From Bacteroidota bacterium (lineage in GTDB: Bacteria; Bacteroidota; Ignavibacteria; UBA10030; UBA8401): DNA of 64,000 bases. Within the stretch, counting starts at the first letter, position 1. Each line of letters opens with the position of its first letter. The stretch lies in assembly GCA_021796215.1 (NCBI GenBank), contig JAJYOK010000005.1:1-64000 (forward strand), given 5' to 3'. Below are positions 1-64,000 of the stretch, piece after piece. Under the pieces are notes generated by a model. The model was not told the DNA's origin. It ran no database searches and saw nothing but the letters and a program-made list of their open reading frames with translations. The position numbers were made by a program, and so were the translations under genes.

Positions 1-784
1 CCTTCCCATCTTTGAAAAGTAAATCGGCGATGTTGTAATCTGCCTCTCGCGGAATGATCTTATATTTGTCTCGTAAGTCCCGCATAAATTTAAGCGCGTT
101 GACCATTGCCGGTGTATCAAGCGTCGGTTGGCCGTTTTCATCCATCACCCAGCCGCCATAGCCGGTAAGAAATGGAATGAAGAAAAATGGTTCAGTATAA
201 TTCCATGTCAAACCATACTGATCAATCTGTCCGTCACCGTTCGTATCTTTTGTAAGGCTTTTTCCAATTGCGATAAGTTCTTGATCTGTCGTCGGTGGTT
301 TAGAAACAAGCTTTTTATTGTACACCAGCGTAAGATGATTGCCAAGTTTGTCTGCAATTTGATAGAGATGTCCTTTGTAATACGTCAGTGCTTTTGGATT
401 GAAGCCGGATAAAAAAGTTGTATCAAATAAATTTTCCATCGGCAAAATAATATCCATCACCTGAAACGGGCCGATTTGGTCGGACGGGCCATACACTAAT
501 TCAGGTCCCTGTCCAGCAATTGCCGCAATAATAAATCCGGAGCGTAGTTCTTCGGTCTCTTTATACAATTGTTCGACATGAACCTGAGGATGGAGTGCAT
601 TAAAACGATCAAGCTGTTTCTGCAGCACTTCGCGTTCATCAACGCGCATTTGATGCCAAATCGTAATGCGGATTTTCCCATCGTACTTTGATGAACAACT
701 GAACGACGCGACTGCAAAAATCAATGCAAGAAAAATTCTCAATGTGTTCGGAAAAAATGCCGGGTTAATTTTTCTGTGCATCAT
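1..784 (-). CDS. Sugar ABC transporter substrate-binding lipoprotein, MalE-like (partial)
   Basis: This ORF is absent from the track because it runs off the left edge; I translated it by hand (about 261 codons). It begins MMHRKINPAF with a hydrophobic stretch and a lipobox ending SFSC, so it should be a lipoprotein at the inner membrane facing the periplasm. The mature part (IRITIWHQMR, then AIAGQGPELVYGP, later YNKKLVSKPPTT and TNGDGQIDQYGLTW) is typical of family 1 maltose/multiple-sugar binding proteins that hand ligand to an ABC permease. The first ATG shares one base with the TGA stop of the GH57 gene (TGATG), and GGGAAGAAG just upstream serves as ribosome binding site; the next ATG three bases on is equally possible. 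Last in the starch locus, it probably captures maltodextrins made by the GH57 enzyme. Permease genes would be expected beyond the window. The C-terminal part is missing. Confidence 0.85.
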   Translation of the reverse strand, partial: MMHRKINPAFFPNTLRIFLALIFAVASFSCSSKYDGKIRITIWHQMRVDEREVLQKQLDRFNALHPQVHVEQLYKETEELRSGFIIAAIAGQGPELVYGPSDQIGPFQVMDIILPMENLFDTTFLSGFNPKALTYYKGHLYQIADKLGNHLTLVYNKKLVSKPPTTDQELIAIGKSLTKDTNGDGQIDQYGLTWNYTEPFFFIPFLTGYGGWVMDENGQPTLDTPAMVNALKFMRDLRDKYKIIPREADYNIADLLFKDGK

Positions 785-3372
785 CACTTCTTCCCAAACA
801 CATCCATCAACACCACCCTGTCTGTTGAGCCATCAAGGTAGATTTTCCGATTTTCTCCGGGAAATTCTTCGCCGGGTGACCATTGTCCGTGGGGGCCGCT
901 GTTTGTGAATTTATACTGGATTTCTGTTCCTACGGGAAACGTACATTCAAATGTCCAAACGCTGTCATTTGCATGCGAATCGCCATGGGTTGCATCGTCA
1001 TACATCTTTACTGTATTCGGAGTCCACAAGCCAAGTGCCTCTTGATTCCCTGCAATAAAAATTCCTTTCCGAACATATATGCCCCGCGCATCGCATTGGA
1101 AAACAACGGTTACGGAATCATTACGGCTCTTCGCCATTGTTCCTTGTGCCATCCTGGTGCCGTTGTTTGTTTCAACGATGATTGGTTCAAAATTCCGCAC
1201 AGGCATTTTCCCGCCAGCTTCTTTTCCAAATGTATAAATATTTTTTAAATGTGTGATGTACGCAAGGTCAAACGGCTTATCGCCCGCGGGCGCCGTTTGA
1301 TCAGTTCCGTACCACCAAAACCAATCCGAACCTTCTGCGGCGTACATTTCTTCCCATGCTTTATATGAGAACCAGTTTTTTGTTCCTTCCGCCGGTGGAT
1401 CAGCTTTCGGGTCGGGTTGAGCTATGCCGGACTTTCCCAAGTCTTGCCTGGCAACAAGCAAATAATTCCATGCGCGATTCTCTTCATCTTCACCGATCCA
1501 CGTGTCGTAATTTGCGTTGATCCACGAACCGGGATATAATCGTTCGAGCCTTTTCATCGAGGTAATAGGATGTGCCGGAACACGGCGAAACGGATTACCA
1601 TCAATATATTCAGACATCGTGACGGTCACAACCTGTCTGGTTTCATACAGAGCACTTAACTTACGGTACAATGCATTGAGAAATTCTTTTCCATCGTTGT
1701 CACGCCTGTACCACTCCCACGCATTTTCTCCATCGAGAATAACGGTAAGCAGGCGATCCGGCTCTCCTTTTTTCGGGCTATAGAGAAGAATGCTTTTAAT
1801 AAAATCATCTGCCGCATCCTCGCCGCGATAATTTTGATACGTGAATCCAATTTTGTCGGAAAGTTCGGTATCACGAAAAACGACAACGACAGAATCTTCT
1901 TTCCCGTGATCCGCAAACACTGCATAAGGGTAAAATTTTGGCTGGTTAGACGGCGTTGAACGAGTAAGGATTTTTTCATCTGTAGCAATCCATTGAATCC
2001 CGTTCGCCCCAAAAATGGGAACGACTTCCTGAGCAACTGCTCCTTCACCGGGCCACATTCCTAAAGGAGGCTGGCCGAATGTTTTTGTGTAGTATTCAAC
2101 TGCCTTCGCCACCTGTGCGTTTGCATCCTGCGGATAATGAAATCTGTTCGGCATGGCGTCGTGCGGCTGGCAGACTCGCGCTAAATCTGTATCAAAAATT
2201 AACGGAAGGATCGGATGATAAAACGGAGTTGTGACAACTTCAATCTGTCCTGTATGTGTATCTGTATGATACATCAGCTTCTTATGGATCGGAACGATGT
2301 TGGAAAGAACTTTGTACGTTTCGGCAATAATCCGATTGCAGTCGTTTTCGGTGATAGTTTTTTTAAGATAATATTTCTCATCGTTTCTCTTTTCTACAAA
2401 ATCGGTAAGATTGATCACCGAACCGTCTGCAAGTGTAACACGATTTTCCAGAAAATCAGGATCAAAATAGGCAAGGAAAAACAAAAATTTAATGGTGCGC
2501 AGTTCTTGTTCTTTGAATCGAACCTTCCTGTCTGCTTTCTCTTTAAGAGCTTTGTATTGCGGAAAACGGTCAAGCATCACCTCGCTGATGCCGAAGGCAT
2601 TCCATACATTGTGAAGAAGAAAATCCAAATCTGTTGAATCAAAATCTTTCGTCGGCTTCAGTGCGAGGTCAATCCACGGATCAGTTTTTCCTTTCCACTT
2701 TTTGAAAAATGCCGCTGCGTCAACGCGATTTGCTGTCACATCAACATACGGTTTTAAACGCTCAACGTAATATTGCTGAAGCTGAAATAAAAGCGATGAT
2801 GTTAAGTTTACGTTGTAATGGACGTTCGGATACCGTTCCAGTATCGAAGCCATGTCGTAATAATCTTTCGTTCCGTGCGTGCGCACCCATGGTCCCTGCA
2901 ATTGATCTGTGGCAGGATCGAGATACAACGGCTGATGCTGGTGCCAGATAATGTTGAGATACAACGTTTCGCCCGAATGTGGATATGTGTCGTTCATCTT
3001 TGATGCCGCAGAAGGAATGTAACCATGAAGGAAAATTCTGCTATCGTTGGTTAGTGTGAAAATTGAGTTGAAACCGCTGTTGTTGTAGTTTTGTATTTTT
3101 GCCGGATTTGCATCATCGATCAGCCAATTTGTGTCTGCCAGAAATTTATATTGATAAATGCCGGGTTGAAGTTTCTTGAACAAGGCAAATGAACCATCCG
3201 GCATTCTTTTCATCACATCGGCATCACGCGACCATCCGTTAAAGTCGCCGGCGAGTGCAACACGCTGCGCTTTTCCTTTGAATGTAAATTCGACTCCGTC
3301 TTTCACAGCCTTCGGCTGTGCGTCAAGTGTTGTTAATATACAAAATAACGCAACAAAAATTTTTCGGGACAT
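784..3372 (-). CDS. Periplasmic GH57 amylase/amylopullulanase with starch-binding modules
   Basis: The 862-aa protein starts with a signal peptide (cleavage probably after TTLDA). An N-terminal CBM48-like fold follows (about residues 25-105, AGDFNGW and YQYKFLAD). The GH57 barrel shows HQHQPLY near 144, GMWPGEG near 437 with the nucleophile Glu, and DGENAWEW near 551 with the catalytic Asp. A C-terminal CBM20-like domain (about 765-862, IAGNQEALGLW, YDDATHGD) completes it. GH57 enzymes of this build cut alpha-1,4 and often alpha-1,6 bonds of starch or pullulan. There is no T9SS tail, unlike the GH13 neighbours, so I infer a periplasmic enzyme acting on oligosaccharides after outer-membrane uptake. 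It lies 8 nt after the upstream amylase gene and its stop touches the binding-protein start. Whether it debranches cannot be read from the motifs. Confidence 0.9.
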   Translation of the reverse strand: MSRKIFVALFCILTTLDAQPKAVKDGVEFTFKGKAQRVALAGDFNGWSRDADVMKRMPDGSFALFKKLQPGIYQYKFLADTNWLIDDANPAKIQNYNNSGFNSIFTLTNDSRIFLHGYIPSAASKMNDTYPHSGETLYLNIIWHQHQPLYLDPATDQLQGPWVRTHGTKDYYDMASILERYPNVHYNVNLTSSLLFQLQQYYVERLKPYVDVTANRVDAAAFFKKWKGKTDPWIDLALKPTKDFDSTDLDFLLHNVWNAFGISEVMLDRFPQYKALKEKADRKVRFKEQELRTIKFLFFLAYFDPDFLENRVTLADGSVINLTDFVEKRNDEKYYLKKTITENDCNRIIAETYKVLSNIVPIHKKLMYHTDTHTGQIEVVTTPFYHPILPLIFDTDLARVCQPHDAMPNRFHYPQDANAQVAKAVEYYTKTFGQPPLGMWPGEGAVAQEVVPIFGANGIQWIATDEKILTRSTPSNQPKFYPYAVFADHGKEDSVVVVFRDTELSDKIGFTYQNYRGEDAADDFIKSILLYSPKKGEPDRLLTVILDGENAWEWYRRDNDGKEFLNALYRKLSALYETRQVVTVTMSEYIDGNPFRRVPAHPITSMKRLERLYPGSWINANYDTWIGEDEENRAWNYLLVARQDLGKSGIAQPDPKADPPAEGTKNWFSYKAWEEMYAAEGSDWFWWYGTDQTAPAGDKPFDLAYITHLKNIYTFGKEAGGKMPVRNFEPIIVETNNGTRMAQGTMAKSRNDSVTVVFQCDARGIYVRKGIFIAGNQEALGLWTPNTVKMYDDATHGDSHANDSVWTFECTFPVGTEIQYKFTNSGPHGQWSPGEEFPGENRKIYLDGSTDRVVLMDVFGKK

Positions 3373-3380
3373 CGTTCGAA

Positions 3381-6300
3381 TTATTTCAGCAGCACCATAC
3401 GTTTCGTCGAAACAAAATTCCCTGCCTGCAGCCGATATAAATAAACACCGCTGGCAAGATTGCTTCCATCCAGACTTACTTCATACGTTCCCGGAAATTT
3501 TCGTTCGTTTACAAGCGTTTTAATTTCCCGCCCAAGAACATCGTACACTTTCAGCGACGTGAATACCGCTGACTGAATCGTGAACCGTATATTCGTTGTC
3601 GGGTTGAACGGATTTGGGTAGTTCTGTTCAAGTGTGAAATAATCAGGAGCCAAATCTTGCTGATGTTCTTCAACCGATGTGAGAAGCGGAAGCTGCAAAT
3701 GCACAACCGAATCGCTTAAAATATAAACGGCAGAGCCATACGCGGGCAGAGTTGCATTGAATGTCAGCGAATCGCTAGAGAATGTCACAGCATACGAAGA
3801 ATCATTGTAAACGTCATTCATGTAATACGTTTTGCCATTGACCGCGCCGCCGGTAAAATAAACGTTCGGCGAACCTCCGCCTGCAAGTGTGATTGAAACT
3901 GAAGCTGAAGAGTTGTTAAAGTTTTCCAACGCGATACCGTTCTGATCTGCGTAGGGACGAGTATAACCGTACACCAAACTATTACCTGTAGAAAGGCGAA
4001 TAAATGAGTGTGTTGCAAACGCGGGGAACAAGCCGCGAATCCACGCGAGTTTTTGATAGTGTGGCTGAAGCAAACTTTTCCCGCTAAAATTCCAATCAAC
4101 AACGCCGCGGCGACGATGATCAAAATTCGAATCGCCGAGTCCCATTCCAACTTCTTGCCCTTCCCAAATCATCGGCATTCCGGGCGCTGTGAATATCACG
4201 GTTCCTAACGGCATCGTTTTCGGATACGAACCGCATAAGTACGCAATTCTATCTTCATCCTGATTTTCGAGGAAACGTAAGAACGAAGAATTCGGTCCGG
4301 GATAGTAATTGTTGTTGTAAATTTTTGCATTCAGATTGTTAACATTGAAACCATACTGCGCTTCATTATGAATTTCATCTTTCAGTGTCCAATCATACGC
4401 GCCATCAACGCCGCCGTTATCATCGGCATAATTCACTTCGGTTCCGCCGCCGGTGCCAGCCGTTTCGCCAAGCAGATATGAATCCGGTTTCACGTGCTTG
4501 ATTGCCTGACGAACAGGAACGCCCATTTCATTCTCGCCGCCTGCGCCGTTGTTCGCCCGGTTGTGCGGACCCCAATAAACATCAAAACGAAAACCATCTA
4601 CGCCCATCTGTTTCACCCACCACGAATAAACTCCAGTCATGTATGCGCGCGCATCAACGTCTGCCCAATTATAATTTAGAAGCTGTGACGAAAAGCCTCC
4701 GTAGTAAACAAAACCGTCAGGATCGATTGACTGCGGCCCTACACCGTTGTCACCCGAAGGTATGATCGCGTGTTGGTAAAAAGTCCAATGAGGAGAATCT
4801 GTCCGAAAGATTCTTCCTTCCGAAACGAACGGATGCGCGTAACTTGTATGATTAGGCGTGACATCAAGAATCACTTTTAATCCAAGCTGATGTGCCTGGT
4901 TCACAAAATTTTTGAAATCAGTGTTTGTTCCATATTCACGAGCGACAGTATAGAAATCAACAATGTTGTATCCCGGACCGCCTCCATTGTCAATCGGAGA
5001 AGCATTCTGCATCACGGGCAAAACCCAGATAATATTGAATCCCATATTTTTGATATAATTCAAATACGGAAGTGCGGCGTTGATTGTTCCTTGCGGCGTG
5101 AGCCCTTTGAAAAAGATACTATAAATGCGGCCATTCTTCACCCATTGCGGTACAGTTGCAAAAGTTGCACCGGTTGCGGTTCCATCTTTGTTGACATCGA
5201 AAAAAGAACGCGTAGTATCTGCATTGTTGTTGAGGTCTTTGGCAATGAGCGTAACATAATATTCCCCAGGTTCAGTGGGAATTGCAAAAGATAGTTGAGA
5301 TTGTGTTGAACCGTCAACACCAGCAAGACTTTGCGGGTTTGCCGGATCTGTTCCCCACAGAAATGTCAGCTGAGATGATTGTCCGGAATCGGGGTCTGAG
5401 CTTTGAACTGCACTGAGTGTGATGTCGGAACCTGAAGCTGAGAACGTGATCTTCGCCGTTGGTGAATGATTTATGAAATAAATAAATGTGATTGAGTCCG
5501 ATGTTTGAATCGCCCCTGTCGAATCTCTGACAAGCGCGTGAAAAGAATTGTGTCCTTCTACCAGCGTCTCGTTCACACTGAATTTCCCGTTCGTAACAGA
5601 AGTTGAAATCGAATCTTGGCTGTTCTGAACGACAGTGACTGAATGAATTGAAGTGTCGGCTACCGTTCCGTTGATAGTGCGTCCAGACAAACGTGTAGTG
5701 AAATCACCGAGCGTCGTAATTTGAACAAATCCTCCCCGCACAAAAAAAGAAGCGGTGTCAGACACTTCGCTGCCTGCAAGATTCTTCACGGTGAGTTTCA
5801 TAAACCGTGTACCGTTATAAAGCGAAATTGGCGAAAGAAAACTTAGAAGGTTGGTAGCCGGATCGTACATCGTACCCGGGATTGAATACGATAGTGTATC
5901 AATTTGAATGACAAAAGAAGATGTATCAATACCGCTTGCAAGCGAAGAAAAGACATATGCAGAAATCACCGGGAGCTGTGTGGAAACAATTCCGGATTTC
6001 GAATTTGGAAGAAAATGATAAATAGTCGGGCTTTTTGTATAAAGGACTGAATTGTTATTGTCCGCCGCATTCTGAAGCGGATTCAACGGATCAGGGATCC
6101 ATGTGTTTCCGTTTTCATTAAATTTGTACTGATAAGCACCGGCAACTCCTCCGCCCGATTGAGGTCCGCCAACACGTAAACGATACGTCTTCGACCAAAT
6201 TCCTGTTGATTGATTTTTAGTCATTAACGAGGGATCGTTCGCCGGAATGACTCCACTTGCGTTATGTCCCCAGCTATTAAACTCTCCCGGCACATACACA

Positions 6301-6413
6301 GTTGATGGATTACCACTCGGTTTGTAATAGAACGTTACATCAACGCTGTCTTGAGCAAAAACAAACGAAAACAATCCGGTCATCAATCCAACAATCCAAA
6401 AAAAACTTCTCAT
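3381..6413 (-). CDS. T9SS-exported GH13 alpha-amylase
   Basis: I prefer the start at 6413 (MRSFFWIVGLMTG) because AAGGA lies 6 nt upstream and the signal peptide becomes canonical. The longer ORF start at 6440 overlaps the previous stop by ATGA and is the alternative. The 1010-aa product has an N-terminal CBM48-like domain (YVPGEFNSWG), Ig-like domains, a GH13 barrel from about residue 434 and a T9SS sorting domain ([10 protein letters not shown] near 934, ending KRMVLLK). GH13 regions are visible: LDVTPNHTS (about 514), GFRFDVYWG with the nucleophile Asp (about 609), LGETAGTGG with the acid/base Glu (about 648). Region IV reads ENQDED (about 719) instead of the usual NHD, so the transition-state His is Gln. 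It should be exported to the cell surface and attack starch there. Confidence 0.88.
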   Translation of the reverse strand: MRSFFWIVGLMTGLFSFVFAQDSVDVTFYYKPSGNPSTVYVPGEFNSWGHNASGVIPANDPSLMTKNQSTGIWSKTYRLRVGGPQSGGGVAGAYQYKFNENGNTWIPDPLNPLQNAADNNNSVLYTKSPTIYHFLPNSKSGIVSTQLPVISAYVFSSLASGIDTSSFVIQIDTLSYSIPGTMYDPATNLLSFLSPISLYNGTRFMKLTVKNLAGSEVSDTASFFVRGGFVQITTLGDFTTRLSGRTINGTVADTSIHSVTVVQNSQDSISTSVTNGKFSVNETLVEGHNSFHALVRDSTGAIQTSDSITFIYFINHSPTAKITFSASGSDITLSAVQSSDPDSGQSSQLTFLWGTDPANPQSLAGVDGSTQSQLSFAIPTEPGEYYVTLIAKDLNNNADTTRSFFDVNKDGTATGATFATVPQWVKNGRIYSIFFKGLTPQGTINAALPYLNYIKNMGFNIIWVLPVMQNASPIDNGGGPGYNIVDFYTVAREYGTNTDFKNFVNQAHQLGLKVILDVTPNHTSYAHPFVSEGRIFRTDSPHWTFYQHAIIPSGDNGVGPQSIDPDGFVYYGGFSSQLLNYNWADVDARAYMTGVYSWWVKQMGVDGFRFDVYWGPHNRANNGAGGENEMGVPVRQAIKHVKPDSYLLGETAGTGGGTEVNYADDNGGVDGAYDWTLKDEIHNEAQYGFNVNNLNAKIYNNNYYPGPNSSFLRFLENQDEDRIAYLCGSYPKTMPLGTVIFTAPGMPMIWEGQEVGMGLGDSNFDHRRRGVVDWNFSGKSLLQPHYQKLAWIRGLFPAFATHSFIRLSTGNSLVYGYTRPYADQNGIALENFNNSSASVSITLAGGGSPNVYFTGGAVNGKTYYMNDVYNDSSYAVTFSSDSLTFNATLPAYGSAVYILSDSVVHLQLPLLTSVEEHQQDLAPDYFTLEQNYPNPFNPTTNIRFTIQSAVFTSLKVYDVLGREIKTLVNERKFPGTYEVSLDGSNLASGVYLYRLQAGNFVSTKRMVLLK

Positions 6414-6436
6414 TTTTCCTTCTTTCCGGCTAACAA

Positions 6437-7816
6437 TCATCCCTCTACCAAAATTCTGCCTGACATAGCGTCAACGCTAGATGTATAAATGCCGTTTTTA
6501 CGACGAAGAATTTCTCCTGTTACTGCATCCTTCAATTGTTTATCAGAAGGAATCTTAAACTTCTTCCCGCTTATCGAACGATTGACTGCAATGAAAATAT
6601 CTTGTTTATCCGTCGAGCGTTTATAAATAAAAAGGTCATTTTCTGCGGCGATAGTTTGAAAACCTCCTTGACGAAGTGCCGGCAATTCATTTCGCAAAGA
6701 AATCATCTTCTGAAAATGTGCCCGTAAATCTTTATTCCATTTGTTTTGATCCCAGATCATCGTTCGGCGGCAATCTGGGTCTTTCCCGCCTTCCATTCCA
6801 ATTTCATCACCGTAATAGACCATCGGCGCCCCGAGATACGTCATTTGAAATAATACAGAAAGCTTTACCTTTGCAACATCGCCATCGCATAATGTGAGAT
6901 AACGCTCTGTGTCGTGGCTTCCTAAAAGATTTTGTAAATCATAATTTGCGTCGGGCGGATAAAGGGAACGAAGATGCGTGAGCTTCTCATCAAATTCATT
7001 TGCAGAGATTTTCTCGCGGCAGAAAAAATCGAGACAGATTCCACGCCACAAGTAATTCATCACACCGTCAAATTGGTCTCCCTGCAGCCACGCGGACGCA
7101 TTCTCCCAAATTTCACCAACGATGTAACAGTCCGGGTTAATTGATTTTACCAGTTTCCGCCATTCCACCCAAAAATCGTGTGGAATTTCATTCGGCACAT
7201 CAAGGCGCCAGCCGTCAATCCCCATTGAAGTCCAGTAGCGCGCAACATCAAACAAATATTTTTTAACATCGGGATTTTCTACCATCAATTTCGGAAGCGC
7301 ACCGAGTTTCCACCAACATTCATAATTCGGCTTGTTCGGCGGGCCGACAGGATAGGAGTAAATATTGTACCAGCCGGCATATTTCGATTGAGCGCCATTT
7401 TTTTTAATATCTTCAAACGCCCAAAAATCTACACCGGTGTGATTGAACACGCCGTCAATAATAATTCGTATTTTCTTTGCGTGACAAGTATCAACCAGCT
7501 TTTTGAACAAATCATTCGTACCAAATTCCGGATCAATATTCATATAATCCGAAGTAGTATATTTGTGATTCGACGACGACGCAAAGACCGGATTCAAATA
7601 AATTGTGTTAGCACCGAGGTCTTTTACATAATCGAGATGATCAATAATTCCCTGAAGATCGCCTCCGAAAAAATTCCTTCCCGTCGGCTTGGCACCCCAT
7701 GGCTGAACGCCGGGCGGATCATTACTTGGATCACCGTTAGCAAACCGCTCAGGAAATATCTGGTAGAAGATTGCGTCTTTGACCCACGCGGAGGAATGAT
7801 TAATTGTTTCATTCAT
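6437..7816 (-). CDS. Cytoplasmic GH13 maltodextrin hydrolase (cyclomaltodextrinase/neopullulanase type)
   Basis: This 459-aa enzyme has no signal peptide and no N-terminal Ig-like domain, starting almost at the barrel (WVKDAIFYQIFPERFANGD). All four GH13 regions are intact: DGVFNHTG (about 124), GWRLDVPNE with the nucleophile (about 202), GEIWENA with the acid/base (about 234) and GSHDTER (about 300). The YQIFPERF start and LNPVF...SNHKY segment are typical of GH13_20-like enzymes that degrade cyclodextrins or maltodextrins inside the cell. The lack of the N-domain that shapes dimers in classical neopullulanases makes exact specificity uncertain. It is the first gene after a terminator hairpin at 7853-7884 and probably opens a sub-operon with the secreted amylase, GH57 and binding-protein genes. 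I see no good ribosome binding site before its ATG. Confidence 0.88.
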   Translation of the reverse strand: MNETINHSSAWVKDAIFYQIFPERFANGDPSNDPPGVQPWGAKPTGRNFFGGDLQGIIDHLDYVKDLGANTIYLNPVFASSSNHKYTTSDYMNIDPEFGTNDLFKKLVDTCHAKKIRIIIDGVFNHTGVDFWAFEDIKKNGAQSKYAGWYNIYSYPVGPPNKPNYECWWKLGALPKLMVENPDVKKYLFDVARYWTSMGIDGWRLDVPNEIPHDFWVEWRKLVKSINPDCYIVGEIWENASAWLQGDQFDGVMNYLWRGICLDFFCREKISANEFDEKLTHLRSLYPPDANYDLQNLLGSHDTERYLTLCDGDVAKVKLSVLFQMTYLGAPMVYYGDEIGMEGGKDPDCRRTMIWDQNKWNKDLRAHFQKMISLRNELPALRQGGFQTIAAENDLFIYKRSTDKQDIFIAVNRSISGKKFKIPSDKQLKDAVTGEILRRKNGIYTSSVDAMSGRILVEG

Positions 7817-7852
7817 GATAAGATGAATTTACTCAAAAACCGAGAAATATAG

Positions 7853-7884
7853 AAAAGGCAAGACGATTACACGTCTTGCCTTTT
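7853..7884 (-). terminator. Perfect 13-bp hairpin, probable terminator inside the starch locus
   Basis: AAAAGGCAAGACG, a 6-nt loop and CGTCTTGCCTTTT form a perfect stem flanked by A and T runs, so it could stop transcription in both directions. On the minus strand it follows the starch-binding protein gene by about 100 nt and precedes the cytoplasmic GH13 gene by about 37 nt. It may separate surface-protein transcripts from the hydrolase/transport transcripts or give partial read-through. Confidence 0.75.
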
Positions 7885-7979
7885 ATGCAAATTAAATCAT
7901 TCGGCGAACTGCGGATATAAAGGGAAAAACATAACCAGCCATTCCTCTCCATCCGATTACTTCGCTGAACTGTCATTGC

Positions 7980-9470
7980 TTACTTCAGCAATAACATTTT
8001 CTTCGTGAAGCTGAATTTACCGGCTTCAAGGCGATAGAGATACATACCGCTTGCTAATCTGCCTGCATCGAACGAAACCGTGTATTGCCCAGCTGCTTGC
8101 TTCTCATTCACCAGCGTAGCAACTTCCTGGCCGAGAATATTGTATATGCGAAGTGTTACAAGATTATTGGCTGGGATAGCATAACTGATCGTTGTTGACG
8201 GGTTGAATGGATTAGGATAGTTCTGTGCAAGACTGAATCTCGTCGGTAAATCTGACGAAGGAATACGCTGCACCGAAGTAACTTGATCGCCAAATGTATT
8301 ATAAACGGTCATGCTGGTACCGTTCAATAAGAGCGAATGGTTCAATGCAAAACCAGCTTCATTATCCATGTAGCTTGCACCACCGTTCAGCGTATCAACA
8401 CCATTAAACACCGCACCAAACTTATATTCAACATATTGTGCAACGCCGGCAGCAAAAACAAGTTTTGTTGTCCATTTATTATCTGCAGCGATCGAATCTC
8501 CGTGAGTTCCGTCGTCGTACAATCTTTGGAGATTGTGCACGGTATCAGCGGTAGTGGTGTCAGCAAAATTCCAATTGCTTGGCCAGTTCAATGGCTTGAC
8601 TCCGCCACCAACCCAGACACTCTTCAAACCCGTTATGGTCGTTTCATGGAATCGTTCCTTCGCACCGGTCATATCCATAACAAACTTCACTGTATCGTCA
8701 GTTGTTGTTGAGTTAACGACTGTAATTGCCGGAACGCGCGGCGCCAAAACAGTATCCTGATCTACCATATGATAAAATGAGTTATTGGCGCTTTCCCAGC
8801 CGCTGTTGCTGAACTGGTCTGTCCCGGCGGCAAAGAATTTGTACCCGATCGAGTCGCCGACGGCCACAGTAAACTGTAACTTCACATTATAAATATGCGG
8901 GTTGAGAAGAGTCTTAGTCATTCTGATTCCCGGGCCCCAATTCAGAGGAGGGGTATCTCCTCGTACCCAAATTGAATCGGAAGCATCAGTAAATCCCTGG
9001 CTCTGCAGTGTAGTCATGTCCGCCTGGAAAGTAATGTAATGAGTAACCCCGGCAGTCGCACGCCGGTTAAAATAATCAACTGCAATTTGTTGATTGACAT
9101 CCGCTGTAACTAGGTATGTTCTATTCGGATCATTCTCCCAAGAATCGCTGGAAGAATTATGAATCACGAATTTGTAATTAAGAGTCTTTCCAGCAACAGA
9201 ATCTGGAAAAGGAACGGTGAGTGTGTACAATGAATCATTTGTATTGTCCTTTACCAGCACAAACATATTTCCACCCCAGGTTATTGAGTCGCCAGCCATC
9301 ATCTGCCAGTCGCCACGGACCACAACGCTATCCGAAGCGGGGTGGAACAATGAAAGCTGCAAGTAAACTCCCATGTCAACCTGGAAGGTAACATTCTTTG
9401 TAGCAAAAGCTGGCGAACTCATCGCCACGACAAATGCTGCAATAAATAATGTCGTTAAATGCTTTGACAT
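7980..9470 (-). CDS. T9SS-exported surface protein with starch-binding-like repeats
   Basis: The 496-aa protein has a clear signal peptide (to SSPAFA), three repeats resembling CBM20-type starch-binding folds, and a T9SS sorting domain ([10 protein letters not shown], ending KKMLLLK). The repeats share a VTFQVDM/ITFQADM/VKFVMDM opening, a WVRGD or WVGGG turn, and YKFVI/YKFFA/YKFGA strands; the third contains YDDGTHGD, as in the GH57 C-domain nearby. It has no catalytic domain. I infer a surface glycan-binding protein that holds starch near the amylases, an analogue of SusE/SusF rather than a homologue I can demonstrate. A strong ribosome binding site (AAAGGAGAAACACAATG) precedes it. It follows the 1405-aa GH13 gene after 147 nt, a gap wide enough for its own promoter, though I cannot fix one. 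Confidence 0.8.
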
Positions 9471-9617
9471 TGTGTTTCTCCTTTTTTTGTTTGTTGTTTG
9501 TTAAAAAATGAAATTAATCGTGTAGAAAAAGAATCTTTAACAATAAAACCACCTCCTCATGTGAAGCCATCGGTTATCTGCTCTGCAAATCACCAACAGC
9601 AAAAAAGTTATTGGATA

Positions 9618-12600
9618 TTATTTGAGCATCAGCATTTTTTTAGTTTGAATAAAATTATTCACCTTAAGCGTGTAAAAATAGACTCCTGTCGCAACGGAAG
9701 CACCGGCATTATTCCTACCATCCCAAACAACCCGGTAAGTCCCTGTGGGACAATATTCATTAATCAGTTCTTTGACTTTCTGTCCAAGAACATTGTACAC
9801 ATTCAATGTAACAAAACCATTGCCGGGCAGCACAAAGCTAATAGTCGTCGTCGGATTAAACGGATTGGGATAGTTTTGAAAAAGGCTGTACGTCTGCACA
9901 ACATTAAGCGGTGCATTTACCGATGTTATGAAAGCTGTGTCAGCGAGAATCATCACAGCGGTTTGATACGACGAAAGTCTCATTGCAAAATTACTGATAC
10001 TTGTTCGATTAACCGGATATACACTGCCGCTCATCAGGTCATTTAAATAATATTGTTTTGCCGGCAATAGATTGAACAGAGCCGAATCAATAGAAAAACT
10101 GAACGTTGTCTGCCCTCCGGTTAGATTTGTAGCAATAAGCGCAGGCAATGAATCTACTACACGTGCAAAAGCAAAAATTGTGTCGGGTGAATTTGTACTC
10201 ACGGTAGAATATTTTCCAAATTCGAGCGCTTTGAATTTGTGCCTGTAGGCAATTAACTGTTGATAGAAAGAACGAAGATTATTCGGATCGCCCCAATTCA
10301 CAAGGCCTCGTTGAGTAATTTCTCCCACTTCTTGTCCCGCGTAAATTAACGGGATTCCAGGAAGCGTAAACTCTAAAGTAGCGGCAGCTCGTGTTTGTGA
10401 AAGGTTATATTGAGAAATAAAACGAGGTTCATCATGGTTTTCAATATATTTCATAGGAACTGCATATTGCGGATAATTGGGCGACGCATAATAATCTTCT
10501 GTGGCACCAAGCTGCGGGATTAAGGTGTTGTTTGAAAAAGCGTTGCGCAATGCATTGATGGTACTGTAATCATATCCAGCGTCGAATTTCTTGTCGAAGT
10601 AAGCACCACTCGTATCTTTTGCATCAAGCTCTCCAAGAAGGAATGCGTCGGGCTTAATAGTTTTTAACGAAGTCCGCCACCTTTGCCAGAATTCCGGCCC
10701 GTTCTTGCGAGTATCATTTATTCCCCATGCAACATCGCACCTGAAACCATCGACGCCATAATATTCCATCCAAAACTTCGCCATGTTAATGAGGTAATTC
10801 ATGTTTCTTGAACTGTCCGGGCCATCATAACTAATCGAAGGTAAATCGGTCCACGTAAACATATATTTGTAAGAACCGTCAGAATTCCAATCATAGAATC
10901 CGTGATAGGGCGACGCCGTGCCATATTTGACCGCATCAAGCATGAAGCTGTGTGTATTGTGCGTGTGGTTGACAACGTAATCCATCATCACTCTAATCCC
11001 GTTTGCATGAGCAGAATCAACAAAAGTTTTGAAATCACTCTTCGTGCCATATTGAGGATTGATGTCATAATAATTTTTAATTGCATAACCGGGGTTGCTC
11101 GGCGAAAGCTGCGGGGTAGGATGAATGGGCATAAGCCAAATAACATTTACTCCAAGATTTTTTATCTGCTGTATTCTATTTGTCAGGGCAGAAAAATTAC
11201 CATCAAGGCTGTAGGTCTTCACATAAATTTCGTAGATCACCGCGGAGTCAATCCATGCTGCATGCCAACGAGAGATATCCGGGAAATGAGCGCCCGCCGA
11301 ATCAACCACAAGCGCTACCCGTTGATATGCCGTATCCTTTGAAGTTGCGCACGTCAACGTAAAAAAGTAATCTCCGCTTGCTGATGGTACCGAAAATGTC
11401 GTTGCAGATGAAGTCGTTGAAGAAAAGTTAATATGAGCCGGATTTGTACCATCCTGAGACCAGCTAAATGCCTGTGAAAATCCATCCGGATTCGTTGTGC
11501 CACTGCCGTCAAGTGAGACAGTGCTGCTTGAAATGTTTTTCACGATGGTGATGTTCGGCTTGTGATCTTTAATCCTGTTGAAATAAATTTTTACGCTATA
11601 ACTTGTTTCACTCGTTCCATATTGCACGGAAGCTTGAAGTTTATTAATTCCTTCAGAAAGAACAACATTGACCGATGCTGTGTCATTAACAAAATTAAGA
11701 TTATAATTGGCTGCTCCAACCGCGAGTGTACCTGCATGCACGCTTGAATCGCTTACAGAAACATAAACCTTAATCGTGTCGCTCCATCGTATTTCTCCAC
11801 CGTCGGTGAGGATTCTGACATAAGGCTTATGAGCTAAAGAAGAAGAAATATCACCCGGCATGATGAGAAGCGCGCCTCTCTGATTTGAAGCGAGTTTCAC
11901 ATACCGCGAACCGCCGTTCTTGAACGAATAATTGAAATTCGAGAGATTGCGCTTTTCTATTTGAGCATTATAAAAAAATCCTGCATCATAAATGTTCGGC
12001 TGCTCATCAAAAAGCGACCCGCCATACGTCTGTGTTACTTTCCAAGCGCCAGTAGCATTTCCAAGATAAGAATAGGCAGTGAAATACCATCCTTTCGCAA
12101 AACTCCCCATCACGGATTCTAAAACGCTTATCGGTATTTTAAACGTAAAAATGCCTGATGTTTTGGCATCGGAATTCAGCGTGATGCTTGCGGCTGAAGG
12201 TGAAGAAATATTTGAACTTGTATCAATCCGATTCTCCGTTCCGGCGAGCACGGAAGAATTCGGTGGAGCAATGACAAAATACACTCCAATATTTGTAAAA
12301 TCGGGGATTTGAACTCCCGCTTTGTTCGGATCTAAAACGAGCGAGCCACCAACAGAATTTACAATTTCAAAGGAAACACGAGTGTAATCAGAAATGGAAG
12401 ACATGGCAACAGTAAACAGAAGCGAATCATCTGTTGTATTTGTAGCTATGTCTATTTCTTTTATATCAGCAGATCCACCTGGACTGAATGTAGGATATTT
12501 GTAATTTCCCGGCCCATTGTCATCAAGGTCAGCATCGATATAATGAAATCCTGAGTTTTGGGGAAAAACTCCAAACGTTAGATAACTGGTCGCCGAATTT

Positions 12601-13835
12601 CCATTGACATCCGCACCGATGAATTTAAGCTGGTGCCTGCCCTGAGTCGGGATAAAGGAGCTTGTCTGAAAAAAAACACCGCCGGCAATCGAATCAGTTT
12701 TTGTCACAGAAACCGGTGAGCCATCTAAATAAACAACGATCGAGGATTTATTTATTGTCTTATCAGAATCGCTCATCATCAAGTTGCCACTCACAGAAAT
12801 GGAATCGCTTGCGATAAAGTTCTGTCCTTGCCTCGGCGAAACAATGTTAAAATATGGATTCGAAACAATGTGTTTAACGGCTATTGTTTCAAAATCGGAT
12901 GCCATAAGAGGATTGTCTGGATCATCTATGTACTGACCGCCGTTAATTATGTACTGGTATGGCGATGGAGTTCCAATTGGCAACTGTTCGGTAATTGAAT
13001 ACACGCCGTCACTGTCTGGCCCCGCGAGCGGGTCACTTCCGTAGCTATTGAACGCTCCTTTTACAGAAACAGAATTGAGCTTGCCAACAAGTTTAAAATT
13101 AGGCGACTGTGGATCAAAATAGAAAGTGTACGGTGCCGCAATGATTTGGTCAACCACTTTGAATGTGGATAGTGCTGTATCAACCCCACCGCGCGAGTTC
13201 TTTACAGTAATCATCACCGTGTGAGTCGTGAACGAAAAAGGCGCCGGAGTAAATGAAATTGTCCGAGAGGTCGTATCAAAATATTGGCCGGCATTTGCTA
13301 CGGGGGTATTATCAACTGATATTCCGATATCCGCTGCGGCTACATCCGAACTATCCGACCATGAAACGTGAGCAAAAATGAGCGAAGAAAAATTATTGAT
13401 AATTGAGCCATTCATCGGAGAAACATAATACAACATCGGGTCTTTCACATTGAGAATGCTATTGTTATAACCCGAGCCGTCAACCTTCGAATTGTCTGGA
13501 TCGGTAATCCACACATCAACAACTGTATCGACGCCATTAATGGAGTACGTAACGAATTTGTATGAATAGACAGCGGGCAACAAGTTCAATGTTGTTGTCC
13601 ATAAGTTATTGCCGTCATTCTTCAGAGGTATGACGTGTTGATTTGAACCGGTTCCGTCAGGATTGTTTCCCCAATTATTCATTGTGCCATTCAAACCAAC
13701 GCCTGCCTCATTTGTTAAGAGAGTTCTGTTTAAATGAAACGTGACGGGAATAGCATTCCCTGTAGACTGTGCAAATGAAGCCGACACTGCCACTAAGAAG
13801 AGAGGAAAAAATGTTTTTGTTTTTAAATGAATCAT
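9618..13835 (-). CDS. Large T9SS-exported GH13 enzyme (amylase/pullulanase-like)
   Basis: The 1405-aa protein has a signal peptide (ending ASFAQ) and CBM48-like E-set domains (GTMNNWGNNPD; VKGAFNSYG). Around residue 442 a segment (DADLDDNGPGNYKYP) resembles the C-terminal binding domain of glucodextranases. Ig-like domains follow, then a GH13 barrel from about 867 and a T9SS tail ([10 protein letters not shown] near 1323, ending KKMLMLK). The catalytic regions are MDYVVNHTH (about 953), GFRCDVAWG (about 1033), GELDAK (about 1070) and ENHDEPR (about 1133), all intact. The glucodextranase-type module suggests contact with alpha-glucans or the cell surface. It is the largest hydrolase here and lies 31 nt after the PorV-like gene, in the receptor operon. 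The precise bond preference is not readable from sequence. Confidence 0.87.
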   Translation of the reverse strand: MIHLKTKTFFPLFLVAVSASFAQSTGNAIPVTFHLNRTLLTNEAGVGLNGTMNNWGNNPDGTGSNQHVIPLKNDGNNLWTTTLNLLPAVYSYKFVTYSINGVDTVVDVWITDPDNSKVDGSGYNNSILNVKDPMLYYVSPMNGSIINNFSSLIFAHVSWSDSSDVAAADIGISVDNTPVANAGQYFDTTSRTISFTPAPFSFTTHTVMITVKNSRGGVDTALSTFKVVDQIIAAPYTFYFDPQSPNFKLVGKLNSVSVKGAFNSYGSDPLAGPDSDGVYSITEQLPIGTPSPYQYIINGGQYIDDPDNPLMASDFETIAVKHIVSNPYFNIVSPRQGQNFIASDSISVSGNLMMSDSDKTINKSSIVVYLDGSPVSVTKTDSIAGGVFFQTSSFIPTQGRHQLKFIGADVNGNSATSYLTFGVFPQNSGFHYIDADLDDNGPGNYKYPTFSPGGSADIKEIDIATNTTDDSLLFTVAMSSISDYTRVSFEIVNSVGGSLVLDPNKAGVQIPDFTNIGVYFVIAPPNSSVLAGTENRIDTSSNISSPSAASITLNSDAKTSGIFTFKIPISVLESVMGSFAKGWYFTAYSYLGNATGAWKVTQTYGGSLFDEQPNIYDAGFFYNAQIEKRNLSNFNYSFKNGGSRYVKLASNQRGALLIMPGDISSSLAHKPYVRILTDGGEIRWSDTIKVYVSVSDSSVHAGTLAVGAANYNLNFVNDTASVNVVLSEGINKLQASVQYGTSETSYSVKIYFNRIKDHKPNITIVKNISSSTVSLDGSGTTNPDGFSQAFSWSQDGTNPAHINFSSTTSSATTFSVPSASGDYFFTLTCATSKDTAYQRVALVVDSAGAHFPDISRWHAAWIDSAVIYEIYVKTYSLDGNFSALTNRIQQIKNLGVNVIWLMPIHPTPQLSPSNPGYAIKNYYDINPQYGTKSDFKTFVDSAHANGIRVMMDYVVNHTHNTHSFMLDAVKYGTASPYHGFYDWNSDGSYKYMFTWTDLPSISYDGPDSSRNMNYLINMAKFWMEYYGVDGFRCDVAWGINDTRKNGPEFWQRWRTSLKTIKPDAFLLGELDAKDTSGAYFDKKFDAGYDYSTINALRNAFSNNTLIPQLGATEDYYASPNYPQYAVPMKYIENHDEPRFISQYNLSQTRAAATLEFTLPGIPLIYAGQEVGEITQRGLVNWGDPNNLRSFYQQLIAYRHKFKALEFGKYSTVSTNSPDTIFAFARVVDSLPALIATNLTGGQTTFSFSIDSALFNLLPAKQYYLNDLMSGSVYPVNRTSISNFAMRLSSYQTAVMILADTAFITSVNAPLNVVQTYSLFQNYPNPFNPTTTISFVLPGNGFVTLNVYNVLGQKVKELINEYCPTGTYRVVWDGRNNAGASVATGVYFYTLKVNNFIQTKKMLMLK

Positions 13836-13866
13836 TATATATGGTAATACAAAAAATCTTTGGAGC

Positions 13867-14874
13867 TTAGAATCCGATTGTCAATCCAAACTCCTGCAAG
13901 TCTTTCAGCAGCCCGTAATTCTCATAACCATAATCGAACTTAATGTTAAATTGTGAAGTAATGTCATAATTAAGTCCTATACCCAAGGTAAGGCCTTCCT
14001 CGCTCCCAGGCACAAAAAGAGACTTATATCCGAATCTCAAAGAGACGAATTCGTTAAAGGAATACTCCCCACCAACATTCATTGTTTGTACATTATCACT
14101 CGGGTGCAATGCATCAACTGCAAGAGTGAGCCTGCTATCTGAAGTCTTTATGACATCCATTGCCAAGCCAATTCTAAATATAAGTGGGAGCGGATATGAA
14201 CCAGTGTAATACTCGGCCGGTATTTTTGAATTATCACCTGCGACAGACGGATCAGGGTTGTGCGTAATATAAAGGTCTTGACCTGACATCTGCATATCTG
14301 TGCCAAAATTTGCTATCTCCATTCCAATCTTCATGTCGTTAAACGGTGTAATATAAAGAAGGCCTGCGTCAAGAGCGTAGCCGGTTGCAGATTCCCTCCA
14401 TATTTGCTGAATCACCATTTTCGCTGTACCGCCTATTGAAAACCGGTCAGTTAAGTTTCTAGAATATGAAATGCCGATTGCCCAATCGTTGGCATCCCAT
14501 GTCTCGCCAGTTCCATCAGGTTGACTTACCGTTGTAACTTCCGAACTTCCGTATGCAAGATTCGTAACACTCACGCCAATAGCATTGTTCTCATCAAGCG
14601 CCACCACCGCAGCAAAGAAATTATAACTCGTACCAACCAAGTAATTTGTGTGTTCTAATAGCACTTCATTACGGTCCAATCGCGAGATGCCCCCTGGATT
14701 CCAATACAGTGCGGCCGGGTCATTAGCTACGGCAGTAAATGCGCCTCCCATAGAAATTGCACGAGGGCCGGCACCGATTCCTAGGAATGGCGCGGCTGTT
14801 GTACCCACCTTATTTTGTGAGTACACTTGAGTGAGTGCAAGAAAAAAAATCAGAACTAGAATACGTTTTTTCAT
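13867..14874 (-). CDS. PorV/PorQ-family outer-membrane barrel protein
   Basis: The 335-aa protein has a signal peptide (ending TQVYSQ) and the opening TTAAPFLGIGAGPRAISMGGAFTAVANDPAALYWNPGG, typical of PorV/PorQ-family barrels (UPF0164-like). PorV is the T9SS shuttle that passes cargo to the sortase; members outside the core T9SS set are often found beside secreted proteins and their role is unclear. Here the gene sits between the 1223-aa large protein and the exported GH13 enzyme, suggesting dedicated help in exporting or anchoring those proteins. GAGGACCTGAG before the ATG is a good ribosome binding site. A second family member lies at 59514, again next to a large protein of the same family. 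Confidence 0.82.
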   Translation of the reverse strand: MKKRILVLIFFLALTQVYSQNKVGTTAAPFLGIGAGPRAISMGGAFTAVANDPAALYWNPGGISRLDRNEVLLEHTNYLVGTSYNFFAAVVALDENNAIGVSVTNLAYGSSEVTTVSQPDGTGETWDANDWAIGISYSRNLTDRFSIGGTAKMVIQQIWRESATGYALDAGLLYITPFNDMKIGMEIANFGTDMQMSGQDLYITHNPDPSVAGDNSKIPAEYYTGSYPLPLIFRIGLAMDVIKTSDSRLTLAVDALHPSDNVQTMNVGGEYSFNEFVSLRFGYKSLFVPGSEEGLTLGIGLNYDITSQFNIKFDYGYENYGLLKDLQEFGLTIGF

Positions 14875-14887
14875 CTCAGGTCCTCAT

Positions 14888-17800
14888 TTACTTGATGATC
14901 GCAAGCCTACCGTACTTTTGACCAACTCCAGGCGCGTCGACAAGATAGAAATATACTCCATATGCAACATCAAGATTTTCTGATGTTCTCAAATCCCAAT
15001 CGATTGTACCGTCCGAAATATTTTGAGACGTCGGCATAATCAGTTTTCTAACAAGTTCTCCGCGTACTGTGTAAATATAAATAGTAGATGCTGCCGGGAG
15101 GTGAATGAAAGAAATTTTTCTCTCTCCCCTGCCGCTTGTAATAGTCGGCGGCAACGGCGATTCTTGAGAAGTCGCTGCGATATAAGGATTTGGTACAACT
15201 CTGATCATCTCGAGTTGATTGCTAGCAAGCTTTTTATCTACAATGGCTGATCTAGTAGTAATGGTAAGTTGATCGCCATTGATAAACGGCTTCGCCACAC
15301 GTATACTCAGTGTATCGCCAAGCGTCGGAAGATGATTCGTAGTGTCTGTACCGACAGGTGACAATGCCCAGGTTATAAATGTCGTGTCTGTTCCCAATTT
15401 CGTCTTTGCTTTAGCCAGAAGGATTACAATGTCATCAGCAGAAAAAAAACCGCATCCGATATTATCACTTATACAATCTGGTTCGAGTAATGCATATGGC
15501 ACCAAACCACCTGTGCGAGGGTCAACTACACGGAAATTAGTATTCTCTTTCGCAATCGTCAGCGGGCTTCCTTGATACGTGATAGTCAGGTTGGTAGAAG
15601 TATCTGTCTTTGAGGAATCAAATACGAACGTGTAATCTTCAGGATACACAGTACCTGTATCTGTGACCTCACTATACTGAAATGGATTGAAGGTATATTT
15701 GAAATTGGGTTTAGAATATGTCTTGTTCCAATTTGAAGTTGTATCATATGCTACAGTCCAGTCATTATCTACAGTAATATACATCCCATTGAAGGTATAC
15801 TTGTCGCGATCACCTTCAACCTGTATGGCATTGAGAGGAACTTGTGGCACTCCAAAAAACATGAGCGTATCAGGAGACGAAGAATTTGTGAAATCAATTA
15901 CGTAGTAACCAGTTGTCACAGGCAAAACGCCGTTGATCGTATCTGCAAACCCTATCCTGTAAGTTTTGTCTGGAACGAGCCGGGGATCAACAACGTTGAG
16001 ATACGCCTTCCCTGTGCCAAAAGAAGGAATTCCTTGTGCTGGTGCAAAAAGATTAGGAACATCAGGTCCAACATAGCCGGCAGATGGCGCTCGTGGAGTC
16101 ACAAAAGCCGTATTAACATCCTGCCGCACTTGTCCATTCGCAGCAATTGTTATATACTTCGGGTCCTCTGCTGGATACGTGTCAGCTTGTTCGTCTCCAG
16201 TTGTGTAGGCAGTCACTGCATAGTAATATCCCTGCCCATTTTGTAAGGCTGTGTCAACATAGGTGTGAACGATACCTCCGTCATTTCCAAGATAGAACGT
16301 TGGTAAACCCGCAATATCCTGAGACGGCGGAAGAAAATACCCTTGCGTGCCATCATTAAGATCAAACGTTGCTAATGCTTGTCCTCCCGCTTCTGTAAAA
16401 CCCGGATCGGTCGAGCGGTAAATTTTATACCCCTCAAATGAAGCAGCCTCTTCAGCGTTGCTTGTCCAAGTGAGTGTAACTTTCTTATCGCCTGGTACTG
16501 CTGTCAGATGCGGCTTGGGAGGAGGTAGCACGAAATCATAATTTTTGTCATAAATCCTTTGAACAATTTGCTTGTTCCTAAATATCTGAGAGAAATCTGC
16601 ACCGAAGACCAACGCCAGTGAAAACCGCTCCGTGTGTTCAGGTAACAATGGGAAATAACCTGAAGAATAAATAAAGTCTCCATCTTGAGGAAGAGCCGGA
16701 ATAACATCGAAGTACCCCGGGACCATGCGGCTCCACAATGTCTCATTATTGTTCATTGGCGGAGACGAAGTCTGATTGAAAAAGTTAAAACTCGTCAGCC
16801 CAATTTGGTCAGACTCGTTGACATCGGTTTTATCAAAATGAGGCTCTCCTTCAGTTGGTATCCCATCGCCTTCACCTTGGTCATGAGTATTGGGAACCCC
16901 ATCAGCACCGATATCGTCTTTCTTCGGGTCCCAATTACCATTTTCATCGCCGGACCAATGGGATTTTATAGTACCCGGATATTTACCCGTAACAGGATCT
17001 CTCGGCTGAGTATAATCAGGAACCCAACCAGTAACGACATGTCCCGGCCCGGCATCACGGCTTTCATCAATCATAGTATTATTAAGTCCGGCACCCGTAA
17101 AATAATTTTTATAATAGAGTGGCCTCGTATCAGTCCGATAGACTTGTCCTGTGGTTGTTTTGAAAACTCTTTGATAATGAATGCTGTAATTTTCGTCTAT
17201 CAAACCATTAAGGTTGTCGTCTAAACCATTGTTTGCGACTTCAAACAGAGTTTCCCCATTATAGATTTTGTAAGAAGTTCCTAAAGAATAAACAGTGACT
17301 GTATCAGTATCGCTATGCAAAAGGGTGTCAAGGTTGACAATCGTTCTCTCGTAAGTATTCTGATCAATTAAAATAATTTTGTTGTTCGGCCAGTTAGAGT
17401 TACTACCTGCGCTTGTCCGAGAAAGAGTTCTTGACATGACAAAAGAATTTGTAGTCGAATTAAAGGTGAAGTCGGACTGCTGAAATTGCGGGCTGGTCGG
17501 ATCAACTGCATCGTTATCGTTGTCAATGCCATCAAATTGATTGCCGGGGCTTTCTAAGTACGCATATCCAGCATAACCCGTATTATTCCTCACGCCGGTT
17601 AGTACTCTGTTAAGAGGAATCCATAAAGGATCAGACGTTTTATCATCGGAATCCCAAGTATACGTTAAATTATTGTTCACATCAAAAAATCCAAGGTCAT
17701 CCGAGCAATCCACATATTGCTGTCCAACATCGCCAACACATCCTCCAACGACTTCTCCGAAAACTGCCTTTTTATAGGTGGTAGTGCTTATATTAGTAAT

Positions 17801-18559
17801 ATCATAGAGCCAAAAAAGAACATCCTGCGCTTGCACTTGTGACCACTGTAATCCCCTTACGCGAACAACAATACCAATACCATTTCTCGTAGTGTCAGTT
17901 GAATCGGGATGGAATCCATAAAAGGTGCGTGTTTGTACACTATTATCTTGAGCATCGTCCATAACGAAATAACTTTCCTGATCTGCGCTGAATACACCTT
18001 TCCCAAAATAGCCATTCCACGCGGCCTGTCCACTTGAATCAACCCAATCTGGATGATCTGGCCAAAACGAAGGCCACGATGAAGGAACATTGCTCAAAGC
18101 AAGCGTGTCCTGATTCTGATTCACATACCCGGGCTCGGGCTCAAAACCTTGAAAATGACCGTCCCGAGAATCGACCTTTGCAGATTGGCCTGTTCGTGGT
18201 CCGGGTGATATAGTAACTGAATGCACCGTGCTGCTGAACACGGGGTTGCCAGTATTGTTAACACCAACCTGATATGTTCCAGGAAGCTCAACACCGACAA
18301 GCGGCGTTACATCACCTATGTAGCTGTCTTGGGTCATAGGGTATGGCCAGGCACCACGAATATCGTTCGGGTCGGTTCCAGATATAGAGCCATTGTTCCG
18401 AAACGTCAGTGCAATTCTATTCCCATCGTGGATTCCAAATCTAACATTGAGCGCATTGCCTCTATGCGTTTTTGCGTAAGGAATCAGATTGTCTTGTTGA
18501 GAATAAGACATCGAAATTAACAAAAGGAGCAGAAAAATCAGAATAACTATTTTTCGCAT
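14888..18559 (-). CDS. Large secreted protein with FN3 domain and calcium-type repeats, unknown function
   Basis: The 1223-aa protein has a signal peptide (ending ISMSYSQ). Its middle part is rich in Asp/Asn loops like thrombospondin type 3 calcium sites (GIDNDNDAVDP; GLDDNLNGLIDE). A fibronectin type III domain follows (AVPGDKKVTLTWTS...YKIYRST), and the C-terminus is a FlgD-like Ig fold beginning VVPNPY and ending YGRLAIIK, a divergent T9SS-type tail without PNPFNP. I do not recognise an enzymatic domain. It is paralogous to the protein at 60556-64000: the SWPS..W region, LQWS segment, DDLGFF and FN3 domain align by eye. It lies 15 nt after the TonB receptor gene and 13 nt before the PorV-like gene. 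That position is where a SusD-type protein would be expected, so a role in glycan capture is possible but unproven. Confidence 0.75.
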   Translation of the reverse strand: MRKIVILIFLLLLLISMSYSQQDNLIPYAKTHRGNALNVRFGIHDGNRIALTFRNNGSISGTDPNDIRGAWPYPMTQDSYIGDVTPLVGVELPGTYQVGVNNTGNPVFSSTVHSVTISPGPRTGQSAKVDSRDGHFQGFEPEPGYVNQNQDTLALSNVPSSWPSFWPDHPDWVDSSGQAAWNGYFGKGVFSADQESYFVMDDAQDNSVQTRTFYGFHPDSTDTTRNGIGIVVRVRGLQWSQVQAQDVLFWLYDITNISTTTYKKAVFGEVVGGCVGDVGQQYVDCSDDLGFFDVNNNLTYTWDSDDKTSDPLWIPLNRVLTGVRNNTGYAGYAYLESPGNQFDGIDNDNDAVDPTSPQFQQSDFTFNSTTNSFVMSRTLSRTSAGSNSNWPNNKIILIDQNTYERTIVNLDTLLHSDTDTVTVYSLGTSYKIYNGETLFEVANNGLDDNLNGLIDENYSIHYQRVFKTTTGQVYRTDTRPLYYKNYFTGAGLNNTMIDESRDAGPGHVVTGWVPDYTQPRDPVTGKYPGTIKSHWSGDENGNWDPKKDDIGADGVPNTHDQGEGDGIPTEGEPHFDKTDVNESDQIGLTSFNFFNQTSSPPMNNNETLWSRMVPGYFDVIPALPQDGDFIYSSGYFPLLPEHTERFSLALVFGADFSQIFRNKQIVQRIYDKNYDFVLPPPKPHLTAVPGDKKVTLTWTSNAEEAASFEGYKIYRSTDPGFTEAGGQALATFDLNDGTQGYFLPPSQDIAGLPTFYLGNDGGIVHTYVDTALQNGQGYYYAVTAYTTGDEQADTYPAEDPKYITIAANGQVRQDVNTAFVTPRAPSAGYVGPDVPNLFAPAQGIPSFGTGKAYLNVVDPRLVPDKTYRIGFADTINGVLPVTTGYYVIDFTNSSSPDTLMFFGVPQVPLNAIQVEGDRDKYTFNGMYITVDNDWTVAYDTTSNWNKTYSKPNFKYTFNPFQYSEVTDTGTVYPEDYTFVFDSSKTDTSTNLTITYQGSPLTIAKENTNFRVVDPRTGGLVPYALLEPDCISDNIGCGFFSADDIVILLAKAKTKLGTDTTFITWALSPVGTDTTNHLPTLGDTLSIRVAKPFINGDQLTITTRSAIVDKKLASNQLEMIRVVPNPYIAATSQESPLPPTITSGRGERKISFIHLPAASTIYIYTVRGELVRKLIMPTSQNISDGTIDWDLRTSENLDVAYGVYFYLVDAPGVGQKYGRLAIIK

Positions 18560-18574
18560 AGACTTACCTTTGCC

Positions 18575-21376
18575 TTAGAAAGAGTACGACATTCCGAATT
18601 GAATTCTTCGAGGTGCAGAATAATAGTCGGGCCTTGTATAATAATCCTGAATAGAGGCTACTCGCTGAGAAGGATTACTGGCAAGCAGGTGCTCTTCATA
18701 CAGAGACCAATCGGGTTGACCACTATCCGTAAAAACATTCGTCGCATTTTTAGTATCCAGAACATTATCTATTCGAGCAAAAACGGTGAAAGTTGATCCG
18801 CCAAATTTGAAATCTTTATAAACACGGGCGCTTAAATCGTACGAAGCTGGTTTCGCGCCAGAATTGTACAGCAACTCACCCACGTTAGAAGTCGAGGTAA
18901 GCTGAGGGGTATATGGTGTTCCACTTCCGAACCGAAATATCATACTTGCTCCCCAGTCACTTGGGTTGACATAATTCAGCGTCGTATTGAATGTATGATG
19001 TTGATCCCAATCCAAAGGAATCAACTGAGTTTCGGGAAGCGCACCGTTATTCCTAAGATTGAAAGCCGTTCTTGGATCGGATGCATCTCCTCGTGCAACT
19101 TGAAATGTGTAATCAATGGTAGCTGACAATCCCTCTGAGAATCGTTTGTCAATCGATAAGACAATTCCTTTCACAAAACCAAAATCGGTGTTTACATATT
19201 GACTGTAGATTGCAGAGCCGCCATACACATATTGGATCTCATTAAGCGTCCCTGACAAATTTCTGATATCGCGGAAGAAACCTGTTATGTCAATTGCGAT
19301 GTCGTCAGTTAGCTGTTGTTGTAAGCCAAGTTCGCCGCTTGTGGTTTGTTCAGGTTTAAGATCAGGATTTCCAACGATACCGAGGTTTGTGCTACCGCCC
19401 GTCACATTGAGTTTATATCCAGGGTTTTCGTACAATTGGTCAAAGTTTGGCATTTGAAAAAAAAGCCCGTATGAAAAATGGACTATTCCTCTATCTGTTA
19501 TAGGAAACGCTACTCCTAAACGCGGGCTGAACTGCCATTTATTTGTAGCATCCTTGTACCAGTATTTCATCCGCGCTGCAACAGCTTGATCGGGCGTACC
19601 ACCCGGAGCTACAATGCTGTCTTGGTTCTGCGGTTTCAAAGGGAGATAGATGTTTGGATCTGATGGATCAGATAATACTTGACCGTCAGGGTGGAACCAA
19701 TCAAACCGTACGCCCACATTTATAATCAATGAATTGTATTCCATTTTGTCCTGAAGGTAGGCCGAAAGCTGTTGAGGTTTGCGAAGATATTCCAAATTAT
19801 TCTGGTTCGAAAGCGGTGGTATTACCACTGGACCGACCAGATACGGATTACCATCAAGCACGGGATTTCTATTGACGTCCACGGGGGACATTTGCAAATT
19901 GATATTATGAAGGAAAAGCTGGTATTGATCGAACTCGAAACCGGCTTTTATCATGTGCGTTTGAGTCACCTGGCTCGTTATGTCAAACTTCGCGATATAA
20001 GTATTCGTACTGTGAATATTGTGAGCCATGTTGGCCCCGCCCGTATAAAAAGTTGCCTCTGGTGCTACGAGCAAAGATTGGTGCACATATTTCTGGTTAA
20101 ATGGATCCAAGCGCGAAAAGAGATCAGAGGGAGAAAACGCCGTAGTGTCTAAATACTCTCTGAAATCTCTGAAATAATACGATAAGCCAAGTGTATAGAA
20201 TGTCGTTGAGTTTAGTGTATGAGTCAGAGTTAGTGTATTCAAATACCCTTTCTTGAAATTACTTAACTCCCCGTCTGGATTATATTTATAATTCCAGTCA
20301 AAGTCTTTACCTCGCGAATTATCGAGAATGAAATTGTAAGAGGTCTCAATATTTGGCGAAAATTTGTAAGTCAGTTTTCCCTGTCCATACCCTTCCATAT
20401 ACGGGGCTAATGGAATGCTCTTACCATCACCACTTTGTCCGATAATCCAATCCGAGGGACTCGGTGCCTGAGTATTACTGATATCTCTTGTATTGAATTT
20501 TCTTACTCCATATATATTGCCTTCATCATAATAGTACCGGGCATCAAGGTAAAAGAAAAGCTGATCCTTAAGTATTGGTCCATCAAAGGAACCTTCAAGC
20601 CAATTTGTATTTATCGGATTCACCCTTTGAAGCCCCGTAAAGACATCCGAATGGCTAGTAACATATCCTCCTGTGTAAGCCGTCACACTACCGTGAAGAT
20701 CATCGCCTCCGTTTTTCGTAGCGATGTTAACTATCCCGCTCATTGCCTTTCCGTATTCTGCATTAAAGGCACCTGTCACAAGTTGCATTTCCTGAATCGA
20801 GTTCTTGTTCACATCGACTACAGTCGAACCATCAAATGCATCAGTAACCGGCACACCATCAATCCAATAAGTTACCTCTCCACTTCTTCCACCTCTGAAA
20901 TGCCCAGCAACAACACCCGCTTGCAAGTTCAAGATGTCTTGAAAATTCGTAACCGGCAATGCCTGGATCTGAGAATTGTCCACTACGGCTGTAGACGCCG
21001 TCATATCTTTTTGAACAAGGGGGCGCTGTGCTACAACAACAACTTCCTTTACATTGACCGATGTGGACGTGAGTTGTATATCTATATGAGTAGTCAGATC
21101 AATATTGACTCTTACCTGCTCGAACCTTGCCGAATTGTAACCGATGGATTGCGCCCGTAACGTGTACGCACCTGGTGGAATGTTTGTAATGAAATAATTT
21201 CCATCCGGATCGCTCGCATTACCCAATGATGTTCCCTCTAAGAGCAATGTGGCACCAACGATCGGTTCACCGGTACCGGCATCTGTAATGCGTCCTGCAA
21301 TTTTTCCTGTTGTGCCGGCAAAAACGACAGATGAGCAGACAATCAACGCAGCGATGAAATAGTACCATCGTCTCAT
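18575..21376 (-). CDS. TonB-dependent outer-membrane receptor
   Basis: The 933-aa protein has a signal peptide (ending SSVVFAG) and a CarboxypepD_reg-like domain (about 22-110, GRITDAGTGEPIVGATLLLEG), as in SusC-type receptors. The VKEVVVVAQRP segment and plug domain follow (LPVTNFQDILNLQAGVV, GEVTYWIDGVPV, NAEYGKAMSGIVNIATKNGG), then a 22-stranded-type barrel ending MSYSF. Such receptors import ligands across the outer membrane using TonB energy. Genomic context points to starch oligosaccharides. The gene starts 18 nt after the LacI regulator gene with AGGAATTACCTT before the ATG, so the two are almost certainly cotranscribed. No SusD partner is encoded next to it. Confidence 0.88.
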   Translation of the reverse strand: MRRWYYFIAALIVCSSVVFAGTTGKIAGRITDAGTGEPIVGATLLLEGTSLGNASDPDGNYFITNIPPGAYTLRAQSIGYNSARFEQVRVNIDLTTHIDIQLTSTSVNVKEVVVVAQRPLVQKDMTASTAVVDNSQIQALPVTNFQDILNLQAGVVAGHFRGGRSGEVTYWIDGVPVTDAFDGSTVVDVNKNSIQEMQLVTGAFNAEYGKAMSGIVNIATKNGGDDLHGSVTAYTGGYVTSHSDVFTGLQRVNPINTNWLEGSFDGPILKDQLFFYLDARYYYDEGNIYGVRKFNTRDISNTQAPSPSDWIIGQSGDGKSIPLAPYMEGYGQGKLTYKFSPNIETSYNFILDNSRGKDFDWNYKYNPDGELSNFKKGYLNTLTLTHTLNSTTFYTLGLSYYFRDFREYLDTTAFSPSDLFSRLDPFNQKYVHQSLLVAPEATFYTGGANMAHNIHSTNTYIAKFDITSQVTQTHMIKAGFEFDQYQLFLHNINLQMSPVDVNRNPVLDGNPYLVGPVVIPPLSNQNNLEYLRKPQQLSAYLQDKMEYNSLIINVGVRFDWFHPDGQVLSDPSDPNIYLPLKPQNQDSIVAPGGTPDQAVAARMKYWYKDATNKWQFSPRLGVAFPITDRGIVHFSYGLFFQMPNFDQLYENPGYKLNVTGGSTNLGIVGNPDLKPEQTTSGELGLQQQLTDDIAIDITGFFRDIRNLSGTLNEIQYVYGGSAIYSQYVNTDFGFVKGIVLSIDKRFSEGLSATIDYTFQVARGDASDPRTAFNLRNNGALPETQLIPLDWDQHHTFNTTLNYVNPSDWGASMIFRFGSGTPYTPQLTSTSNVGELLYNSGAKPASYDLSARVYKDFKFGGSTFTVFARIDNVLDTKNATNVFTDSGQPDWSLYEEHLLASNPSQRVASIQDYYTRPDYYSAPRRIQFGMSYSF

Positions 21377-21394
21377 AAGGTAATTCCTGTTCTG

Positions 21395-22474
21395 TTAATC
21401 ATGAGGTGCTGCAACTTCATTGATATCTTTGTGATGAACATAATCTTCAATGTTGGGAGAAATTTTCTTCGCTCCGCAACTTTGTCGTACTACTAACTCT
21501 GGCATGAAACGCATTTGTATCGGCAGCGCCGATGGATTTTGTTTGCGCTTTACTATCTGATCAACCGCAAGCTCTCCCATGCGGTGCATCGGCTGGCGCA
21601 TTGTTGTCAATCCAAAATGCTGCGCTAGTTCAATGTCGTCAAAGCTGACAATAGCAACATCGTCCGGAACACGCAAGCCCTTTTCACGAAGCGCACTAAT
21701 CGCTCCGATAGCCTGCACGTCGCTTGAAATAAAAATTGCTGTTGGCAGGCTGGTGCCAAGCTTCAGCATTTCTTTCATGGCAAGATAACCGGCATCGCGG
21801 CTGAAACCATCCAACTTCGTGACATCACTGACAATAATATTACGCTCGTTGACTTCAATAGTATGTTTCTTTAACGCGGCGCGAAATCCTTCCAGACGAA
21901 TTCGCGCAGGATCGCTTTTAACGTTTGCCGTAATCATTCCAATATTTGTATGGCCGAGAGATATGAGGTGCTCGGTGGCGGTTTGCGCTCCTTGAAAATT
22001 TTCCACTGTAATAGAATCAAATTCTTCATGAAAGGTATCAACGAGGACAATCGGTATCTCCAAATCTTTCCACTTCTTTGCAAAAGTATCCGGCAGACGC
22101 ATGGAAAAAAAAATAATGCCGTCTACTCTTCCGCGGCGCGAACTGCGGCGAAGCGATTCATCTATTTCATCTGGATGATTGACGCCATGAAGAATGAGAT
22201 CAAAACCAATAGAAGAAATTTTTTCCTGCACACCTTGAAGAATTTCAATGAAAAAGTAATTCGTGAAGAAGGGAATTATTGCGGCGAATGTGTTCGTGCG
22301 CTGTCGGGCAAGACCTTGAGCATACACATGCGGCTGGTAATTGAGTCGTTTGGCAACAGCGAGAACTTTTTCGCGCGTTTCTTTCGTCACATTTGGGTGA
22401 CTATTGAAAACACGCGACACCGTACCGATGCCAACCTTAGCTTCTCTTGCTATATCGTAAATGGTAATTGCCAA
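21395..22474 (-). CDS. LacI-family transcriptional regulator of the starch locus
   Basis: The 359-aa protein has the LacI helix-turn-helix and hinge at residues 1-60 (ITIYDIAREAKVGIGTVSRVF, NYQPHVYAQGLA) and a periplasmic-binding-protein-like effector domain (AAIIPFFTNYFF, GVIFF-type strands, VSFDDIELAQHFGLTTMRQP). The start codon is TTG: no in-frame ATG lies near the conserved N-terminus, and TTG GCA ATT places the helix-turn-helix at the standard distance. It is the first gene of the receptor operon. A perfect palindrome lies between its -10 box and the start codon, so autorepression relieved by a maltodextrin-type effector is likely. The ligand is inferred from context only. Confidence 0.9.
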   Translation of the reverse strand: MAITIYDIAREAKVGIGTVSRVFNSHPNVTKETREKVLAVAKRLNYQPHVYAQGLARQRTNTFAAIIPFFTNYFFIEILQGVQEKISSIGFDLILHGVNHPDEIDESLRRSSRRGRVDGIIFFSMRLPDTFAKKWKDLEIPIVLVDTFHEEFDSITVENFQGAQTATEHLISLGHTNIGMITANVKSDPARIRLEGFRAALKKHTIEVNERNIIVSDVTKLDGFSRDAGYLAMKEMLKLGTSLPTAIFISSDVQAIGAISALREKGLRVPDDVAIVSFDDIELAQHFGLTTMRQPMHRMGELAVDQIVKRKQNPSALPIQMRFMPELVVRQSCGAKKISPNIEDYVHHKDINEVAAPHD

Positions 22475-22503
22475 GTAATTAAATCTTCATTTATCTATTT
22501 TTA

Positions 22504-22519
22504 TTGGAAGGGCTTCCAA
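22504..22519. promoter_or_regulatory. Palindromic LacI-type operator
   Basis: TTGGAAG-GG-CTTCCAA is a perfect 7-bp inverted repeat two bases downstream of the -10 box of the regulator's own promoter. The layout resembles LacI/CelR-type operators such as TGGGAGCGCTCCCA. A half-site copy (CTTGGAAG) lies about 65 nt upstream at 22581. Binding by the adjacent LacI protein is inference. Confidence 0.65.
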
Positions 22520-22520
22520 G

Positions 22521-22549
22521 AAGTTATGCGATTTTGTTTTTAATGTCAA
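22521..22549 (-). promoter_or_regulatory. Promoter of the lacI-receptor operon
   Basis: On the minus strand a perfect TTGACA (22544-22549) is followed after 17 nt by TAACTT (22521-22526), a weaker -10. The start of transcription would fall inside the palindrome at 22504-22519, so repressor binding would block it. Confidence 0.6.
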
Positions 22550-22607
22550 GTAAAAAATTTACTTCATAAAGAAAAAAGTTCTTGGAAGAAGGAAACCCTC
22601 AATTCCA

Positions 22608-24035
22608 TCATTTTGAGTAGAAATCAATCATATTTTCAATTGCACGCTTGCAAACAGGGTCAAATCCCGTAAGACTGAGCGAAAACATCCTGCAATCTAC
22701 GCTTGGACGGTATAATCCAGTAGAGCTGTAACCTGCGCCTTCAAAAGCCCCCACCACATTTTTGTTTGGTTGCGCTTCCAAGATTTTTCTCTCTTCATCC
22801 AGCAAAGCCTGACGATGCTTAGAGTAATCTTTTGCTCTCGGATTTAAATGCGCTCGCTCGTCTTCGATGCTGTCATACTTCGCCTTCTCCCAAGGAGTTG
22901 GAAGAGGCGTAGTGGAAGCAACCATGTCTCTCCATTTTAAACCTTCGCGCGAAGGATTCGCAGAAAGATTTGGCTCCCATGGTTCTACTCCTTTTGGATA
23001 AAAGTCATTATATGCAACTGAGGACGAATAATACTCATCGCCTAATCCGGCAAAGCAGTGTCCAAACTCATGCACGCACACATAATCTGCCTCCCATGCT
23101 GTTGACGGAGTTTCTCCGATCGTGTAAGAAATTGCATACAATTGATAAATTCCGCCGCCGCCATAGCGGTTTGTATTCACAAGAATAATCATGAAATCGT
23201 ACGGCGCGGCTGACGCAAAATTTCGTACCACACGATTTTCATTTGTCAAAACGTAGCGGGCAGACCCAAACGTGTTATAAGAGGTACCAAGAGCATTATT
23301 GACCCAATGATGACGATCCGGTTGATCAATTCCTGATTCCTGCGACGCTACCTCTACAGCACGAACATTGAAATCTTTTTCACGTTCTTTGAACGGACTT
23401 GTCGAAAAAAGATCGTCGGTAAAATGCTTTGCATCGGCATCAAACTTTTTCATCTCGTCGTTCGTGTAACCATCCCCTAAAATAACGAGGTCAACTTTTT
23501 CATGGGAATCTCCATTATTGACTATCGAAATAACTTTTGCTCCAGAAAATAATTTTTCATGATGTATCTCGATGGATGCTGGATCAACTTCACAAGAAAA
23601 TATTTCGTGGAATATCATTCTTTTATCACGCCGTGAAATTGTCAATTGCACCTTGTGCAGCGGATAAGGGAATCGCACTGATTCCTGAAAAGAACGATAC
23701 GCACCGCTCGCCGCTTCATCGGTCGTCTGCCATTCATTGAACATGCAGGAATAGCCGCGGGAATAAATGACCTGATTCGTCTTAATATCAACGACCTTGA
23801 ACAAGTACTCACCGAGATTCAACGTGTCAACCAAATTCGTGAGGCTGCCGGCCCACTCACCTTCCTCATACATTTTATCGGGTACGATGCGTTCCTCGCC
23901 TTTGGTTCCGACATGATAGAAATCATACCTAAATGTTGCGTCACGAAAGTATTCAGAAAATATTTTATCATTGCCAAAACCAAATGACGCTGCACCGAAG
24001 AGAAACATGCAGAGCAAAACAATTCTTTTCTTCAT
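22608..24035 (-). CDS. Secreted M64-family (IgA-peptidase-like) metallopeptidase
   Basis: I take the start at 24035 (MKKRIVLLCMFLFGAASFGFG), not the ORF start at 24185. It gives a clean signal peptide, and the ATG shares one base with the upstream TAA (TAATG). The 475-aa protein carries an N-terminal beta domain (about 25-190) and a peptidase M64 domain (VDLVILGDGYTNDEM, then VCVHEFGHCFAGLGDEY near 323). HEFGH supplies two zinc ligands and the catalytic Glu, and the downstream GDEY is conserved in the family. M64 enzymes cleave proteins outside the cytoplasm; the named IgA-cleaving members are a small subset, so the substrate here is unknown. It has no T9SS tail and ends the nnr-vanZ-CNNM-MFS operon. 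Confidence 0.85.
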   Translation of the reverse strand: MKKRIVLLCMFLFGAASFGFGNDKIFSEYFRDATFRYDFYHVGTKGEERIVPDKMYEEGEWAGSLTNLVDTLNLGEYLFKVVDIKTNQVIYSRGYSCMFNEWQTTDEAASGAYRSFQESVRFPYPLHKVQLTISRRDKRMIFHEIFSCEVDPASIEIHHEKLFSGAKVISIVNNGDSHEKVDLVILGDGYTNDEMKKFDADAKHFTDDLFSTSPFKEREKDFNVRAVEVASQESGIDQPDRHHWVNNALGTSYNTFGSARYVLTNENRVVRNFASAAPYDFMIILVNTNRYGGGGIYQLYAISYTIGETPSTAWEADYVCVHEFGHCFAGLGDEYYSSSVAYNDFYPKGVEPWEPNLSANPSREGLKWRDMVASTTPLPTPWEKAKYDSIEDERAHLNPRAKDYSKHRQALLDEERKILEAQPNKNVVGAFEGAGYSSTGLYRPSVDCRMFSLSLTGFDPVCKRAIENMIDFYSK

Positions 24036-25330
24036 TATTTCACCTTTACAATTTGAGATTGAAGAACTTCCTTTGTTCCATCTTTTGACGGCTCTCTTTT
24101 TCGCTTCATAATCGTATAAACGGAGGCACCAGCGATACCGCACACGCAAGCACCGCCGGCAACGGCGGTTCTCACTCCAATCCAATTCGCGGCGAAGCCC
24201 ATTCCTAAACTGCCGAAAGGAAAAAACCCCTGAAAGACAACGGCATACAACCCCATCACTCTGCCGCGTAAATTATCGGGAACGCGGTTTTGCAATGAAG
24301 CGTTTGCGGTCGCAAAAAATGCAATCAACCCCATGCCAATTCCTACCAGACAGAGCATTGAAAGAAGCGGAGATGATGAGAGTGCAAAAATAAAAACTGA
24401 AAGCACGAACAACCCAATGCCGCCATAAATAAATTTCCGTGGTGTCACTTTGTGTCCAACCGAAGCCACCGTGAGTGCACTAATCAAAGCTCCAATCCCG
24501 TTCGCAGAAAGTAAATTGCCATACCCAACTGCACCGATTTTCAAAACAATGTCTGCAAAAATTGGAAGCAGAACAGAATACGACCATCCGAAAATAGTTA
24601 GAACCGAAACAAGGAAAAGGATCGCAACCATTACAGGCTCGCCGCGGACGTAACGGACAGCTTCCCGGATTGACTGCATTACTGACGCATCTTGTTGTTC
24701 AGCCGTTCGTTGTTCAACAACATTGATCAACAATAATCCAATGATCACCGCAATAAATGTAACGCCGTTAAGAAAAAAGCACCAGCCAACGCCAAGCGTG
24801 GCAATCACTAACCCGCCGATAGCAGGTCCGAACATTCGCGCACTATTAAAGACAGCGGAATTCAACGCAATCGCGTTTCCCAAATATTCTTTGCCTACCA
24901 TTTCGACAACAAATGCCTGCCTGCTCGGAGTATCAAACGCGTTGATGATGCCGAGCGTCAACGCAAGAAAGCCGACAATTTCCGGTGTAATGACATGAGT
25001 CCAATACAGAGCAGCAAGAACGAACGCCTGAATCATTGATGCAGTTTGTGTCGCAACAATAATTTTCTTTCTCGAGATTTTGTCCGCGACCGTGCCGCCG
25101 AACATAGAAAAAAGCAGAACGGGAACCGACGTGAGAAATCCTATTGCACCGAGCCACACTGCGGAATGAGTCAACTCATACACCAGCCACGCCTGGCCGA
25201 TATTTTGCATCCACGTTCCAATCAATGAAACAAGCTGGCCAAAGAAAAACAGCCGATAGTTTCTGAATTGCAACGAGCGAAACGCCGGAAAGCTGACAAT
25301 TTTATGCTTTACGCTTTGCAGGGTGCCCAT
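24035..25330 (-). CDS. MFS exporter (EntS/MFS_3-like)
   Basis: The 431-aa membrane protein begins FRSLQFRNYRLFFFGQLVSLIGTWMQNIGQAWLVYELT, the signature of the EntS/MFS_3 permease group, and has about 12 membrane segments. It contains the loop motif GGTVADKISRKK after TM2 and NRVPDNLRGRVMGLYAV in the second half. Members export siderophores, drugs or metabolites by proton antiport; the substrate here is not predictable. It starts 5 nt after the CNNM gene and its stop overlaps the peptidase start by one base. The cytoplasmic C-terminal tail is basic. Confidence 0.85.
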   Translation of the reverse strand: MGTLQSVKHKIVSFPAFRSLQFRNYRLFFFGQLVSLIGTWMQNIGQAWLVYELTHSAVWLGAIGFLTSVPVLLFSMFGGTVADKISRKKIIVATQTASMIQAFVLAALYWTHVITPEIVGFLALTLGIINAFDTPSRQAFVVEMVGKEYLGNAIALNSAVFNSARMFGPAIGGLVIATLGVGWCFFLNGVTFIAVIIGLLLINVVEQRTAEQQDASVMQSIREAVRYVRGEPVMVAILFLVSVLTIFGWSYSVLLPIFADIVLKIGAVGYGNLLSANGIGALISALTVASVGHKVTPRKFIYGGIGLFVLSVFIFALSSSPLLSMLCLVGIGMGLIAFFATANASLQNRVPDNLRGRVMGLYAVVFQGFFPFGSLGMGFAANWIGVRTAVAGGACVCGIAGASVYTIMKRKREPSKDGTKEVLQSQIVKVK

Positions 25331-25335
25331 TCGTG

Positions 25336-26580
25336 CTATTCTTCCACAGCTTTGAGTGGCAATATTCCGTGCGGGATGTAACGAGCCAGAACAACATCAA
25401 TGTGTGTGCGTGAAGCGCGAAGTACACGAAAGCGGTACGTTCCGAGAACGAATTCTTCTCGCTCGGCAGGAATTCTTCCCAGTGAAGAAACAATGTAGCC
25501 GGCAAGCGTTTCATATCTTCCCTCGGGAATTGACAAACGATATTTTTCCACAAGCTGCTGCACTTCATAATTACCGCTGATCACAATTGAGCCGTCTGAC
25601 AATTTTCTGAAGATATGAGCCTCTCCTTCTTCTTCGCCGGGAAATTCTCCTAAAAATTCTTCTAAAATATCCTGCGATGTCACCACACCGGCAGTGCCGC
25701 CAAACTCATCTACAACAACGGCGAGCGTAATATTTTTCAGCCTGAACTCTCGGAAGAGGTCGGAGCAATTTTTGGTTTCCGGCACAAACAGCACTTCACG
25801 CATGATGCTCGAAAGTGAGCGCGGTTTCTTAAAAAAGTCTCGTGCAAAAACTACGCCGACGATATGATCAATATTCTCTTCAAACACGAACAACTTCGAG
25901 AACCGTTTCTCGCTTAATACATGAAGAGCTTTTTTGACTGACGTATGCAGCGGCACAGCAACAATTTCTGTACGCGGTTTCATGATGTCTTTTGCCAACA
26001 CGTCGCTGAGAGTAATTACTTTGGAAAGTTTCTGCCGATCTTCCTTTTTCATTTCCCCTGCTTCTTCACTTTCGCGCAGCAACAATTCAAAGTCTTTCTT
26101 TGAATAGAACGATGAAGTGCTTTCTCGCCCGAAACCCAACGCTGCAACCAAAAGCATTGAAACGTATTGAATCAGCCATATCAACGGAAATAAAAGAATG
26201 CGGCTCACTTTAATAAACACCGCGGCGTACGAAACCGCACTGTCGGCTGTAACGCGAACAGCAGATTTGGGTATTATTTCCCCAAAAAAAAGCAGAATTG
26301 CTGTCACCACTAAAAAAATTACAGTGTTGTTCCAGCCGAACAAACGTTGTAAAAAAATCGCAGCAAGCGATGCAAAAGCAATATTCACAACGTTATTTCC
26401 AACAAGGATTGTCGTAAGGAATTCTTCCGGAGAATCTGAAAAAGCGACTGCCGTTTCTGCACCGAACATTTTTTTCCTTGCGCGAACGCGAAGCTTTGTC
26501 TTGTTCGATGCAACAAAAGCAATTTCAGCGGAAGAGAATATTCCGCTGAGTACCAGCAGAATAAGAAGTGCAATCATCAT
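25336..26580 (-). CDS. CNNM/HlyC-CorC family membrane protein
   Basis: The 414-aa protein has the DUF21/CNNM transmembrane domain (about 1-150; SGIFSSAEIAFVASNKTKLR, NNVVNIAFASLAA), two CBS domains (about 190-310; DIMKPRTEIVAVPLHTSV, VVDEFGGTAGVVTSQDILEE) and a C-terminal CorC_HlyC domain (about 325-400; GRYETLAGYIVSSLGRIPA). This layout is that of prokaryotic CNNM transporters and MpfA/YtfL-like proteins linked to Mg2+ efflux, with CBS domains binding adenine nucleotides. The old name haemolysin is misleading. It lies 4 nt from the VanZ-like gene, inside the same operon. Confidence 0.88.
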   Translation of the reverse strand: MMIALLILLVLSGIFSSAEIAFVASNKTKLRVRARKKMFGAETAVAFSDSPEEFLTTILVGNNVVNIAFASLAAIFLQRLFGWNNTVIFLVVTAILLFFGEIIPKSAVRVTADSAVSYAAVFIKVSRILLFPLIWLIQYVSMLLVAALGFGRESTSSFYSKKDFELLLRESEEAGEMKKEDRQKLSKVITLSDVLAKDIMKPRTEIVAVPLHTSVKKALHVLSEKRFSKLFVFEENIDHIVGVVFARDFFKKPRSLSSIMREVLFVPETKNCSDLFREFRLKNITLAVVVDEFGGTAGVVTSQDILEEFLGEFPGEEEGEAHIFRKLSDGSIVISGNYEVQQLVEKYRLSIPEGRYETLAGYIVSSLGRIPAEREEFVLGTYRFRVLRASRTHIDVVLARYIPHGILPLKAVEE

Positions 26581-26584
26581 TTAA

Positions 26585-26992
26585 TTAAGGCGCGACGGTA
26601 TTTTGTTTTTTTCTCCTGCCTCGCGCAGCAACAGTAATTATCAAAAGATAAATAGAAGCACCGGCAATATCGGCAAAGAGGTCGTAAACATCCGGCGTAC
26701 GGCCCGGAACAAAAATCTGATGGTATTCATCTGAAAATCCGTAGATCGCTGTACCAACAGGTGCAAGAAAAAGGCTGATCCTGGAGAGCCACTCAACATT
26801 CTGAAATTTCAACGCACGATGTGTAAGCCAGCAGAAGATGAAAAACAAGGTGGCATGAACAATTTTATCAAACCCATGTGGAAACTTCGGAATTTCTCTT
26901 GCCGGGACTGCCGATTCAATGAAAATCGCCGCTGCCCACAACACTACCGGCAGTTGATACCAAAGATACGACTTAATATTTCGATGAGCCAT
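26585..26992 (-). CDS. VanZ-like membrane protein
   Basis: I choose ATG at 26992 (MAHRNIKSYLWYQLP) because GGAA lies just upstream; the ORF track starts 13 codons earlier. The 135-aa product has four predicted membrane segments and the VanZ-like motif FDKIVHATLFFIFCWLTHRAL followed by FSDEYHQIFVPGRTPDVYDLFADIAGA. Related proteins include the teicoplanin-resistance accessory VanZ, but short stand-alone members are widespread and of unknown function, so no resistance should be inferred. Its start overlaps the 3' end of the nnr gene by 20 nt, implying translational coupling. Confidence 0.82.
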   Translation of the reverse strand: MAHRNIKSYLWYQLPVVLWAAAIFIESAVPAREIPKFPHGFDKIVHATLFFIFCWLTHRALKFQNVEWLSRISLFLAPVGTAIYGFSDEYHQIFVPGRTPDVYDLFADIAGASIYLLIITVAARGRRKKQNTVAP

Positions 26993-28574
26993 GAATTTCC
27001 TTTGTGAGTTGTTGTAATGCGCGGGGGACAAAAAGCATAATGTCTCTCGCGGTCATTCCCATTTCTCCGATTTCTGATGCCGCAATGTCTCCTGCCATTC
27101 CATGAATAAACACTGACGCGAAAGCGGCTGCTGTTGGTTCCATTTTCTGTCCGAGCAACGCGGCAACAATTCCGGAAAGCACATCGCCGGAACCTGCCGT
27201 TGCCATTCCGGGGTTGCCGGTTGAATTGATGAACAATGCGCCATCAGGCGCTGCAGTAATTGTCGGCGCTCCTTTGAGAACGAGAACAACATTGAATTTT
27301 TTTGCAAACGATGCTGCAATGTTAAGCTTGTCAGCTTCTATTTCTTTTACAGGCAGCTTCACAAGACGTGAAAATTCCCCGCTGTGCGGCGTGAGAACGA
27401 CTGACTTTGCTTTTCGTTTCAATAAAAGTGAAACATTTTCTGACAACGCATTGAGTCCGTCGGCATCTATCACCAGCGGTTTTGTAGAATACAATATTAT
27501 ATCCTGAACAACTTTTTTTGTTTCCGCATTGAGCGACAATCCCGGACCAAGAAGCACCACGTCAGCCCATGAAATACGCTTGTAAATCTGCGGCAGCGCC
27601 TCAAGCGCAAGTGTTCCTTCAGTAGTTGAAGAAAGCGGCATTGGCATAACTTCGAGTGTCCGCCGGGAAATTGTGGAAAAAACTTTTTCAGGAACACCAA
27701 GAACAACAAGCCCCGCACCGGATTTCAATATTGATATTGATGAAAGCAGCGCCGCACCGGTTAATCCTGTAGAACCGGCAAGAACAAAAATTTTGCCGAC
27801 CGAATTTTTATTCGCCGTTCGGAAGCGCCGCGGTAATTGCTCCGCCACATCGTGTTCGTTAACTAAAAATGCAGAAAAATTTTTCTCCAAAGGAATCGGC
27901 GGGACCTCGATATCTACAACTGCAATCTTCCCGCAATATTCTTTCCCCTTTCCGACGAACATTCCCGTTTTTGGACTTCCCATCGTCGCAGTCACGTCAG
28001 CTTTAACAGCGATAGTTTGCACCTCACCGGTCGTGGCATTACATCCGGAAGGAATATCAACAGCAATTACAAAAGAGTTGTGTTGAAAATTAATCCATTT
28101 CGCTATCGCAGCAAACTTTCCACTTAACGCTCCATGGAATGAAACTCCAAACATTGCGTCAATTATCCCGTCGTAATGCTCTGCGCGGAGTGACGCTGCA
28201 AATGACTTCACAATATGTAGATGTTTGTTGTCTGCCTGATGAAGAATGTCAAAATTAATTTTGGCATCTCCCTTCAACTCACCAGGATTCGCAAGAAGAA
28301 CAACGGTGACCTTTGCCCCGCGCTGCAGCGCGTAGCGTGCTGTCACAAATCCGTCGCCGCCGTTATTTCCTTTTCCACAAAAAATAAGTAATGACTTTTG
28401 CGCCAGAAGAGCATCAGCTTTTGGCTGAGAGCGAAGCGAGCCGATTTCACGCACAATAATTTCCACTACGCCGCGCCCGGCGCTTTCCATGAGAAGCAGA
28501 GACGGAATTGCAAACAACGACATTGCCCGCTCGTCGCGCCGTCTCATTTCTTCAGCCGTGAGCACTTCTTTCAT
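26973..28574 (-). CDS. nnr: Bifunctional NAD(P)H-hydrate epimerase / ADP-dependent dehydratase
   Basis: The start at 28574 (MKEVLTAEEMRRRDERAM) is preferred over the ORF start at 28634, which would lie inside the terminator hairpin; GGAA lies 8 nt upstream. The 533-aa protein fuses NnrE (about 1-215; FCGKGNNGGDGFVTARYALQ, DIPSGCNATTGE) and NnrD (about 225-510; VLAGSTGLTGAA, LTPHSGEFSRL, GNPGMATAGSGDVLSG). Together they repair NADHX and NADPHX, the damaged hydrated cofactors, with ADP as phosphate donor by-product in bacteria. It heads the five-gene operon running to the M64 peptidase. No clear promoter is visible between the nuoN terminator and this start. Confidence 0.93.
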   Translation of the reverse strand: MKEVLTAEEMRRRDERAMSLFAIPSLLLMESAGRGVVEIIVREIGSLRSQPKADALLAQKSLLIFCGKGNNGGDGFVTARYALQRGAKVTVVLLANPGELKGDAKINFDILHQADNKHLHIVKSFAASLRAEHYDGIIDAMFGVSFHGALSGKFAAIAKWINFQHNSFVIAVDIPSGCNATTGEVQTIAVKADVTATMGSPKTGMFVGKGKEYCGKIAVVDIEVPPIPLEKNFSAFLVNEHDVAEQLPRRFRTANKNSVGKIFVLAGSTGLTGAALLSSISILKSGAGLVVLGVPEKVFSTISRRTLEVMPMPLSSTTEGTLALEALPQIYKRISWADVVLLGPGLSLNAETKKVVQDIILYSTKPLVIDADGLNALSENVSLLLKRKAKSVVLTPHSGEFSRLVKLPVKEIEADKLNIAASFAKKFNVVLVLKGAPTITAAPDGALFINSTGNPGMATAGSGDVLSGIVAALLGQKMEPTAAAFASVFIHGMAGDIAASEIGEMGMTARDIMLFVPRALQQLTKEIHGSSKY

Positions 28575-28581
28575 TTCAGTT

Positions 28582-28630
28582 CCAAAAAAACGAAAAACCG
28601 TCCATGCGCATAAATGCGGGCATGAACGGT
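28582..28630 (-). terminator. Rho-independent terminator after nuoN
   Basis: On the minus strand ACCGTTCATGC, a 12-nt loop that can itself pair, and GCATGGACGGT form a stem with one mismatch, followed by TTTTTCGTTTTTTT. It begins about 19 nt after the nuoN stop and separates the complex I genes from the nnr operon. Confidence 0.85.
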
Positions 28631-28648
28631 ACAATGCGAGCAGATTAT

Positions 28649-30073
28649 TTAAAAAAGTAATTTGGTGACATCGAGCACCAGCGATGGAATTACTCCAAGC
28701 AGAAGTATTCCGACACCTGAAGCAAGCAATGAAACCATTGCAAAACGCGGGATGGAAACAACCTCAGTTTCAACAGGATCACGGAAATACATGTATACAA
28801 CAACGCGCAGATAATAATAAGCGGAAATCAAACTTGTGATAACTCCAAGAATCGCAAGCCATGTAAGATTCGATTCGACCGCGCTGGCAAAAAGATAATA
28901 TTTTCCGACGAAACCGGAAAACGGCGGAACACCAGTAAGGGAAAACATGAACATGGACAGCAAAGCAGCAAGCACCGGCTTGCGTGTTCCCATTCCGGCA
29001 TAATCTTCATACGAAACATGTTTGCCGTCTTCTCTCTCCAAGATTGAAACAATACCAAACGCTCCTAAATTTGTCAGCGCGTAGGAAACGAGATAGAAAA
29101 GAATTCCCTGTTCACCCAACGAAATTCCTGAAGCAATGCCGACGAGCATATAACCGGCGTGTGCAATGCTTGAATAGGCAAGCATGCGCTTCAAATTCTT
29201 TTGTGCTAATCCAAAGAGATTTCCAACGATCATGGAAGCCGCTGAAAGAACAGCAACGACTATTACAAGCTGATGATTGTGCAGCGCCATCGGTGCGGAA
29301 AACACAAGAACAAATGCAGAAAACGCGCCGGCTTTCCCGCCTGTGGACATAAGTGCAGTGACGGTTGTCGGCGATCCTTCATACACGTCGGGCACCCACA
29401 TGTGAAACGGAACAGCGGCAACTTTGAACGCGAAACCGACGAGCAAAAGTCCGATGCCGATAAGATGCCACGGGACGGTCATGAGATGAGGATATTGAGC
29501 CGCAATTCGAACAAGATTGGTCGTGCCTGCAGTACCATAAACCAAAGCGATGCCGTATAATAGAAAGCCGGTGGCAAACGCGCCAAGAAGTAAATATTTC
29601 AACGCGGCTTCGTTCGAAGTGAGACGTGTTCGCTCAAAACCGGCAAGCACGTAAAAACTTACCGACATTAACTCTATTCCGAGAAACACTGTAATCAAAT
29701 CTGCTGAAGATCCCAAGATCATCATACCGAGAATGGAAAGAAGCACAAGCACATAAAATTCCCCGAAGTTGATGTTCTCTTTGCCGAGATAGGATTCAGA
29801 CAACAACAGCACAAGAAGTCCGATGCCTAAAAAGAGCACATCAAAGAAACTTGCATAACCGCCGACAAGCACCATGTCATTGTATGCAGTTGTATTCATC
29901 GGGAACGTCATCACGGCAAAAAAAGCACTGATAAAAATTCCAATGATACACAGCCACAATACGGTGCGCTCAGATTTTTTGAAGAGCGATTTAACAACTA
30001 ATGCAAGCAAAACTGTCGCCGATACTATAAGCAACGGCAGAGTTCCGGCAAGATCTGAATAATTGAATGGCAT
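28649..30073 (-). CDS. nuoN: NADH-quinone oxidoreductase subunit N
   Basis: The 474-aa protein has about 14 membrane segments and the proton-pump family pattern, including the helix with AAVPFHMWVPDVYEGSPTTVTALMSTGGKAGAF and the KNLKRMLAYSSIAHAGYMLVGIASG stretch with pump lysines. NuoN is one of three antiporter-like subunits in the membrane arm of complex I. The length matches the family. It is the last gene in a nuoJ-K-L-M-antiporter-N series and is followed by a strong terminator. Confidence 0.93.
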   Translation of the reverse strand: MPFNYSDLAGTLPLLIVSATVLLALVVKSLFKKSERTVLWLCIIGIFISAFFAVMTFPMNTTAYNDMVLVGGYASFFDVLFLGIGLLVLLLSESYLGKENINFGEFYVLVLLSILGMMILGSSADLITVFLGIELMSVSFYVLAGFERTRLTSNEAALKYLLLGAFATGFLLYGIALVYGTAGTTNLVRIAAQYPHLMTVPWHLIGIGLLLVGFAFKVAAVPFHMWVPDVYEGSPTTVTALMSTGGKAGAFSAFVLVFSAPMALHNHQLVIVVAVLSAASMIVGNLFGLAQKNLKRMLAYSSIAHAGYMLVGIASGISLGEQGILFYLVSYALTNLGAFGIVSILEREDGKHVSYEDYAGMGTRKPVLAALLSMFMFSLTGVPPFSGFVGKYYLFASAVESNLTWLAILGVITSLISAYYYLRVVVYMYFRDPVETEVVSIPRFAMVSLLASGVGILLLGVIPSLVLDVTKLLF

Positions 30074-30091
30074 GTATAAAACCTGTAATCG

Positions 30092-31447
30092 CTATGAACG
30101 AAAAAAAACAAACCAGATTATTGTATACAACGGAAGCAAATACACCAGTGTATATTTAGCAATATAGCCGAAGAACGAGGGCATCTTAACACCTAACTGT
30201 TCAGCTATTGATTTCACCATAAAATTCGGCCCATTGCCGATGTAGGTGCATGCACCGAAAAAAACAGCAGCGATGGAAATAGACTGGACATACTTCCAGT
30301 GCAGCGAGAGGAATTCTTCCATGTGATGTACGTTCTCAAGATTCAAATGGAAAAGTCCGAACGCTGCAGTCAGAAAATTAAGATACGTCGGCGCATTATC
30401 AAGAAACGATGACAAAACTCCGGCGCCCCAATAATATTGTCCGACACTTTCGATACCTAACGATTGAGAATGAAGTGTCAGCCAATCGAGCGCAGGAATC
30501 ATTGTCGCAAAAATTCCAAGGAACAAAATCGCCACTTCTTTGATCGGAGCGAAATTGAATTCATTCTTCTCATGAGCACGCTTCGGCGTTGTATAATATG
30601 AACCTGCCGCCGCACCAACCATCAACGCCTCGCGCAAGCCGATCGGATGTTCAATAAACACACTCACAAGAATTGCGAGCAAAAAACCAAGATTCGATAA
30701 TCCTTCAAACCGCGATTCCTCACCGAATTCTTCAGCACGTTCCTGCAGCGAATGCGGTAATTTCTTAAATGCCCGGTAATCAATTAATGCAAACACTCCA
30801 AGCAGAACAAGCACCGCAAACAACCAAATAGGCCATGCAATATCAAAAACCCAGAAAAACGGAATACCTTTCAAATATCCAAGAAACAACGGCGGGTCGC
30901 CTATTGGAGTAAGCGCGCCACCAATATTGCTGACGAGAAAAATAAAAAAAATAATGTGGTACGCTTTCACTCGGTACTTGTTCACCCGGATGTACGGCCG
31001 AATCAGCAGCATCGAGGCGCCGGTTGTTCCGACAATATTTGCGACAATCGCACCGAAGCCTAACAAGACAACATTCACCATCGGTGTTGCACGTCCTCGC
31101 ATTCTGAAATGAATCCCGCCGGAAACAACATAAAGCGAGCCGATGAGAGCAATGAAACTTACATATTCATAGAGCGTCGCCAGAAGTCTCGGAATGTTGT
31201 GAAGCGCGAGCACATAATAGAGCACTGTTAACAATCCGAGCGAAACGGAAACTGCCGGATAATTCGCTTCCCACCAATGCCGGTTTACGAATGGTGCAAC
31301 GGCAATAGCACCAAGCATCAGCACAAATGGAAGAATCATCACCGGCGAAACGGGAGACGGCTCTACACTTTCACCTGCAAATGACAAAGAACATGCAAGA
31401 GCAAGCAGACCAGCAATGCTAAAAGTACGAATGAGCCAACGGTTCAT
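30092..31447 (-). CDS. NhaD/ArsB-superfamily sodium:proton antiporter within the nuo operon
   Basis: The 451-aa protein has an N-terminal signal-like helix and about 11-12 membrane segments of the ion transporter superfamily. Motifs include VVLLGFGAIVANIVGTTGASMLLIRPYIR, NIGGALTPIGDPPLFLGYLKGIPF and LSSFLDNAPTYLNFLTA, which match NhaD-like/CitMHS carriers. Its ATG overlaps the nuoM stop as ATGA and it lies 18 nt before nuoN, so it is built into the complex I operon. Homologues annotated as sodium:proton antiporters exchange Na+ for H+; citrate or anion transport is the alternative for this superfamily. Coupling to complex I is inferred from position only. Confidence 0.82.
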   Translation of the reverse strand: MNRWLIRTFSIAGLLALACSLSFAGESVEPSPVSPVMILPFVLMLGAIAVAPFVNRHWWEANYPAVSVSLGLLTVLYYVLALHNIPRLLATLYEYVSFIALIGSLYVVSGGIHFRMRGRATPMVNVVLLGFGAIVANIVGTTGASMLLIRPYIRVNKYRVKAYHIIFFIFLVSNIGGALTPIGDPPLFLGYLKGIPFFWVFDIAWPIWLFAVLVLLGVFALIDYRAFKKLPHSLQERAEEFGEESRFEGLSNLGFLLAILVSVFIEHPIGLREALMVGAAAGSYYTTPKRAHEKNEFNFAPIKEVAILFLGIFATMIPALDWLTLHSQSLGIESVGQYYWGAGVLSSFLDNAPTYLNFLTAAFGLFHLNLENVHHMEEFLSLHWKYVQSISIAAVFFGACTYIGNGPNFMVKSIAEQLGVKMPSFFGYIAKYTLVYLLPLYTIIWFVFFRS

Positions 31448-32988
31448 TTCACCGCTTGCCGGGTTTCAAAAAACATTGAATTCAACTCGCCGTTCTTCGT
31501 TTGCTCCAAAACTTTTACAAGCCGCTTTGTCGAAGCGGCTGACGATTTCAAAAACGTAGACGGGTAAACGCCGATCCATACAATGAACAACACTATCGGT
31601 ACCAGTACCGCAATTTCCCGTTTCGAAAGATCAAGCAGCGATTGGTTGGCGGAATTTGTCAGCTTTCCATAAAAAACGCGCTGATACATCCACAACATAT
31701 AGACGGCGGCAAAGATGACGCCGGTCGCCGCAAAAATTGTGTACACATGCGAACCGATAATTGTTGATTTGAATGAACCGAGCATAATCAAAAATTCACC
31801 GACAAAACCGTTCAATCCCGGCAAGCCGATTGACGACAATGTGAAAATCATAAAGAACGTTGCAAAAATCGGAAGTCGTTTTGCCAAGCCGCCGAATTCT
31901 GAAATCTCTCTCGTGTGCCGCCGGTCGTAAATCATTCCGACAACAAGGAAAAGTGCGCCGGTTGAAAGTCCGTGATTGATCATTTGAATCATGCTTCCCT
32001 GAATTCCTTCTTCTGTCATCGAAAAAATTCCGAGAACGACAAATCCAAGATGGCTCACGGAAGAATATGCCACCAATTTCTTGATATCCGTTTGCACCAT
32101 CGCAACGAGTGCGCCGTAAATTATTCCGATGACCGCAAGTGTTGAAAGCAACGGCGTAAACTGAAACGACGCGTAGGGAAACAGCGGTAAACAGAATCGC
32201 AGCAGACCGTACGTTCCCATCTTCAGCAAAACTCCCGCAAGGATCACGCTTCCCGCCGTTGGCGCCTGCACGTGCGCATCTGGCAGCCATGTGTGAAACG
32301 GGAAAATCGGAACTTTGATTGCGAAGGAAAGCGTGAACGCGAGAAACATCCACATCTGAATGTTCAGCGGAATTCCCGGTGCGATGGTGTACAGCTTTTG
32401 CAAATTCGTCGTGAAATATCCGCCGGGCAATGTCGAAGCGTAATATCCCAGCCATAAAATTGCGATGAGCATTAACAAGCTGCCAGACATTGTATAGAGG
32501 AAAAATTTCACTGCGGCGTAAATGCGTTCTTTCCCTCCCCAAATTCCAATGATGAAATACATCGGAATGAGCATCGCTTCCCAAAAAACGTAGAACAAAA
32601 ACAGATCAACGGAAACAAACACGCCCAACATTCCAACTTCGAGCAACAGCATGAAAATAACATATTCTTTGATTCGTTGTTTGATTGAGTCCCACGATGC
32701 GATCAATGCAATCGGCGTAAGAAACGTTGTCAGCATAACGAGAAGCAGAGACAATCCGTCAATACCGACAAAGTAACTGATATCGAGTCCTTGAATCCAT
32801 GTCACCTGCTGCACAAATTGCATGTGCGTATTGTCCGAATCGAAATTCAAATACAAAAATACCGACACCGCAAATGCGACAAGCGAAGTGATGATACCAA
32901 TCGATTTGATGAGCGCCGCTTTTTCTTTGTTGACGAACAACAAAAGCACAACTCCGACGAGCGGCGAGAAAAGAAGGAAAGTGAGCAT
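31444..32988 (-). CDS. nuoM: NADH-quinone oxidoreductase subunit M
   Basis: The 514-aa protein has about 14 membrane segments and NuoM hallmarks: EVGMLGVFVSVDLFLFYVFWEAMLIPMYFIIGIWGG with the essential Glu, KVPIFPFHTWLPDAHVQAPTAGSVILAGVLLKMGTYG, and DIKKLVAYSSVSHLGFVVLG. It forms an antiporter-like proton channel of complex I. The C-terminal about 30 residues are polar. It lies 138 nt after nuoL, a gap filled by repeats, and overlaps the antiporter gene downstream by 4 nt. Confidence 0.94.
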   Translation of the reverse strand: MLTFLLFSPLVGVVLLLFVNKEKAALIKSIGIITSLVAFAVSVFLYLNFDSDNTHMQFVQQVTWIQGLDISYFVGIDGLSLLLVMLTTFLTPIALIASWDSIKQRIKEYVIFMLLLEVGMLGVFVSVDLFLFYVFWEAMLIPMYFIIGIWGGKERIYAAVKFFLYTMSGSLLMLIAILWLGYYASTLPGGYFTTNLQKLYTIAPGIPLNIQMWMFLAFTLSFAIKVPIFPFHTWLPDAHVQAPTAGSVILAGVLLKMGTYGLLRFCLPLFPYASFQFTPLLSTLAVIGIIYGALVAMVQTDIKKLVAYSSVSHLGFVVLGIFSMTEEGIQGSMIQMINHGLSTGALFLVVGMIYDRRHTREISEFGGLAKRLPIFATFFMIFTLSSIGLPGLNGFVGEFLIMLGSFKSTIIGSHVYTIFAATGVIFAAVYMLWMYQRVFYGKLTNSANQSLLDLSKREIAVLVPIVLFIVWIGVYPSTFLKSSAASTKRLVKVLEQTKNGELNSMFFETRQAVK

Positions 32989-32999
32989 AATAAGTCAGT

Positions 33000-33076
33000 G
33001 ATCAGTTTTCAGTAATCAGTAAACGGTAGCCGTAGACTTTTCCGCCAATGGTTGATCCGCCTTTGGCGGAATGTCT
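33000..33076. repeat. Palindromic repeat cluster between nuoL and nuoM
   Basis: The gap first holds a near-direct repeat (CAGTGATCAGTTTT then CAGTAATCAGTAAA). It is followed by TCCGCCAATGG and the perfect hairpin TCCGCC-TTT-GGCGGA (33056-33070). The second part matches the repeat in the 3' end of nuoJ at 35386 almost base for base. It looks like a REP-type dispersed element; no ORF is supported here. Confidence 0.7.
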
Positions 33077-33126
33077 GCGGAATTATTTTAGATAAACTCC
33101 ATCGTTGAAGCGGAGCCCATCTCGAA

Positions 33127-35067
33127 TTATCGGAACAACAGCATGCTGATAATGAATAAAATTCCACACACAAAAATGATGGCGTAACTTTGTGTAACTC
33201 CTGTTTGGATGCGACGGAACATTTCGCTGGCAAACGATGCGGCACGGCCTGTTAAATTCACTGTATAATCAATCATGCCGACATCAATACCGCGCCATAA
33301 TAATTTTTCGGAACCTTTGACAATCGGCGTGACAACCGTTGCGTCGTATGCTTCATCAACATAGTATTTATTGAAAAGAAGTTTGTACGAGCCTGCAAAA
33401 CGTTTGGCAAAGGACTCGGCAATATTTTGTTTTCGCAGATAAATCGTGCGCGCGTAATAAATTCCCGTGACGGCTATGGAAACAGAAAGAAGCATCAGAA
33501 CATATTCAGTCGCAGAAATTTCATGCGATACTAATGCCAGCTTTGTATTTGCCGTATCGAAAACCGGCTCGAGAAAATGTTCAAATCCATTATTGCCGCC
33601 GAGGCTTGCCGGAATTCCGATAAATCCACCGATGACCGACAACGCAGCAAGTGCAATCAACGGAATAGTCATCGTCTTCGGCGCTTCATGAGGATGAAGA
33701 TGATTTTCATCAAAACGCGGCTTGCCTTCAAACGTCAGTGAAACCAATCGGAACATATAGAATGCCGTTATTCCTGCTGTGGCAAATCCGATAAACCATA
33801 AGATCGGCGAACCATCGGCAAAAGCCCGCCACAAAATTTCATCCTTGCTGAAAAATCCAGACAACGGCGGTATTCCGGAAATTGCAAGTGCTGCGATGAA
33901 AAATGTTTTGTATGTTGTCGGCATGTATTTTTTCAAGCCGCCCATTTTTTGAATATCCTGCTCGTCATGCATCCCATGAATAACAGCGCCGGCACCAAGA
34001 AAAAGCAGCGCTTTGAAAAATGCGTGCGTCATCACGTGAAATAATCCAGACGCGAATGCGCCAACACCGAGCGCAAGGAACATATATCCAAGCTGGCTCA
34101 CTGTCGAATAAGCAAGAACTTTTTTGATATCGTTTTGTACCAAACCGATTGTCGCGGCAAAAAATGCAGTCACCGCACCGACAACGGCAACAATTTCCAT
34201 TGTCGCAGGAGCAAGCGCGTAAAGCACGGAACATCGCGCAACCATGTACACACCGGCAGTAACCATCGTTGCAGCATGAATTAACGCGCTGACCGGCGTC
34301 GGACCAGCCATTGCATCCGGCAGCCAAATGTACAGCGGAATTTGTGCAGACTTCCCTGTCGCTCCGAGAAAAAGCAAAAGAGTAATCCAAAACAAGATCG
34401 AACTTCCCGGAGAAAGAACTGCAGCTTGAGAAAAAACAGAATCGAAAGTCAACGAACCAAAGTTCACAAAAATCAAAAACATTCCAATCAAAAATCCAAA
34501 ATCGCCGATACGATTGACGATGAATGCTTTCTTCGATGCATCGGCAACGGTTGACTTTTCAAAATTTCTATCGTACCAAAAACCAATCAGGAGATACGAA
34601 CAAAGGCCGACGCCTTCCCATCCAAGAAACATGAGCAAAAAATTATCGGCAAGAACAAGCATCAACATGGAAAAGACAAAAAGATTGAGATAGGTGAAAA
34701 ACCGCCAGTAACCTTTGTCGCCATGCATGTAGCCGATTGAATATATATGAATCAATGCGCTCACGCCGGTCACAATAAGCGTCATCAAAATCGAAAGCTG
34801 GTCAACTTGAAATGCGACATTCACTGAAAGCGCGCCCGCCGCAATCCATTGAAACTGACTTATGATGTGATGACGTTCTTCAACAGGCAGAGAAAGCATT
34901 TCAACAAAAATCGCAACGGCAACTCCAAAGGAAAGAATCACAGCCGCGGAAGCAATACTTCCAACTAATGTCTCAGATTTTATTTTCCTGCCGAAGAGTC
35001 CGAGAAGAAGAAAACCAACAAGCGGGAAAAGAATGATAAGACCGGCGTAAGAATACATAGTTACCAT
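33127..35067 (-). CDS. nuoL: NADH-quinone oxidoreductase subunit L
   Basis: The 646-aa protein has the antiporter-like core ([88 protein letters not shown]) and the long C-terminal lateral region typical of NuoL. The ORF start at 35067 overlaps nuoK by 7 nt; a second ATG at 35058, just after the nuoK stop, is an equal alternative. It is the distal proton-pumping subunit of complex I. Confidence 0.95.
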
Positions 35068-35363
35068 TTCAGGATATTGATTTCATCAATATTGACTGTT
35101 TGTTTATTGCGGAACAACGCAATGATAATCGCAAGCCCCACAGCCGCTTCAGCCGCGGCGACAGTCATGACAAAAAAGACGAGCATTTGTCCGGTCGGGT
35201 CGCCGAGATAAGAAGAAAACGCAATCAGGCTGAGGTTTACTGAATTGAGCATCAGCTCAATGCACATGAAGACGACAATGGCATTGCGGCGCACCAACAC
35301 ACCCAGCACACCGGCACAAAACATAAATGCGGAAAGGATGAGATAAAAATTCAGCGGGATCAT
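35061..35363 (-). CDS. nuoK: NADH-quinone oxidoreductase subunit K
   Basis: The 100-aa protein has three membrane helices with the two conserved Glu positions of NuoK, in [13 protein letters not shown] and [17 protein letters not shown]. Length and sequence match the family closely. It lies between nuoJ (6 nt away) and nuoL (overlap), so the three are translated as a unit. Confidence 0.96.
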
Positions 35364-35369
35364 TGTTGC

Positions 35370-35927
35370 CTATTCTGTTATTTTTCCGCCGATGGCGGAT
35401 CCGCCTCTGGCGGACTTTTTAGCTAAGATGACTGCTCCCACAATTGCCGCGAGAAGCAGCAGCGATGTCACTTCAAAAGGAAATAAGAATTTCGTAAACA
35501 ACACTTTGCCGATGTATTCGACCGTTCCCATCTCCACTGCGTTCGGCGATTGTGAAGAGATGGTTCCTGACGCGGGAACAAAAATGTACAGTAATTCCAA
35601 CAGCAATCCGGATGTCAATGCAATTGCGGTGTACGCTTTCCACTTTAAAGTTTCTTTCAATTTGCGGCCGTCGCCTAGGTTCAGCAACATAATGACGAAA
35701 ACAAAAAGCACCATAATCGCCCCTGCATAAACAAGCACTTGCACCATTGCAATGAATTGTGCGTGAAGCGTCAGATACAAACCGCCGAGGCAAAAGAAAT
35801 TAAGGATAAGAAATAACGCGCTGTTGACTGGACTGCGTTGAAGAATCATGAGGACTGCTGAAGCCGCTGAAACTGCTGCAAGAAGATAAAAAACGATTTG
35901 TTCAAAATTCATAGTCTCGCTACTCAT
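35370..35927 (-). CDS. nuoJ: NADH-quinone oxidoreductase subunit J
   Basis: The 185-aa protein has five predicted membrane helices with the NuoJ core NSALFLILNFFCLGGLYLTLHAQFIAMVQVLVYAGAIMVLFVFVIMLLNL. The last 12 or so residues (SARGGSAIGGKITE) are encoded by a palindromic repeat and are probably not native NuoJ sequence. M1 at 35927 has no good ribosome binding site; M6 at 35912 is an alternative. It is the first gene of this operon behind a good promoter. nuoA to nuoI are not in the window. Confidence 0.93.
   Translation of the reverse strand: MSSETMNFEQIVFYLLAAVSAASAVLMILQRSPVNSALFLILNFFCLGGLYLTLHAQFIAMVQVLVYAGAIMVLFVFVIMLLNLGDGRKLKETLKWKAYTAIALTSGLLLELLYIFVPASGTISSQSPNAVEMGTVEYIGKVLFTKFLFPFEVTSLLLLAAIVGAVILAKKSARGGSAIGGKITE
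35386..35414. repeat. Double-hairpin palindromic repeat inside the 3' end of nuoJ
   Basis: CCGCC-GAT-GGCGG and TCCGCC-TCT-GGCGGA stand back to back and are read through as coding sequence. The same arrangement occurs between nuoL and nuoM at 33041-33070, sharing the TTTTCCGCC lead-in. It is a dispersed REP/MITE-like unit that extended the reading frame in frame. Confidence 0.7.
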
Positions 35928-35945
35928 CGTTTAACAAAACGTTTT

Positions 35946-35974
35946 AATATACGAAGTCCGCGTAAGAGAATCAA
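35946..35974 (-). promoter_or_regulatory. Promoter of the nuoJKLMN operon
   Basis: On the minus strand TTGATT (35969-35974), a 17-nt spacer and TATATT (35946-35951) form a good sigma70-like promoter about 19 nt upstream of the nuoJ start. It implies the membrane-arm genes are transcribed separately from the rest of complex I. Confidence 0.65.
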
Positions 35975-36057
35975 TAAAACAGCTGAAAAGAAAATGGGAT
36001 AGTATTTGAGACGATGTTGATTGAACTTTACAAATAAAGCTTTATCTTTCTCTCATT

Positions 36058-36785
36058 ATGAAATTGAGCAAAAAAATATTCTACATAGCTTCAGTTTTCT
36101 ATATTTCTATTGAAATGAGCGGCTGTGCCGCCGTTGTAAGCGTGAGTGAGTTTGACGATGGCAAAACAGTTGGTTGGGGCAATACTAAAATTTCTGGTGC
36201 AGCCGAAGTCGCAGAACTATACCATTACACAATCCACAACAACGAGAGAATGCACGACAAGGTTATTGTTGCGTCCGGAAAAATAGTCTATGGAATTACA
36301 AATAAATTGGATTTCGAATATTCAACATGGAGCAACAGTTTACCGCTCGTCTCCGCAATTGTATCTCTTAAATACAACTTTTTTTCAAAAGATAGAGTAA
36401 TTTTGCCTCAATAAAATTCAGCGCAGGATACTCGCCTTATAGCGGCTATGGTGAAGACAAAGTAAATGAAAAATATGAACAGGCTGCCAATTATTATGGA
36501 TTCGCGCTTTCTATGCCGATAAGTCATTCTTCTCGAATTATTTCTTATTATTTGTCACCACGCCTAATTTTTTCTAACTTTACCCAACACTATACTCATC
36601 AGTATCTCAGAAGCGGAACATGGCGGGAAAACGAAAACATCTATCAAGATACACATGAAATTCGCTTTGCGTTCTCCTCAGGAATTTCAATCTCAATAGG
36701 AAGTGTTGCCCTTAACCCTGAAATTACAATTATTCAAACTGATGGTAAGTTTGTCCCTCATTGGGGAATTAGCTTGAGCAAATAA
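36058..36785 (+). pseudogene. Frameshifted lipoprotein gene of unknown function
   Basis: The track lists two ORFs (36058-36414 and 36513-36785), but they look like one gene. The first begins MKLSKKIFYIASVFYISIEMSGCAAV, a lipoprotein signal with Cys after MSG. It runs to SLKYNFFSKDRV and then stops within a few codons. The second frame, read upstream of its ATG, gives NFASIKFSAGYSPYSGYGEDKVNEKYEQAANYYGFALSMPI without interruption from about 36399. Adding one A at GAGTAATTTTG (about 36400) would restore a single frame of about 242 aa. The content, alternating short strands ending PHWGISLSK, suggests a small beta-barrel or beta-sandwich envelope protein; I recognise no family. It is convergent with moaA, and its AT-rich composition differs from the neighbours. 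A sequencing error is possible. Confidence 0.65.
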
Positions 36786-36806
36786 CTTCTCGGACTTTTC
36801 TTTTTC

Positions 36807-37823
36807 TCATCCCCCAATTTGGCTCATCGTGCGCTGCGGCTTTACAAACCCCGGACGATTGATAAGATGCCCTTCTTCTTTTTTTCGCACTGCGTCAATG
36901 ATCATTTCGGAAAGAATGTCATCGCTTGCGCCGGTACGAAGCGGAGTTTTCAAGTCTGTTTCGTGGAGTGAGAATAAGCATGTGCGAAGTTTTCCATCTG
37001 AAGTAATGCGAATGCGGTTGCAGGAAGAACAAAACGGCTCGCTCACAGAGCTGATAAATCCGATTTCTCCCACGCCGTCCGAAAACCGAAAACGGTCTGC
37101 AGGTTGATTGCCGTGAAATTCAATCGGAATTAGCGGCGGGAATTTTGAATTGATGCGCCTAATAATTTCCTGAGTCGGCACAACTTTAGAATTTTCCCAG
37201 TCATCGTCGGCGCCAATCGGCATGTACTCGATGAAGCGGACAATGAACGCCTGTCCGCCGTCTGTTGGGCGGAGTTTCGTCCGTGCAAGCTCCGCAAATT
37301 TTTCAATCTCGTCGTCGTTGATGCCGCGGATCAAAACAACATTTAATTTTATCGGTGCGGTGAAAAGAGAAGTGAGCAGTTCAAGTGATTCCCAGACTTT
37401 GTGAAAATAATCCCGGCGCGTCATTTCGGAAAACTTTATCGGATCAAGAGAATCGAGACTTACCGTAATGCGGCTCAAACCTGCTTCAGACAATTCGCGC
37501 GCCTGTTCTTTCAGGAAATAGCCGTTCGTCGTCATCGCAATGTCGCTGATGCCGTCCACTTCCGCGATTTGTCTGACCAAAAGATGAAGCTCTTTCCTCA
37601 TCAGCGGTTCACCGCCTGTTAAACGGATTTTGTGTATCCCAAGCCGAGAAACTATTTGAACGATGCGCGCAATTTCCTCGAACGTCAGCAGCTCGTTTTT
37701 ATTCATCCACACCATTCCTTCTTCCGGCATGCAGTAGCGGCAGCGGAAATTGCACCGGTCGGTGACAGAAATCCGCATGTTATTGATCGTTCGGCCGAAA
37801 GAATCTTTTAATTGGAATGACAT
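36807..37823 (-). CDS. moaA: GTP 3',8-cyclase MoaA
   Basis: The 338-aa radical SAM enzyme carries the N-terminal 4Fe-4S motif CNFRCRYC (about 23-30), the SAM-binding TGGEPLMR stretch, and the C-terminal cluster motif CSSCNRIRITSDGKLRTC that binds GTP through a second 4Fe-4S cluster. It ends in the conserved double Gly (QIGG) needed for activity. It performs the first step of molybdenum cofactor synthesis. It lies 9 nt downstream of another radical SAM gene and follows moaD and moaE on the same strand, so most of the Moco pathway entry is grouped here; no moaC is in the window. Confidence 0.95.
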   Translation of the reverse strand: MSFQLKDSFGRTINNMRISVTDRCNFRCRYCMPEEGMVWMNKNELLTFEEIARIVQIVSRLGIHKIRLTGGEPLMRKELHLLVRQIAEVDGISDIAMTTNGYFLKEQARELSEAGLSRITVSLDSLDPIKFSEMTRRDYFHKVWESLELLTSLFTAPIKLNVVLIRGINDDEIEKFAELARTKLRPTDGGQAFIVRFIEYMPIGADDDWENSKVVPTQEIIRRINSKFPPLIPIEFHGNQPADRFRFSDGVGEIGFISSVSEPFCSSCNRIRITSDGKLRTCLFSLHETDLKTPLRTGASDDILSEMIIDAVRKKEEGHLINRPGFVKPQRTMSQIGG

Positions 37824-37832
37824 GGCAATACT

Positions 37833-38885
37833 TTACATTTGCATTTCAAACAACTCTACTTGGTTTGTCGGAACTTTGAAGAGATGAACCGACAACGATG
37901 CGTGCGGCTTATTAAATCCCAGTTTCTGTTTTGTCGCTTCAAAAAGCTGCGCTATCGTTTCTGCAATCTCACCTTCGCCTCTCATTCTGCTGCCAAAATT
38001 AGGATCGCTGAGTTCACCTTTGCGCACTTCACGAATTCGGTGCAGCACTCGTTCGGCTCGTTCGGGAAATTCTCGCTCTATCCATTGCGCGAATAAGTCT
38101 TTCACCGCATATGGCAATCGCAACATGATAAATCCTGCACCCATAGCGCCGTGATCTTTCGCCGCCGCAAGTATAGCCGGAATTTCTTCATCATTTAATC
38201 CGGGAATAACCGGCGCCACATTCACTCTGACACGAATGCCGGCTTTTGCCAATCCTTCTATTGCCATCAATCGTTGTTCCGGTGAAGATGTACGCGGCTC
38301 CATTTTTCTTCCGAGATTTCTGTCAAGCGTTGTAATGGATAATGTTACTCTCACAAGATTCAGCCGCGCGAGTTCAGACAATAAATCAACGTCACGCAAA
38401 ACCAATGCGTTCTTTGTAATCATTCCGACGGGATTACGGTATTTCAAAAATACTTCAAGGCATTGACGAGTCAACTGCAATTTTCGTTCAATCGGCTGGT
38501 AACAATCCGTGTTGCCGGACAACATAACGACTTGCGGTTTCCACGAACGCTTTTGAAATTCTTTTTCGAGAAGCGCCGCGATATTTTCCTTCACCATGAT
38601 TTTCGTTTCGAAATCGAGTCCTGAAGAAAAACCGAGATATTCATGCGACGGGCGCGCGTAACAATAAATGCATCCGTGTTCGCATCCGCGGTATGGATTC
38701 AGATCGTACGTAAAGCCGATATCAGGGCTTGAATTTTTCGCCAGCGCAGACTTCGTGTTGTCTCGGAAATACTGCGTAGGAATTTTTCGCTCATCGTCTT
38801 CGCGCGTCCATTCGTCATCAAACGATTCCCACCGCAACGACTCAAACCGGATTTGCGGATTGTATGTTGTGCCTCTGCCTTTCAT
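37833..38885 (-). CDS. Radical SAM protein of the PA0069 / SplB-like family
   Basis: The 350-aa protein has the cluster motif CEHGCIYCYARPSHEYLG near residue 69 and segments MLSGNTDCYQPIERKLQLTRQCLEV and NVAPVIPGLNDEEIPAILAAA typical of the PA0069 family, often labelled DNA repair photolyase by weak resemblance to SplB. The true reaction is unknown. The N-terminal about 60 residues (QYFRDNTKSALAKNSSPDIGFTYDLNPYRGCEHG) are also family-typical. It sits between moaE and moaA, 9 nt from moaA, but a Moco role is not established. Confidence 0.87.
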   Translation of the reverse strand: MKGRGTTYNPQIRFESLRWESFDDEWTREDDERKIPTQYFRDNTKSALAKNSSPDIGFTYDLNPYRGCEHGCIYCYARPSHEYLGFSSGLDFETKIMVKENIAALLEKEFQKRSWKPQVVMLSGNTDCYQPIERKLQLTRQCLEVFLKYRNPVGMITKNALVLRDVDLLSELARLNLVRVTLSITTLDRNLGRKMEPRTSSPEQRLMAIEGLAKAGIRVRVNVAPVIPGLNDEEIPAILAAAKDHGAMGAGFIMLRLPYAVKDLFAQWIEREFPERAERVLHRIREVRKGELSDPNFGSRMRGEGEIAETIAQLFEATKQKLGFNKPHASLSVHLFKVPTNQVELFEMQM

Positions 38886-38944
38886 GTCTCACAACCGCCT
38901 GCTCAATGAACTAACGTTTACGAGATCCCGTCAAACCGGAGCAG

Positions 38945-38997
38945 TGGATTACTGGATTGTTGAAATAATTCCATCTATCCACTAATCCAACAATCCA
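38945..38997. repeat. Imperfect inverted repeat at the end of moaE
   Basis: TGGATTACTGGATTGTTG and CACTAATCCAACAATCCA, 16 nt apart, can pair at about 14 of 18 positions. The right arm encodes the last codons of moaE (NGLLD). Both arms consist of short TGGATT-type units, like tandem-repeat spacers. It could act as a weak terminator for moaE or be a dispersed repeat. Confidence 0.5.
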
Positions 38998-39467
38998 TTT
39001 TTCTTTTCTTCTGCTGATGTCTTAATGATTCGTGACTGATTAACAGCAAATTTTGATTCAGCGTTTTCAGCCCAGATTTCTCCATTTTCAAAATGCTCCT
39101 TTTTCCAAATCGGAACATCTTTCTTCAGTGTATCAATTGCGTACCGGCACGCAGCAAAAGCTTCGGCACGGTGGTCTGCAGACACAGCAATAACGACACT
39201 TGCCTCCGTTACCGGAACATCGCCGATGCGATGAACAATGGAAACTTTATGAATATTCCATCGCTGGTGCAATTCTTTCTCGATACCGCGCATTAATTCC
39301 AGCGCCATCGGAACATACGCTTCATAGCTCAATGCCAAAACATTTTTGCCTTGTGAATGATTGCGTGTCGTTCCGATAAACACATCAACACCGCCGGCTT
39401 CCGGCACAATGACGGAGTCGAGAATTTCCTGCACATTAATTTTTTCTTCCTGAATACGAACCATCAT
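38982..39467 (-). CDS. moaE: Molybdopterin synthase catalytic subunit MoaE
   Basis: The 161-aa protein has the MoaE landmarks: DVFIGTTRNHSQGKNVLALSYEAY, IVHRIGDVPVTEASVVIAVSADHR and the active-site stretch DTLKKDVPIWKKEHFENGEIW with catalytic Lys residues. It converts precursor Z to molybdopterin using sulfur carried on MoaD. The first ATG overlaps the moaD stop (TAATG); the second ATG, one codon later, is better spaced from the GGAGGA ribosome binding site formed by the last two Gly codons of moaD. The final residues (EEKKNGLLD) come partly from a repeat. Confidence 0.94.
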   Translation of the reverse strand: MMVRIQEEKINVQEILDSVIVPEAGGVDVFIGTTRNHSQGKNVLALSYEAYVPMALELMRGIEKELHQRWNIHKVSIVHRIGDVPVTEASVVIAVSADHRAEAFAACRYAIDTLKKDVPIWKKEHFENGEIWAENAESKFAVNQSRIIKTSAEEKKNGLLD

Positions 39468-39712
39468 TATCCTCCGCTGACGGGCGGAATGATAGCCACT
39501 TCATCGCCATCGTTCAGCACGTGCTCGTTCAGCACATACGATTGATTCACCGCAACTCTGACGTACGGGCGAATTTGCTTCATCGCCTCAAATCGTGAAC
39601 TAAAAAAATCCAGCACATCGTTCGCCGTTGCGTTTTCATGCAGATCCACAGTAACATCGCTCTCGCCGACTGCCTCGCGAGCGCTGGCGAAAAATTTTAC
39701 ACAAATTTTCAT
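39467..39712 (-). CDS. moaD: Molybdopterin synthase sulfur carrier subunit MoaD
   Basis: I start it at ATG 39712 (MKICVKFFASAREAVGESD); the track's extra seven residues begin with TTG and overlap the kinase gene. The 81-aa ubiquitin-like protein ends in PPVSGG, whose terminal Gly carries the thiocarboxylate. It starts 4 nt after the histidine kinase stop and its stop overlaps moaE, so the kinase, moaD and moaE appear cotranscribed. Confidence 0.93.
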   Translation of the reverse strand: MKICVKFFASAREAVGESDVTVDLHENATANDVLDFFSSRFEAMKQIRPYVRVAVNQSYVLNEHVLNDGDEVAIIPPVSGG

Positions 39713-39716
39713 GCAC

Positions 39717-41219
39717 TTATTTGTGAAGAGCAAACGTGAAGACCGAGCCTTTGCCGACCTCGCTCTTCACCTGGATTGAAGAATGGTGCGCTTCAAGAAT
39801 ATGTTTTACAATCGCCAAACCAAGTCCTGTTCCTCCTGCATCGCGCGAACGGTCCTTGTCAACACGGTAGAAGCGCTCAAAAATTCTCGGTAAATGTTCC
39901 GGCGCAATCCCGATGCCGGCATCAGCAACGGAGATGGAAGCTTCCTGTTCATCATCTCTGTAAGAAATCGTCACAACGGTGCCAGCTTCAGAATATTTGA
40001 TTGCATTGTCTACTAAATTTTCCACAACCTGACGAAGACGTTCGCGGTCGCCGTAGATTTCAGTGCCATCACCGCTGGAAAAATCTGTGCGGAGATGAAT
40101 ATTTTTTTGCTCCGCAATCGGCTGCATTTCCGAAAGAACATTTGTCAGCATCGTGCGCATATCGAAGTAGCGAAAACTCATTTTCATGTCGCCCGACTCA
40201 ATGCGGGAAATGTCAATCAAATCACCGAGCAGCATATTGAGCCGTTCGGTATTACGCAGCGCCCGCTGAAGAAATTCGCGGTTGACATTCGGGTCATCAA
40301 CGGCGCCGTTCAAAAGCGTTTCAAGCATTCCCTGCATAGAAAAAATCGGCGTGCGCAATTCGTGCGAAACATTGGCAAGGAACTCGCTACGCACACGTTC
40401 AAGCTTTTTCAGTTGAGAGATTTCTGCCTGTACTGTATCAAGCATATTGTTCAATGTTGACGCCAGTTCTCCGATTTCATCGTTGGAAATATGTGTAATG
40501 CGTTTGGAAATATTTCCACGTTGAATCTCCTCCGCAATTTTTGCCATGCGGACCAGCGGCGACGTCAGCCGGCGTGCGATCAGGAAGCTTCCAACCGCAA
40601 CGATGACAATAATGCAAAGAGCAGTTGCAAGCATTGCAGACTGTGCTGCTTTGACGACACTATCTACAGCAGAAAGCGAAATGCTCTCTCGAATAAAAAC
40701 AACATTTACGACACTCCCGTTGTTCCGCTTGTAAATCTCCTTGGGAAACTGCAGCGGCTCTTCGGCTTTCCGTGCACAATAAAGCATTGAACGATGCAGC
40801 GACGCACTGAAGCGTTCACCCATTCCAACACCGCTGGCATTTGCGTGTTCAATCTCTTCGCGATGAAGATGGTTTTCCAAAAAACGCAGACTGTCGTTCG
40901 AAACTTCAGAATCGTAAACGACAATACCGTCACCAGTCACAAATGTGACGCGGCGTGACTGAGAAGCGAACACTTGAGCAACATATGTTGTAACGTCATG
41001 AAAATTTGTTCCGCGCTTCGCTTCATGTTTCAAAACAGACTCAATTTGAAAGGTCTCTTGCTCTAACATTCCCTGAAAGCGGTCATGAAAATATTCCCGG
41101 CTTACCGATGTCATCAGCAGCCAGAAAATGACAGCAACGCTAATGGTGATAGCTACAGATGCAACAGCGAGTTTTGAGGTGAGCGTTCTCATAACGAACA
41201 ATCTGCTGGAAACCGCCAT
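39717..41219 (-). CDS. PhoR-like sensor histidine kinase
   Basis: The 500-aa protein has an N-terminal membrane helix (about 18-38), a periplasmic sensor region (about 40-185), a second helix (SAMLATALCIIVIVAVGSFLIA), a HAMP linker (RRLTSPLVRMAKIAEEIQRGNIS), the HisKA box FLANVSHELRTPIFSMQGM with the phosphorylated His, and an ATPase domain (N box NLVDNAIKYS, G1 DAGIGI, G2 GGTGLGLAIVKHI). The start could also be Met10. It lies 34 nt after the response regulator gene, its likely partner. Homology is to PhoR-type kinases, but phosphate as the signal is not shown, and no pst genes are in the window. Confidence 0.9.
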   Translation of the reverse strand: MAVSSRLFVMRTLTSKLAVASVAITISVAVIFWLLMTSVSREYFHDRFQGMLEQETFQIESVLKHEAKRGTNFHDVTTYVAQVFASQSRRVTFVTGDGIVVYDSEVSNDSLRFLENHLHREEIEHANASGVGMGERFSASLHRSMLYCARKAEEPLQFPKEIYKRNNGSVVNVVFIRESISLSAVDSVVKAAQSAMLATALCIIVIVAVGSFLIARRLTSPLVRMAKIAEEIQRGNISKRITHISNDEIGELASTLNNMLDTVQAEISQLKKLERVRSEFLANVSHELRTPIFSMQGMLETLLNGAVDDPNVNREFLQRALRNTERLNMLLGDLIDISRIESGDMKMSFRYFDMRTMLTNVLSEMQPIAEQKNIHLRTDFSSGDGTEIYGDRERLRQVVENLVDNAIKYSEAGTVVTISYRDDEQEASISVADAGIGIAPEHLPRIFERFYRVDKDRSRDAGGTGLGLAIVKHILEAHHSSIQVKSEVGKGSVFTFALHK

Positions 41220-41253
41220 AGAACAAATGGCGCAATTGAAAATCCTGTTGCGT

Positions 41254-41949
41254 TCAAAATTCTTTCATGCGATAACCGACGCCTTTGATCGTATCAATAT
41301 AGTCTGCATAGTCAGCAAGCTTCTCGCGAATTTTTCTAATATGAACATCCACCGTCCGATCCACCACGTAGACATCGGCGCCCCAGATATTGGTGAGAAG
41401 CATTTCACGTGTTACAACTTTTCCGGCATGGCGCACAAGATACGCCAGAACTTCAAATTCTTTTTTCGGAAAGAATACTTCCTTCTTGTTGATAAACACT
41501 TTGAACTGAGAACGGCTGATTTCAAGAACGCCGTGCTTAATAACATCATCCTTTTCAGTTTCAGCAGATTGGCTTGAAGCTTGCTTCCGAAGCGCTGATT
41601 TGATTCGCGCCATCAATTTCGGAAGGCTGACCGGCTTTGTGATATAGTCATCTGCTCCAAGTTCGAGACCGATTACTTCATCCAATTCAGAATCGCGTGC
41701 AGTCAAAAAAATTACCGGCACAGAAGAAGTTTCCTCATTTTTTTTCAGAGCGCGAACAACTTCCTTTCCATCCAGTTCCGGCATCATAACATCAAGAAGA
41801 ATGAGATCCGGCTTCTTCTTCGATTGGGCGAGAGCCTCCTTTCCATTTCTGGCAAGGAGAACATCAAATCCTTCCTTTTCCAAATTGTATTTGAGAAAAT
41901 CGAGGATGTCGCGTTCGTCATCAGCAATAAGAATTTTTTGTTTCATCAT
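41254..41949 (-). CDS. OmpR/PhoB-family response regulator
   Basis: The 231-aa protein has a receiver domain (ILIADDERDILDFLKYNLEKEG acidic pocket, phosphorylatable Asp in LILLDVMMPELDG, Lys in YITKPVSL) and a winged-helix DNA-binding domain (FPKKEFEVLAYLVRHAGKVVTREMLLTNIWG, VDVHIRKIREKL). The KYNLEKEGFDV start of the receiver is PhoB-like. It leads a unit with the kinase, moaD and moaE. A good promoter lies 28 nt upstream. Confidence 0.93.
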   Translation of the reverse strand: MMKQKILIADDERDILDFLKYNLEKEGFDVLLARNGKEALAQSKKKPDLILLDVMMPELDGKEVVRALKKNEETSSVPVIFLTARDSELDEVIGLELGADDYITKPVSLPKLMARIKSALRKQASSQSAETEKDDVIKHGVLEISRSQFKVFINKKEVFFPKKEFEVLAYLVRHAGKVVTREMLLTNIWGADVYVVDRTVDVHIRKIREKLADYADYIDTIKGVGYRMKEF

Positions 41950-41976
41950 TCTGTCCGGCCAAAAAGTTTCAGGAGA

Positions 41977-42005
41977 AATATAGGCAAATGTAGAACTGAT
42001 TTCAA
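41977..42005 (-). promoter_or_regulatory. Promoter of the response regulator-kinase-moaDE unit
   Basis: On the minus strand TTGAAA (42000-42005), 17 nt and TATATT (41977-41982) form a strong sigma70-like promoter. Its -35 region lies just below the stop of the DUF84 gene, separating two transcription units. Confidence 0.65.
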
Positions 42006-42023
42006 TAAAACATATCGGACGGC

Positions 42024-42605
42024 TTAACGCTGGTTGAATTCCTTTTGATAAAGCTTTTTATTAAATAACGGCGCAAGCGCATTAATTGCAGCAAGTTCAA
42101 ACGAATCTTCGCGCGTCACAATATCATGCGTCAGAATTCCCCATGTTCCTTGATTGCTGCGCACATCGCGCTGCTCAGCGAACGCGTCAATCACTTTCCC
42201 CAAATCTTTTCCCTCTTCGAGCACAGCGTGCGAAAGCGCGCCGGGAAGCTGAATGCTTCCCGAACTGCCAAACCAAAAATCAGCACCGTCATGCACACAC
42301 GCCCAGCTTTGCAGAAATGTGATTCCACCAACGTTATACAACCCTCCTTCAACACCGATTGCAAGAACAAGCTCGTTCATAACTGCGCGCACACTAAGCG
42401 CTTGAAACACGTGCTCGGCTCTGTTTCGAGATCCTTTTATTAATTCGGCAATAGATACCGGCGTTGCAGAAACTCCGCTGTCACTTTCAATACTTTCAAA
42501 TTTCAACTGATCGCCGGCGGAAAATAATACACCGCGCAGTTTTTCAAACGCACGCTTCACTCCGTTCACTTTCGGCGCGCGTGTACTCGCAATGCCGATA
42601 ATCAT
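42024..42605 (-). CDS. DUF84 family non-canonical purine NTP phosphatase (YjjX-like)
   Basis: The 193-aa protein begins IIGIASTRAPKVNGVKRAFEKL and contains ELVLAIGVEGGLY and QGTWGILTHDIVTREDSFELAAINALAPLFN, which mark the DUF84/YjjX family. YjjX hydrolyses inosine and xanthosine triphosphates to keep them out of nucleic acids. Its start overlaps the cytidine deaminase stop as ATGA, so two nucleotide-hygiene genes are translationally coupled. Confidence 0.88.
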   Translation of the reverse strand: MIIGIASTRAPKVNGVKRAFEKLRGVLFSAGDQLKFESIESDSGVSATPVSIAELIKGSRNRAEHVFQALSVRAVMNELVLAIGVEGGLYNVGGITFLQSWACVHDGADFWFGSSGSIQLPGALSHAVLEEGKDLGKVIDAFAEQRDVRSNQGTWGILTHDIVTREDSFELAAINALAPLFNKKLYQKEFNQR

Positions 42606-43036
42606 TTCGCCGCCTTTCTCTTTGAACGATGAGAAAGTTTCTTCAGGTCTGGCGGCGTCGGAAATAATTTGTCGAGCGTCGTTATTTTTTTCTTTCCCTT
42701 GCTCGTGACGAGTATGATTTCTAACTTCGGTGAAAACTCAGAAAGGACTTGCCGGCACGCGCCGCATGGCGTAATGAATCCTTTATCATCGGAAGTCACA
42801 ACGATGGAACGAAATTTCTTCTTTCCTGCCGCGACTGCTTTGAACACTGCCGTCCGCTCCGCACATATCGTCAGGGAGTATGATGAATTTTCAATATTGC
42901 AGCCGTCGAATATTTCGCCGTCATCTGTCATCAGCGCAGCACCGACATGAAAATTGGAGTACGGTGCGTACGCACTTCGACACGCACGTGCAGCGTGCTG
43001 AATAAGGAGTGACTGTTCTTTCTGGGGTGTTTTCAA
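42602..43036 (-). CDS. cdd: Cytidine deaminase
   Basis: The 144-aa enzyme shows the zinc site CAERTAVFKA (Cys, catalytic Glu) and PCGACRQVLSEF (two further Cys), the pattern of homotetrameric cytidine deaminases, plus the substrate-binding FHVGAAL and NIENSSYSLTICAERTA. It converts cytidine and deoxycytidine to the uridine forms in pyrimidine salvage. The C-terminal tail is basic (HRSKRKAAK). It lies 15 nt after the DUF971 gene. Confidence 0.95.
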   Translation of the reverse strand: MKTPQKEQSLLIQHAARACRSAYAPYSNFHVGAALMTDDGEIFDGCNIENSSYSLTICAERTAVFKAVAAGKKKFRSIVVTSDDKGFITPCGACRQVLSEFSPKLEIILVTSKGKKKITTLDKLFPTPPDLKKLSHRSKRKAAK

Positions 43037-43051
43037 TTCATCTCCGCATTA

Positions 43052-43384
43052 TTATGGTTGGAATTTATTTTTTTCATCGCATTCACTGCACCGGCACAAA
43101 TCTCTCAGATACTGCCACGAATACAACCCCGTTGCGTGGCCATCACCCCACGTGATTTGAATTGCATAACTGCCGACTTGCTGGAGAGATTTCAATTCAT
43201 AGTGACCGGGAAGCTGCGCTAGCGCTTGAGGTTTATACGTATGCAGCAGCACAGTTTCTCCTTTGCATTCTGCACACGGACATTCATCGCGAAGCAATTT
43301 GAACATATATGAACTGACATGATTATCGTCCCAAGTAATCCTGAGGCTGTCCGCACTTGTTTGTTTGATTGCTACCGGGCGCAT
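43052..43384 (-). CDS. DUF971 domain protein
   Basis: The start is set at Met 43384 (MRPVAIKQTSADSLRITWDD), 5 nt after the SGNH hydrolase stop; the longer track version overlaps that gene. The 110-aa protein has the gamma-butyrobetaine hydroxylase-like N-terminal (DUF971) fold with Cys pairs CPCAEC and CRCSEC that probably bind a metal, and the WGDGHATGLYSWQYLRDL motif. Homologues occur beside Mrp/ApbC Fe-S carrier proteins in many bacteria. The role is unknown. Confidence 0.88.
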   Translation of the reverse strand: MRPVAIKQTSADSLRITWDDNHVSSYMFKLLRDECPCAECKGETVLLHTYKPQALAQLPGHYELKSLQQVGSYAIQITWGDGHATGLYSWQYLRDLCRCSECDEKNKFQP

Positions 43385-43389
43385 AAATT

Positions 43390-43917
43390 TTATTGCAAGG
43401 TTTTCAAGACGGGCAACAGGTATGCAGCCCACTTGCTGTAACCAGCCGGTATAAGATGCAAGCCATCCTCGCTAAACTCTTCTGCAAGCTCGCCGCTTGC
43501 ATTGAGAAAGTGCGGATAGAGATCAAGATATTCTATACCATACCGCAGGGCGATTTTTTGCAGCTCAAGATTCAATAATTGGATTCGCTCTAACGGAAGA
43601 TTCTCCAGATTTCGTGTCGGCAAAATTGATTGAATAAAAAAACGCGCTTCCCTAAGCTGACGGGTCAGCCGAAAAAGAATCTTTTCATAGTTGAGCAACA
43701 GCTTGTCGTTGGAAAAAAACGACGCAATATCATTTATTCCGACAAGAATGAACACCGCCGACGGCTTCAGTTGAATAACATCTTTTTCCAATCTCGCAAG
43801 GACCAAATCCGTCCTGTCTCCCGATATTCCCTTATTGATGATATGATACTCTTTCAACAAAGTATCAAACGGAAATGCTTCTGTTATCGAGTCACCTAAA
43901 AATATAATAGAACTCAC
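43390..43917 (-). CDS. SGNH/GDSL-type esterase or lipase
   Basis: The 175-aa protein has the four SGNH blocks: GDSIT with the nucleophile Ser (about residue 8), NKGISGDRT with Gly, VGINDIASF with Asn, and DGLHLIPAGY with the Asp/His pair. There is no signal peptide, so it acts in the cytoplasm. Members hydrolyse acyl esters of lipids, thioesters or carbohydrates; the substrate is not predictable. It starts 22 nt after the MFS gene and is followed closely by DUF971. Confidence 0.88.
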   Translation of the reverse strand: MSSIIFLGDSITEAFPFDTLLKEYHIINKGISGDRTDLVLARLEKDVIQLKPSAVFILVGINDIASFFSNDKLLLNYEKILFRLTRQLREARFFIQSILPTRNLENLPLERIQLLNLELQKIALRYGIEYLDLYPHFLNASGELAEEFSEDGLHLIPAGYSKWAAYLLPVLKTLQ

Positions 43918-43939
43918 TTTCTATCTCTCCACAAAAAAA

Positions 43940-45229
43940 TTAAACATAAGCTTGAATAGAGCGTACCCGAGGTTCCGCAACATAGCGATGTAACAACAAC
44001 AGGGCACATATCGCTGTCACCATCCCAAATAAAAATACAAGGGGGTAACCGAAATTTTTCACCAAAACTCCGCCAAGCACCCCGACAAGCACTACAGGCG
44101 CAGTGATCGTGTTGGCAAGAGCAATATACAACGATCTTTCTTTTTCTGTACATAGTTCAGCTATAAATGACAGCCGTGAAATGCCTTGTAGTGCAATAGT
44201 GCTCGCCGAGAAAAAAAAGACCAGGCCGTACACAAGAATATTTCCTGCAAGGATTGCTACCACGTTAGCAGCAACAGCGAATCCCGCAAGCAGCATCAGG
44301 TTCAACTTGTGACCGTAGCTGTCCGCAATGAATCCGAAGAACAAGTTTCCAACAACCATACTTCCCATAAAAATCATAGTAAATGTTCCTACGTACGAAG
44401 TTGGCAGCGAAAACTTTTGTATCGCATACACGGCATAAAACACGGAGACCGTCATGGACATCAGGGTAAACGCGTCGGCAAAAAGAAAGTTGCGTAAATT
44501 TCTGTCTTCTCTTACAGACTTATGAGCAAGCGTTAAAAAACTGCGGGAATCAATGACACTATGTTCTTCAGATGTGCTTGCCGGTTCTTTCAACCTGCCG
44601 ACCGAAACCAACGCCATCATCATAAAAGCGAAAGCGATAAAAAAAAGCAATGAAAAATTTGTCGGAAAAGAAAACGCAGCAAGTATAAAACCTACAACCG
44701 AGCCGCCGAAAACTCCAAGAGAGGAACTCAAAATTTGCCGCACTGCTAACACCCTCCCTCGAAGCGTCACCGGCACAGTTTTCGTAAACAGAACAAACCA
44801 CGGGGGCTGGCTCAAACTTCCTGTAACCGCTGAAAGAAATAAAAGGAAGAGCAGCAGGATTACCGATACAACTACGGTACTATGTTGTACTGCAAGGAGT
44901 GTAAAAGCGCCGATCAGAAAAAATGAAAGACGATACAATAGTCCATAACGCATTACCAGCGGCTTGACTGGACCGGTAGTATAAATAAAGCGGAACAGCA
45001 GTGCCTGCGGAAGATTCAATCCGATTGTCCAGAGAACTGGGATGCTGCCGATAGCAACCGCACTTCCGCCGATGCGTTCTATGAAGACCGGGAAAATTGT
45101 ATTCACCGATATGAAACTTAATGCAAAACCGAACAGAGCGCCGTCGTAAAGATGTGCACGAAGATTCGCCTTCAGTGTTTCCACATCATGCAGATCGTAT
45201 TTTGAGAGCCGAAACAACCAATTGTACAT
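43940..45229 (-). CDS. MFS transporter
   Basis: The 429-aa membrane protein has about 12 helices in two halves, with the loop motif FIADSYGHKLNLML in the second half and TLRGRVLAVRQILSSSLGVFGGSVVG in the first. The N-terminal YDLHDVETLKANLRAHLYDGALFGFALSFISVNTIFPVFIERIGGSAVAIG resembles YfkF/DUF-like MFS proteins found widely in FCB bacteria. No substrate can be named. It is first in its operon behind a good promoter. Confidence 0.83.
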   Translation of the reverse strand: MYNWLFRLSKYDLHDVETLKANLRAHLYDGALFGFALSFISVNTIFPVFIERIGGSAVAIGSIPVLWTIGLNLPQALLFRFIYTTGPVKPLVMRYGLLYRLSFFLIGAFTLLAVQHSTVVVSVILLLFLLFLSAVTGSLSQPPWFVLFTKTVPVTLRGRVLAVRQILSSSLGVFGGSVVGFILAAFSFPTNFSLLFFIAFAFMMMALVSVGRLKEPASTSEEHSVIDSRSFLTLAHKSVREDRNLRNFLFADAFTLMSMTVSVFYAVYAIQKFSLPTSYVGTFTMIFMGSMVVGNLFFGFIADSYGHKLNLMLLAGFAVAANVVAILAGNILVYGLVFFFSASTIALQGISRLSFIAELCTEKERSLYIALANTITAPVVLVGVLGGVLVKNFGYPLVFLFGMVTAICALLLLHRYVAEPRVRSIQAYV

Positions 45230-45239
45230 AAGTTATATT

Positions 45240-45268
45240 AAAATAGCACAGAAAGAATTTGCACGCAA
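45240..45268 (-). promoter_or_regulatory. Promoter of the MFS-SGNH-DUF971-cdd-DUF84 operon
   Basis: On the minus strand TTGCGT (45263-45268), 17 nt and TATTTT (45240-45245) lie just upstream of the MFS start at 45229. Only about 10 nt separate the -10 box from the start codon, so the mRNA leader would be very short. Confidence 0.5.
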
Positions 45269-45282
45269 GCGAAAATGCTTCA

Positions 45283-45311
45283 TTGCCTCGTGTCCCATTT
45301 TTTCGTACCTT
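45283..45311 (+). promoter_or_regulatory. Promoter of the dehydrogenase-nusB-MFS operon
   Basis: TTGCCT (45283-45288), 17 nt and TACCTT (45306-45311) give a moderate sigma70-like match. The leader of about 100 nt contains the hairpin repeat at 45366. Confidence 0.45.
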
Positions 45312-45365
45312 GATGCCGACATTCGCCGCAGACAAACATTCTGCGTAACGAATGAAGTGATAGCA

Positions 45366-45380
45366 TCCGCCAACAGCGGA
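45366..45380. repeat. Short palindromic repeat in the dehydrogenase leader
   Basis: TCCGC-CAACA-GCGGA is a 5-bp stem with a 5-nt loop and the same arms as the repeat at 47022. It lies in the 5' untranslated leader, about 38 nt before the start codon. Confidence 0.5.
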
Positions 45381-45417
45381 GACACATCAATTCACTATCC
45401 ATACGAAGGAAATTCCT

Positions 45418-46539
45418 ATGAATATTTTCGACCAGCTCATACCGAACGATCATGAGCAAATAGTTTTTTGTTCCGATAAAACAGTCGGCTTGCGCGCAAT
45501 CATCGCAATTCACAACACAACACTCGGTCCTGCACTCGGCGGCACACGCATGTGGACCTACGCAAGCGACGACGAAGCGCTGCGCGACGCTCTGCGTCTT
45601 TCCAAAGGAATGACTTACAAAGCGGCTATCGCCGGCTTAAATCTTGGCGGAGGCAAAGCGGTGATCATCGGCGATTCGAAGAAAGATAAAAGCGAATCTT
45701 TATTCCGAACGTACGGCAGATTTGTTGAAGGACTCGCCGGGCGTTACATCACAGCGGAAGACGTCGGTACGGGTGTCAGCGATATGGAATACGTCCGGAT
45801 GGAAACAAAATACGTGACCGGAATTTCGCAGTCGCTTGGCGGAAGCGGCGACCCTTCTCCCGTGACTGCACAAGGCGTTTACGTCGGAATCAAAGCAACC
45901 ATGCACGAAGCGACCGGCAGCGATTCTTTAAAAGGAAAAAAAATTGCCGTACAGGGAGCCGGTCATGTTGCGCGCTATCTCTGTGAACATCTCGGCAGAG
46001 AAGGCGCAAAAGTTTTTGTGACCGACATTTTTGAAGAGAAAGTTAAAGCAGTGCTTGCTTCGACAAAAGCAGAATATGTAAAACCGGAAGATATTTATAC
46101 CGTTGATGCCGATATTTTCGCACCGTGCGCGCTCGGCGGTATCATCAACGACGAAACCATTCCAAAGCTGAAATGCAAAGTTATTGCCGGCGCCGCAAAT
46201 AATCAACTGCTCGATCAGGATAAGCACGGAAAAATGCTTGTCGAACGAGGCATTCTTTACGCACCCGATTATGCGATCAATGCCGGAGGATTGATCAATG
46301 TTGCAAACGAATTGGAAGGTTATCATCAGGACCGCGCACTAAAGCAAGCCAACAGTATTTACGATATTTTGAAACAGATTTTTGCCATTGCAAAAAAAGA
46401 ACACATTCCCACGTACATCGCGTCAAACAAATTGGCGGAAGACCGCATCGAGAAAATCGGGCGTATCAAGCAAATTTATGCCGGAACTTCCAATTTTGTC
46501 GGACGTTTAGGTGAGATGAATTCCAAAAGGGCTTCGTGA
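45418..46539 (+). CDS. Leu/Val/Phe/Glu-type amino acid dehydrogenase
   Basis: The 373-aa enzyme has the dimerisation/catalytic domain (ALGGTRMWTYASDDEALRDALRLSKGMTYKAAIAGLNLGGGKAVI, with catalytic Lys in the GGGKA stretch) and a Rossmann NAD domain (IAVQGAGHVARYLCEHLGREGAKVFVTD, where GAGHVA is the dinucleotide loop). APCALGGIINDETIPKLKCKVIAGAANNQL and YAPDYAINAGGLINVANE complete the pattern of leucine/valine dehydrogenases. It reversibly deaminates branched-chain amino acids to 2-oxoacids with NAD. AAGGA lies 7 nt before the ATG. Its end overlaps nusB as GTGA. Confidence 0.9.
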   Translation: MNIFDQLIPNDHEQIVFCSDKTVGLRAIIAIHNTTLGPALGGTRMWTYASDDEALRDALRLSKGMTYKAAIAGLNLGGGKAVIIGDSKKDKSESLFRTYGRFVEGLAGRYITAEDVGTGVSDMEYVRMETKYVTGISQSLGGSGDPSPVTAQGVYVGIKATMHEATGSDSLKGKKIAVQGAGHVARYLCEHLGREGAKVFVTDIFEEKVKAVLASTKAEYVKPEDIYTVDADIFAPCALGGIINDETIPKLKCKVIAGAANNQLLDQDKHGKMLVERGILYAPDYAINAGGLINVANELEGYHQDRALKQANSIYDILKQIFAIAKKEHIPTYIASNKLAEDRIEKIGRIKQIYAGTSNFVGRLGEMNSKRAS

Positions 46540-47051
46540 AACACCAGTCACACATTTATAAGCGCCGAATCGTTCGGGAGCGGGTGATGCAGGCATATTA
46601 CGCGTATGAAATTTCCGGCAACCCGCTTCCCGAAATTATCGGGAACATTTTCGAGGAACTGAAAGAAGAGAAAGCTGAGTTTGAGTTTGCAAAGAAGCTT
46701 CTCCTGACGACGGTCGAACATCAAACCGAATTCGATGCCTTGATCAAAGAAAAAGCGACACACTGGGAATTTCACCGCATCGCGCTGATTGACAAACTAC
46801 TTCTCCGCATCGGCATTTGCGAGCTGAAATATTTCCCGGACATTCCGCCGAAAGTCACCATCAATGAAGCCATAGAAGTCGCTAAACGTTTCAGCACGGA
46901 AAAGAGCGGACAGTTTCTCAACGGTATTCTTGATTCCATACTTAACGACTTAAAGCGTGAAGGCACTCTGGAAAAAACCGGGCGCGGCTTACTTGAATCC
47001 AACGTTCGGAAAAAATCAAGTCCGCCTGACGCGGATAACAGCACGGTATGA
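46536..47051 (+). CDS. nusB: Transcription antitermination factor NusB
   Basis: The 171-aa protein is all-helical with the NusB signatures RRIVRERVMQAYYAYEISG near the N-terminus and HRIALIDKLLLRIGICELKYFPDIPPKVTINEAIEVAKRFSTEKSGQFLNGILDSIL. NusB with NusE binds boxA RNA in rRNA antitermination. It starts at GTG, overlapping the dehydrogenase stop. The C-terminal KKSSPPDADNSTV is encoded by a palindromic repeat and is not part of the conserved domain. Its stop overlaps the next start as ATGA. Confidence 0.93.
   Translation: MKHQSHIYKRRIVRERVMQAYYAYEISGNPLPEIIGNIFEELKEEKAEFEFAKKLLLTTVEHQTEFDALIKEKATHWEFHRIALIDKLLLRIGICELKYFPDIPPKVTINEAIEVAKRFSTEKSGQFLNGILDSILNDLKREGTLEKTGRGLLESNVRKKSSPPDADNSTV
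47022..47036. repeat. Short palindromic repeat inside the 3' end of nusB
   Basis: TCCGC-CTGAC-GCGGA lies in frame in the C-terminal tail of nusB, the same placement as the repeat in nuoJ. The arms match the repeat at 45366. Confidence 0.5.
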
Positions 47052-48346
47052 CACTGAACACTTCCCTTCCATCTCATGGCCGCCTTGTTTCACGTTTCCA
47101 GATTTTTGTCTGGACACTTTTTGATTTTGCCAACACTTCTTTTTCCGTCATCGTTGTTGCCGTAGGATATTCTCTCTACTTTAAAGATATTGTTGCCGGC
47201 GGAAGCGGACGCGGAGATTTTTTCTGGGGAATTGCCGTGAGTATCTCGATGTTTCTTACTGCTCTTATTTCGCCGGTGCTCGGTGCAGCGGCAGATTTTT
47301 CAAGCAGAAGAAAAAGATTTTTATTCGGCTTCACCATCGCAAGCATTCTTTGCACTGCCCTGCTCTACTTTGTCCATGAAGGGATGATTCTCACCGGCAT
47401 GATTCTTTTTATCATCGCTAACGTCGGCTTCGAAGGCGGCTTGGTATTTTACGATGCGTTCCTCCCCACGTTGACAACGGAGCGAAGTTATGGCAGAGTT
47501 TCCGGCTATGGTTTCGCGATGGGATACTTAGGCTCTCTCACAACACTGATCATTGCAATGCCGTTATATGCCGGCGGCTTCATTTCTGAAAATCTGCCGA
47601 ATGTGAGGATCAGTTTTGTCATCGCGGCGGCAATCTTTATGCTCTTTTCTTCTCCGCTTTTTTTCTTTTTCCGCGACCACAAAGTAACATTCGAACACAA
47701 GCCGTCGTATCTTCTCGCAGGCGTTCAACGAGTGAGAGAAACTATCGGCCACCTGAAAAATTACCGAAACGTTGCCCGGTTCCTTCTCGCCTTTTTCATT
47801 TACAACGACGGCATTCTTACCGTTATTTCTTTCGCATCTATTTTCGCTCAGCAGTCGCTGAACTTCACTCTGAAAGAAATTATTTTTCTCTTCGCCATTG
47901 TGCAAGGTTCCGGAATTATCGGCTCGATCATTTTCGGAGTAGTCACAGATAAAATCGGTCCCAAAAAAACAATCAATATCAATCTTCTGATGTGGCTTGC
48001 TATTGTTACGGCGTCATTTTTTGTTCAGACAAAGGAAGCGTTTTTTGTTATCGGAATTTTTGCCGGAAGCTGCCTCGGCGCAACGCAATCGGCAAGCCGC
48101 AGCTTAATGGCACTGCTGACTCCCAAGGAACGTGAAGCGGAGTTCTTCGGTTTTTATGACGGGTTATGCGGCAAAGCCTCCGCTGTTATCGGTACGTTTG
48201 TTTTCGGTTTGATTTCCTATGCTGCCGGAAGCCAGCGGTTGGCGATCATTTCTGTCGCGTTATTTTTTATCGCCGGATTCTTTCTGCTTCAACGCGTTGA
48301 TGACACACGAAGCGCGCTTCCCCAAAGGGCTTTACAACAGAATTGA
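47048..48346 (+). CDS. MFS transporter, UMF1/Atg22-like
   Basis: The 432-aa protein has about 12 membrane helices and opens WTLFDFANTSFSVIVVAVGYSLYF, the hallmark of the UMF1/Atg22-like MFS family. YGRVSGYGFAMGYLGSLTTLIIAMPLY and PKEREAEFFGFYDGLCGKASAVIGTFVFGLI are further family features. Eukaryotic Atg22 exports amino acids from the vacuole; bacterial substrates are unknown. Coupling to an amino acid dehydrogenase gene upstream fits amino acid transport but does not prove it. It overlaps nusB by 4 nt. Confidence 0.87.
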   Translation: MTLNTSLPSHGRLVSRFQIFVWTLFDFANTSFSVIVVAVGYSLYFKDIVAGGSGRGDFFWGIAVSISMFLTALISPVLGAAADFSSRRKRFLFGFTIASILCTALLYFVHEGMILTGMILFIIANVGFEGGLVFYDAFLPTLTTERSYGRVSGYGFAMGYLGSLTTLIIAMPLYAGGFISENLPNVRISFVIAAAIFMLFSSPLFFFFRDHKVTFEHKPSYLLAGVQRVRETIGHLKNYRNVARFLLAFFIYNDGILTVISFASIFAQQSLNFTLKEIIFLFAIVQGSGIIGSIIFGVVTDKIGPKKTININLLMWLAIVTASFFVQTKEAFFVIGIFAGSCLGATQSASRSLMALLTPKEREAEFFGFYDGLCGKASAVIGTFVFGLISYAAGSQRLAIISVALFFIAGFFLLQRVDDTRSALPQRALQQN

Positions 48347-48397
48347 TTTGCCGCAACGATTTTTGTACGTTGTAATGAAAGATGAATAAAGTTTGAA

Positions 48398-48847
48398 ATG
48401 AATATGATAGCAATGCTCGCACTGATGTTCATAACCGGCATGCCGCAAGGCGCCGTCAATCATACATCAGCGTACGATAACAAATATGTTCGCTTCGAAT
48501 TCACGCTTAACCGTGCCAATTTCACACCGGGCGACACAGGAACGGTTTTTGTTTTTCTCACACCGAACGAGGGTGTCCATGTCAATACGGAGCCGCCTGT
48601 CGAATACGAATTCGAAAAAAAACCGCACATCTCCTTCTCTGCAAAAGCGGTAATGCCGAAAGATTCTGTGACAGGGTATCTTGATGTTCAGCAGCCGGTT
48701 TCAATTTCATTTACACTTGGCAAGAAGATTTCAGCCGGCACTTATACCATCAAAGGAAAAATGAAATACTTTTTCTGTTCGGAAAAAGAAGGCTGGTGCA
48801 ATCAATTCATTCAGCCGTTTATTGTGGCAATTCACGTGAAGAAATGA
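48398..48847 (+). CDS. DsbD-alpha-like periplasmic domain protein
   Basis: The 149-aa protein has a short signal-like N-terminus (MNMIAMLALMFITGMPQGAV) and a beta-sandwich domain. Its C-terminal motif KMKYFFCSEKEGWCNQFIQPF resembles the Cys pair region of the DsbD N-terminal (alpha) domain. In DsbD this domain passes reducing power from the membrane to periplasmic partners. Here it stands alone, without the membrane part or thioredoxin domain. Its end overlaps the LpxH-like start as ATGA. The two Cys suggest thiol exchange; structural use of the fold without redox function is the alternative. Confidence 0.7.
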   Translation: MNMIAMLALMFITGMPQGAVNHTSAYDNKYVRFEFTLNRANFTPGDTGTVFVFLTPNEGVHVNTEPPVEYEFEKKPHISFSAKAVMPKDSVTGYLDVQQPVSISFTLGKKISAGTYTIKGKMKYFFCSEKEGWCNQFIQPFIVAIHVKK

Positions 48848-49572
48848 AAAGCATTTTTTTTGTAAGCGATATTCATCTTGGACTGCACGATAAAGTTCAG
48901 GAAAAAGAAAAAGAGCGGCGCTTCCTTTCATTCCTTGAACATGTCGAACGCAGAGGCGAACAGTTATTTATTGTCGGCGATCTGTTTGATTATTGGTTTG
49001 AATATAAGTACGTCATTCCGCGCGGCTACCACCATGTGATTTCAAAATTAGGAATGCTCGTCGAGAGCGGCGTCAAAGTTACATACATTGCGGGCAATCA
49101 TGATTTTTGGCTCGGAGATTTTTTCCCAAGCGACCTTGGAATTCCGGTACATAAAGACCCGATTTCCGTTACCCTGCGCGGAAAGAAATTCTACCTCCAT
49201 CACGGCGACGGACTCGCATTGAGAGACACCGGCTACAGAATTCTCAAAAAGATTCTTCGAAGCCGGTTGAACATTTTCCTTTTTTCGCTCGTTCATCCAA
49301 GTATCACGGCGCCGATTGCAAAAGGTTCATCGCGCAGCAGCCGCGAATATACGTCGCAAAAGGATTACGGCGAAAGCGACGGCATGATTGCATGCGCTGA
49401 AAAAAAAATCGCAGAAGGTTTCGATGTTGTTATTATGGGACACCGCCACCAGCCGAGGACGCAACCCATTGGAAAAGGGACGTACATTAACCTCGGCGAC
49501 TGGATTACCTATCGTACTTATGCGGAGTTTAACGGCACGAAAGTAGTACTAAAGACATGGGAGCAACCATAA
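48844..49572 (+). CDS. lpxH: LpxH-like UDP-2,3-diacylglucosamine diphosphatase
   Basis: The start at 48844 (MKSIFFVSDIHLGLHDKVQEKEKERRF) matches the conserved N-terminus and overlaps the previous stop as ATGA. The track start at 48796 would add 16 residues overlapping that gene. The 242-aa calcineurin-type phosphoesterase shows SDIHLG, GDLFDYWFEY, AGNHDFWLGDF, LHHGDG and MGHRHQP, which supply the metal ligands. LpxH cleaves UDP-2,3-diacylglucosamine to lipid X in lipid A synthesis. The FDYWFEYK stretch favours LpxH over generic phosphatases. PBP1A follows at once, so the unit serves envelope building. Confidence 0.85.
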   Translation: MKSIFFVSDIHLGLHDKVQEKEKERRFLSFLEHVERRGEQLFIVGDLFDYWFEYKYVIPRGYHHVISKLGMLVESGVKVTYIAGNHDFWLGDFFPSDLGIPVHKDPISVTLRGKKFYLHHGDGLALRDTGYRILKKILRSRLNIFLFSLVHPSITAPIAKGSSRSSREYTSQKDYGESDGMIACAEKKIAEGFDVVIMGHRHQPRTQPIGKGTYINLGDWITYRTYAEFNGTKVVLKTWEQP

Positions 49573-49575
49573 CAC

Positions 49576-51915
49576 ATGGCAAAATTACCGCCTCAGGGAC
49601 CACGAAAACAGAATTCACAGAGACCGCGCTTCAGCTCTGAAGAAATGCAGCGATATTTCAGCGACCAGAAATACCGCGAAGCAATGTTCGAACAAAGCAA
49701 GAATTTTCTCAAAAAATACTGGTACATTTTTGCCGTCATTGCTTTGGCTGTTCTCGTTACCGGTTTCGTTTACACAAAATACATCTTCTCCGGACTCCCC
49801 TCTCTTGAAGAACTGGAAAATCCAAAGCCTGAGCTTGCAACAAAAGTCTATTCAGTTGACGGCGAAGTGCTCGACCAATTCTACATTAAAAACCGCACGC
49901 ATATTTCGCTTGATAAAATTCCGAGTAGCGTGATCGAAGCACTCATCTCTACGGAGGACAAAAACTTTTACAGCAATTGGGGCGTTGAGCCGTGGCGATT
50001 CGCCCGCGCCATGGTAAAAAATATTCTTTCGTTCCGTCTTAAAGAAGGCGCAAGCACAATCACGCAGCAGTTAGCACGTAATTTGTACCACCTTCAGGGC
50101 ACTCGGGAAACATGGTTCGATAAGATGACGCGGAAATTCCGTGAATTTATCACGTCGGTGCAGATTGAGCGGACATACACGAAAAAAGAAATCCTGGAGA
50201 TGTACCTGAACACCATTTATTTCGGACGAAGCGCATACGGAATTTCTGCCGCTGCTTCAATTTATTTTGATGAGCCTGCCGAAGACCTGACGCTCTCCCA
50301 AGGTGCGTTGCTTATCGGAATGGTGAACGGACCCGGTTATTACGATCCGATCCGTCACCGTGACCGCGCTTTTGCCCGCCGCGACATTGTCCTTTCACAA
50401 ATGGTGAAAGACGACAAAATTACGCAGGCACAAATGGATTCTATCAAAGCTGATTCGCTCCAGTTCAATCTTTCTGAATCTCAAATTGAAAGCGGCATCG
50501 CTCCGCACTTTGTGGAATACGTTCGACAGAAATTATTGGAACAGCAAGAGAAGTACGGCTTCGATATTTATAAAGATGGTTTGTCCGTGTACACAACGCT
50601 CGACAGCAGGCTTCAAAAAGATGCGAACCAAGCGGTTGAAGAACACCTTGCAGAATATCAGCAAATGTTCGACCAGCGCTGGAATTGGGCGGTGCACAAA
50701 GATATTCTGAGCAAAGCAGTTGATAAAGCAATTTACGATTCCGCGCCGTTCAAAAGAGCTGCCACCGCATCTCAGCGCGACAGCGTTCTCCGTGCACTCC
50801 GCAAAAATCCGGCATTTGTTGATTCTGTGAAAAAAGTCGAACAAACAATTCAAGTCGGCTTCATCGTCATTGATCCTCATACCGGCGGTATCCGTGCGCT
50901 TGTCGGCGGTTCGGATTTTAAAACATTTAAATACGGATTGAATCACGTTACACAAATTCGCCGCCAATCCGGTTCGGCATTCAAGCCATTCGTGTATACA
51001 GTGGCAATTGATAACGGCTACGCACCGACGTATCAATTACCAAATCAACCAGTCACGCTGTTTATGGAAGATGGAACACAATGGAGGCCTTCAAATTCCG
51101 ATGGCAGTATCGGTGGAATGTACACACTCCGCGAAGGTTTGAGTCAATCAATCAACCTTATCGCAGTGCGCGCAATTATGGAAATCGCGCCGGTCAAACA
51201 AGTGATTGACTATGCGCATCGAATGGGTATCACGACACCTATTCCTCCGTTCGAATCCATCGCGCTCGGTACAGCAACAGTTACGCCGCTGGATATGACG
51301 GCGGCATTCGGTGTTTTTGCAAATGAAGGCGTCTATGTTCAACCGACAGGAATTCTTCGCATAGAAGATAAAGACGGCAATCCAATCGTCGAAACTTCAC
51401 CTGAACGCCGCGAAGTGCTCAGCAAAGAAACTGCATTCCTGATGACGACCATGCTCGAAGATGTTGTTGATCACGGAACGGGTACACGCGTGCGCGATTA
51501 CTTTCACTATCCTGCAGCAGGAAAAACCGGAACGACACAGGATTTCGCCGACGCATGGTTTGTGGGATACACTCCGCAATTAGCCGCTGGCGTGTGGGTT
51601 GGATTTGATGATCAACAAGTGAAATTCACAGATTGGGATGGACAAGGCGGGCGCGCCGCCGCACCAATCTTCGGACGCTTTATGCAATATGCATACGACA
51701 ATCCATCAACCGGTTTATCGCTTCAATATTTCCAGCAGCCGGAAGGCGTTGTGCTCGACACGATTTGCGCTGAGACAAAAAAACTTGCAACTCCGTGGTG
51801 CCCGCTGAAAACAACGGCATACTTCAACGTAAAATCCCAGCCGCCGCTCTGCGACAAACACAACTCCCCATTCTGGAAACAAAACCAACAAGACGGGAAT
51901 CAAATTCAGTTCTAG
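49576..51915 (+). CDS. Penicillin-binding protein 1A (bifunctional peptidoglycan synthase)
   Basis: The 779-aa protein has a cytoplasmic N-terminus, one membrane helix (about 48-70), a GT51 glycosyltransferase domain (ISTEDKNFYSNWGVEPWRFARA, EGASTITQQLARN, RKFREFITSVQIERTYTKKEILEMYLNTIYFG) and a transpeptidase domain. The latter has SAFK (about residue 466) as nucleophile motif, SQSIN and KTGTT (about 650). It polymerises and cross-links peptidoglycan in the periplasm. The GT motif reads FYSNWGVE where many members have a His before Gly. A Cys-bearing C-terminus (CAETKKLATPWCPL, PPLCDKH) could form a disulfide. It lies 3 nt after lpxH. Confidence 0.94.
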   Translation: MAKLPPQGPRKQNSQRPRFSSEEMQRYFSDQKYREAMFEQSKNFLKKYWYIFAVIALAVLVTGFVYTKYIFSGLPSLEELENPKPELATKVYSVDGEVLDQFYIKNRTHISLDKIPSSVIEALISTEDKNFYSNWGVEPWRFARAMVKNILSFRLKEGASTITQQLARNLYHLQGTRETWFDKMTRKFREFITSVQIERTYTKKEILEMYLNTIYFGRSAYGISAAASIYFDEPAEDLTLSQGALLIGMVNGPGYYDPIRHRDRAFARRDIVLSQMVKDDKITQAQMDSIKADSLQFNLSESQIESGIAPHFVEYVRQKLLEQQEKYGFDIYKDGLSVYTTLDSRLQKDANQAVEEHLAEYQQMFDQRWNWAVHKDILSKAVDKAIYDSAPFKRAATASQRDSVLRALRKNPAFVDSVKKVEQTIQVGFIVIDPHTGGIRALVGGSDFKTFKYGLNHVTQIRRQSGSAFKPFVYTVAIDNGYAPTYQLPNQPVTLFMEDGTQWRPSNSDGSIGGMYTLREGLSQSINLIAVRAIMEIAPVKQVIDYAHRMGITTPIPPFESIALGTATVTPLDMTAAFGVFANEGVYVQPTGILRIEDKDGNPIVETSPERREVLSKETAFLMTTMLEDVVDHGTGTRVRDYFHYPAAGKTGTTQDFADAWFVGYTPQLAAGVWVGFDDQQVKFTDWDGQGGRAAAPIFGRFMQYAYDNPSTGLSLQYFQQPEGVVLDTICAETKKLATPWCPLKTTAYFNVKSQPPLCDKHNSPFWKQNQQDGNQIQF

Positions 51916-51976
51916 GACATTCTCAAATTGAGACTTGCCCAAAGCTAAATAAATTTTAAGATTGAATAATAAAAAG

Positions 51977-52005
51977 ATGCCGTTCCCGCAATGCAGGAAC
52001 GGCAT
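51977..52005. terminator. Terminator between convergent PBP1A and T9SS-protein genes
   Basis: ATGCCGTTCC, a 9-nt loop and GGAACGGCAT form a perfect 10-bp stem. The minus-strand side is followed by CTTTTTATT, so it suits the T9SS-protein transcript best, and it may act in both directions. Confidence 0.8.
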
Positions 52006-52038
52006 TATTATTTCTGGATCAGAAGTGTAATCAATTAC

Positions 52039-54210
52039 CTATTTCATCAGCACTAACTTACGCACCTGTGAAAAAGATCCGGACTGCATTTGCAAGAAAA
52101 AGACTCCGGAAGGCAGCGCGATTCCTGCGTCATTTCTTCCATCCCATACAATATTGTGTGAACCCTGTGTTTGGTTCGCTTCGACCAATGTTCGCACAAG
52201 CTGACCAAGGATGTTATAAATCTTGATGCTCACAAAACCTGTTTTCGCCAAAGTGTAGCCGATGGTTGTCGTTGGATTAAAAGGATTCGGATAATTCTGC
52301 TGCAAAGAATATTGTGCCGGCGATGTTGCTGGAGTTTTAACACCAGTCACAGATGATACGACTTCCCCCGTATTGAAATCACAGAGGAAATATTCCTGAC
52401 TTACTGGATACCAATTATTCTGGTTCACATCATATCCGAATGCGTAAGTCACAGCCCAATACAATTTTGATGTATCGTGCGGCATAAAGTTGTATTGGGT
52501 CCAGTTCAGGTCTCCCAACGACATCTCACCTTGAAACATGAGCCCGCCTTGATTCTGTTGAGTGCGGAACGCATATCCTCCTGCGGCTTCTACTGCAGCA
52601 ATCACAGTGGCAGAAGAAGCTGCCGAGCCTGGGTTCAACAATGTTTTCATGTGTGTCAAGCCTTCGGTTTGGGTAGAGTCTAATAGATTGACTTGGCTTT
52701 CGAAAGGATCGACGCGGATCTCGTACCCTCCCACGCTATTGAGGTAGTCGAAACTCCAAGACTGCCCTCTTCCGATCGAGTCCATATTCCAACAATTCAC
52801 GCGCTTAAGTACGCAATCATTCGGAATATTCACAAACATGCTGTCGGCAACTTTAAGTGCATCTGTAAAGTTAAATGGCGTAAACTGAACGAACGTAAGT
52901 GTAACGCCAGTGACGGGACTATTGTTTACCACAATGGAATCTCCGAAAGCAACAACATCAACTCCGTTTTGGACATTGAACATTCCATCATTGTCAACAT
53001 CCTTTGCTGAAAGCGGAAAATAAGTGCCATTACTGACATAGGGAATTGTAAATGTTCCATCGTCATGTACAATTGCCGTCATCGCAAAGTCCGGTCCATT
53101 ATTATTTTTGCTGGTTCGAGGGTTGCTGGTAGCAAGTCCAACAAATGCATTTTGCGGTGAAACGCCGGTGCTTCCGGAAACGACAGTGCCGCTGACAGAA
53201 TCCGTCGGGAACGATGAACCTGTTGTGAAATAGAAAACATATGGAGAAGCCAATTTAGAACCGTCCCACCCTTTTGCAAATGAGAAAAGAACAAAATAGG
53301 TAGTGTTCGAATTAAGATGAACGTTTGCCGCTACGAAGGTCTTGCCGTCGGCGCTATAATATGGTTGAGTCGTCGAGTCTTGAATGTTAGAGAACACGGC
53401 ATCTTTCATCTGATTCATTGTACTCGTATCAACCGGTTCGTTAAAGGTGATTGTAATCGTCGTAGTGAGCGGAACATTTTTTGCTCCATTTGCAGGAACA
53501 GTAGAAGCAATGCTTAGCGGGGCAAATGTAAGAGTAAGTCCGTTTATCGAACTATTATTCACCACGATTGAATCGCCAAAAGCGACAACGTCAGGTCCTT
53601 TACCAGGATCAACCGAACCATTACCATCCACGTCTTCCGCAGCTGCCGGGAAATAGGTTCCGTTGGAAACGTAGGGAATTGTGAACGTGCCGTCGTCATT
53701 TACAGTTGCCATCATGGCAAAATTGGGTCCTTGGTCACCGTTGTTGTTTTGGAGATTGGTCAACGAAATTCCTACGACTGCATTGTGCGGCGTAACGCCG
53801 GTAATTTGAGATGAAACGGTACCGCTTACCGATATCGAAGGGAATGTTGAACCTGTTGTAAAGTAGAAAACATACGGGGATGCCATTGTACTGCCATCCA
53901 TTCCCTTGGCGTAGAGGAACATAATATAATACGCGGTATTTGTCTCAAGATGGACATTTGCGGCTATAAAAGTTTTTGCATCTGAACTGAAAAACGGTTT
54001 GACCGTGCTATCCTGAATATTGGAGAGCACACCATTTTTGAGCTGATCCATTGCAACGGTATCAAGCGCTGTGTTGAACGTGATGGTAATCGTTGTCGTA
54101 GTCGAGACGTTGATTGCATTGTTCACCGGTGTTGTGGAAACAATGCTGACCTGTGCAAGCATGCTCAAAGGTAGAAAAAACAATACGCAAATAGTTGCAA
54201 AATATTTCAT
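52039..54210 (-). CDS. T9SS-exported protein with duplicated Big_5-type Ig-like unit
   Basis: The start at 54210 (MKYFATICVLFFLPLSMLAQ) is fixed by a perfect GGAGGT 6 nt upstream and a canonical signal peptide; the track start lies 12 codons earlier. The 723-aa protein has two tandem units of about 205 residues (each with TTTITITFN, FVAANVHL-type, SPYVFYFTTGS, DDGTFTIPYVSNGTYFP and DVVAFGDSIVVNNS), each an Ig-like Big_5 domain plus a carboxypeptidase-regulatory-like segment. A unique domain (about 440-620) and a T9SS tail ([10 protein letters not shown], ending RKLVLMK) follow. No catalytic site is visible. It probably sits on the surface or is released. It stands alone after a possible promoter at 54288. 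Confidence 0.83.
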   Translation of the reverse strand: MKYFATICVLFFLPLSMLAQVSIVSTTPVNNAINVSTTTTITITFNTALDTVAMDQLKNGVLSNIQDSTVKPFFSSDAKTFIAANVHLETNTAYYIMFLYAKGMDGSTMASPYVFYFTTGSTFPSISVSGTVSSQITGVTPHNAVVGISLTNLQNNNGDQGPNFAMMATVNDDGTFTIPYVSNGTYFPAAAEDVDGNGSVDPGKGPDVVAFGDSIVVNNSSINGLTLTFAPLSIASTVPANGAKNVPLTTTITITFNEPVDTSTMNQMKDAVFSNIQDSTTQPYYSADGKTFVAANVHLNSNTTYFVLFSFAKGWDGSKLASPYVFYFTTGSSFPTDSVSGTVVSGSTGVSPQNAFVGLATSNPRTSKNNNGPDFAMTAIVHDDGTFTIPYVSNGTYFPLSAKDVDNDGMFNVQNGVDVVAFGDSIVVNNSPVTGVTLTFVQFTPFNFTDALKVADSMFVNIPNDCVLKRVNCWNMDSIGRGQSWSFDYLNSVGGYEIRVDPFESQVNLLDSTQTEGLTHMKTLLNPGSAASSATVIAAVEAAGGYAFRTQQNQGGLMFQGEMSLGDLNWTQYNFMPHDTSKLYWAVTYAFGYDVNQNNWYPVSQEYFLCDFNTGEVVSSVTGVKTPATSPAQYSLQQNYPNPFNPTTTIGYTLAKTGFVSIKIYNILGQLVRTLVEANQTQGSHNIVWDGRNDAGIALPSGVFFLQMQSGSFSQVRKLVLMK
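52885..54150. repeat. Tandem duplication of about 630 bp within the T9SS gene
   Basis: Two direct copies, about 52885-53515 and 53515-54150, encode the Ig-like/regulatory-like units. They remain similar at the DNA level, for example around the FTIPYVSNGTYFP codons, so the duplication is moderately recent or under homogenisation. Confidence 0.7.
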
Positions 54211-54287
54211 ATGACCTCCAAAAAAAATTAGTGGTAAAATTGCCACTCCATTAATCTAATGACTATAATATAACACTATTATTTTGA

Positions 54288-54315
54288 TTTATACAGGAAG
54301 AAAAAATCAGATCAA
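54288..54315 (-). promoter_or_regulatory. Possible promoter of the duplicated Ig-like T9SS gene
   Basis: On the minus strand TTGATC (54310-54315), 16 nt and TATAAA (54288-54293) lie about 78 nt before the start codon, overlapping the end of the GT9 gene. Confidence 0.4.
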
Positions 54316-55349
54316 TTCTTTCCTGCTATTTCCACCGCTTTCTCGTATACCCTCTTCGCTGAAATTCCAACCATACAATCGAACGTTCCTATCGGACATT
54401 TATTGCCGCCGTGAATAGTGCACGGACGACAGTCCAAATCGTTGCGTTCAACAACCACATCGCGTTTGCCATACGGTGCAAATCCGAATGACGGACTTGT
54501 CGCACCGAAAATTGCCACAACCGGAGTTCGCATTGCCACAGCAAGATGAAGCGGTGCACTGTCGTTGGAAATCAGGAGATCGCAGCGGCGAAGCAGTTCT
54601 GCCGATTGAAGAATTGAAAACTTTCCCGCAGCGGAATGAACGCACCCGGTTCCGGCAGCATCTTTAATTTCAGCGCACAATTCTCGGTCCTCTTTTCCGC
54701 CGATCAAAACAATTTCAATTCCGTCGCCGGAAAACATCCGGCAGCATTGAGAAAATCGTTCCGGAAGCCAGCGTTTCGTATTCCAAACCGAACCCGGTGC
54801 AATTCCAATCACTGCTTTGCGGCGGATTATTTTTTCTTCAAAAAAATAACGGTCAACCGCCGCAACATCTTCATTCGAAGGATACAGCGACGGCAATTCT
54901 TTCTCTGCATATTGAATACTCAAGGCAGAAAGAAATTCGAGATTGCGTTCGACCTCGTGGAGTTCTTTCTTATACTTTACTTTTTTCGTAAACAACCACT
55001 TGCCTGCGTTCGTGGAAAATGCGATGCGTTCCGGAATTTTGCTCCAATACACAACAACCGCACTTCGCAATGAACGGTGCGGAACGATGGCGAGATCGTA
55101 TCCCGTTTTTTTGAGCAACCGGCTCATCGCAATCATTCCGCGAATGCCGCGCTGTGTTTTTCTTTTATCATACACAATCACGGAATGAATATCGCGATGC
55201 CCGCGCAAAATTTCCGCTGCGCGCGGCGTCGTTACAAAATCAATTTCAGCTTCGGGAAATTTTCTGTGAAGAATTTGAACCAGCGGAAGTGTGAGAATAA
55301 CATCCCCTAAAAAAGCAGTCTGGAAAACAAGTATCTTTGTTGTTGTCAT
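54312..55349 (-). CDS. ADP-heptose:LPS heptosyltransferase-type GT9
   Basis: The 345-aa protein begins KILVFQTAFLGDVILTLPLVQILHRKFPEAEIDFVTTP, the GT9 acceptor-side motif with Asp after Gly. It carries the donor-side motifs GIAPGSVWNTKRWLPERFSQ and LISNDSAPLHLAVAMRTPVVAIFGATSP. A Cys-rich segment near the end (CRPCTIHGGNKCPIGTFDCM) is common in RfaF/heptosyltransferase II-like proteins. It transfers heptose, or a related sugar, to the LPS inner core in the cytoplasm. Its ATG overlaps the acyltransferase stop by ATGA, so LPS assembly genes are coupled. Confidence 0.9.
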   Translation of the reverse strand: MTTTKILVFQTAFLGDVILTLPLVQILHRKFPEAEIDFVTTPRAAEILRGHRDIHSVIVYDKRKTQRGIRGMIAMSRLLKKTGYDLAIVPHRSLRSAVVVYWSKIPERIAFSTNAGKWLFTKKVKYKKELHEVERNLEFLSALSIQYAEKELPSLYPSNEDVAAVDRYFFEEKIIRRKAVIGIAPGSVWNTKRWLPERFSQCCRMFSGDGIEIVLIGGKEDRELCAEIKDAAGTGCVHSAAGKFSILQSAELLRRCDLLISNDSAPLHLAVAMRTPVVAIFGATSPSFGFAPYGKRDVVVERNDLDCRPCTIHGGNKCPIGTFDCMVGISAKRVYEKAVEIAGKN

Positions 55350-56254
55350 GTTTCTTCAGTCGCAAATTCCGCCGGCGCTTTGTCGACATGTTTCCAGCGC
55401 TTGTGCATCCATAACCAATGATCCGGATAACGCGCCACGTAGTGTTCGAGCAGTGCGACATGCCGCTGCGTGAGTTCCCGTATCTTCTCGTCGTCTGTTC
55501 CCGTCAGCGTGCTTGTGTCAACATCGGCGAGTTCAATTTTATATCGCCCGTTTCCTTCTCTGATAAGAAACGCCATAACGATTGGCGCATTGGCGCGAAG
55601 ACTGAACACTGCCGGCCCTTTATGCGTTGCCGCCGGGCGGTGAAAGTATCGCACGAACAATCCTTCCTGCGGGCCCGATTGATCGGCGAGCATTGCAACG
55701 ACTCCGTTATCGCGCAGCTCGCGCAAAATCTCGCGCGGCGCTTTATCCATCACCACCACTTTGTTACCGAACATTGTCCGCGCTGAATTCATAAAGCGGT
55801 CAACAAATTTATTGCGCTGCTCCTGCACGATGATGGTGAGCGGGTGCCCGCTAAGTAAACCGACAGATAAAGCGATCAACTCCCAATTACCGAAATGCCC
55901 GCTCAGCATGATCAAGCCCTTTCCTTCCGCCAGCACTTCATCCATTTTATGAAGATCATCCGATTTTACAATAGCCCTGACTTTTTTCGGCGTGAAGCGG
56001 GAGAACCAGAAAACTTCAAGTAAACTGATGCACACATTTTGATATGAGGCACGTGCAATCGTTTTGATTTCATTCTGTGATTTTTTCGGAAAGGCATGGC
56101 GCAGGTTTTGCAGCGTCAGTTTTTTTCTGAAGTGGAAAACGTAAAAGATAAGTGAGCCGAGAGCGCTGCCGAAAACACTTACGCCGCGCCACGGCAGCAA
56201 CCGGACAAAAAATCCGACAAAGCGATACGCAATGTATTCAAGTACATCTCTCAT
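55346..56254 (-). CDS. Lipid A biosynthesis acyltransferase (LpxL/HtrB-like)
   Basis: I start at 56254 (MRDVLEYIAYRFVGFFVRLLPWRGVSVFGSALG), which matches the family N-terminus; the track's upstream start uses GTG. The 302-aa membrane-associated protein has the acyltransferase HX4E motif in MLSGHFGNWELIALSVGLLSG, the GVVAMLADQSGPQEGLFVRYFHRPAATHKGPAVFSLR stretch, and WLWMHKRWK at the C-terminus. It adds a secondary acyl chain to a lipid A precursor or a related lipid. It overlaps the GT9 gene. Confidence 0.9.
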   Translation of the reverse strand: MRDVLEYIAYRFVGFFVRLLPWRGVSVFGSALGSLIFYVFHFRKKLTLQNLRHAFPKKSQNEIKTIARASYQNVCISLLEVFWFSRFTPKKVRAIVKSDDLHKMDEVLAEGKGLIMLSGHFGNWELIALSVGLLSGHPLTIIVQEQRNKFVDRFMNSARTMFGNKVVVMDKAPREILRELRDNGVVAMLADQSGPQEGLFVRYFHRPAATHKGPAVFSLRANAPIVMAFLIREGNGRYKIELADVDTSTLTGTDDEKIRELTQRHVALLEHYVARYPDHWLWMHKRWKHVDKAPAEFATEET

Positions 56255-56459
56255 CGGATAGAAAGTACGAAATGCCGGTGAAGAATCAAAGAAAACCATT
56301 ATGGAAGTGTGTCTCACAGTTTAAGTGGTCAACTAAAAAATGTGTCAATCCGTGTTTTACGCGGCATCCTATGCTTAAAGTACAGAATTCCGGCTTTCGC
56401 CACGTAAAACGTTACTTGCCGAAACGACGATAAAGCCGTAACTAAAAAACTCTCCTTTC

Positions 56460-56488
56460 TTGAATCCATCCGTAAACTAACTTATATT
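56460..56488 (+). promoter_or_regulatory. Promoter of the serine hydrolase gene
   Basis: TTGAAT (56460-56465), exactly 17 nt and TATATT (56483-56488) lie 34 nt before the start codon; AAAGGA follows as ribosome binding site. Upstream, 56255-56459 holds no ORF or RNA that I can support. Confidence 0.65.
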
Positions 56489-56522
56489 CAAATCAAAACA
56501 CGCGCATGAGAAAGGATTTACT

Positions 56523-57413
56523 ATGTATAAATTATTCTATTCACTCATCGCAGCAGCGGCGATATTCAGCCAGTCATTTTCACAGACCACGCTCTTGATA
56601 GATAAATTTTCATCTCAGCTTCACACAATTGCCGATACTTCTAATTGCATTGTTGGTGTTGCGATCAAAGATTTAGTGACGGGCGAAAAATTTCTCATTA
56701 ACGAAAACGAAATTTTTCCACAGGCAAGTGCAATCAAAATTCATATCCTTGCAGAATTGTACCGGCAGGCGGCAGAAAAGAAATTATCGCTTACCGATGT
56801 CGTTCCGCTTTCTTCTGCATTCAAAGTCGGCGGTTCGGGAATTTTAAATTCGCTTGATAACAATGTCTCGATGTCGCTTCGCGATTACGCCGTGCTGATG
56901 ATCGTTCTCAGTGACAACAGCGCGACAAATTTACTGATTGACAAAGTCGGAATGGACAACGTCAACGCTTCGCTGGAAAAGATCGGCGCGGCGCATACAA
57001 AGCTTCAGCGCGTGATGATGGACTACAAAGCGGCGGCGGAAGGGAAAGAAAATATCAGCACGCCTGCCGATGTGATGATGGTGCTTGAGAAAATGCATGC
57101 GGGAGAAATCGTCAACAAAGCCGCGTGCGACGACATGCTTTCCATCATGCGCATTGACAAAGATACGCCGATGCGGCAAGGCATTCCGGCAAATGTTCAA
57201 ATCGCGGACAAAAGCGGTGATATCGAAGGTGTGCGATGCGATGTCGGCATTGTGTATGTACCGAACCATCCGTTCATTCTTTGTGTGATGACGAAGCTTC
57301 TGCAGGAAGATTCAGAAGGAGAAAAAATTATTACAGCGGTTTCACGATTAGCGTTTAACTATTTTGAACGCATTGCAGATTCAAACGAATATGGAAGAAG
57401 AGTTCCGAGATGA
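56523..57413 (+). CDS. Class A beta-lactamase-fold serine hydrolase
   Basis: The 296-aa protein has a signal peptide (ending SQSFSQ). Its class A penicillin-recognising motifs are SAIK (SxxK, after FPQA), LSDNSATN (SDN) and DKSGDI (KSG). The omega-loop segment reads YKAAAEGKENISTPADV instead of the ExxLN box, so the deacylating Glu of true class A beta-lactamases is not evident. Such homologues are common in FCB genomes and probably act on peptidoglycan peptides or other substrates in the periplasm. I do not call it a resistance gene. It is a single gene convergent with the small lipoprotein ORF, which overlaps its 3' end. Confidence 0.85.
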   Translation: MYKLFYSLIAAAAIFSQSFSQTTLLIDKFSSQLHTIADTSNCIVGVAIKDLVTGEKFLINENEIFPQASAIKIHILAELYRQAAEKKLSLTDVVPLSSAFKVGGSGILNSLDNNVSMSLRDYAVLMIVLSDNSATNLLIDKVGMDNVNASLEKIGAAHTKLQRVMMDYKAAAEGKENISTPADVMMVLEKMHAGEIVNKAACDDMLSIMRIDKDTPMRQGIPANVQIADKSGDIEGVRCDVGIVYVPNHPFILCVMTKLLQEDSEGEKIITAVSRLAFNYFERIADSNEYGRRVPR

Positions 57414-57531
57414 GTTCTGATAGAGACGGCTCTTTGACATTAACAACTCCTGCATGTTGAGAGGCAGTGCAAGAAACCAACAATGAGGCGATTATGAACG
57501 GAGCCATGAAATGAACAATCCTGAATGACAT
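57355..57531 (-). CDS. Short lipoprotein ORF (58 aa), possibly a truncated gene
   Basis: This ORF is below the track's size limit and was found by hand. It begins MSFRIVHFMAPFIIASLLVSC, a clear lipoprotein signal with lipobox LVSC, and continues TASQHAGVVNVKEPSLSELISELFFHIRL to a stop after 58 residues. GAGGTGAT lies 6 nt before the ATG, an excellent ribosome binding site, 12 nt after the metallophosphoesterase stop. The last 19 or so codons are antisense to the serine hydrolase 3' end. It is either a genuine mini-lipoprotein or the 5' stump of a longer lipoprotein gene cut by rearrangement next to the convergent gene; I favour the stump. Confidence 0.55.
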   Translation of the reverse strand: MSFRIVHFMAPFIIASLLVSCTASQHAGVVNVKEPSLSELISELFFHIRLNLQCVQNS

Positions 57532-57543
57532 AATATCACCTCA

Positions 57544-58464
57544 TTATTTTTCAGAAGAAATTTCAAAATGATGAACGATCTCTGTCCGCGCGGGATGCGG
57601 GGTAACTTTAACAATCTCAAACGAAAGAGAATCTGCAAAAACACGGCATCTCACGTAATGAAAAAATTTTCCCTCGTCTTTCCCCGTGTAAAGATCATCC
57701 ATCACGGGGGCTGGTCGTTTATCATGAAGTAATCCCCCGCCGCCTCCGATAACGAGAAAATCTTTTCCCTTCTGCCGGAAATGCTCAAATCTGTGCGCAT
57801 GTCCGCTGACGAACAGTACAGCTTTTTTCGACTGAAAAAATGCCGGAAGAAAATCTTTTCTCACTTCCTTCGATCCGCTGATTACACTGCTGTTGGTAAA
57901 CGGCGGATGATGTTCTACCGTAATAATGAAATGGATTGATGAATCGGCATCGCATGATTCAAGCGTGGAGCGGTACCATTCTTTTTGTCCGACAATTACA
58001 GAATTATTCAGTCGCGAAAAATTGGAATTGAAAACGACTATTGCAACGTTATCAAATTTCCAAAGAGAGTAATCTGAGGCAGAGTTAGGCACATACTCTT
58101 GAAATCGCTTCATTGCGAGCGATGAAAAGAACATGTAATCGTGATTTCCTTTTGCAGCAATAAACGGAATTGAACGCTCACGCAATGAATCGAGAAACGG
58201 AATTACCGGTTTCCACTCACTTCTCGATGAGCCGTAGCCGGTAATATCTCCGGCATGGATCACCGCATCAACGTTCTGTTCCTCCAAAATTGCGGAAAAA
58301 ATATTCTGCGTCGCCTCTTCGTTATTATCGGAGTGAAGATAGAATTCTTCAAACCAAATGGGGGACTGTGTATCGCCGAGAAAAATAAGCGTGCGCTGCT
58401 GAGGTTGGGCGGCGAGAAGGAATGAGGAGAGGAAAAAGATAATTGAAAAGCGGAATAGATACAT
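57544..58464 (-). CDS. Secreted calcineurin-like metallophosphoesterase
   Basis: The 306-aa protein has a signal peptide (FFLSSFLLAAQPQ) and the metallophosphoesterase ligands FLGDTQS, HAGDITGYGSS, AKGNHDYMFF, VEHHPPF and SGHAHRFEHF. These bind two metal ions, and the enzyme hydrolyses phosphomono- or diesters in the periplasm or outside. The family is broad (purple acid phosphatase and 5'-nucleotidase relatives) and the substrate is open. AAGG lies upstream of the ATG. It is followed by the short lipoprotein ORF and preceded by the propeller lipoprotein. Confidence 0.87.
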   Translation of the reverse strand: MYLFRFSIIFFLSSFLLAAQPQQRTLIFLGDTQSPIWFEEFYLHSDNNEEATQNIFSAILEEQNVDAVIHAGDITGYGSSRSEWKPVIPFLDSLRERSIPFIAAKGNHDYMFFSSLAMKRFQEYVPNSASDYSLWKFDNVAIVVFNSNFSRLNNSVIVGQKEWYRSTLESCDADSSIHFIITVEHHPPFTNSSVISGSKEVRKDFLPAFFQSKKAVLFVSGHAHRFEHFRQKGKDFLVIGGGGGLLHDKRPAPVMDDLYTGKDEGKFFHYVRCRVFADSLSFEIVKVTPHPARTEIVHHFEISSEK

Positions 58465-58502
58465 GAGACAAACAACCTTTCATAAAACAGAATTATACTA
58501 CT

Positions 58503-59501
58503 TCAACGTATAATCATTTCATTAAGTAGTCTCCTCCATACGTACCCGCCACCAGTCCCAACAAATAAACTAGAGTCGTCAACAGCGAGAACATTTGCGA
58601 CAAGGTAAGTGGTTGCCTTAGATGGCGATTTAGGAAATCCATCGTTAACTGAAACCCAATTTGTCCCATTGTTGGTAGAAAGATAGACACCATTTCCCGT
58701 TCCAACAAAGATATCTGCGCCAACGACAGCAAAGGAATAAATTACATCACTCGCTAACCCTGAATTGACGGAAGTCCAACTTGCACCGCTATTTGTAGAA
58801 AGAAAGGCGCCCCCGCTATCGCTTCCAGCAAAAAGATTCGAACCGCTGACAACAAGTGAGTTAATTCGCGTATTTATCAAGTCGGTGTTTGCCGCAGTCC
58901 AGTTTGCTCCATTGTTTGTAGAGACATAAACACCAAAATTAGTCCCAGCAAAAATATTCGTACCGGAAACAGCTATAGCAAAGACAGATGCCCACATCGG
59001 CAATCCAGTATTTCGTAAACTCCAGTGCGCTCCAAAGTCAGTGGAAAGAAAAAAGCCAGCTTGATCGTTCCAAGCATTAGTCCCCACAAAAATATTTGGA
59101 CCTGAAAATCCAAAAGACAAAATAAAATAATCCAAATCTGTACTTGCTTTATGCCAGCTTACACCATTGTCGGTGGAAAGAAAAACGCCGGCACTTGTTC
59201 CAATAAAAAAATAACCTTCGTAAGCCCCAAGTGACCAAACATTGGTATTCGTCAATCCTGAATCTATTTGACTCCAACTGGCACCGTTGTTCGTGGAAAG
59301 AAAAGCACCGCTACCACATCCGGCGATAAGACTCGTTCCAGAAGCTGATAGAGAAGTAATATTATTATTTATCAAGCCGGAGCTGACTTGGGCCCATGTC
59401 GTCGCTGTATTTGGTTCGGCTGGGTTGCCCATTCTTTTGCTACAACCATTGTACACGATAAGAAATAAAATTATCGAAATATTTATTGACAATTTTCCCA
59501 T
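58503..59501 (-). CDS. Lipoprotein with Asp-box/YCF48-like beta-propeller repeats
   Basis: The 332-aa protein has an N-terminal signal ending LIVYNGC, an imperfect lipobox. About seven repeats of roughly 42 residues follow, each with FLSTNNGASW or VYLSTNNGTNW, the Asp-box motif of sialidase/YCF48-type propellers. The repeats form a beta-propeller by family analogy. The chain ends VWRRLLNEMIIR, where related proteins I know of usually continue into a T9SS sorting domain, so this copy may have lost its tail or be lipid-anchored instead. It lies 12 nt after the PorV-like gene and is probably cotranscribed with it. Function unknown. Confidence 0.75.
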   Translation of the reverse strand: MGKLSINISIILFLIVYNGCSKRMGNPAEPNTATTWAQVSSGLINNNITSLSASGTSLIAGCGSGAFLSTNNGASWSQIDSGLTNTNVWSLGAYEGYFFIGTSAGVFLSTDNGVSWHKASTDLDYFILSFGFSGPNIFVGTNAWNDQAGFFLSTDFGAHWSLRNTGLPMWASVFAIAVSGTNIFAGTNFGVYVSTNNGANWTAANTDLINTRINSLVVSGSNLFAGSDSGGAFLSTNSGASWTSVNSGLASDVIYSFAVVGADIFVGTGNGVYLSTNNGTNWVSVNDGFPKSPSKATTYLVANVLAVDDSSLFVGTGGGYVWRRLLNEMIIR

Positions 59502-59513
59502 TTTACCCTTCCT

Positions 59514-60533
59514 CTAAAACTTCACTCCAACAGAAAAGTACTGCACAGACTGCAGCCGTCCGAAATCCTGATACGCATAATCGAAAACAACTCCGAGGGA
59601 ACCTTGAAGTGTGTAATTCAATCCGCCGCCGAGCGTCAGCCCCTGCTCGCCGCCCCGCTCGAATGCCGATTTCCATCCGGCGCGCACTGAAACCATTTCC
59701 GACCATGAATATTCGATGCCACTGTTCACATATTCCGTGTTATCGTTCGGGTGAACCGCATCAACGGCAAGCGTAAGGCGCGAGTTTTCTTCTTTCACAG
59801 CATCGGTTGCAAGTCCGACACGAAACAAAAGCGGAAGCTCGTAACTATCCAGCGTATAATTTGCATCCACTAAATTTTGATTACCTGCTCCGGCGTTGAC
59901 AAGAAAAAGTATATCGCGCCCGTCGAGCTGCATCTTCGGCCCGAAGTTCGACATGCTTGCGCCAATCTTTAAACCGTTCAGCACCGGCGCGACAAATATT
60001 GTTCCGAAATCTACCGCAAAGCTTTGCGCGGTTTCGTGCCAGATATATTCATTGAGATATTTGAAATTGAATCCGATGGAAAATCTGTCAGTCAATGAGC
60101 GCGCGTAGGAAAGTCCGATCATCGTTCCACCGGCGGTGAATTTTTCTCCGGTTCCTTCCGGTTCGCTTGTCGTAGTAACTTCCATCTCGCCGTCGTTCAG
60201 CGTGGCAAAGCTTGCGCCAAGCGTTCCGATTCCGTCAACGATAATTGACGCCGCGGCGACATCGTATTTCACGTCGGCAATCCAGTTGACATGATTGAAT
60301 TCCGCCTGTCCCGTTGCCATTTGCGCCAGACCTGCTGGATTCCAATAGATCGCCGTGATGTCGTCGGAAACTCCGGTGAACGCTCCTCCCATTCCGATGG
60401 AGCGCGCACCGACGCCGATTTTCAAAAACTGCGCGGCTGTCGTTCCGGTCTTTGTAATTGACGGCGACGATTGCGCATGAATTGTTCCAACGACAATACC
60501 GAACATGCAAAGTGTGAGTACCAATCGTTTCAT
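59514..60533 (-). CDS. PorV/PorQ-family outer-membrane barrel protein (second copy)
   Basis: The start at 60533 (MKRLVLTLCMFGIVVGTIHAQ) has GAGGATACT in front of the ATG; the track start lies 13 codons upstream. The 339-aa protein opens GTTAAQFLKIGVGARSIGMGGAFTGVSDDITAIYWNPAGLAQ, close to the copy at 13867 (GTTAAPFLGIGAGPRAISMGGAFTAV), and both end in a YGYENYG/YAYQDFG segment and a short barrel terminus. It follows the large FN3 protein by 22 nt. A role in export or anchoring of that protein is inferred from the repeated pairing. Confidence 0.82.
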   Translation of the reverse strand: MKRLVLTLCMFGIVVGTIHAQSSPSITKTGTTAAQFLKIGVGARSIGMGGAFTGVSDDITAIYWNPAGLAQMATGQAEFNHVNWIADVKYDVAAASIIVDGIGTLGASFATLNDGEMEVTTTSEPEGTGEKFTAGGTMIGLSYARSLTDRFSIGFNFKYLNEYIWHETAQSFAVDFGTIFVAPVLNGLKIGASMSNFGPKMQLDGRDILFLVNAGAGNQNLVDANYTLDSYELPLLFRVGLATDAVKEENSRLTLAVDAVHPNDNTEYVNSGIEYSWSEMVSVRAGWKSAFERGGEQGLTLGGGLNYTLQGSLGVVFDYAYQDFGRLQSVQYFSVGVKF

Positions 60534-60555
60534 AGTATCCTCGTTTTTCGATTTC

Positions 60556-63500
60556 TCATTTGATGACGGCAAATTTCAAAATGCGCTGGCCTACTCCCGG
60601 CGCATCAATGTGCGCAATGTACACGCCGTATGCGACGCCGAGATTATCGCGGTTCAGCAAATCCCAATACTCGCGTCCGTTATCAATGCCGGATTCATGT
60701 TCGAGCGTCCGCACTAATTCTCCCGACAATGTGAAAATGCGAATCGTTGCGCGCGGCGGAAGATGTTCAAAATAAATCCGGCGGCTTCCGCGCGTTGTTC
60801 CCGGCAGCCGGTCGGTCGGTTCGATGTCGTTCACCGCCACGTACGGATTCGGCACGACTTTGATCCGGTCGAGCGCGCCCGACGCTTTTGCCACATCGAA
60901 CTTTGCTGCAACGGTTTTGAATTGGTACACATCACCGGATGTAAACGGCTGCTGCGTAACAATTTTGAATATTTCCCCGCCGAATTTTTTGTTCAATGAA
61001 TCTTTTGCTGTAAAAGTCACTTGATACATCGTATTGTTTCCGCTTCCGTACGGCGAAGGTGTCACAAAAATGATCGGCTCACCAAAATCCCATCTGCCAT
61101 TTTTCGCGCTCTTCACAACAACAGGATTGGATTCTAAAATGCGGGCGGTGATCGAAATATTTGCCCGGACAGAATCGTTGGTAATGTTGACAATATGAAA
61201 CGGAGTACTCACAGATTTGTTGGTCGTGCTCAACAGCGCATCGCCGCTCGCATACATGCCATCTGCTGACGTGTCGGAAGAGGAAATGAAAATTTCGACA
61301 TCAATCGGTGCCAATTTCTGGACTCCGACAGTCGGCAAACTGACGTAATAATCGAGAGTTTTGTTGTTGTTATTTATCCACGTACTGTTGAGCGCATCGA
61401 GCGCGAGCGACTGGTTTTGCGCAAACACTTTGATGCCGTCAAACACAGGATTTGCTTCTTCACTATTGAGCAGTGTGCTCGGCGGCTGACCGTAGAACCG
61501 GTATGTTACTGAAAATGGACCGGTTTTATCTTTCATCGCGCCTGTTCCTGTTTTGCGTATAAGTCCGCGCGCCGGATCGAGAACGTAATCCGTTTTCATC
61601 GCAAAAATTTGATTCGTCTTCGCATCACTGACATGGAAATACGAATCAACAGATATATTTGTCCTGCCGATCTTCACATAATTTGTATCGAACAAATATA
61701 CTTCCGACGTAACAGGATCAAGACGAAGGACAGAATAATTCAGCGCCGCTGTCTTTTTTCCATCCGTATCCAACGAATCAGCGAAAGCGAGGTTGTACTC
61801 AGCGCCATCCTGAATTGCCATGTCGTCAAGAATTTGAAGCTTGACGCTTCCCGTTGCGCTTCCCCTAATATGATCTGCTCCTTCGGCAGATGCAAAACCG
61901 GGTGCAGTGTATCCGCTTGCGCGCGGTCCAGGAATCACTGCCACTGTGTTTACATCGTACGTGTAGCGCGACGTGATCGGGTCAATGCTGATCCTTTTCG
62001 TACACTCGCTCGGTGGATACTGCACCGAATCGCCGTGATCGTACGAAACTACTGCGTAATAGTATGTCTGTCCGTTGATGACATTGTTGGAATCAACATA
62101 TGAATGCACCAAGCCGGTATTGTCGCCAAGATAATATGCGACACCGCGATCGTTATACGGCAGCGGCGAATAACCTTTCCAGTAATCGTCCGTCATCGAA
62201 TCCCACCTGCCGTTGCTGTTCAAATCTTTGTACCATTGTTTGATTGTATTATCGTACACTGCGCCGGCAGTACCGCTGTCGGCAAACGGCTCGGGGCGAA
62301 ATTTAATATCCCATTTCGCTTCCTTGCCGTTCACATCGGTGAGCGGTTTGGAAAGAAGAGAAGTTCCTTTGCCGTCGGTAATAAGATTGATATCGGAAAA
62401 CTGAGGAGTGGTGCTGCGATAAATGACATACCCTTCAAAATCTTCTCCCTGAATCGGATCAACACTGTTCTCTGCACCGGAATCCCAATACAGCGTCACC
62501 TTGCGATCTCCGGGGACTGCGCTGACAACCGGTTTTGCAGGCGGACGAATAAATTGGTAATTCTGATTGTAAATCACCTGAACAGTTTGCGCCGTGAGAA
62601 GAATATCATCTTTATTTTCTCCCATCAGCAGCGCAATGGAGAAACGTTTGATCGAACCGTCGGTGCCGGCACGTTGGAGAGAAATTTTTCCGGAGCCGTA
62701 AAGAAAAGAAATATCTGTCACCTGCGGAATTGTATTGTAGAATCCTTCTTCCAGATGCTGCCACACAAGAGAGTCAGCACTTAATTCTTCACCGGCTGTA
62801 CCCCACGTCCAGCTTCGAAATGCGGTCAGGCCGATTTGGTCGGATTCATCGAGGTCAGTCAATTCGTAATTCGGTTCGCCGGGATGAAGCGGGTCAAGTG
62901 TTCCATCCGGCAAACGAATGCCGGCGGTCGGCACGCCGTCCCCCTCGCCCGGATCATGCGTATCCGGAACGCCGTCAATGCCGACATCGTCATTCGTTGC
63001 TTTCCAATCAAGATCGTCGTCAATTCCATTCGTCTGACTTTCATCAATCATGCCATCGCCGTCATTATCAATTCCATCGTTGGAATTTCCCGGGCTTTCC
63101 AAAAATTTGCACGCATCGTAATGGGTGCGAAGCCCGTAATTACCGATGCCGTCATTATCCCAGAAGTACACAAGGCTGCGGGAATAAACGGGAACCGATT
63201 TTCCGGTTAAACGGTCTACCATGTCAAGCGGAGAAATAAAAAAACCGAGGTCATCCTGCGATTCTGTTGAGGGCGTTACGTCCGTCAGCCCGCCGCCGAC
63301 ATCAACATCGCCGTACATTCCGAAGTACACCGTATCCAGATCGCGTGGACTGTAATTCTGCGCAGTGTAAACGAAGAAGATCGTATTCTGCGCAAGCGCG
63401 TTGCTCCATTGGAGCGCGCGGCCTTCTACTTTTACTCCAAGTCCGCACAAGTGCCTGCCGTCGGAAGCGACTGTATCTTTATAGAACGGAAAATATGCAA

Positions 63501-64000
63501 ACTCACTGTTGTCGCGGTCATCCATTCCCCAGAGCACTTCAAGGTCGGCGTTCGGAACATCCTGACGCAAATAACCGGGCCACACATATTGCCCTTTTGT
63601 CTGATTGTACCAACTCGAAGGCCAACTATCCGGTTTTCCATCGCGCGGACTTATGTCGAGCGCACCGCTCGACGCCATCACGGGCGACGTCGGATCGACA
63701 TAATCGGGCAGCGGTTCCCAACTATAGATGATGGAATTATTATTCGCGTCCACATCCGCGGCATAAATGTCGTTCACCGCATCCGATGAAATGTCAACGA
63801 CTCTGCCCGTCGTATCTTTCACGGCGGCAGCGACAAGCGGGCAAAACTGATAGATGTCGCCGAGTCCATGCCACACCATATTGTTCACGTGGCGAAGTAG
63901 TCCATACCCCGGTGCGATACCGCCGTAGTTATAGATGTTGCCGACAATCTGGTTTCCATTCATCAAAAAATATTTCCGGTCTGCCGCGCTCGCTTGTTTC
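60556..64000 (-). CDS. Large secreted FN3 protein, paralogue of 14888-18559 (partial)
   Basis: The reading frame stays open to the right edge (KQASAADRKYFLMNGNQIVG precedes the track's TTG start), so the N-terminus with signal peptide is missing. The 1148 visible residues contain Asp-rich calcium-type loops (GIDNDGDGMIDESQTNGIDDDLD), an FN3 domain (AVPGDRKVTLYWDSG...YVIYRST), and a C-terminal FlgD-like Ig fold beginning VVPNPY and ending ILKFAVIK. It aligns by eye with the 1223-aa protein along most of its length. No enzymatic motif is seen. It is followed by a PorV-like gene, the same order as in the starch locus, but with no receptor or hydrolase nearby. Confidence 0.78.
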   Translation of the reverse strand, partial: KQASAADRKYFLMNGNQIVGNIYNYGGIAPGYGLLRHVNNMVWHGLGDIYQFCPLVAAAVKDTTGRVVDISSDAVNDIYAADVDANNNSIIYSWEPLPDYVDPTSPVMASSGALDISPRDGKPDSWPSSWYNQTKGQYVWPGYLRQDVPNADLEVLWGMDDRDNSEFAYFPFYKDTVASDGRHLCGLGVKVEGRALQWSNALAQNTIFFVYTAQNYSPRDLDTVYFGMYGDVDVGGGLTDVTPSTESQDDLGFFISPLDMVDRLTGKSVPVYSRSLVYFWDNDGIGNYGLRTHYDACKFLESPGNSNDGIDNDGDGMIDESQTNGIDDDLDWKATNDDVGIDGVPDTHDPGEGDGVPTAGIRLPDGTLDPLHPGEPNYELTDLDESDQIGLTAFRSWTWGTAGEELSADSLVWQHLEEGFYNTIPQVTDISFLYGSGKISLQRAGTDGSIKRFSIALLMGENKDDILLTAQTVQVIYNQNYQFIRPPAKPVVSAVPGDRKVTLYWDSGAENSVDPIQGEDFEGYVIYRSTTPQFSDINLITDGKGTSLLSKPLTDVNGKEAKWDIKFRPEPFADSGTAGAVYDNTIKQWYKDLNSNGRWDSMTDDYWKGYSPLPYNDRGVAYYLGDNTGLVHSYVDSNNVINGQTYYYAVVSYDHGDSVQYPPSECTKRISIDPITSRYTYDVNTVAVIPGPRASGYTAPGFASAEGADHIRGSATGSVKLQILDDMAIQDGAEYNLAFADSLDTDGKKTAALNYSVLRLDPVTSEVYLFDTNYVKIGRTNISVDSYFHVSDAKTNQIFAMKTDYVLDPARGLIRKTGTGAMKDKTGPFSVTYRFYGQPPSTLLNSEEANPVFDGIKVFAQNQSLALDALNSTWINNNNKTLDYYVSLPTVGVQKLAPIDVEIFISSSDTSADGMYASGDALLSTTNKSVSTPFHIVNITNDSVRANISITARILESNPVVVKSAKNGRWDFGEPIIFVTPSPYGSGNNTMYQVTFTAKDSLNKKFGGEIFKIVTQQPFTSGDVYQFKTVAAKFDVAKASGALDRIKVVPNPYVAVNDIEPTDRLPGTTRGSRRIYFEHLPPRATIRIFTLSGELVRTLEHESGIDNGREYWDLLNRDNLGVAYGVYIAHIDAPGVGQRILKFAVIK

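Follow-up and report, generated by a model that had tools for sequence, protein, structure and literature searches.

A candidate surface partner of TonB-dependent receptors, encoded beside a PorV/PorQ-family barrel in an Ignavibacteria genome

SusCD accounts for glycan feeding by Bacteroides, and the locus described here raises the question of which protein stands in a comparable place beside a TonB-dependent receptor in a member of the Ignavibacteria. The window, that is the whole stretch of DNA analyzed, comprises 64,000 nucleotides (positions 1 to 64,000 of contig JAJYOK010000005.1, assembly GCA_021796215.1). As described in an earlier note, made from the sequence alone and exact in its coordinates, the gene of a 1223-aa protein lies directly 3' of a TonB receptor gene with a gap of 15 nt, and a PorV-like gene follows it; we find a gap of 13 nt on that side (Table 1). 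Our analysis leads us to favor, with moderate confidence, the reading that this middle protein is the surface partner of the receptor, exported by the type IX secretion system (T9SS), held on a barrel of its own and serving alpha-glucan uptake at this locus.

Table 1. Positions of the focal triad, its parts and its neighborhood, and of a second triad, in the 64,000-nucleotide window
Feature	Position	Strand	Domains or basis
TonB-dependent receptor, 933 aa	18575..21376	minus	CarbopepD_reg 26-114, Plug 122-214, barrel 349-872
Middle protein, 1223 aa, ATG start	14888..18559	minus	signal-like N-terminus, multi-domain beta, putative C-terminal PorU/PorZ-type T9SS domain
Asp/Asn-rich calcium-loop-like motif, residues 343-352 (DGIDNDNDAV)	17504..17533	minus	conserved among the family
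FN3-like domain, about residues 683-790, approximate boundaries from sequence	16190..16513	minus	fold search and Pfam fn3
C-terminal T9SS-type domain, about residues 1115-1223, PorU/PorZ sort, ends RLAIIK	14891..15217	minus	profile comparisons
PorV/PorQ-family outer-membrane barrel paralogue, 335 aa, proposed anchor	13867..14874	minus	NCBIfam; fold of the close L030 relative
LacI-type regulator, upstream of the receptor	21395..22474	minus	domain searches
GH13 alpha-amylase, 1405 aa, T9SS-type C-terminus	9618..13835	minus	domain searches
CBM20 protein, ordinary T9SS type A tail	7980..9470	minus	domain searches and tail comparison
Rest of the alpha-glucan locus: GH57 784-3372, GH13 3381-6440, GH13 6437-7816	784..7816	minus	
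Second triad: PorV/PorQ barrel 59514-60572, middle protein 60556 onward	59514..64000	minus	

The middle protein and the conservation of the triad

The middle protein had been described as lacking a recognised function, and this description is borne out by Pfam and NCBIfam, neither of which gives a match at E<=1; judged by these profile libraries, it belongs to a large family that has no model in either. A PDB sequence search returned no convincing relative (best E 0.79), and no carbohydrate-binding domain was recognised by domain searches. Its N-terminus, read by eye, carries a hydrophobic, signal-like segment. The AlphaFold model built on an alignment of 55 sequences (pLDDT 84) is nearly all-beta and multi-domain, and a fold search with this 1200-residue model revealed no whole-protein match, the structures returned being FNIII arrays, complement C3 and PorZ, all with low TM-scores. 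The FN3 character proposed in the earlier note is thus seen in the fold search, while Pfam fn3 matches just one of 32 family members. The calcium loops proposed there correspond to Asp-rich, calcium-loop-like stretches around residues 343-352, 445-459 and 538-549, partly invariant; the core D346 N347 D348 D350 was invariant in the first alignment of 14 sequences.

Five full-length copies of the middle protein are encoded in the own genome (3.37 Mb in 44 contigs), and all five stand between a TonB receptor gene and a PorV/PorQ gene; divergent versions occur at four further places (L024, L025, L043 and L044). Relatives in Kryptonia, Melioribacteraceae and Marinimicrobia, found in a search of named contigs, show the same gene order. 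By profile search, 137 of the 149 class genomes carry the family, mostly with several copies (E<=1e-10, at which the weakest matches may cover the tail only), as do 109 of 297 genomes of the phylum (E<=1e-40). Forty regions from the class and 20 from other classes, chosen for their match to the middle protein regardless of neighbors, were examined, and 71 triads satisfied the distance rule outright in the order receptor, middle protein, barrel. Five triads fell outside the rule: L101 and L105, which resolve once the rule is relaxed (in L101 an additional ORF separates receptor and middle protein), L038, L039, and the second triad of our window, which is complete in L022 but whose receptor lies beyond the window edge. 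At L038:7458-14456, from Marinimicrobia, two middle proteins of 1298 and 1032 aa are arranged in tandem between receptor and barrel, and L039 is alike.

Random genomic neighborhoods of the homologues had been named in the earlier note as speaking against a receptor partner. A TonB receptor upstream and a PorV/PorQ barrel downstream were found at essentially all loci checked, and the order holds in Marinimicrobia as well as in several of the phylum's classes; a chance neighborhood is therefore rejected. The genes just outside the triad are variable, falling into 24 and 25 clusters among 68 triads, which argues that the conserved unit is the triad itself. Distances between triads were correlated for all pairs of components (receptor and middle protein 0.88, middle protein and barrel 0.79, receptor and barrel 0.84), with permutation maxima of 0.12 for the first pair, 0.14 for the second and 0.12 to 0.23 over all three, co-divergence values that partly reflect the shared descent of the host genomes.

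These data bear on the likeliest of the rival explanations, namely that the middle protein is a scaffold or adhesin docked on the PorV/PorQ barrel, keeping substrate or secreted enzymes close to the cell without touching the receptor, and that the operon is shared for regulation only. Such a role would suit the FN3/Ig-like multi-domain build, and pairs of type B domain and SprF are known to anchor surface adhesins (PMC9143113; PMC12618676). However, the receptor is as constant a neighbor as the barrel, and co-divergence is strongest between receptor and middle protein; we regard a scaffold of this kind as unlikely.

Several arrangements in the own genome differ from the common one. At L042:4231-8267 (contig C14) a TonB receptor gene is followed by a PorV/PorQ-family barrel gene without a middle protein, and just upstream of this pair lies the gene of a 599-aa protein whose N-terminus resembles that of a lipoprotein. 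On contig C36 the order is permuted to barrel, receptor and divergent middle protein (L044:1-5786 and L021:14029-15999). On the same contig, at L045:7450-10058, a PorV/PorQ-family barrel gene follows one whose 521-aa product ends in a weak PorU/PorZ-type tail, with no TonB receptor nearby.

The C-terminal domain and the downstream barrel

The earlier description of the 1223-aa protein overlooked a T9SS-type domain in its last ~110 residues. This domain is homologous to type A T9SS tails (hhalign probability 98, in a one-against-one comparison whose E-value is not to be over-read). It scored 13.0 bits against TIGR04183, below the cut-off of 23, and the match to this model is weak across the family, whereas all 49 ordinary T9SS tails from the same loci match it. 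The PorZ model recognised 62 of 63 family members and three of 49 ordinary cargo tails. The PorU model, which matched 56 of 63 members, recognised 46 of the 49 ordinary tails as well, so that the PorZ model is the discriminating one. In a PDB profile search with the domain, PorZ (5m11) and PorU (6za2) were ranked first, the sequence likeness of individual members to PorZ being modest. The type B model TIGR04131 matched none of the 63 members, and a pair of type B domain and SprF was therefore rejected. On these profile comparisons, the domain appears closer to those of PorU and PorZ than to cleaved tails. PorU and PorZ retain their C-terminal domain after export (PMC11285876) and are anchored at the surface by PorV and PorQ (PMC5562754).

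If the middle protein were ordinary T9SS cargo, it would be cut by PorU and either released or attached to lipopolysaccharide, and the barrel would act as its carrier during export only. The homology to type A tails and the presence of PorU in the genome agree with such a fate, but the domain is of the PorU/PorZ sort and differs from the tails that secreted enzymes of these loci carry, which disfavors ordinary released cargo. Furthermore, a single PorV serves the type A cargo of F. johnsoniae (PMC12618676), and ordinary cargo would thus have no need of a separate paralogue for each protein. Taken with these points, ordinary cargo seems to us quite improbable.

The PorV-like gene product was assigned to the PorV/PorQ family by NF033709 (212.6 bits, cut-off 90), a model matched above its cut-off by all 41 barrel relatives. 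It remains below the PorV and PorQ equivalog cut-offs (NF033710, 69.6 versus 250 bits; NF033711, 105.8 versus 220 bits) and that of PorV2, and by these scores is best classed as a paralogue that is neither PorV nor PorQ proper. At 1e-18, the PorQ model matched 40 of 41 relatives and the PorV model 33. The genome has its own canonical SprA, PorU, PorV, PorZ and PorQ, which makes the triad barrels additional paralogues. While the presence of the PorV-like gene was rightly reported before, it had been taken as mere context; its product is probably the anchor of the 1223-aa protein. It is very improbable that the barrel is instead a FadL-type channel for a hydrophobic ligand, forming a two-channel uptake unit with the middle protein serving both barrels: FadL, TodX and CymD are among its fold matches, but PorV is the top one, the family model is that of PorV/PorQ, and alpha-glucan, the substrate of the focal locus, is hydrophilic.

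The putative docking of the C-terminal domain on the barrel was modeled at L030, one of the loci where the genes of middle protein and barrel share one frame and the DNA can therefore be read through the stop. The 460 residues folded comprised the C-terminal domain, a short linker and the barrel with its signal peptide, on an alignment of 62 rows, 25 of them paired. This artificial fusion of one cognate pair reached a pTM of 0.86, with low confidence in the joining stretch. Since a perfect barrel with a freely moving domain would give at most ~335/460 = 0.73, the model must also fix the position of the domain against the barrel with fair confidence. The top PDB match of the model was 8gl6_F, PorV of the RemA-CTD-bound translocon, followed by other FadL-fold barrels. 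The model thus supports docking of the domain on the barrel, on a side of the membrane that cannot be read from it.

Substrate setting and comparison with known systems

The alpha-glucan locus headed by the focal triad includes a LacI regulator, a T9SS-tailed GH13 amylase, a CBM20 protein, two more GH13 enzymes and a GH57 enzyme. Elsewhere in the own genome, the L019 triad adjoins a binding-protein ABC transporter and the L020 triad a GH94 phosphorylase and glucoamylase-like proteins, surroundings which, as read from their genes, are consistent with a substrate-specific uptake unit. The secreted protein encoded at window positions 22608-24185 is likely a metallopeptidase, given the HEFGH motif in its translation.

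The proposal that the 1223-aa protein occupies the position of SusD next to the receptor has good support at the level of the genome, given the conserved order and the absence of SusD from the genome: neither SusD family, PF07980 or PF14322, was found there, and PF07980 occurs in 27 of 149 genomes of the class. A SusD homologue was nevertheless rejected on grounds of sequence, anchor and fold. There is no sequence match, the focal protein lacks a lipobox cysteine (of 71 relatives, five show a loose form of the pattern), and the 50 fold matches listed for the middle-protein model do not include SusD. SusD is a mostly helical TPR protein whereas the middle protein is nearly all-beta, so that the likeness between them is one of position only.

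As in SusCD/RagAB, a large extracellular protein is encoded directly after a CarbopepD_reg-bearing TonB receptor in carbohydrate loci. The SusCD/RagAB partner has a lipid anchor in place of the T9SS-type domain and barrel gene found here, and the triad receptor stays below the cut-off of the SusC/RagA model TIGR04056 (74.6 bits, cut-off 368). PorU:PorV and PorZ:PorQ share with the triad the sort of T9SS domain on a surface protein paired with a PorV/PorQ-family barrel; unlike them, the middle protein is over most of its length neither a sortase nor an A-LPS delivery protein, and the triad is tied to a TonB receptor and has many paralogues beside the canonical set. SprB-SprF, a type B CTD adhesin with PorP/SprF, likewise has a substrate gene followed by that of a FadL-fold barrel, its presumed carrier or anchor, but the triad lacks TIGR04131, its barrel is of the PorV/PorQ and not the PorP/SprF family, and a receptor belongs to the unit. 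In the Bacteroidota BAM complex with BamG (PMC12578637), a FadL-fold barrel stands next to a large one and uses its loops to bind an extracellular subunit; that complex, however, serves folding and not uptake, with BamA as its large barrel and lipoproteins as its extracellular subunits.

No earlier description of a module of receptor, T9SS-type protein and PorV-like barrel was found in the open-access journal papers searched; the nearest published ideas are the type B domain with SprF as carrier (PMC12618676, PMC9143113), PorU:PorV, PorZ:PorQ and SusCD. In the starch operon of Melioribacter roseus (PMC3534657), the genes Mros0761-0759, named SusC, SusD and SusE, stand in an order that resembles the triad. 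Judging by this order alone, the "SusD" and "SusE" may be misnamed and may correspond to middle protein and barrel.

Proposed role and its meaning

In the reading we favor, the middle protein would cross the inner membrane via Sec and the outer membrane via the type IX translocon, keeping its PorU/PorZ-type C-terminal domain neither cut nor released. By analogy with PorU on PorV and PorZ on PorQ, it would then dock on its private PorV/PorQ-family barrel. Held beside the receptor, it may capture or position ligand and pass it on, and the ligand here would probably be maltodextrins produced by the neighboring secreted amylases. The SusD role of Bacteroides would thus be filled by an unrelated protein with another route to the surface and another hold on it. 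A lid function of the middle protein over the receptor is a more tentative suggestion, which we consider somewhat doubtful. Against the partner reading as a whole stands the receptor at L042, which is accompanied by a barrel but by no middle protein.

The triad, present in most genomes of this class, probably does there what SusD does in gut Bacteroides. Many relatives, like the genome studied here, have no SusD match, and the triad offers a testable answer to the question of what partners their receptors on the outside. A function is thereby suggested for a large protein family outside all Pfam and NCBIfam models. If the reading is true, the T9SS and the PorV/PorQ family would gain a role beyond secretion, as permanent subunits of nutrient receptors.
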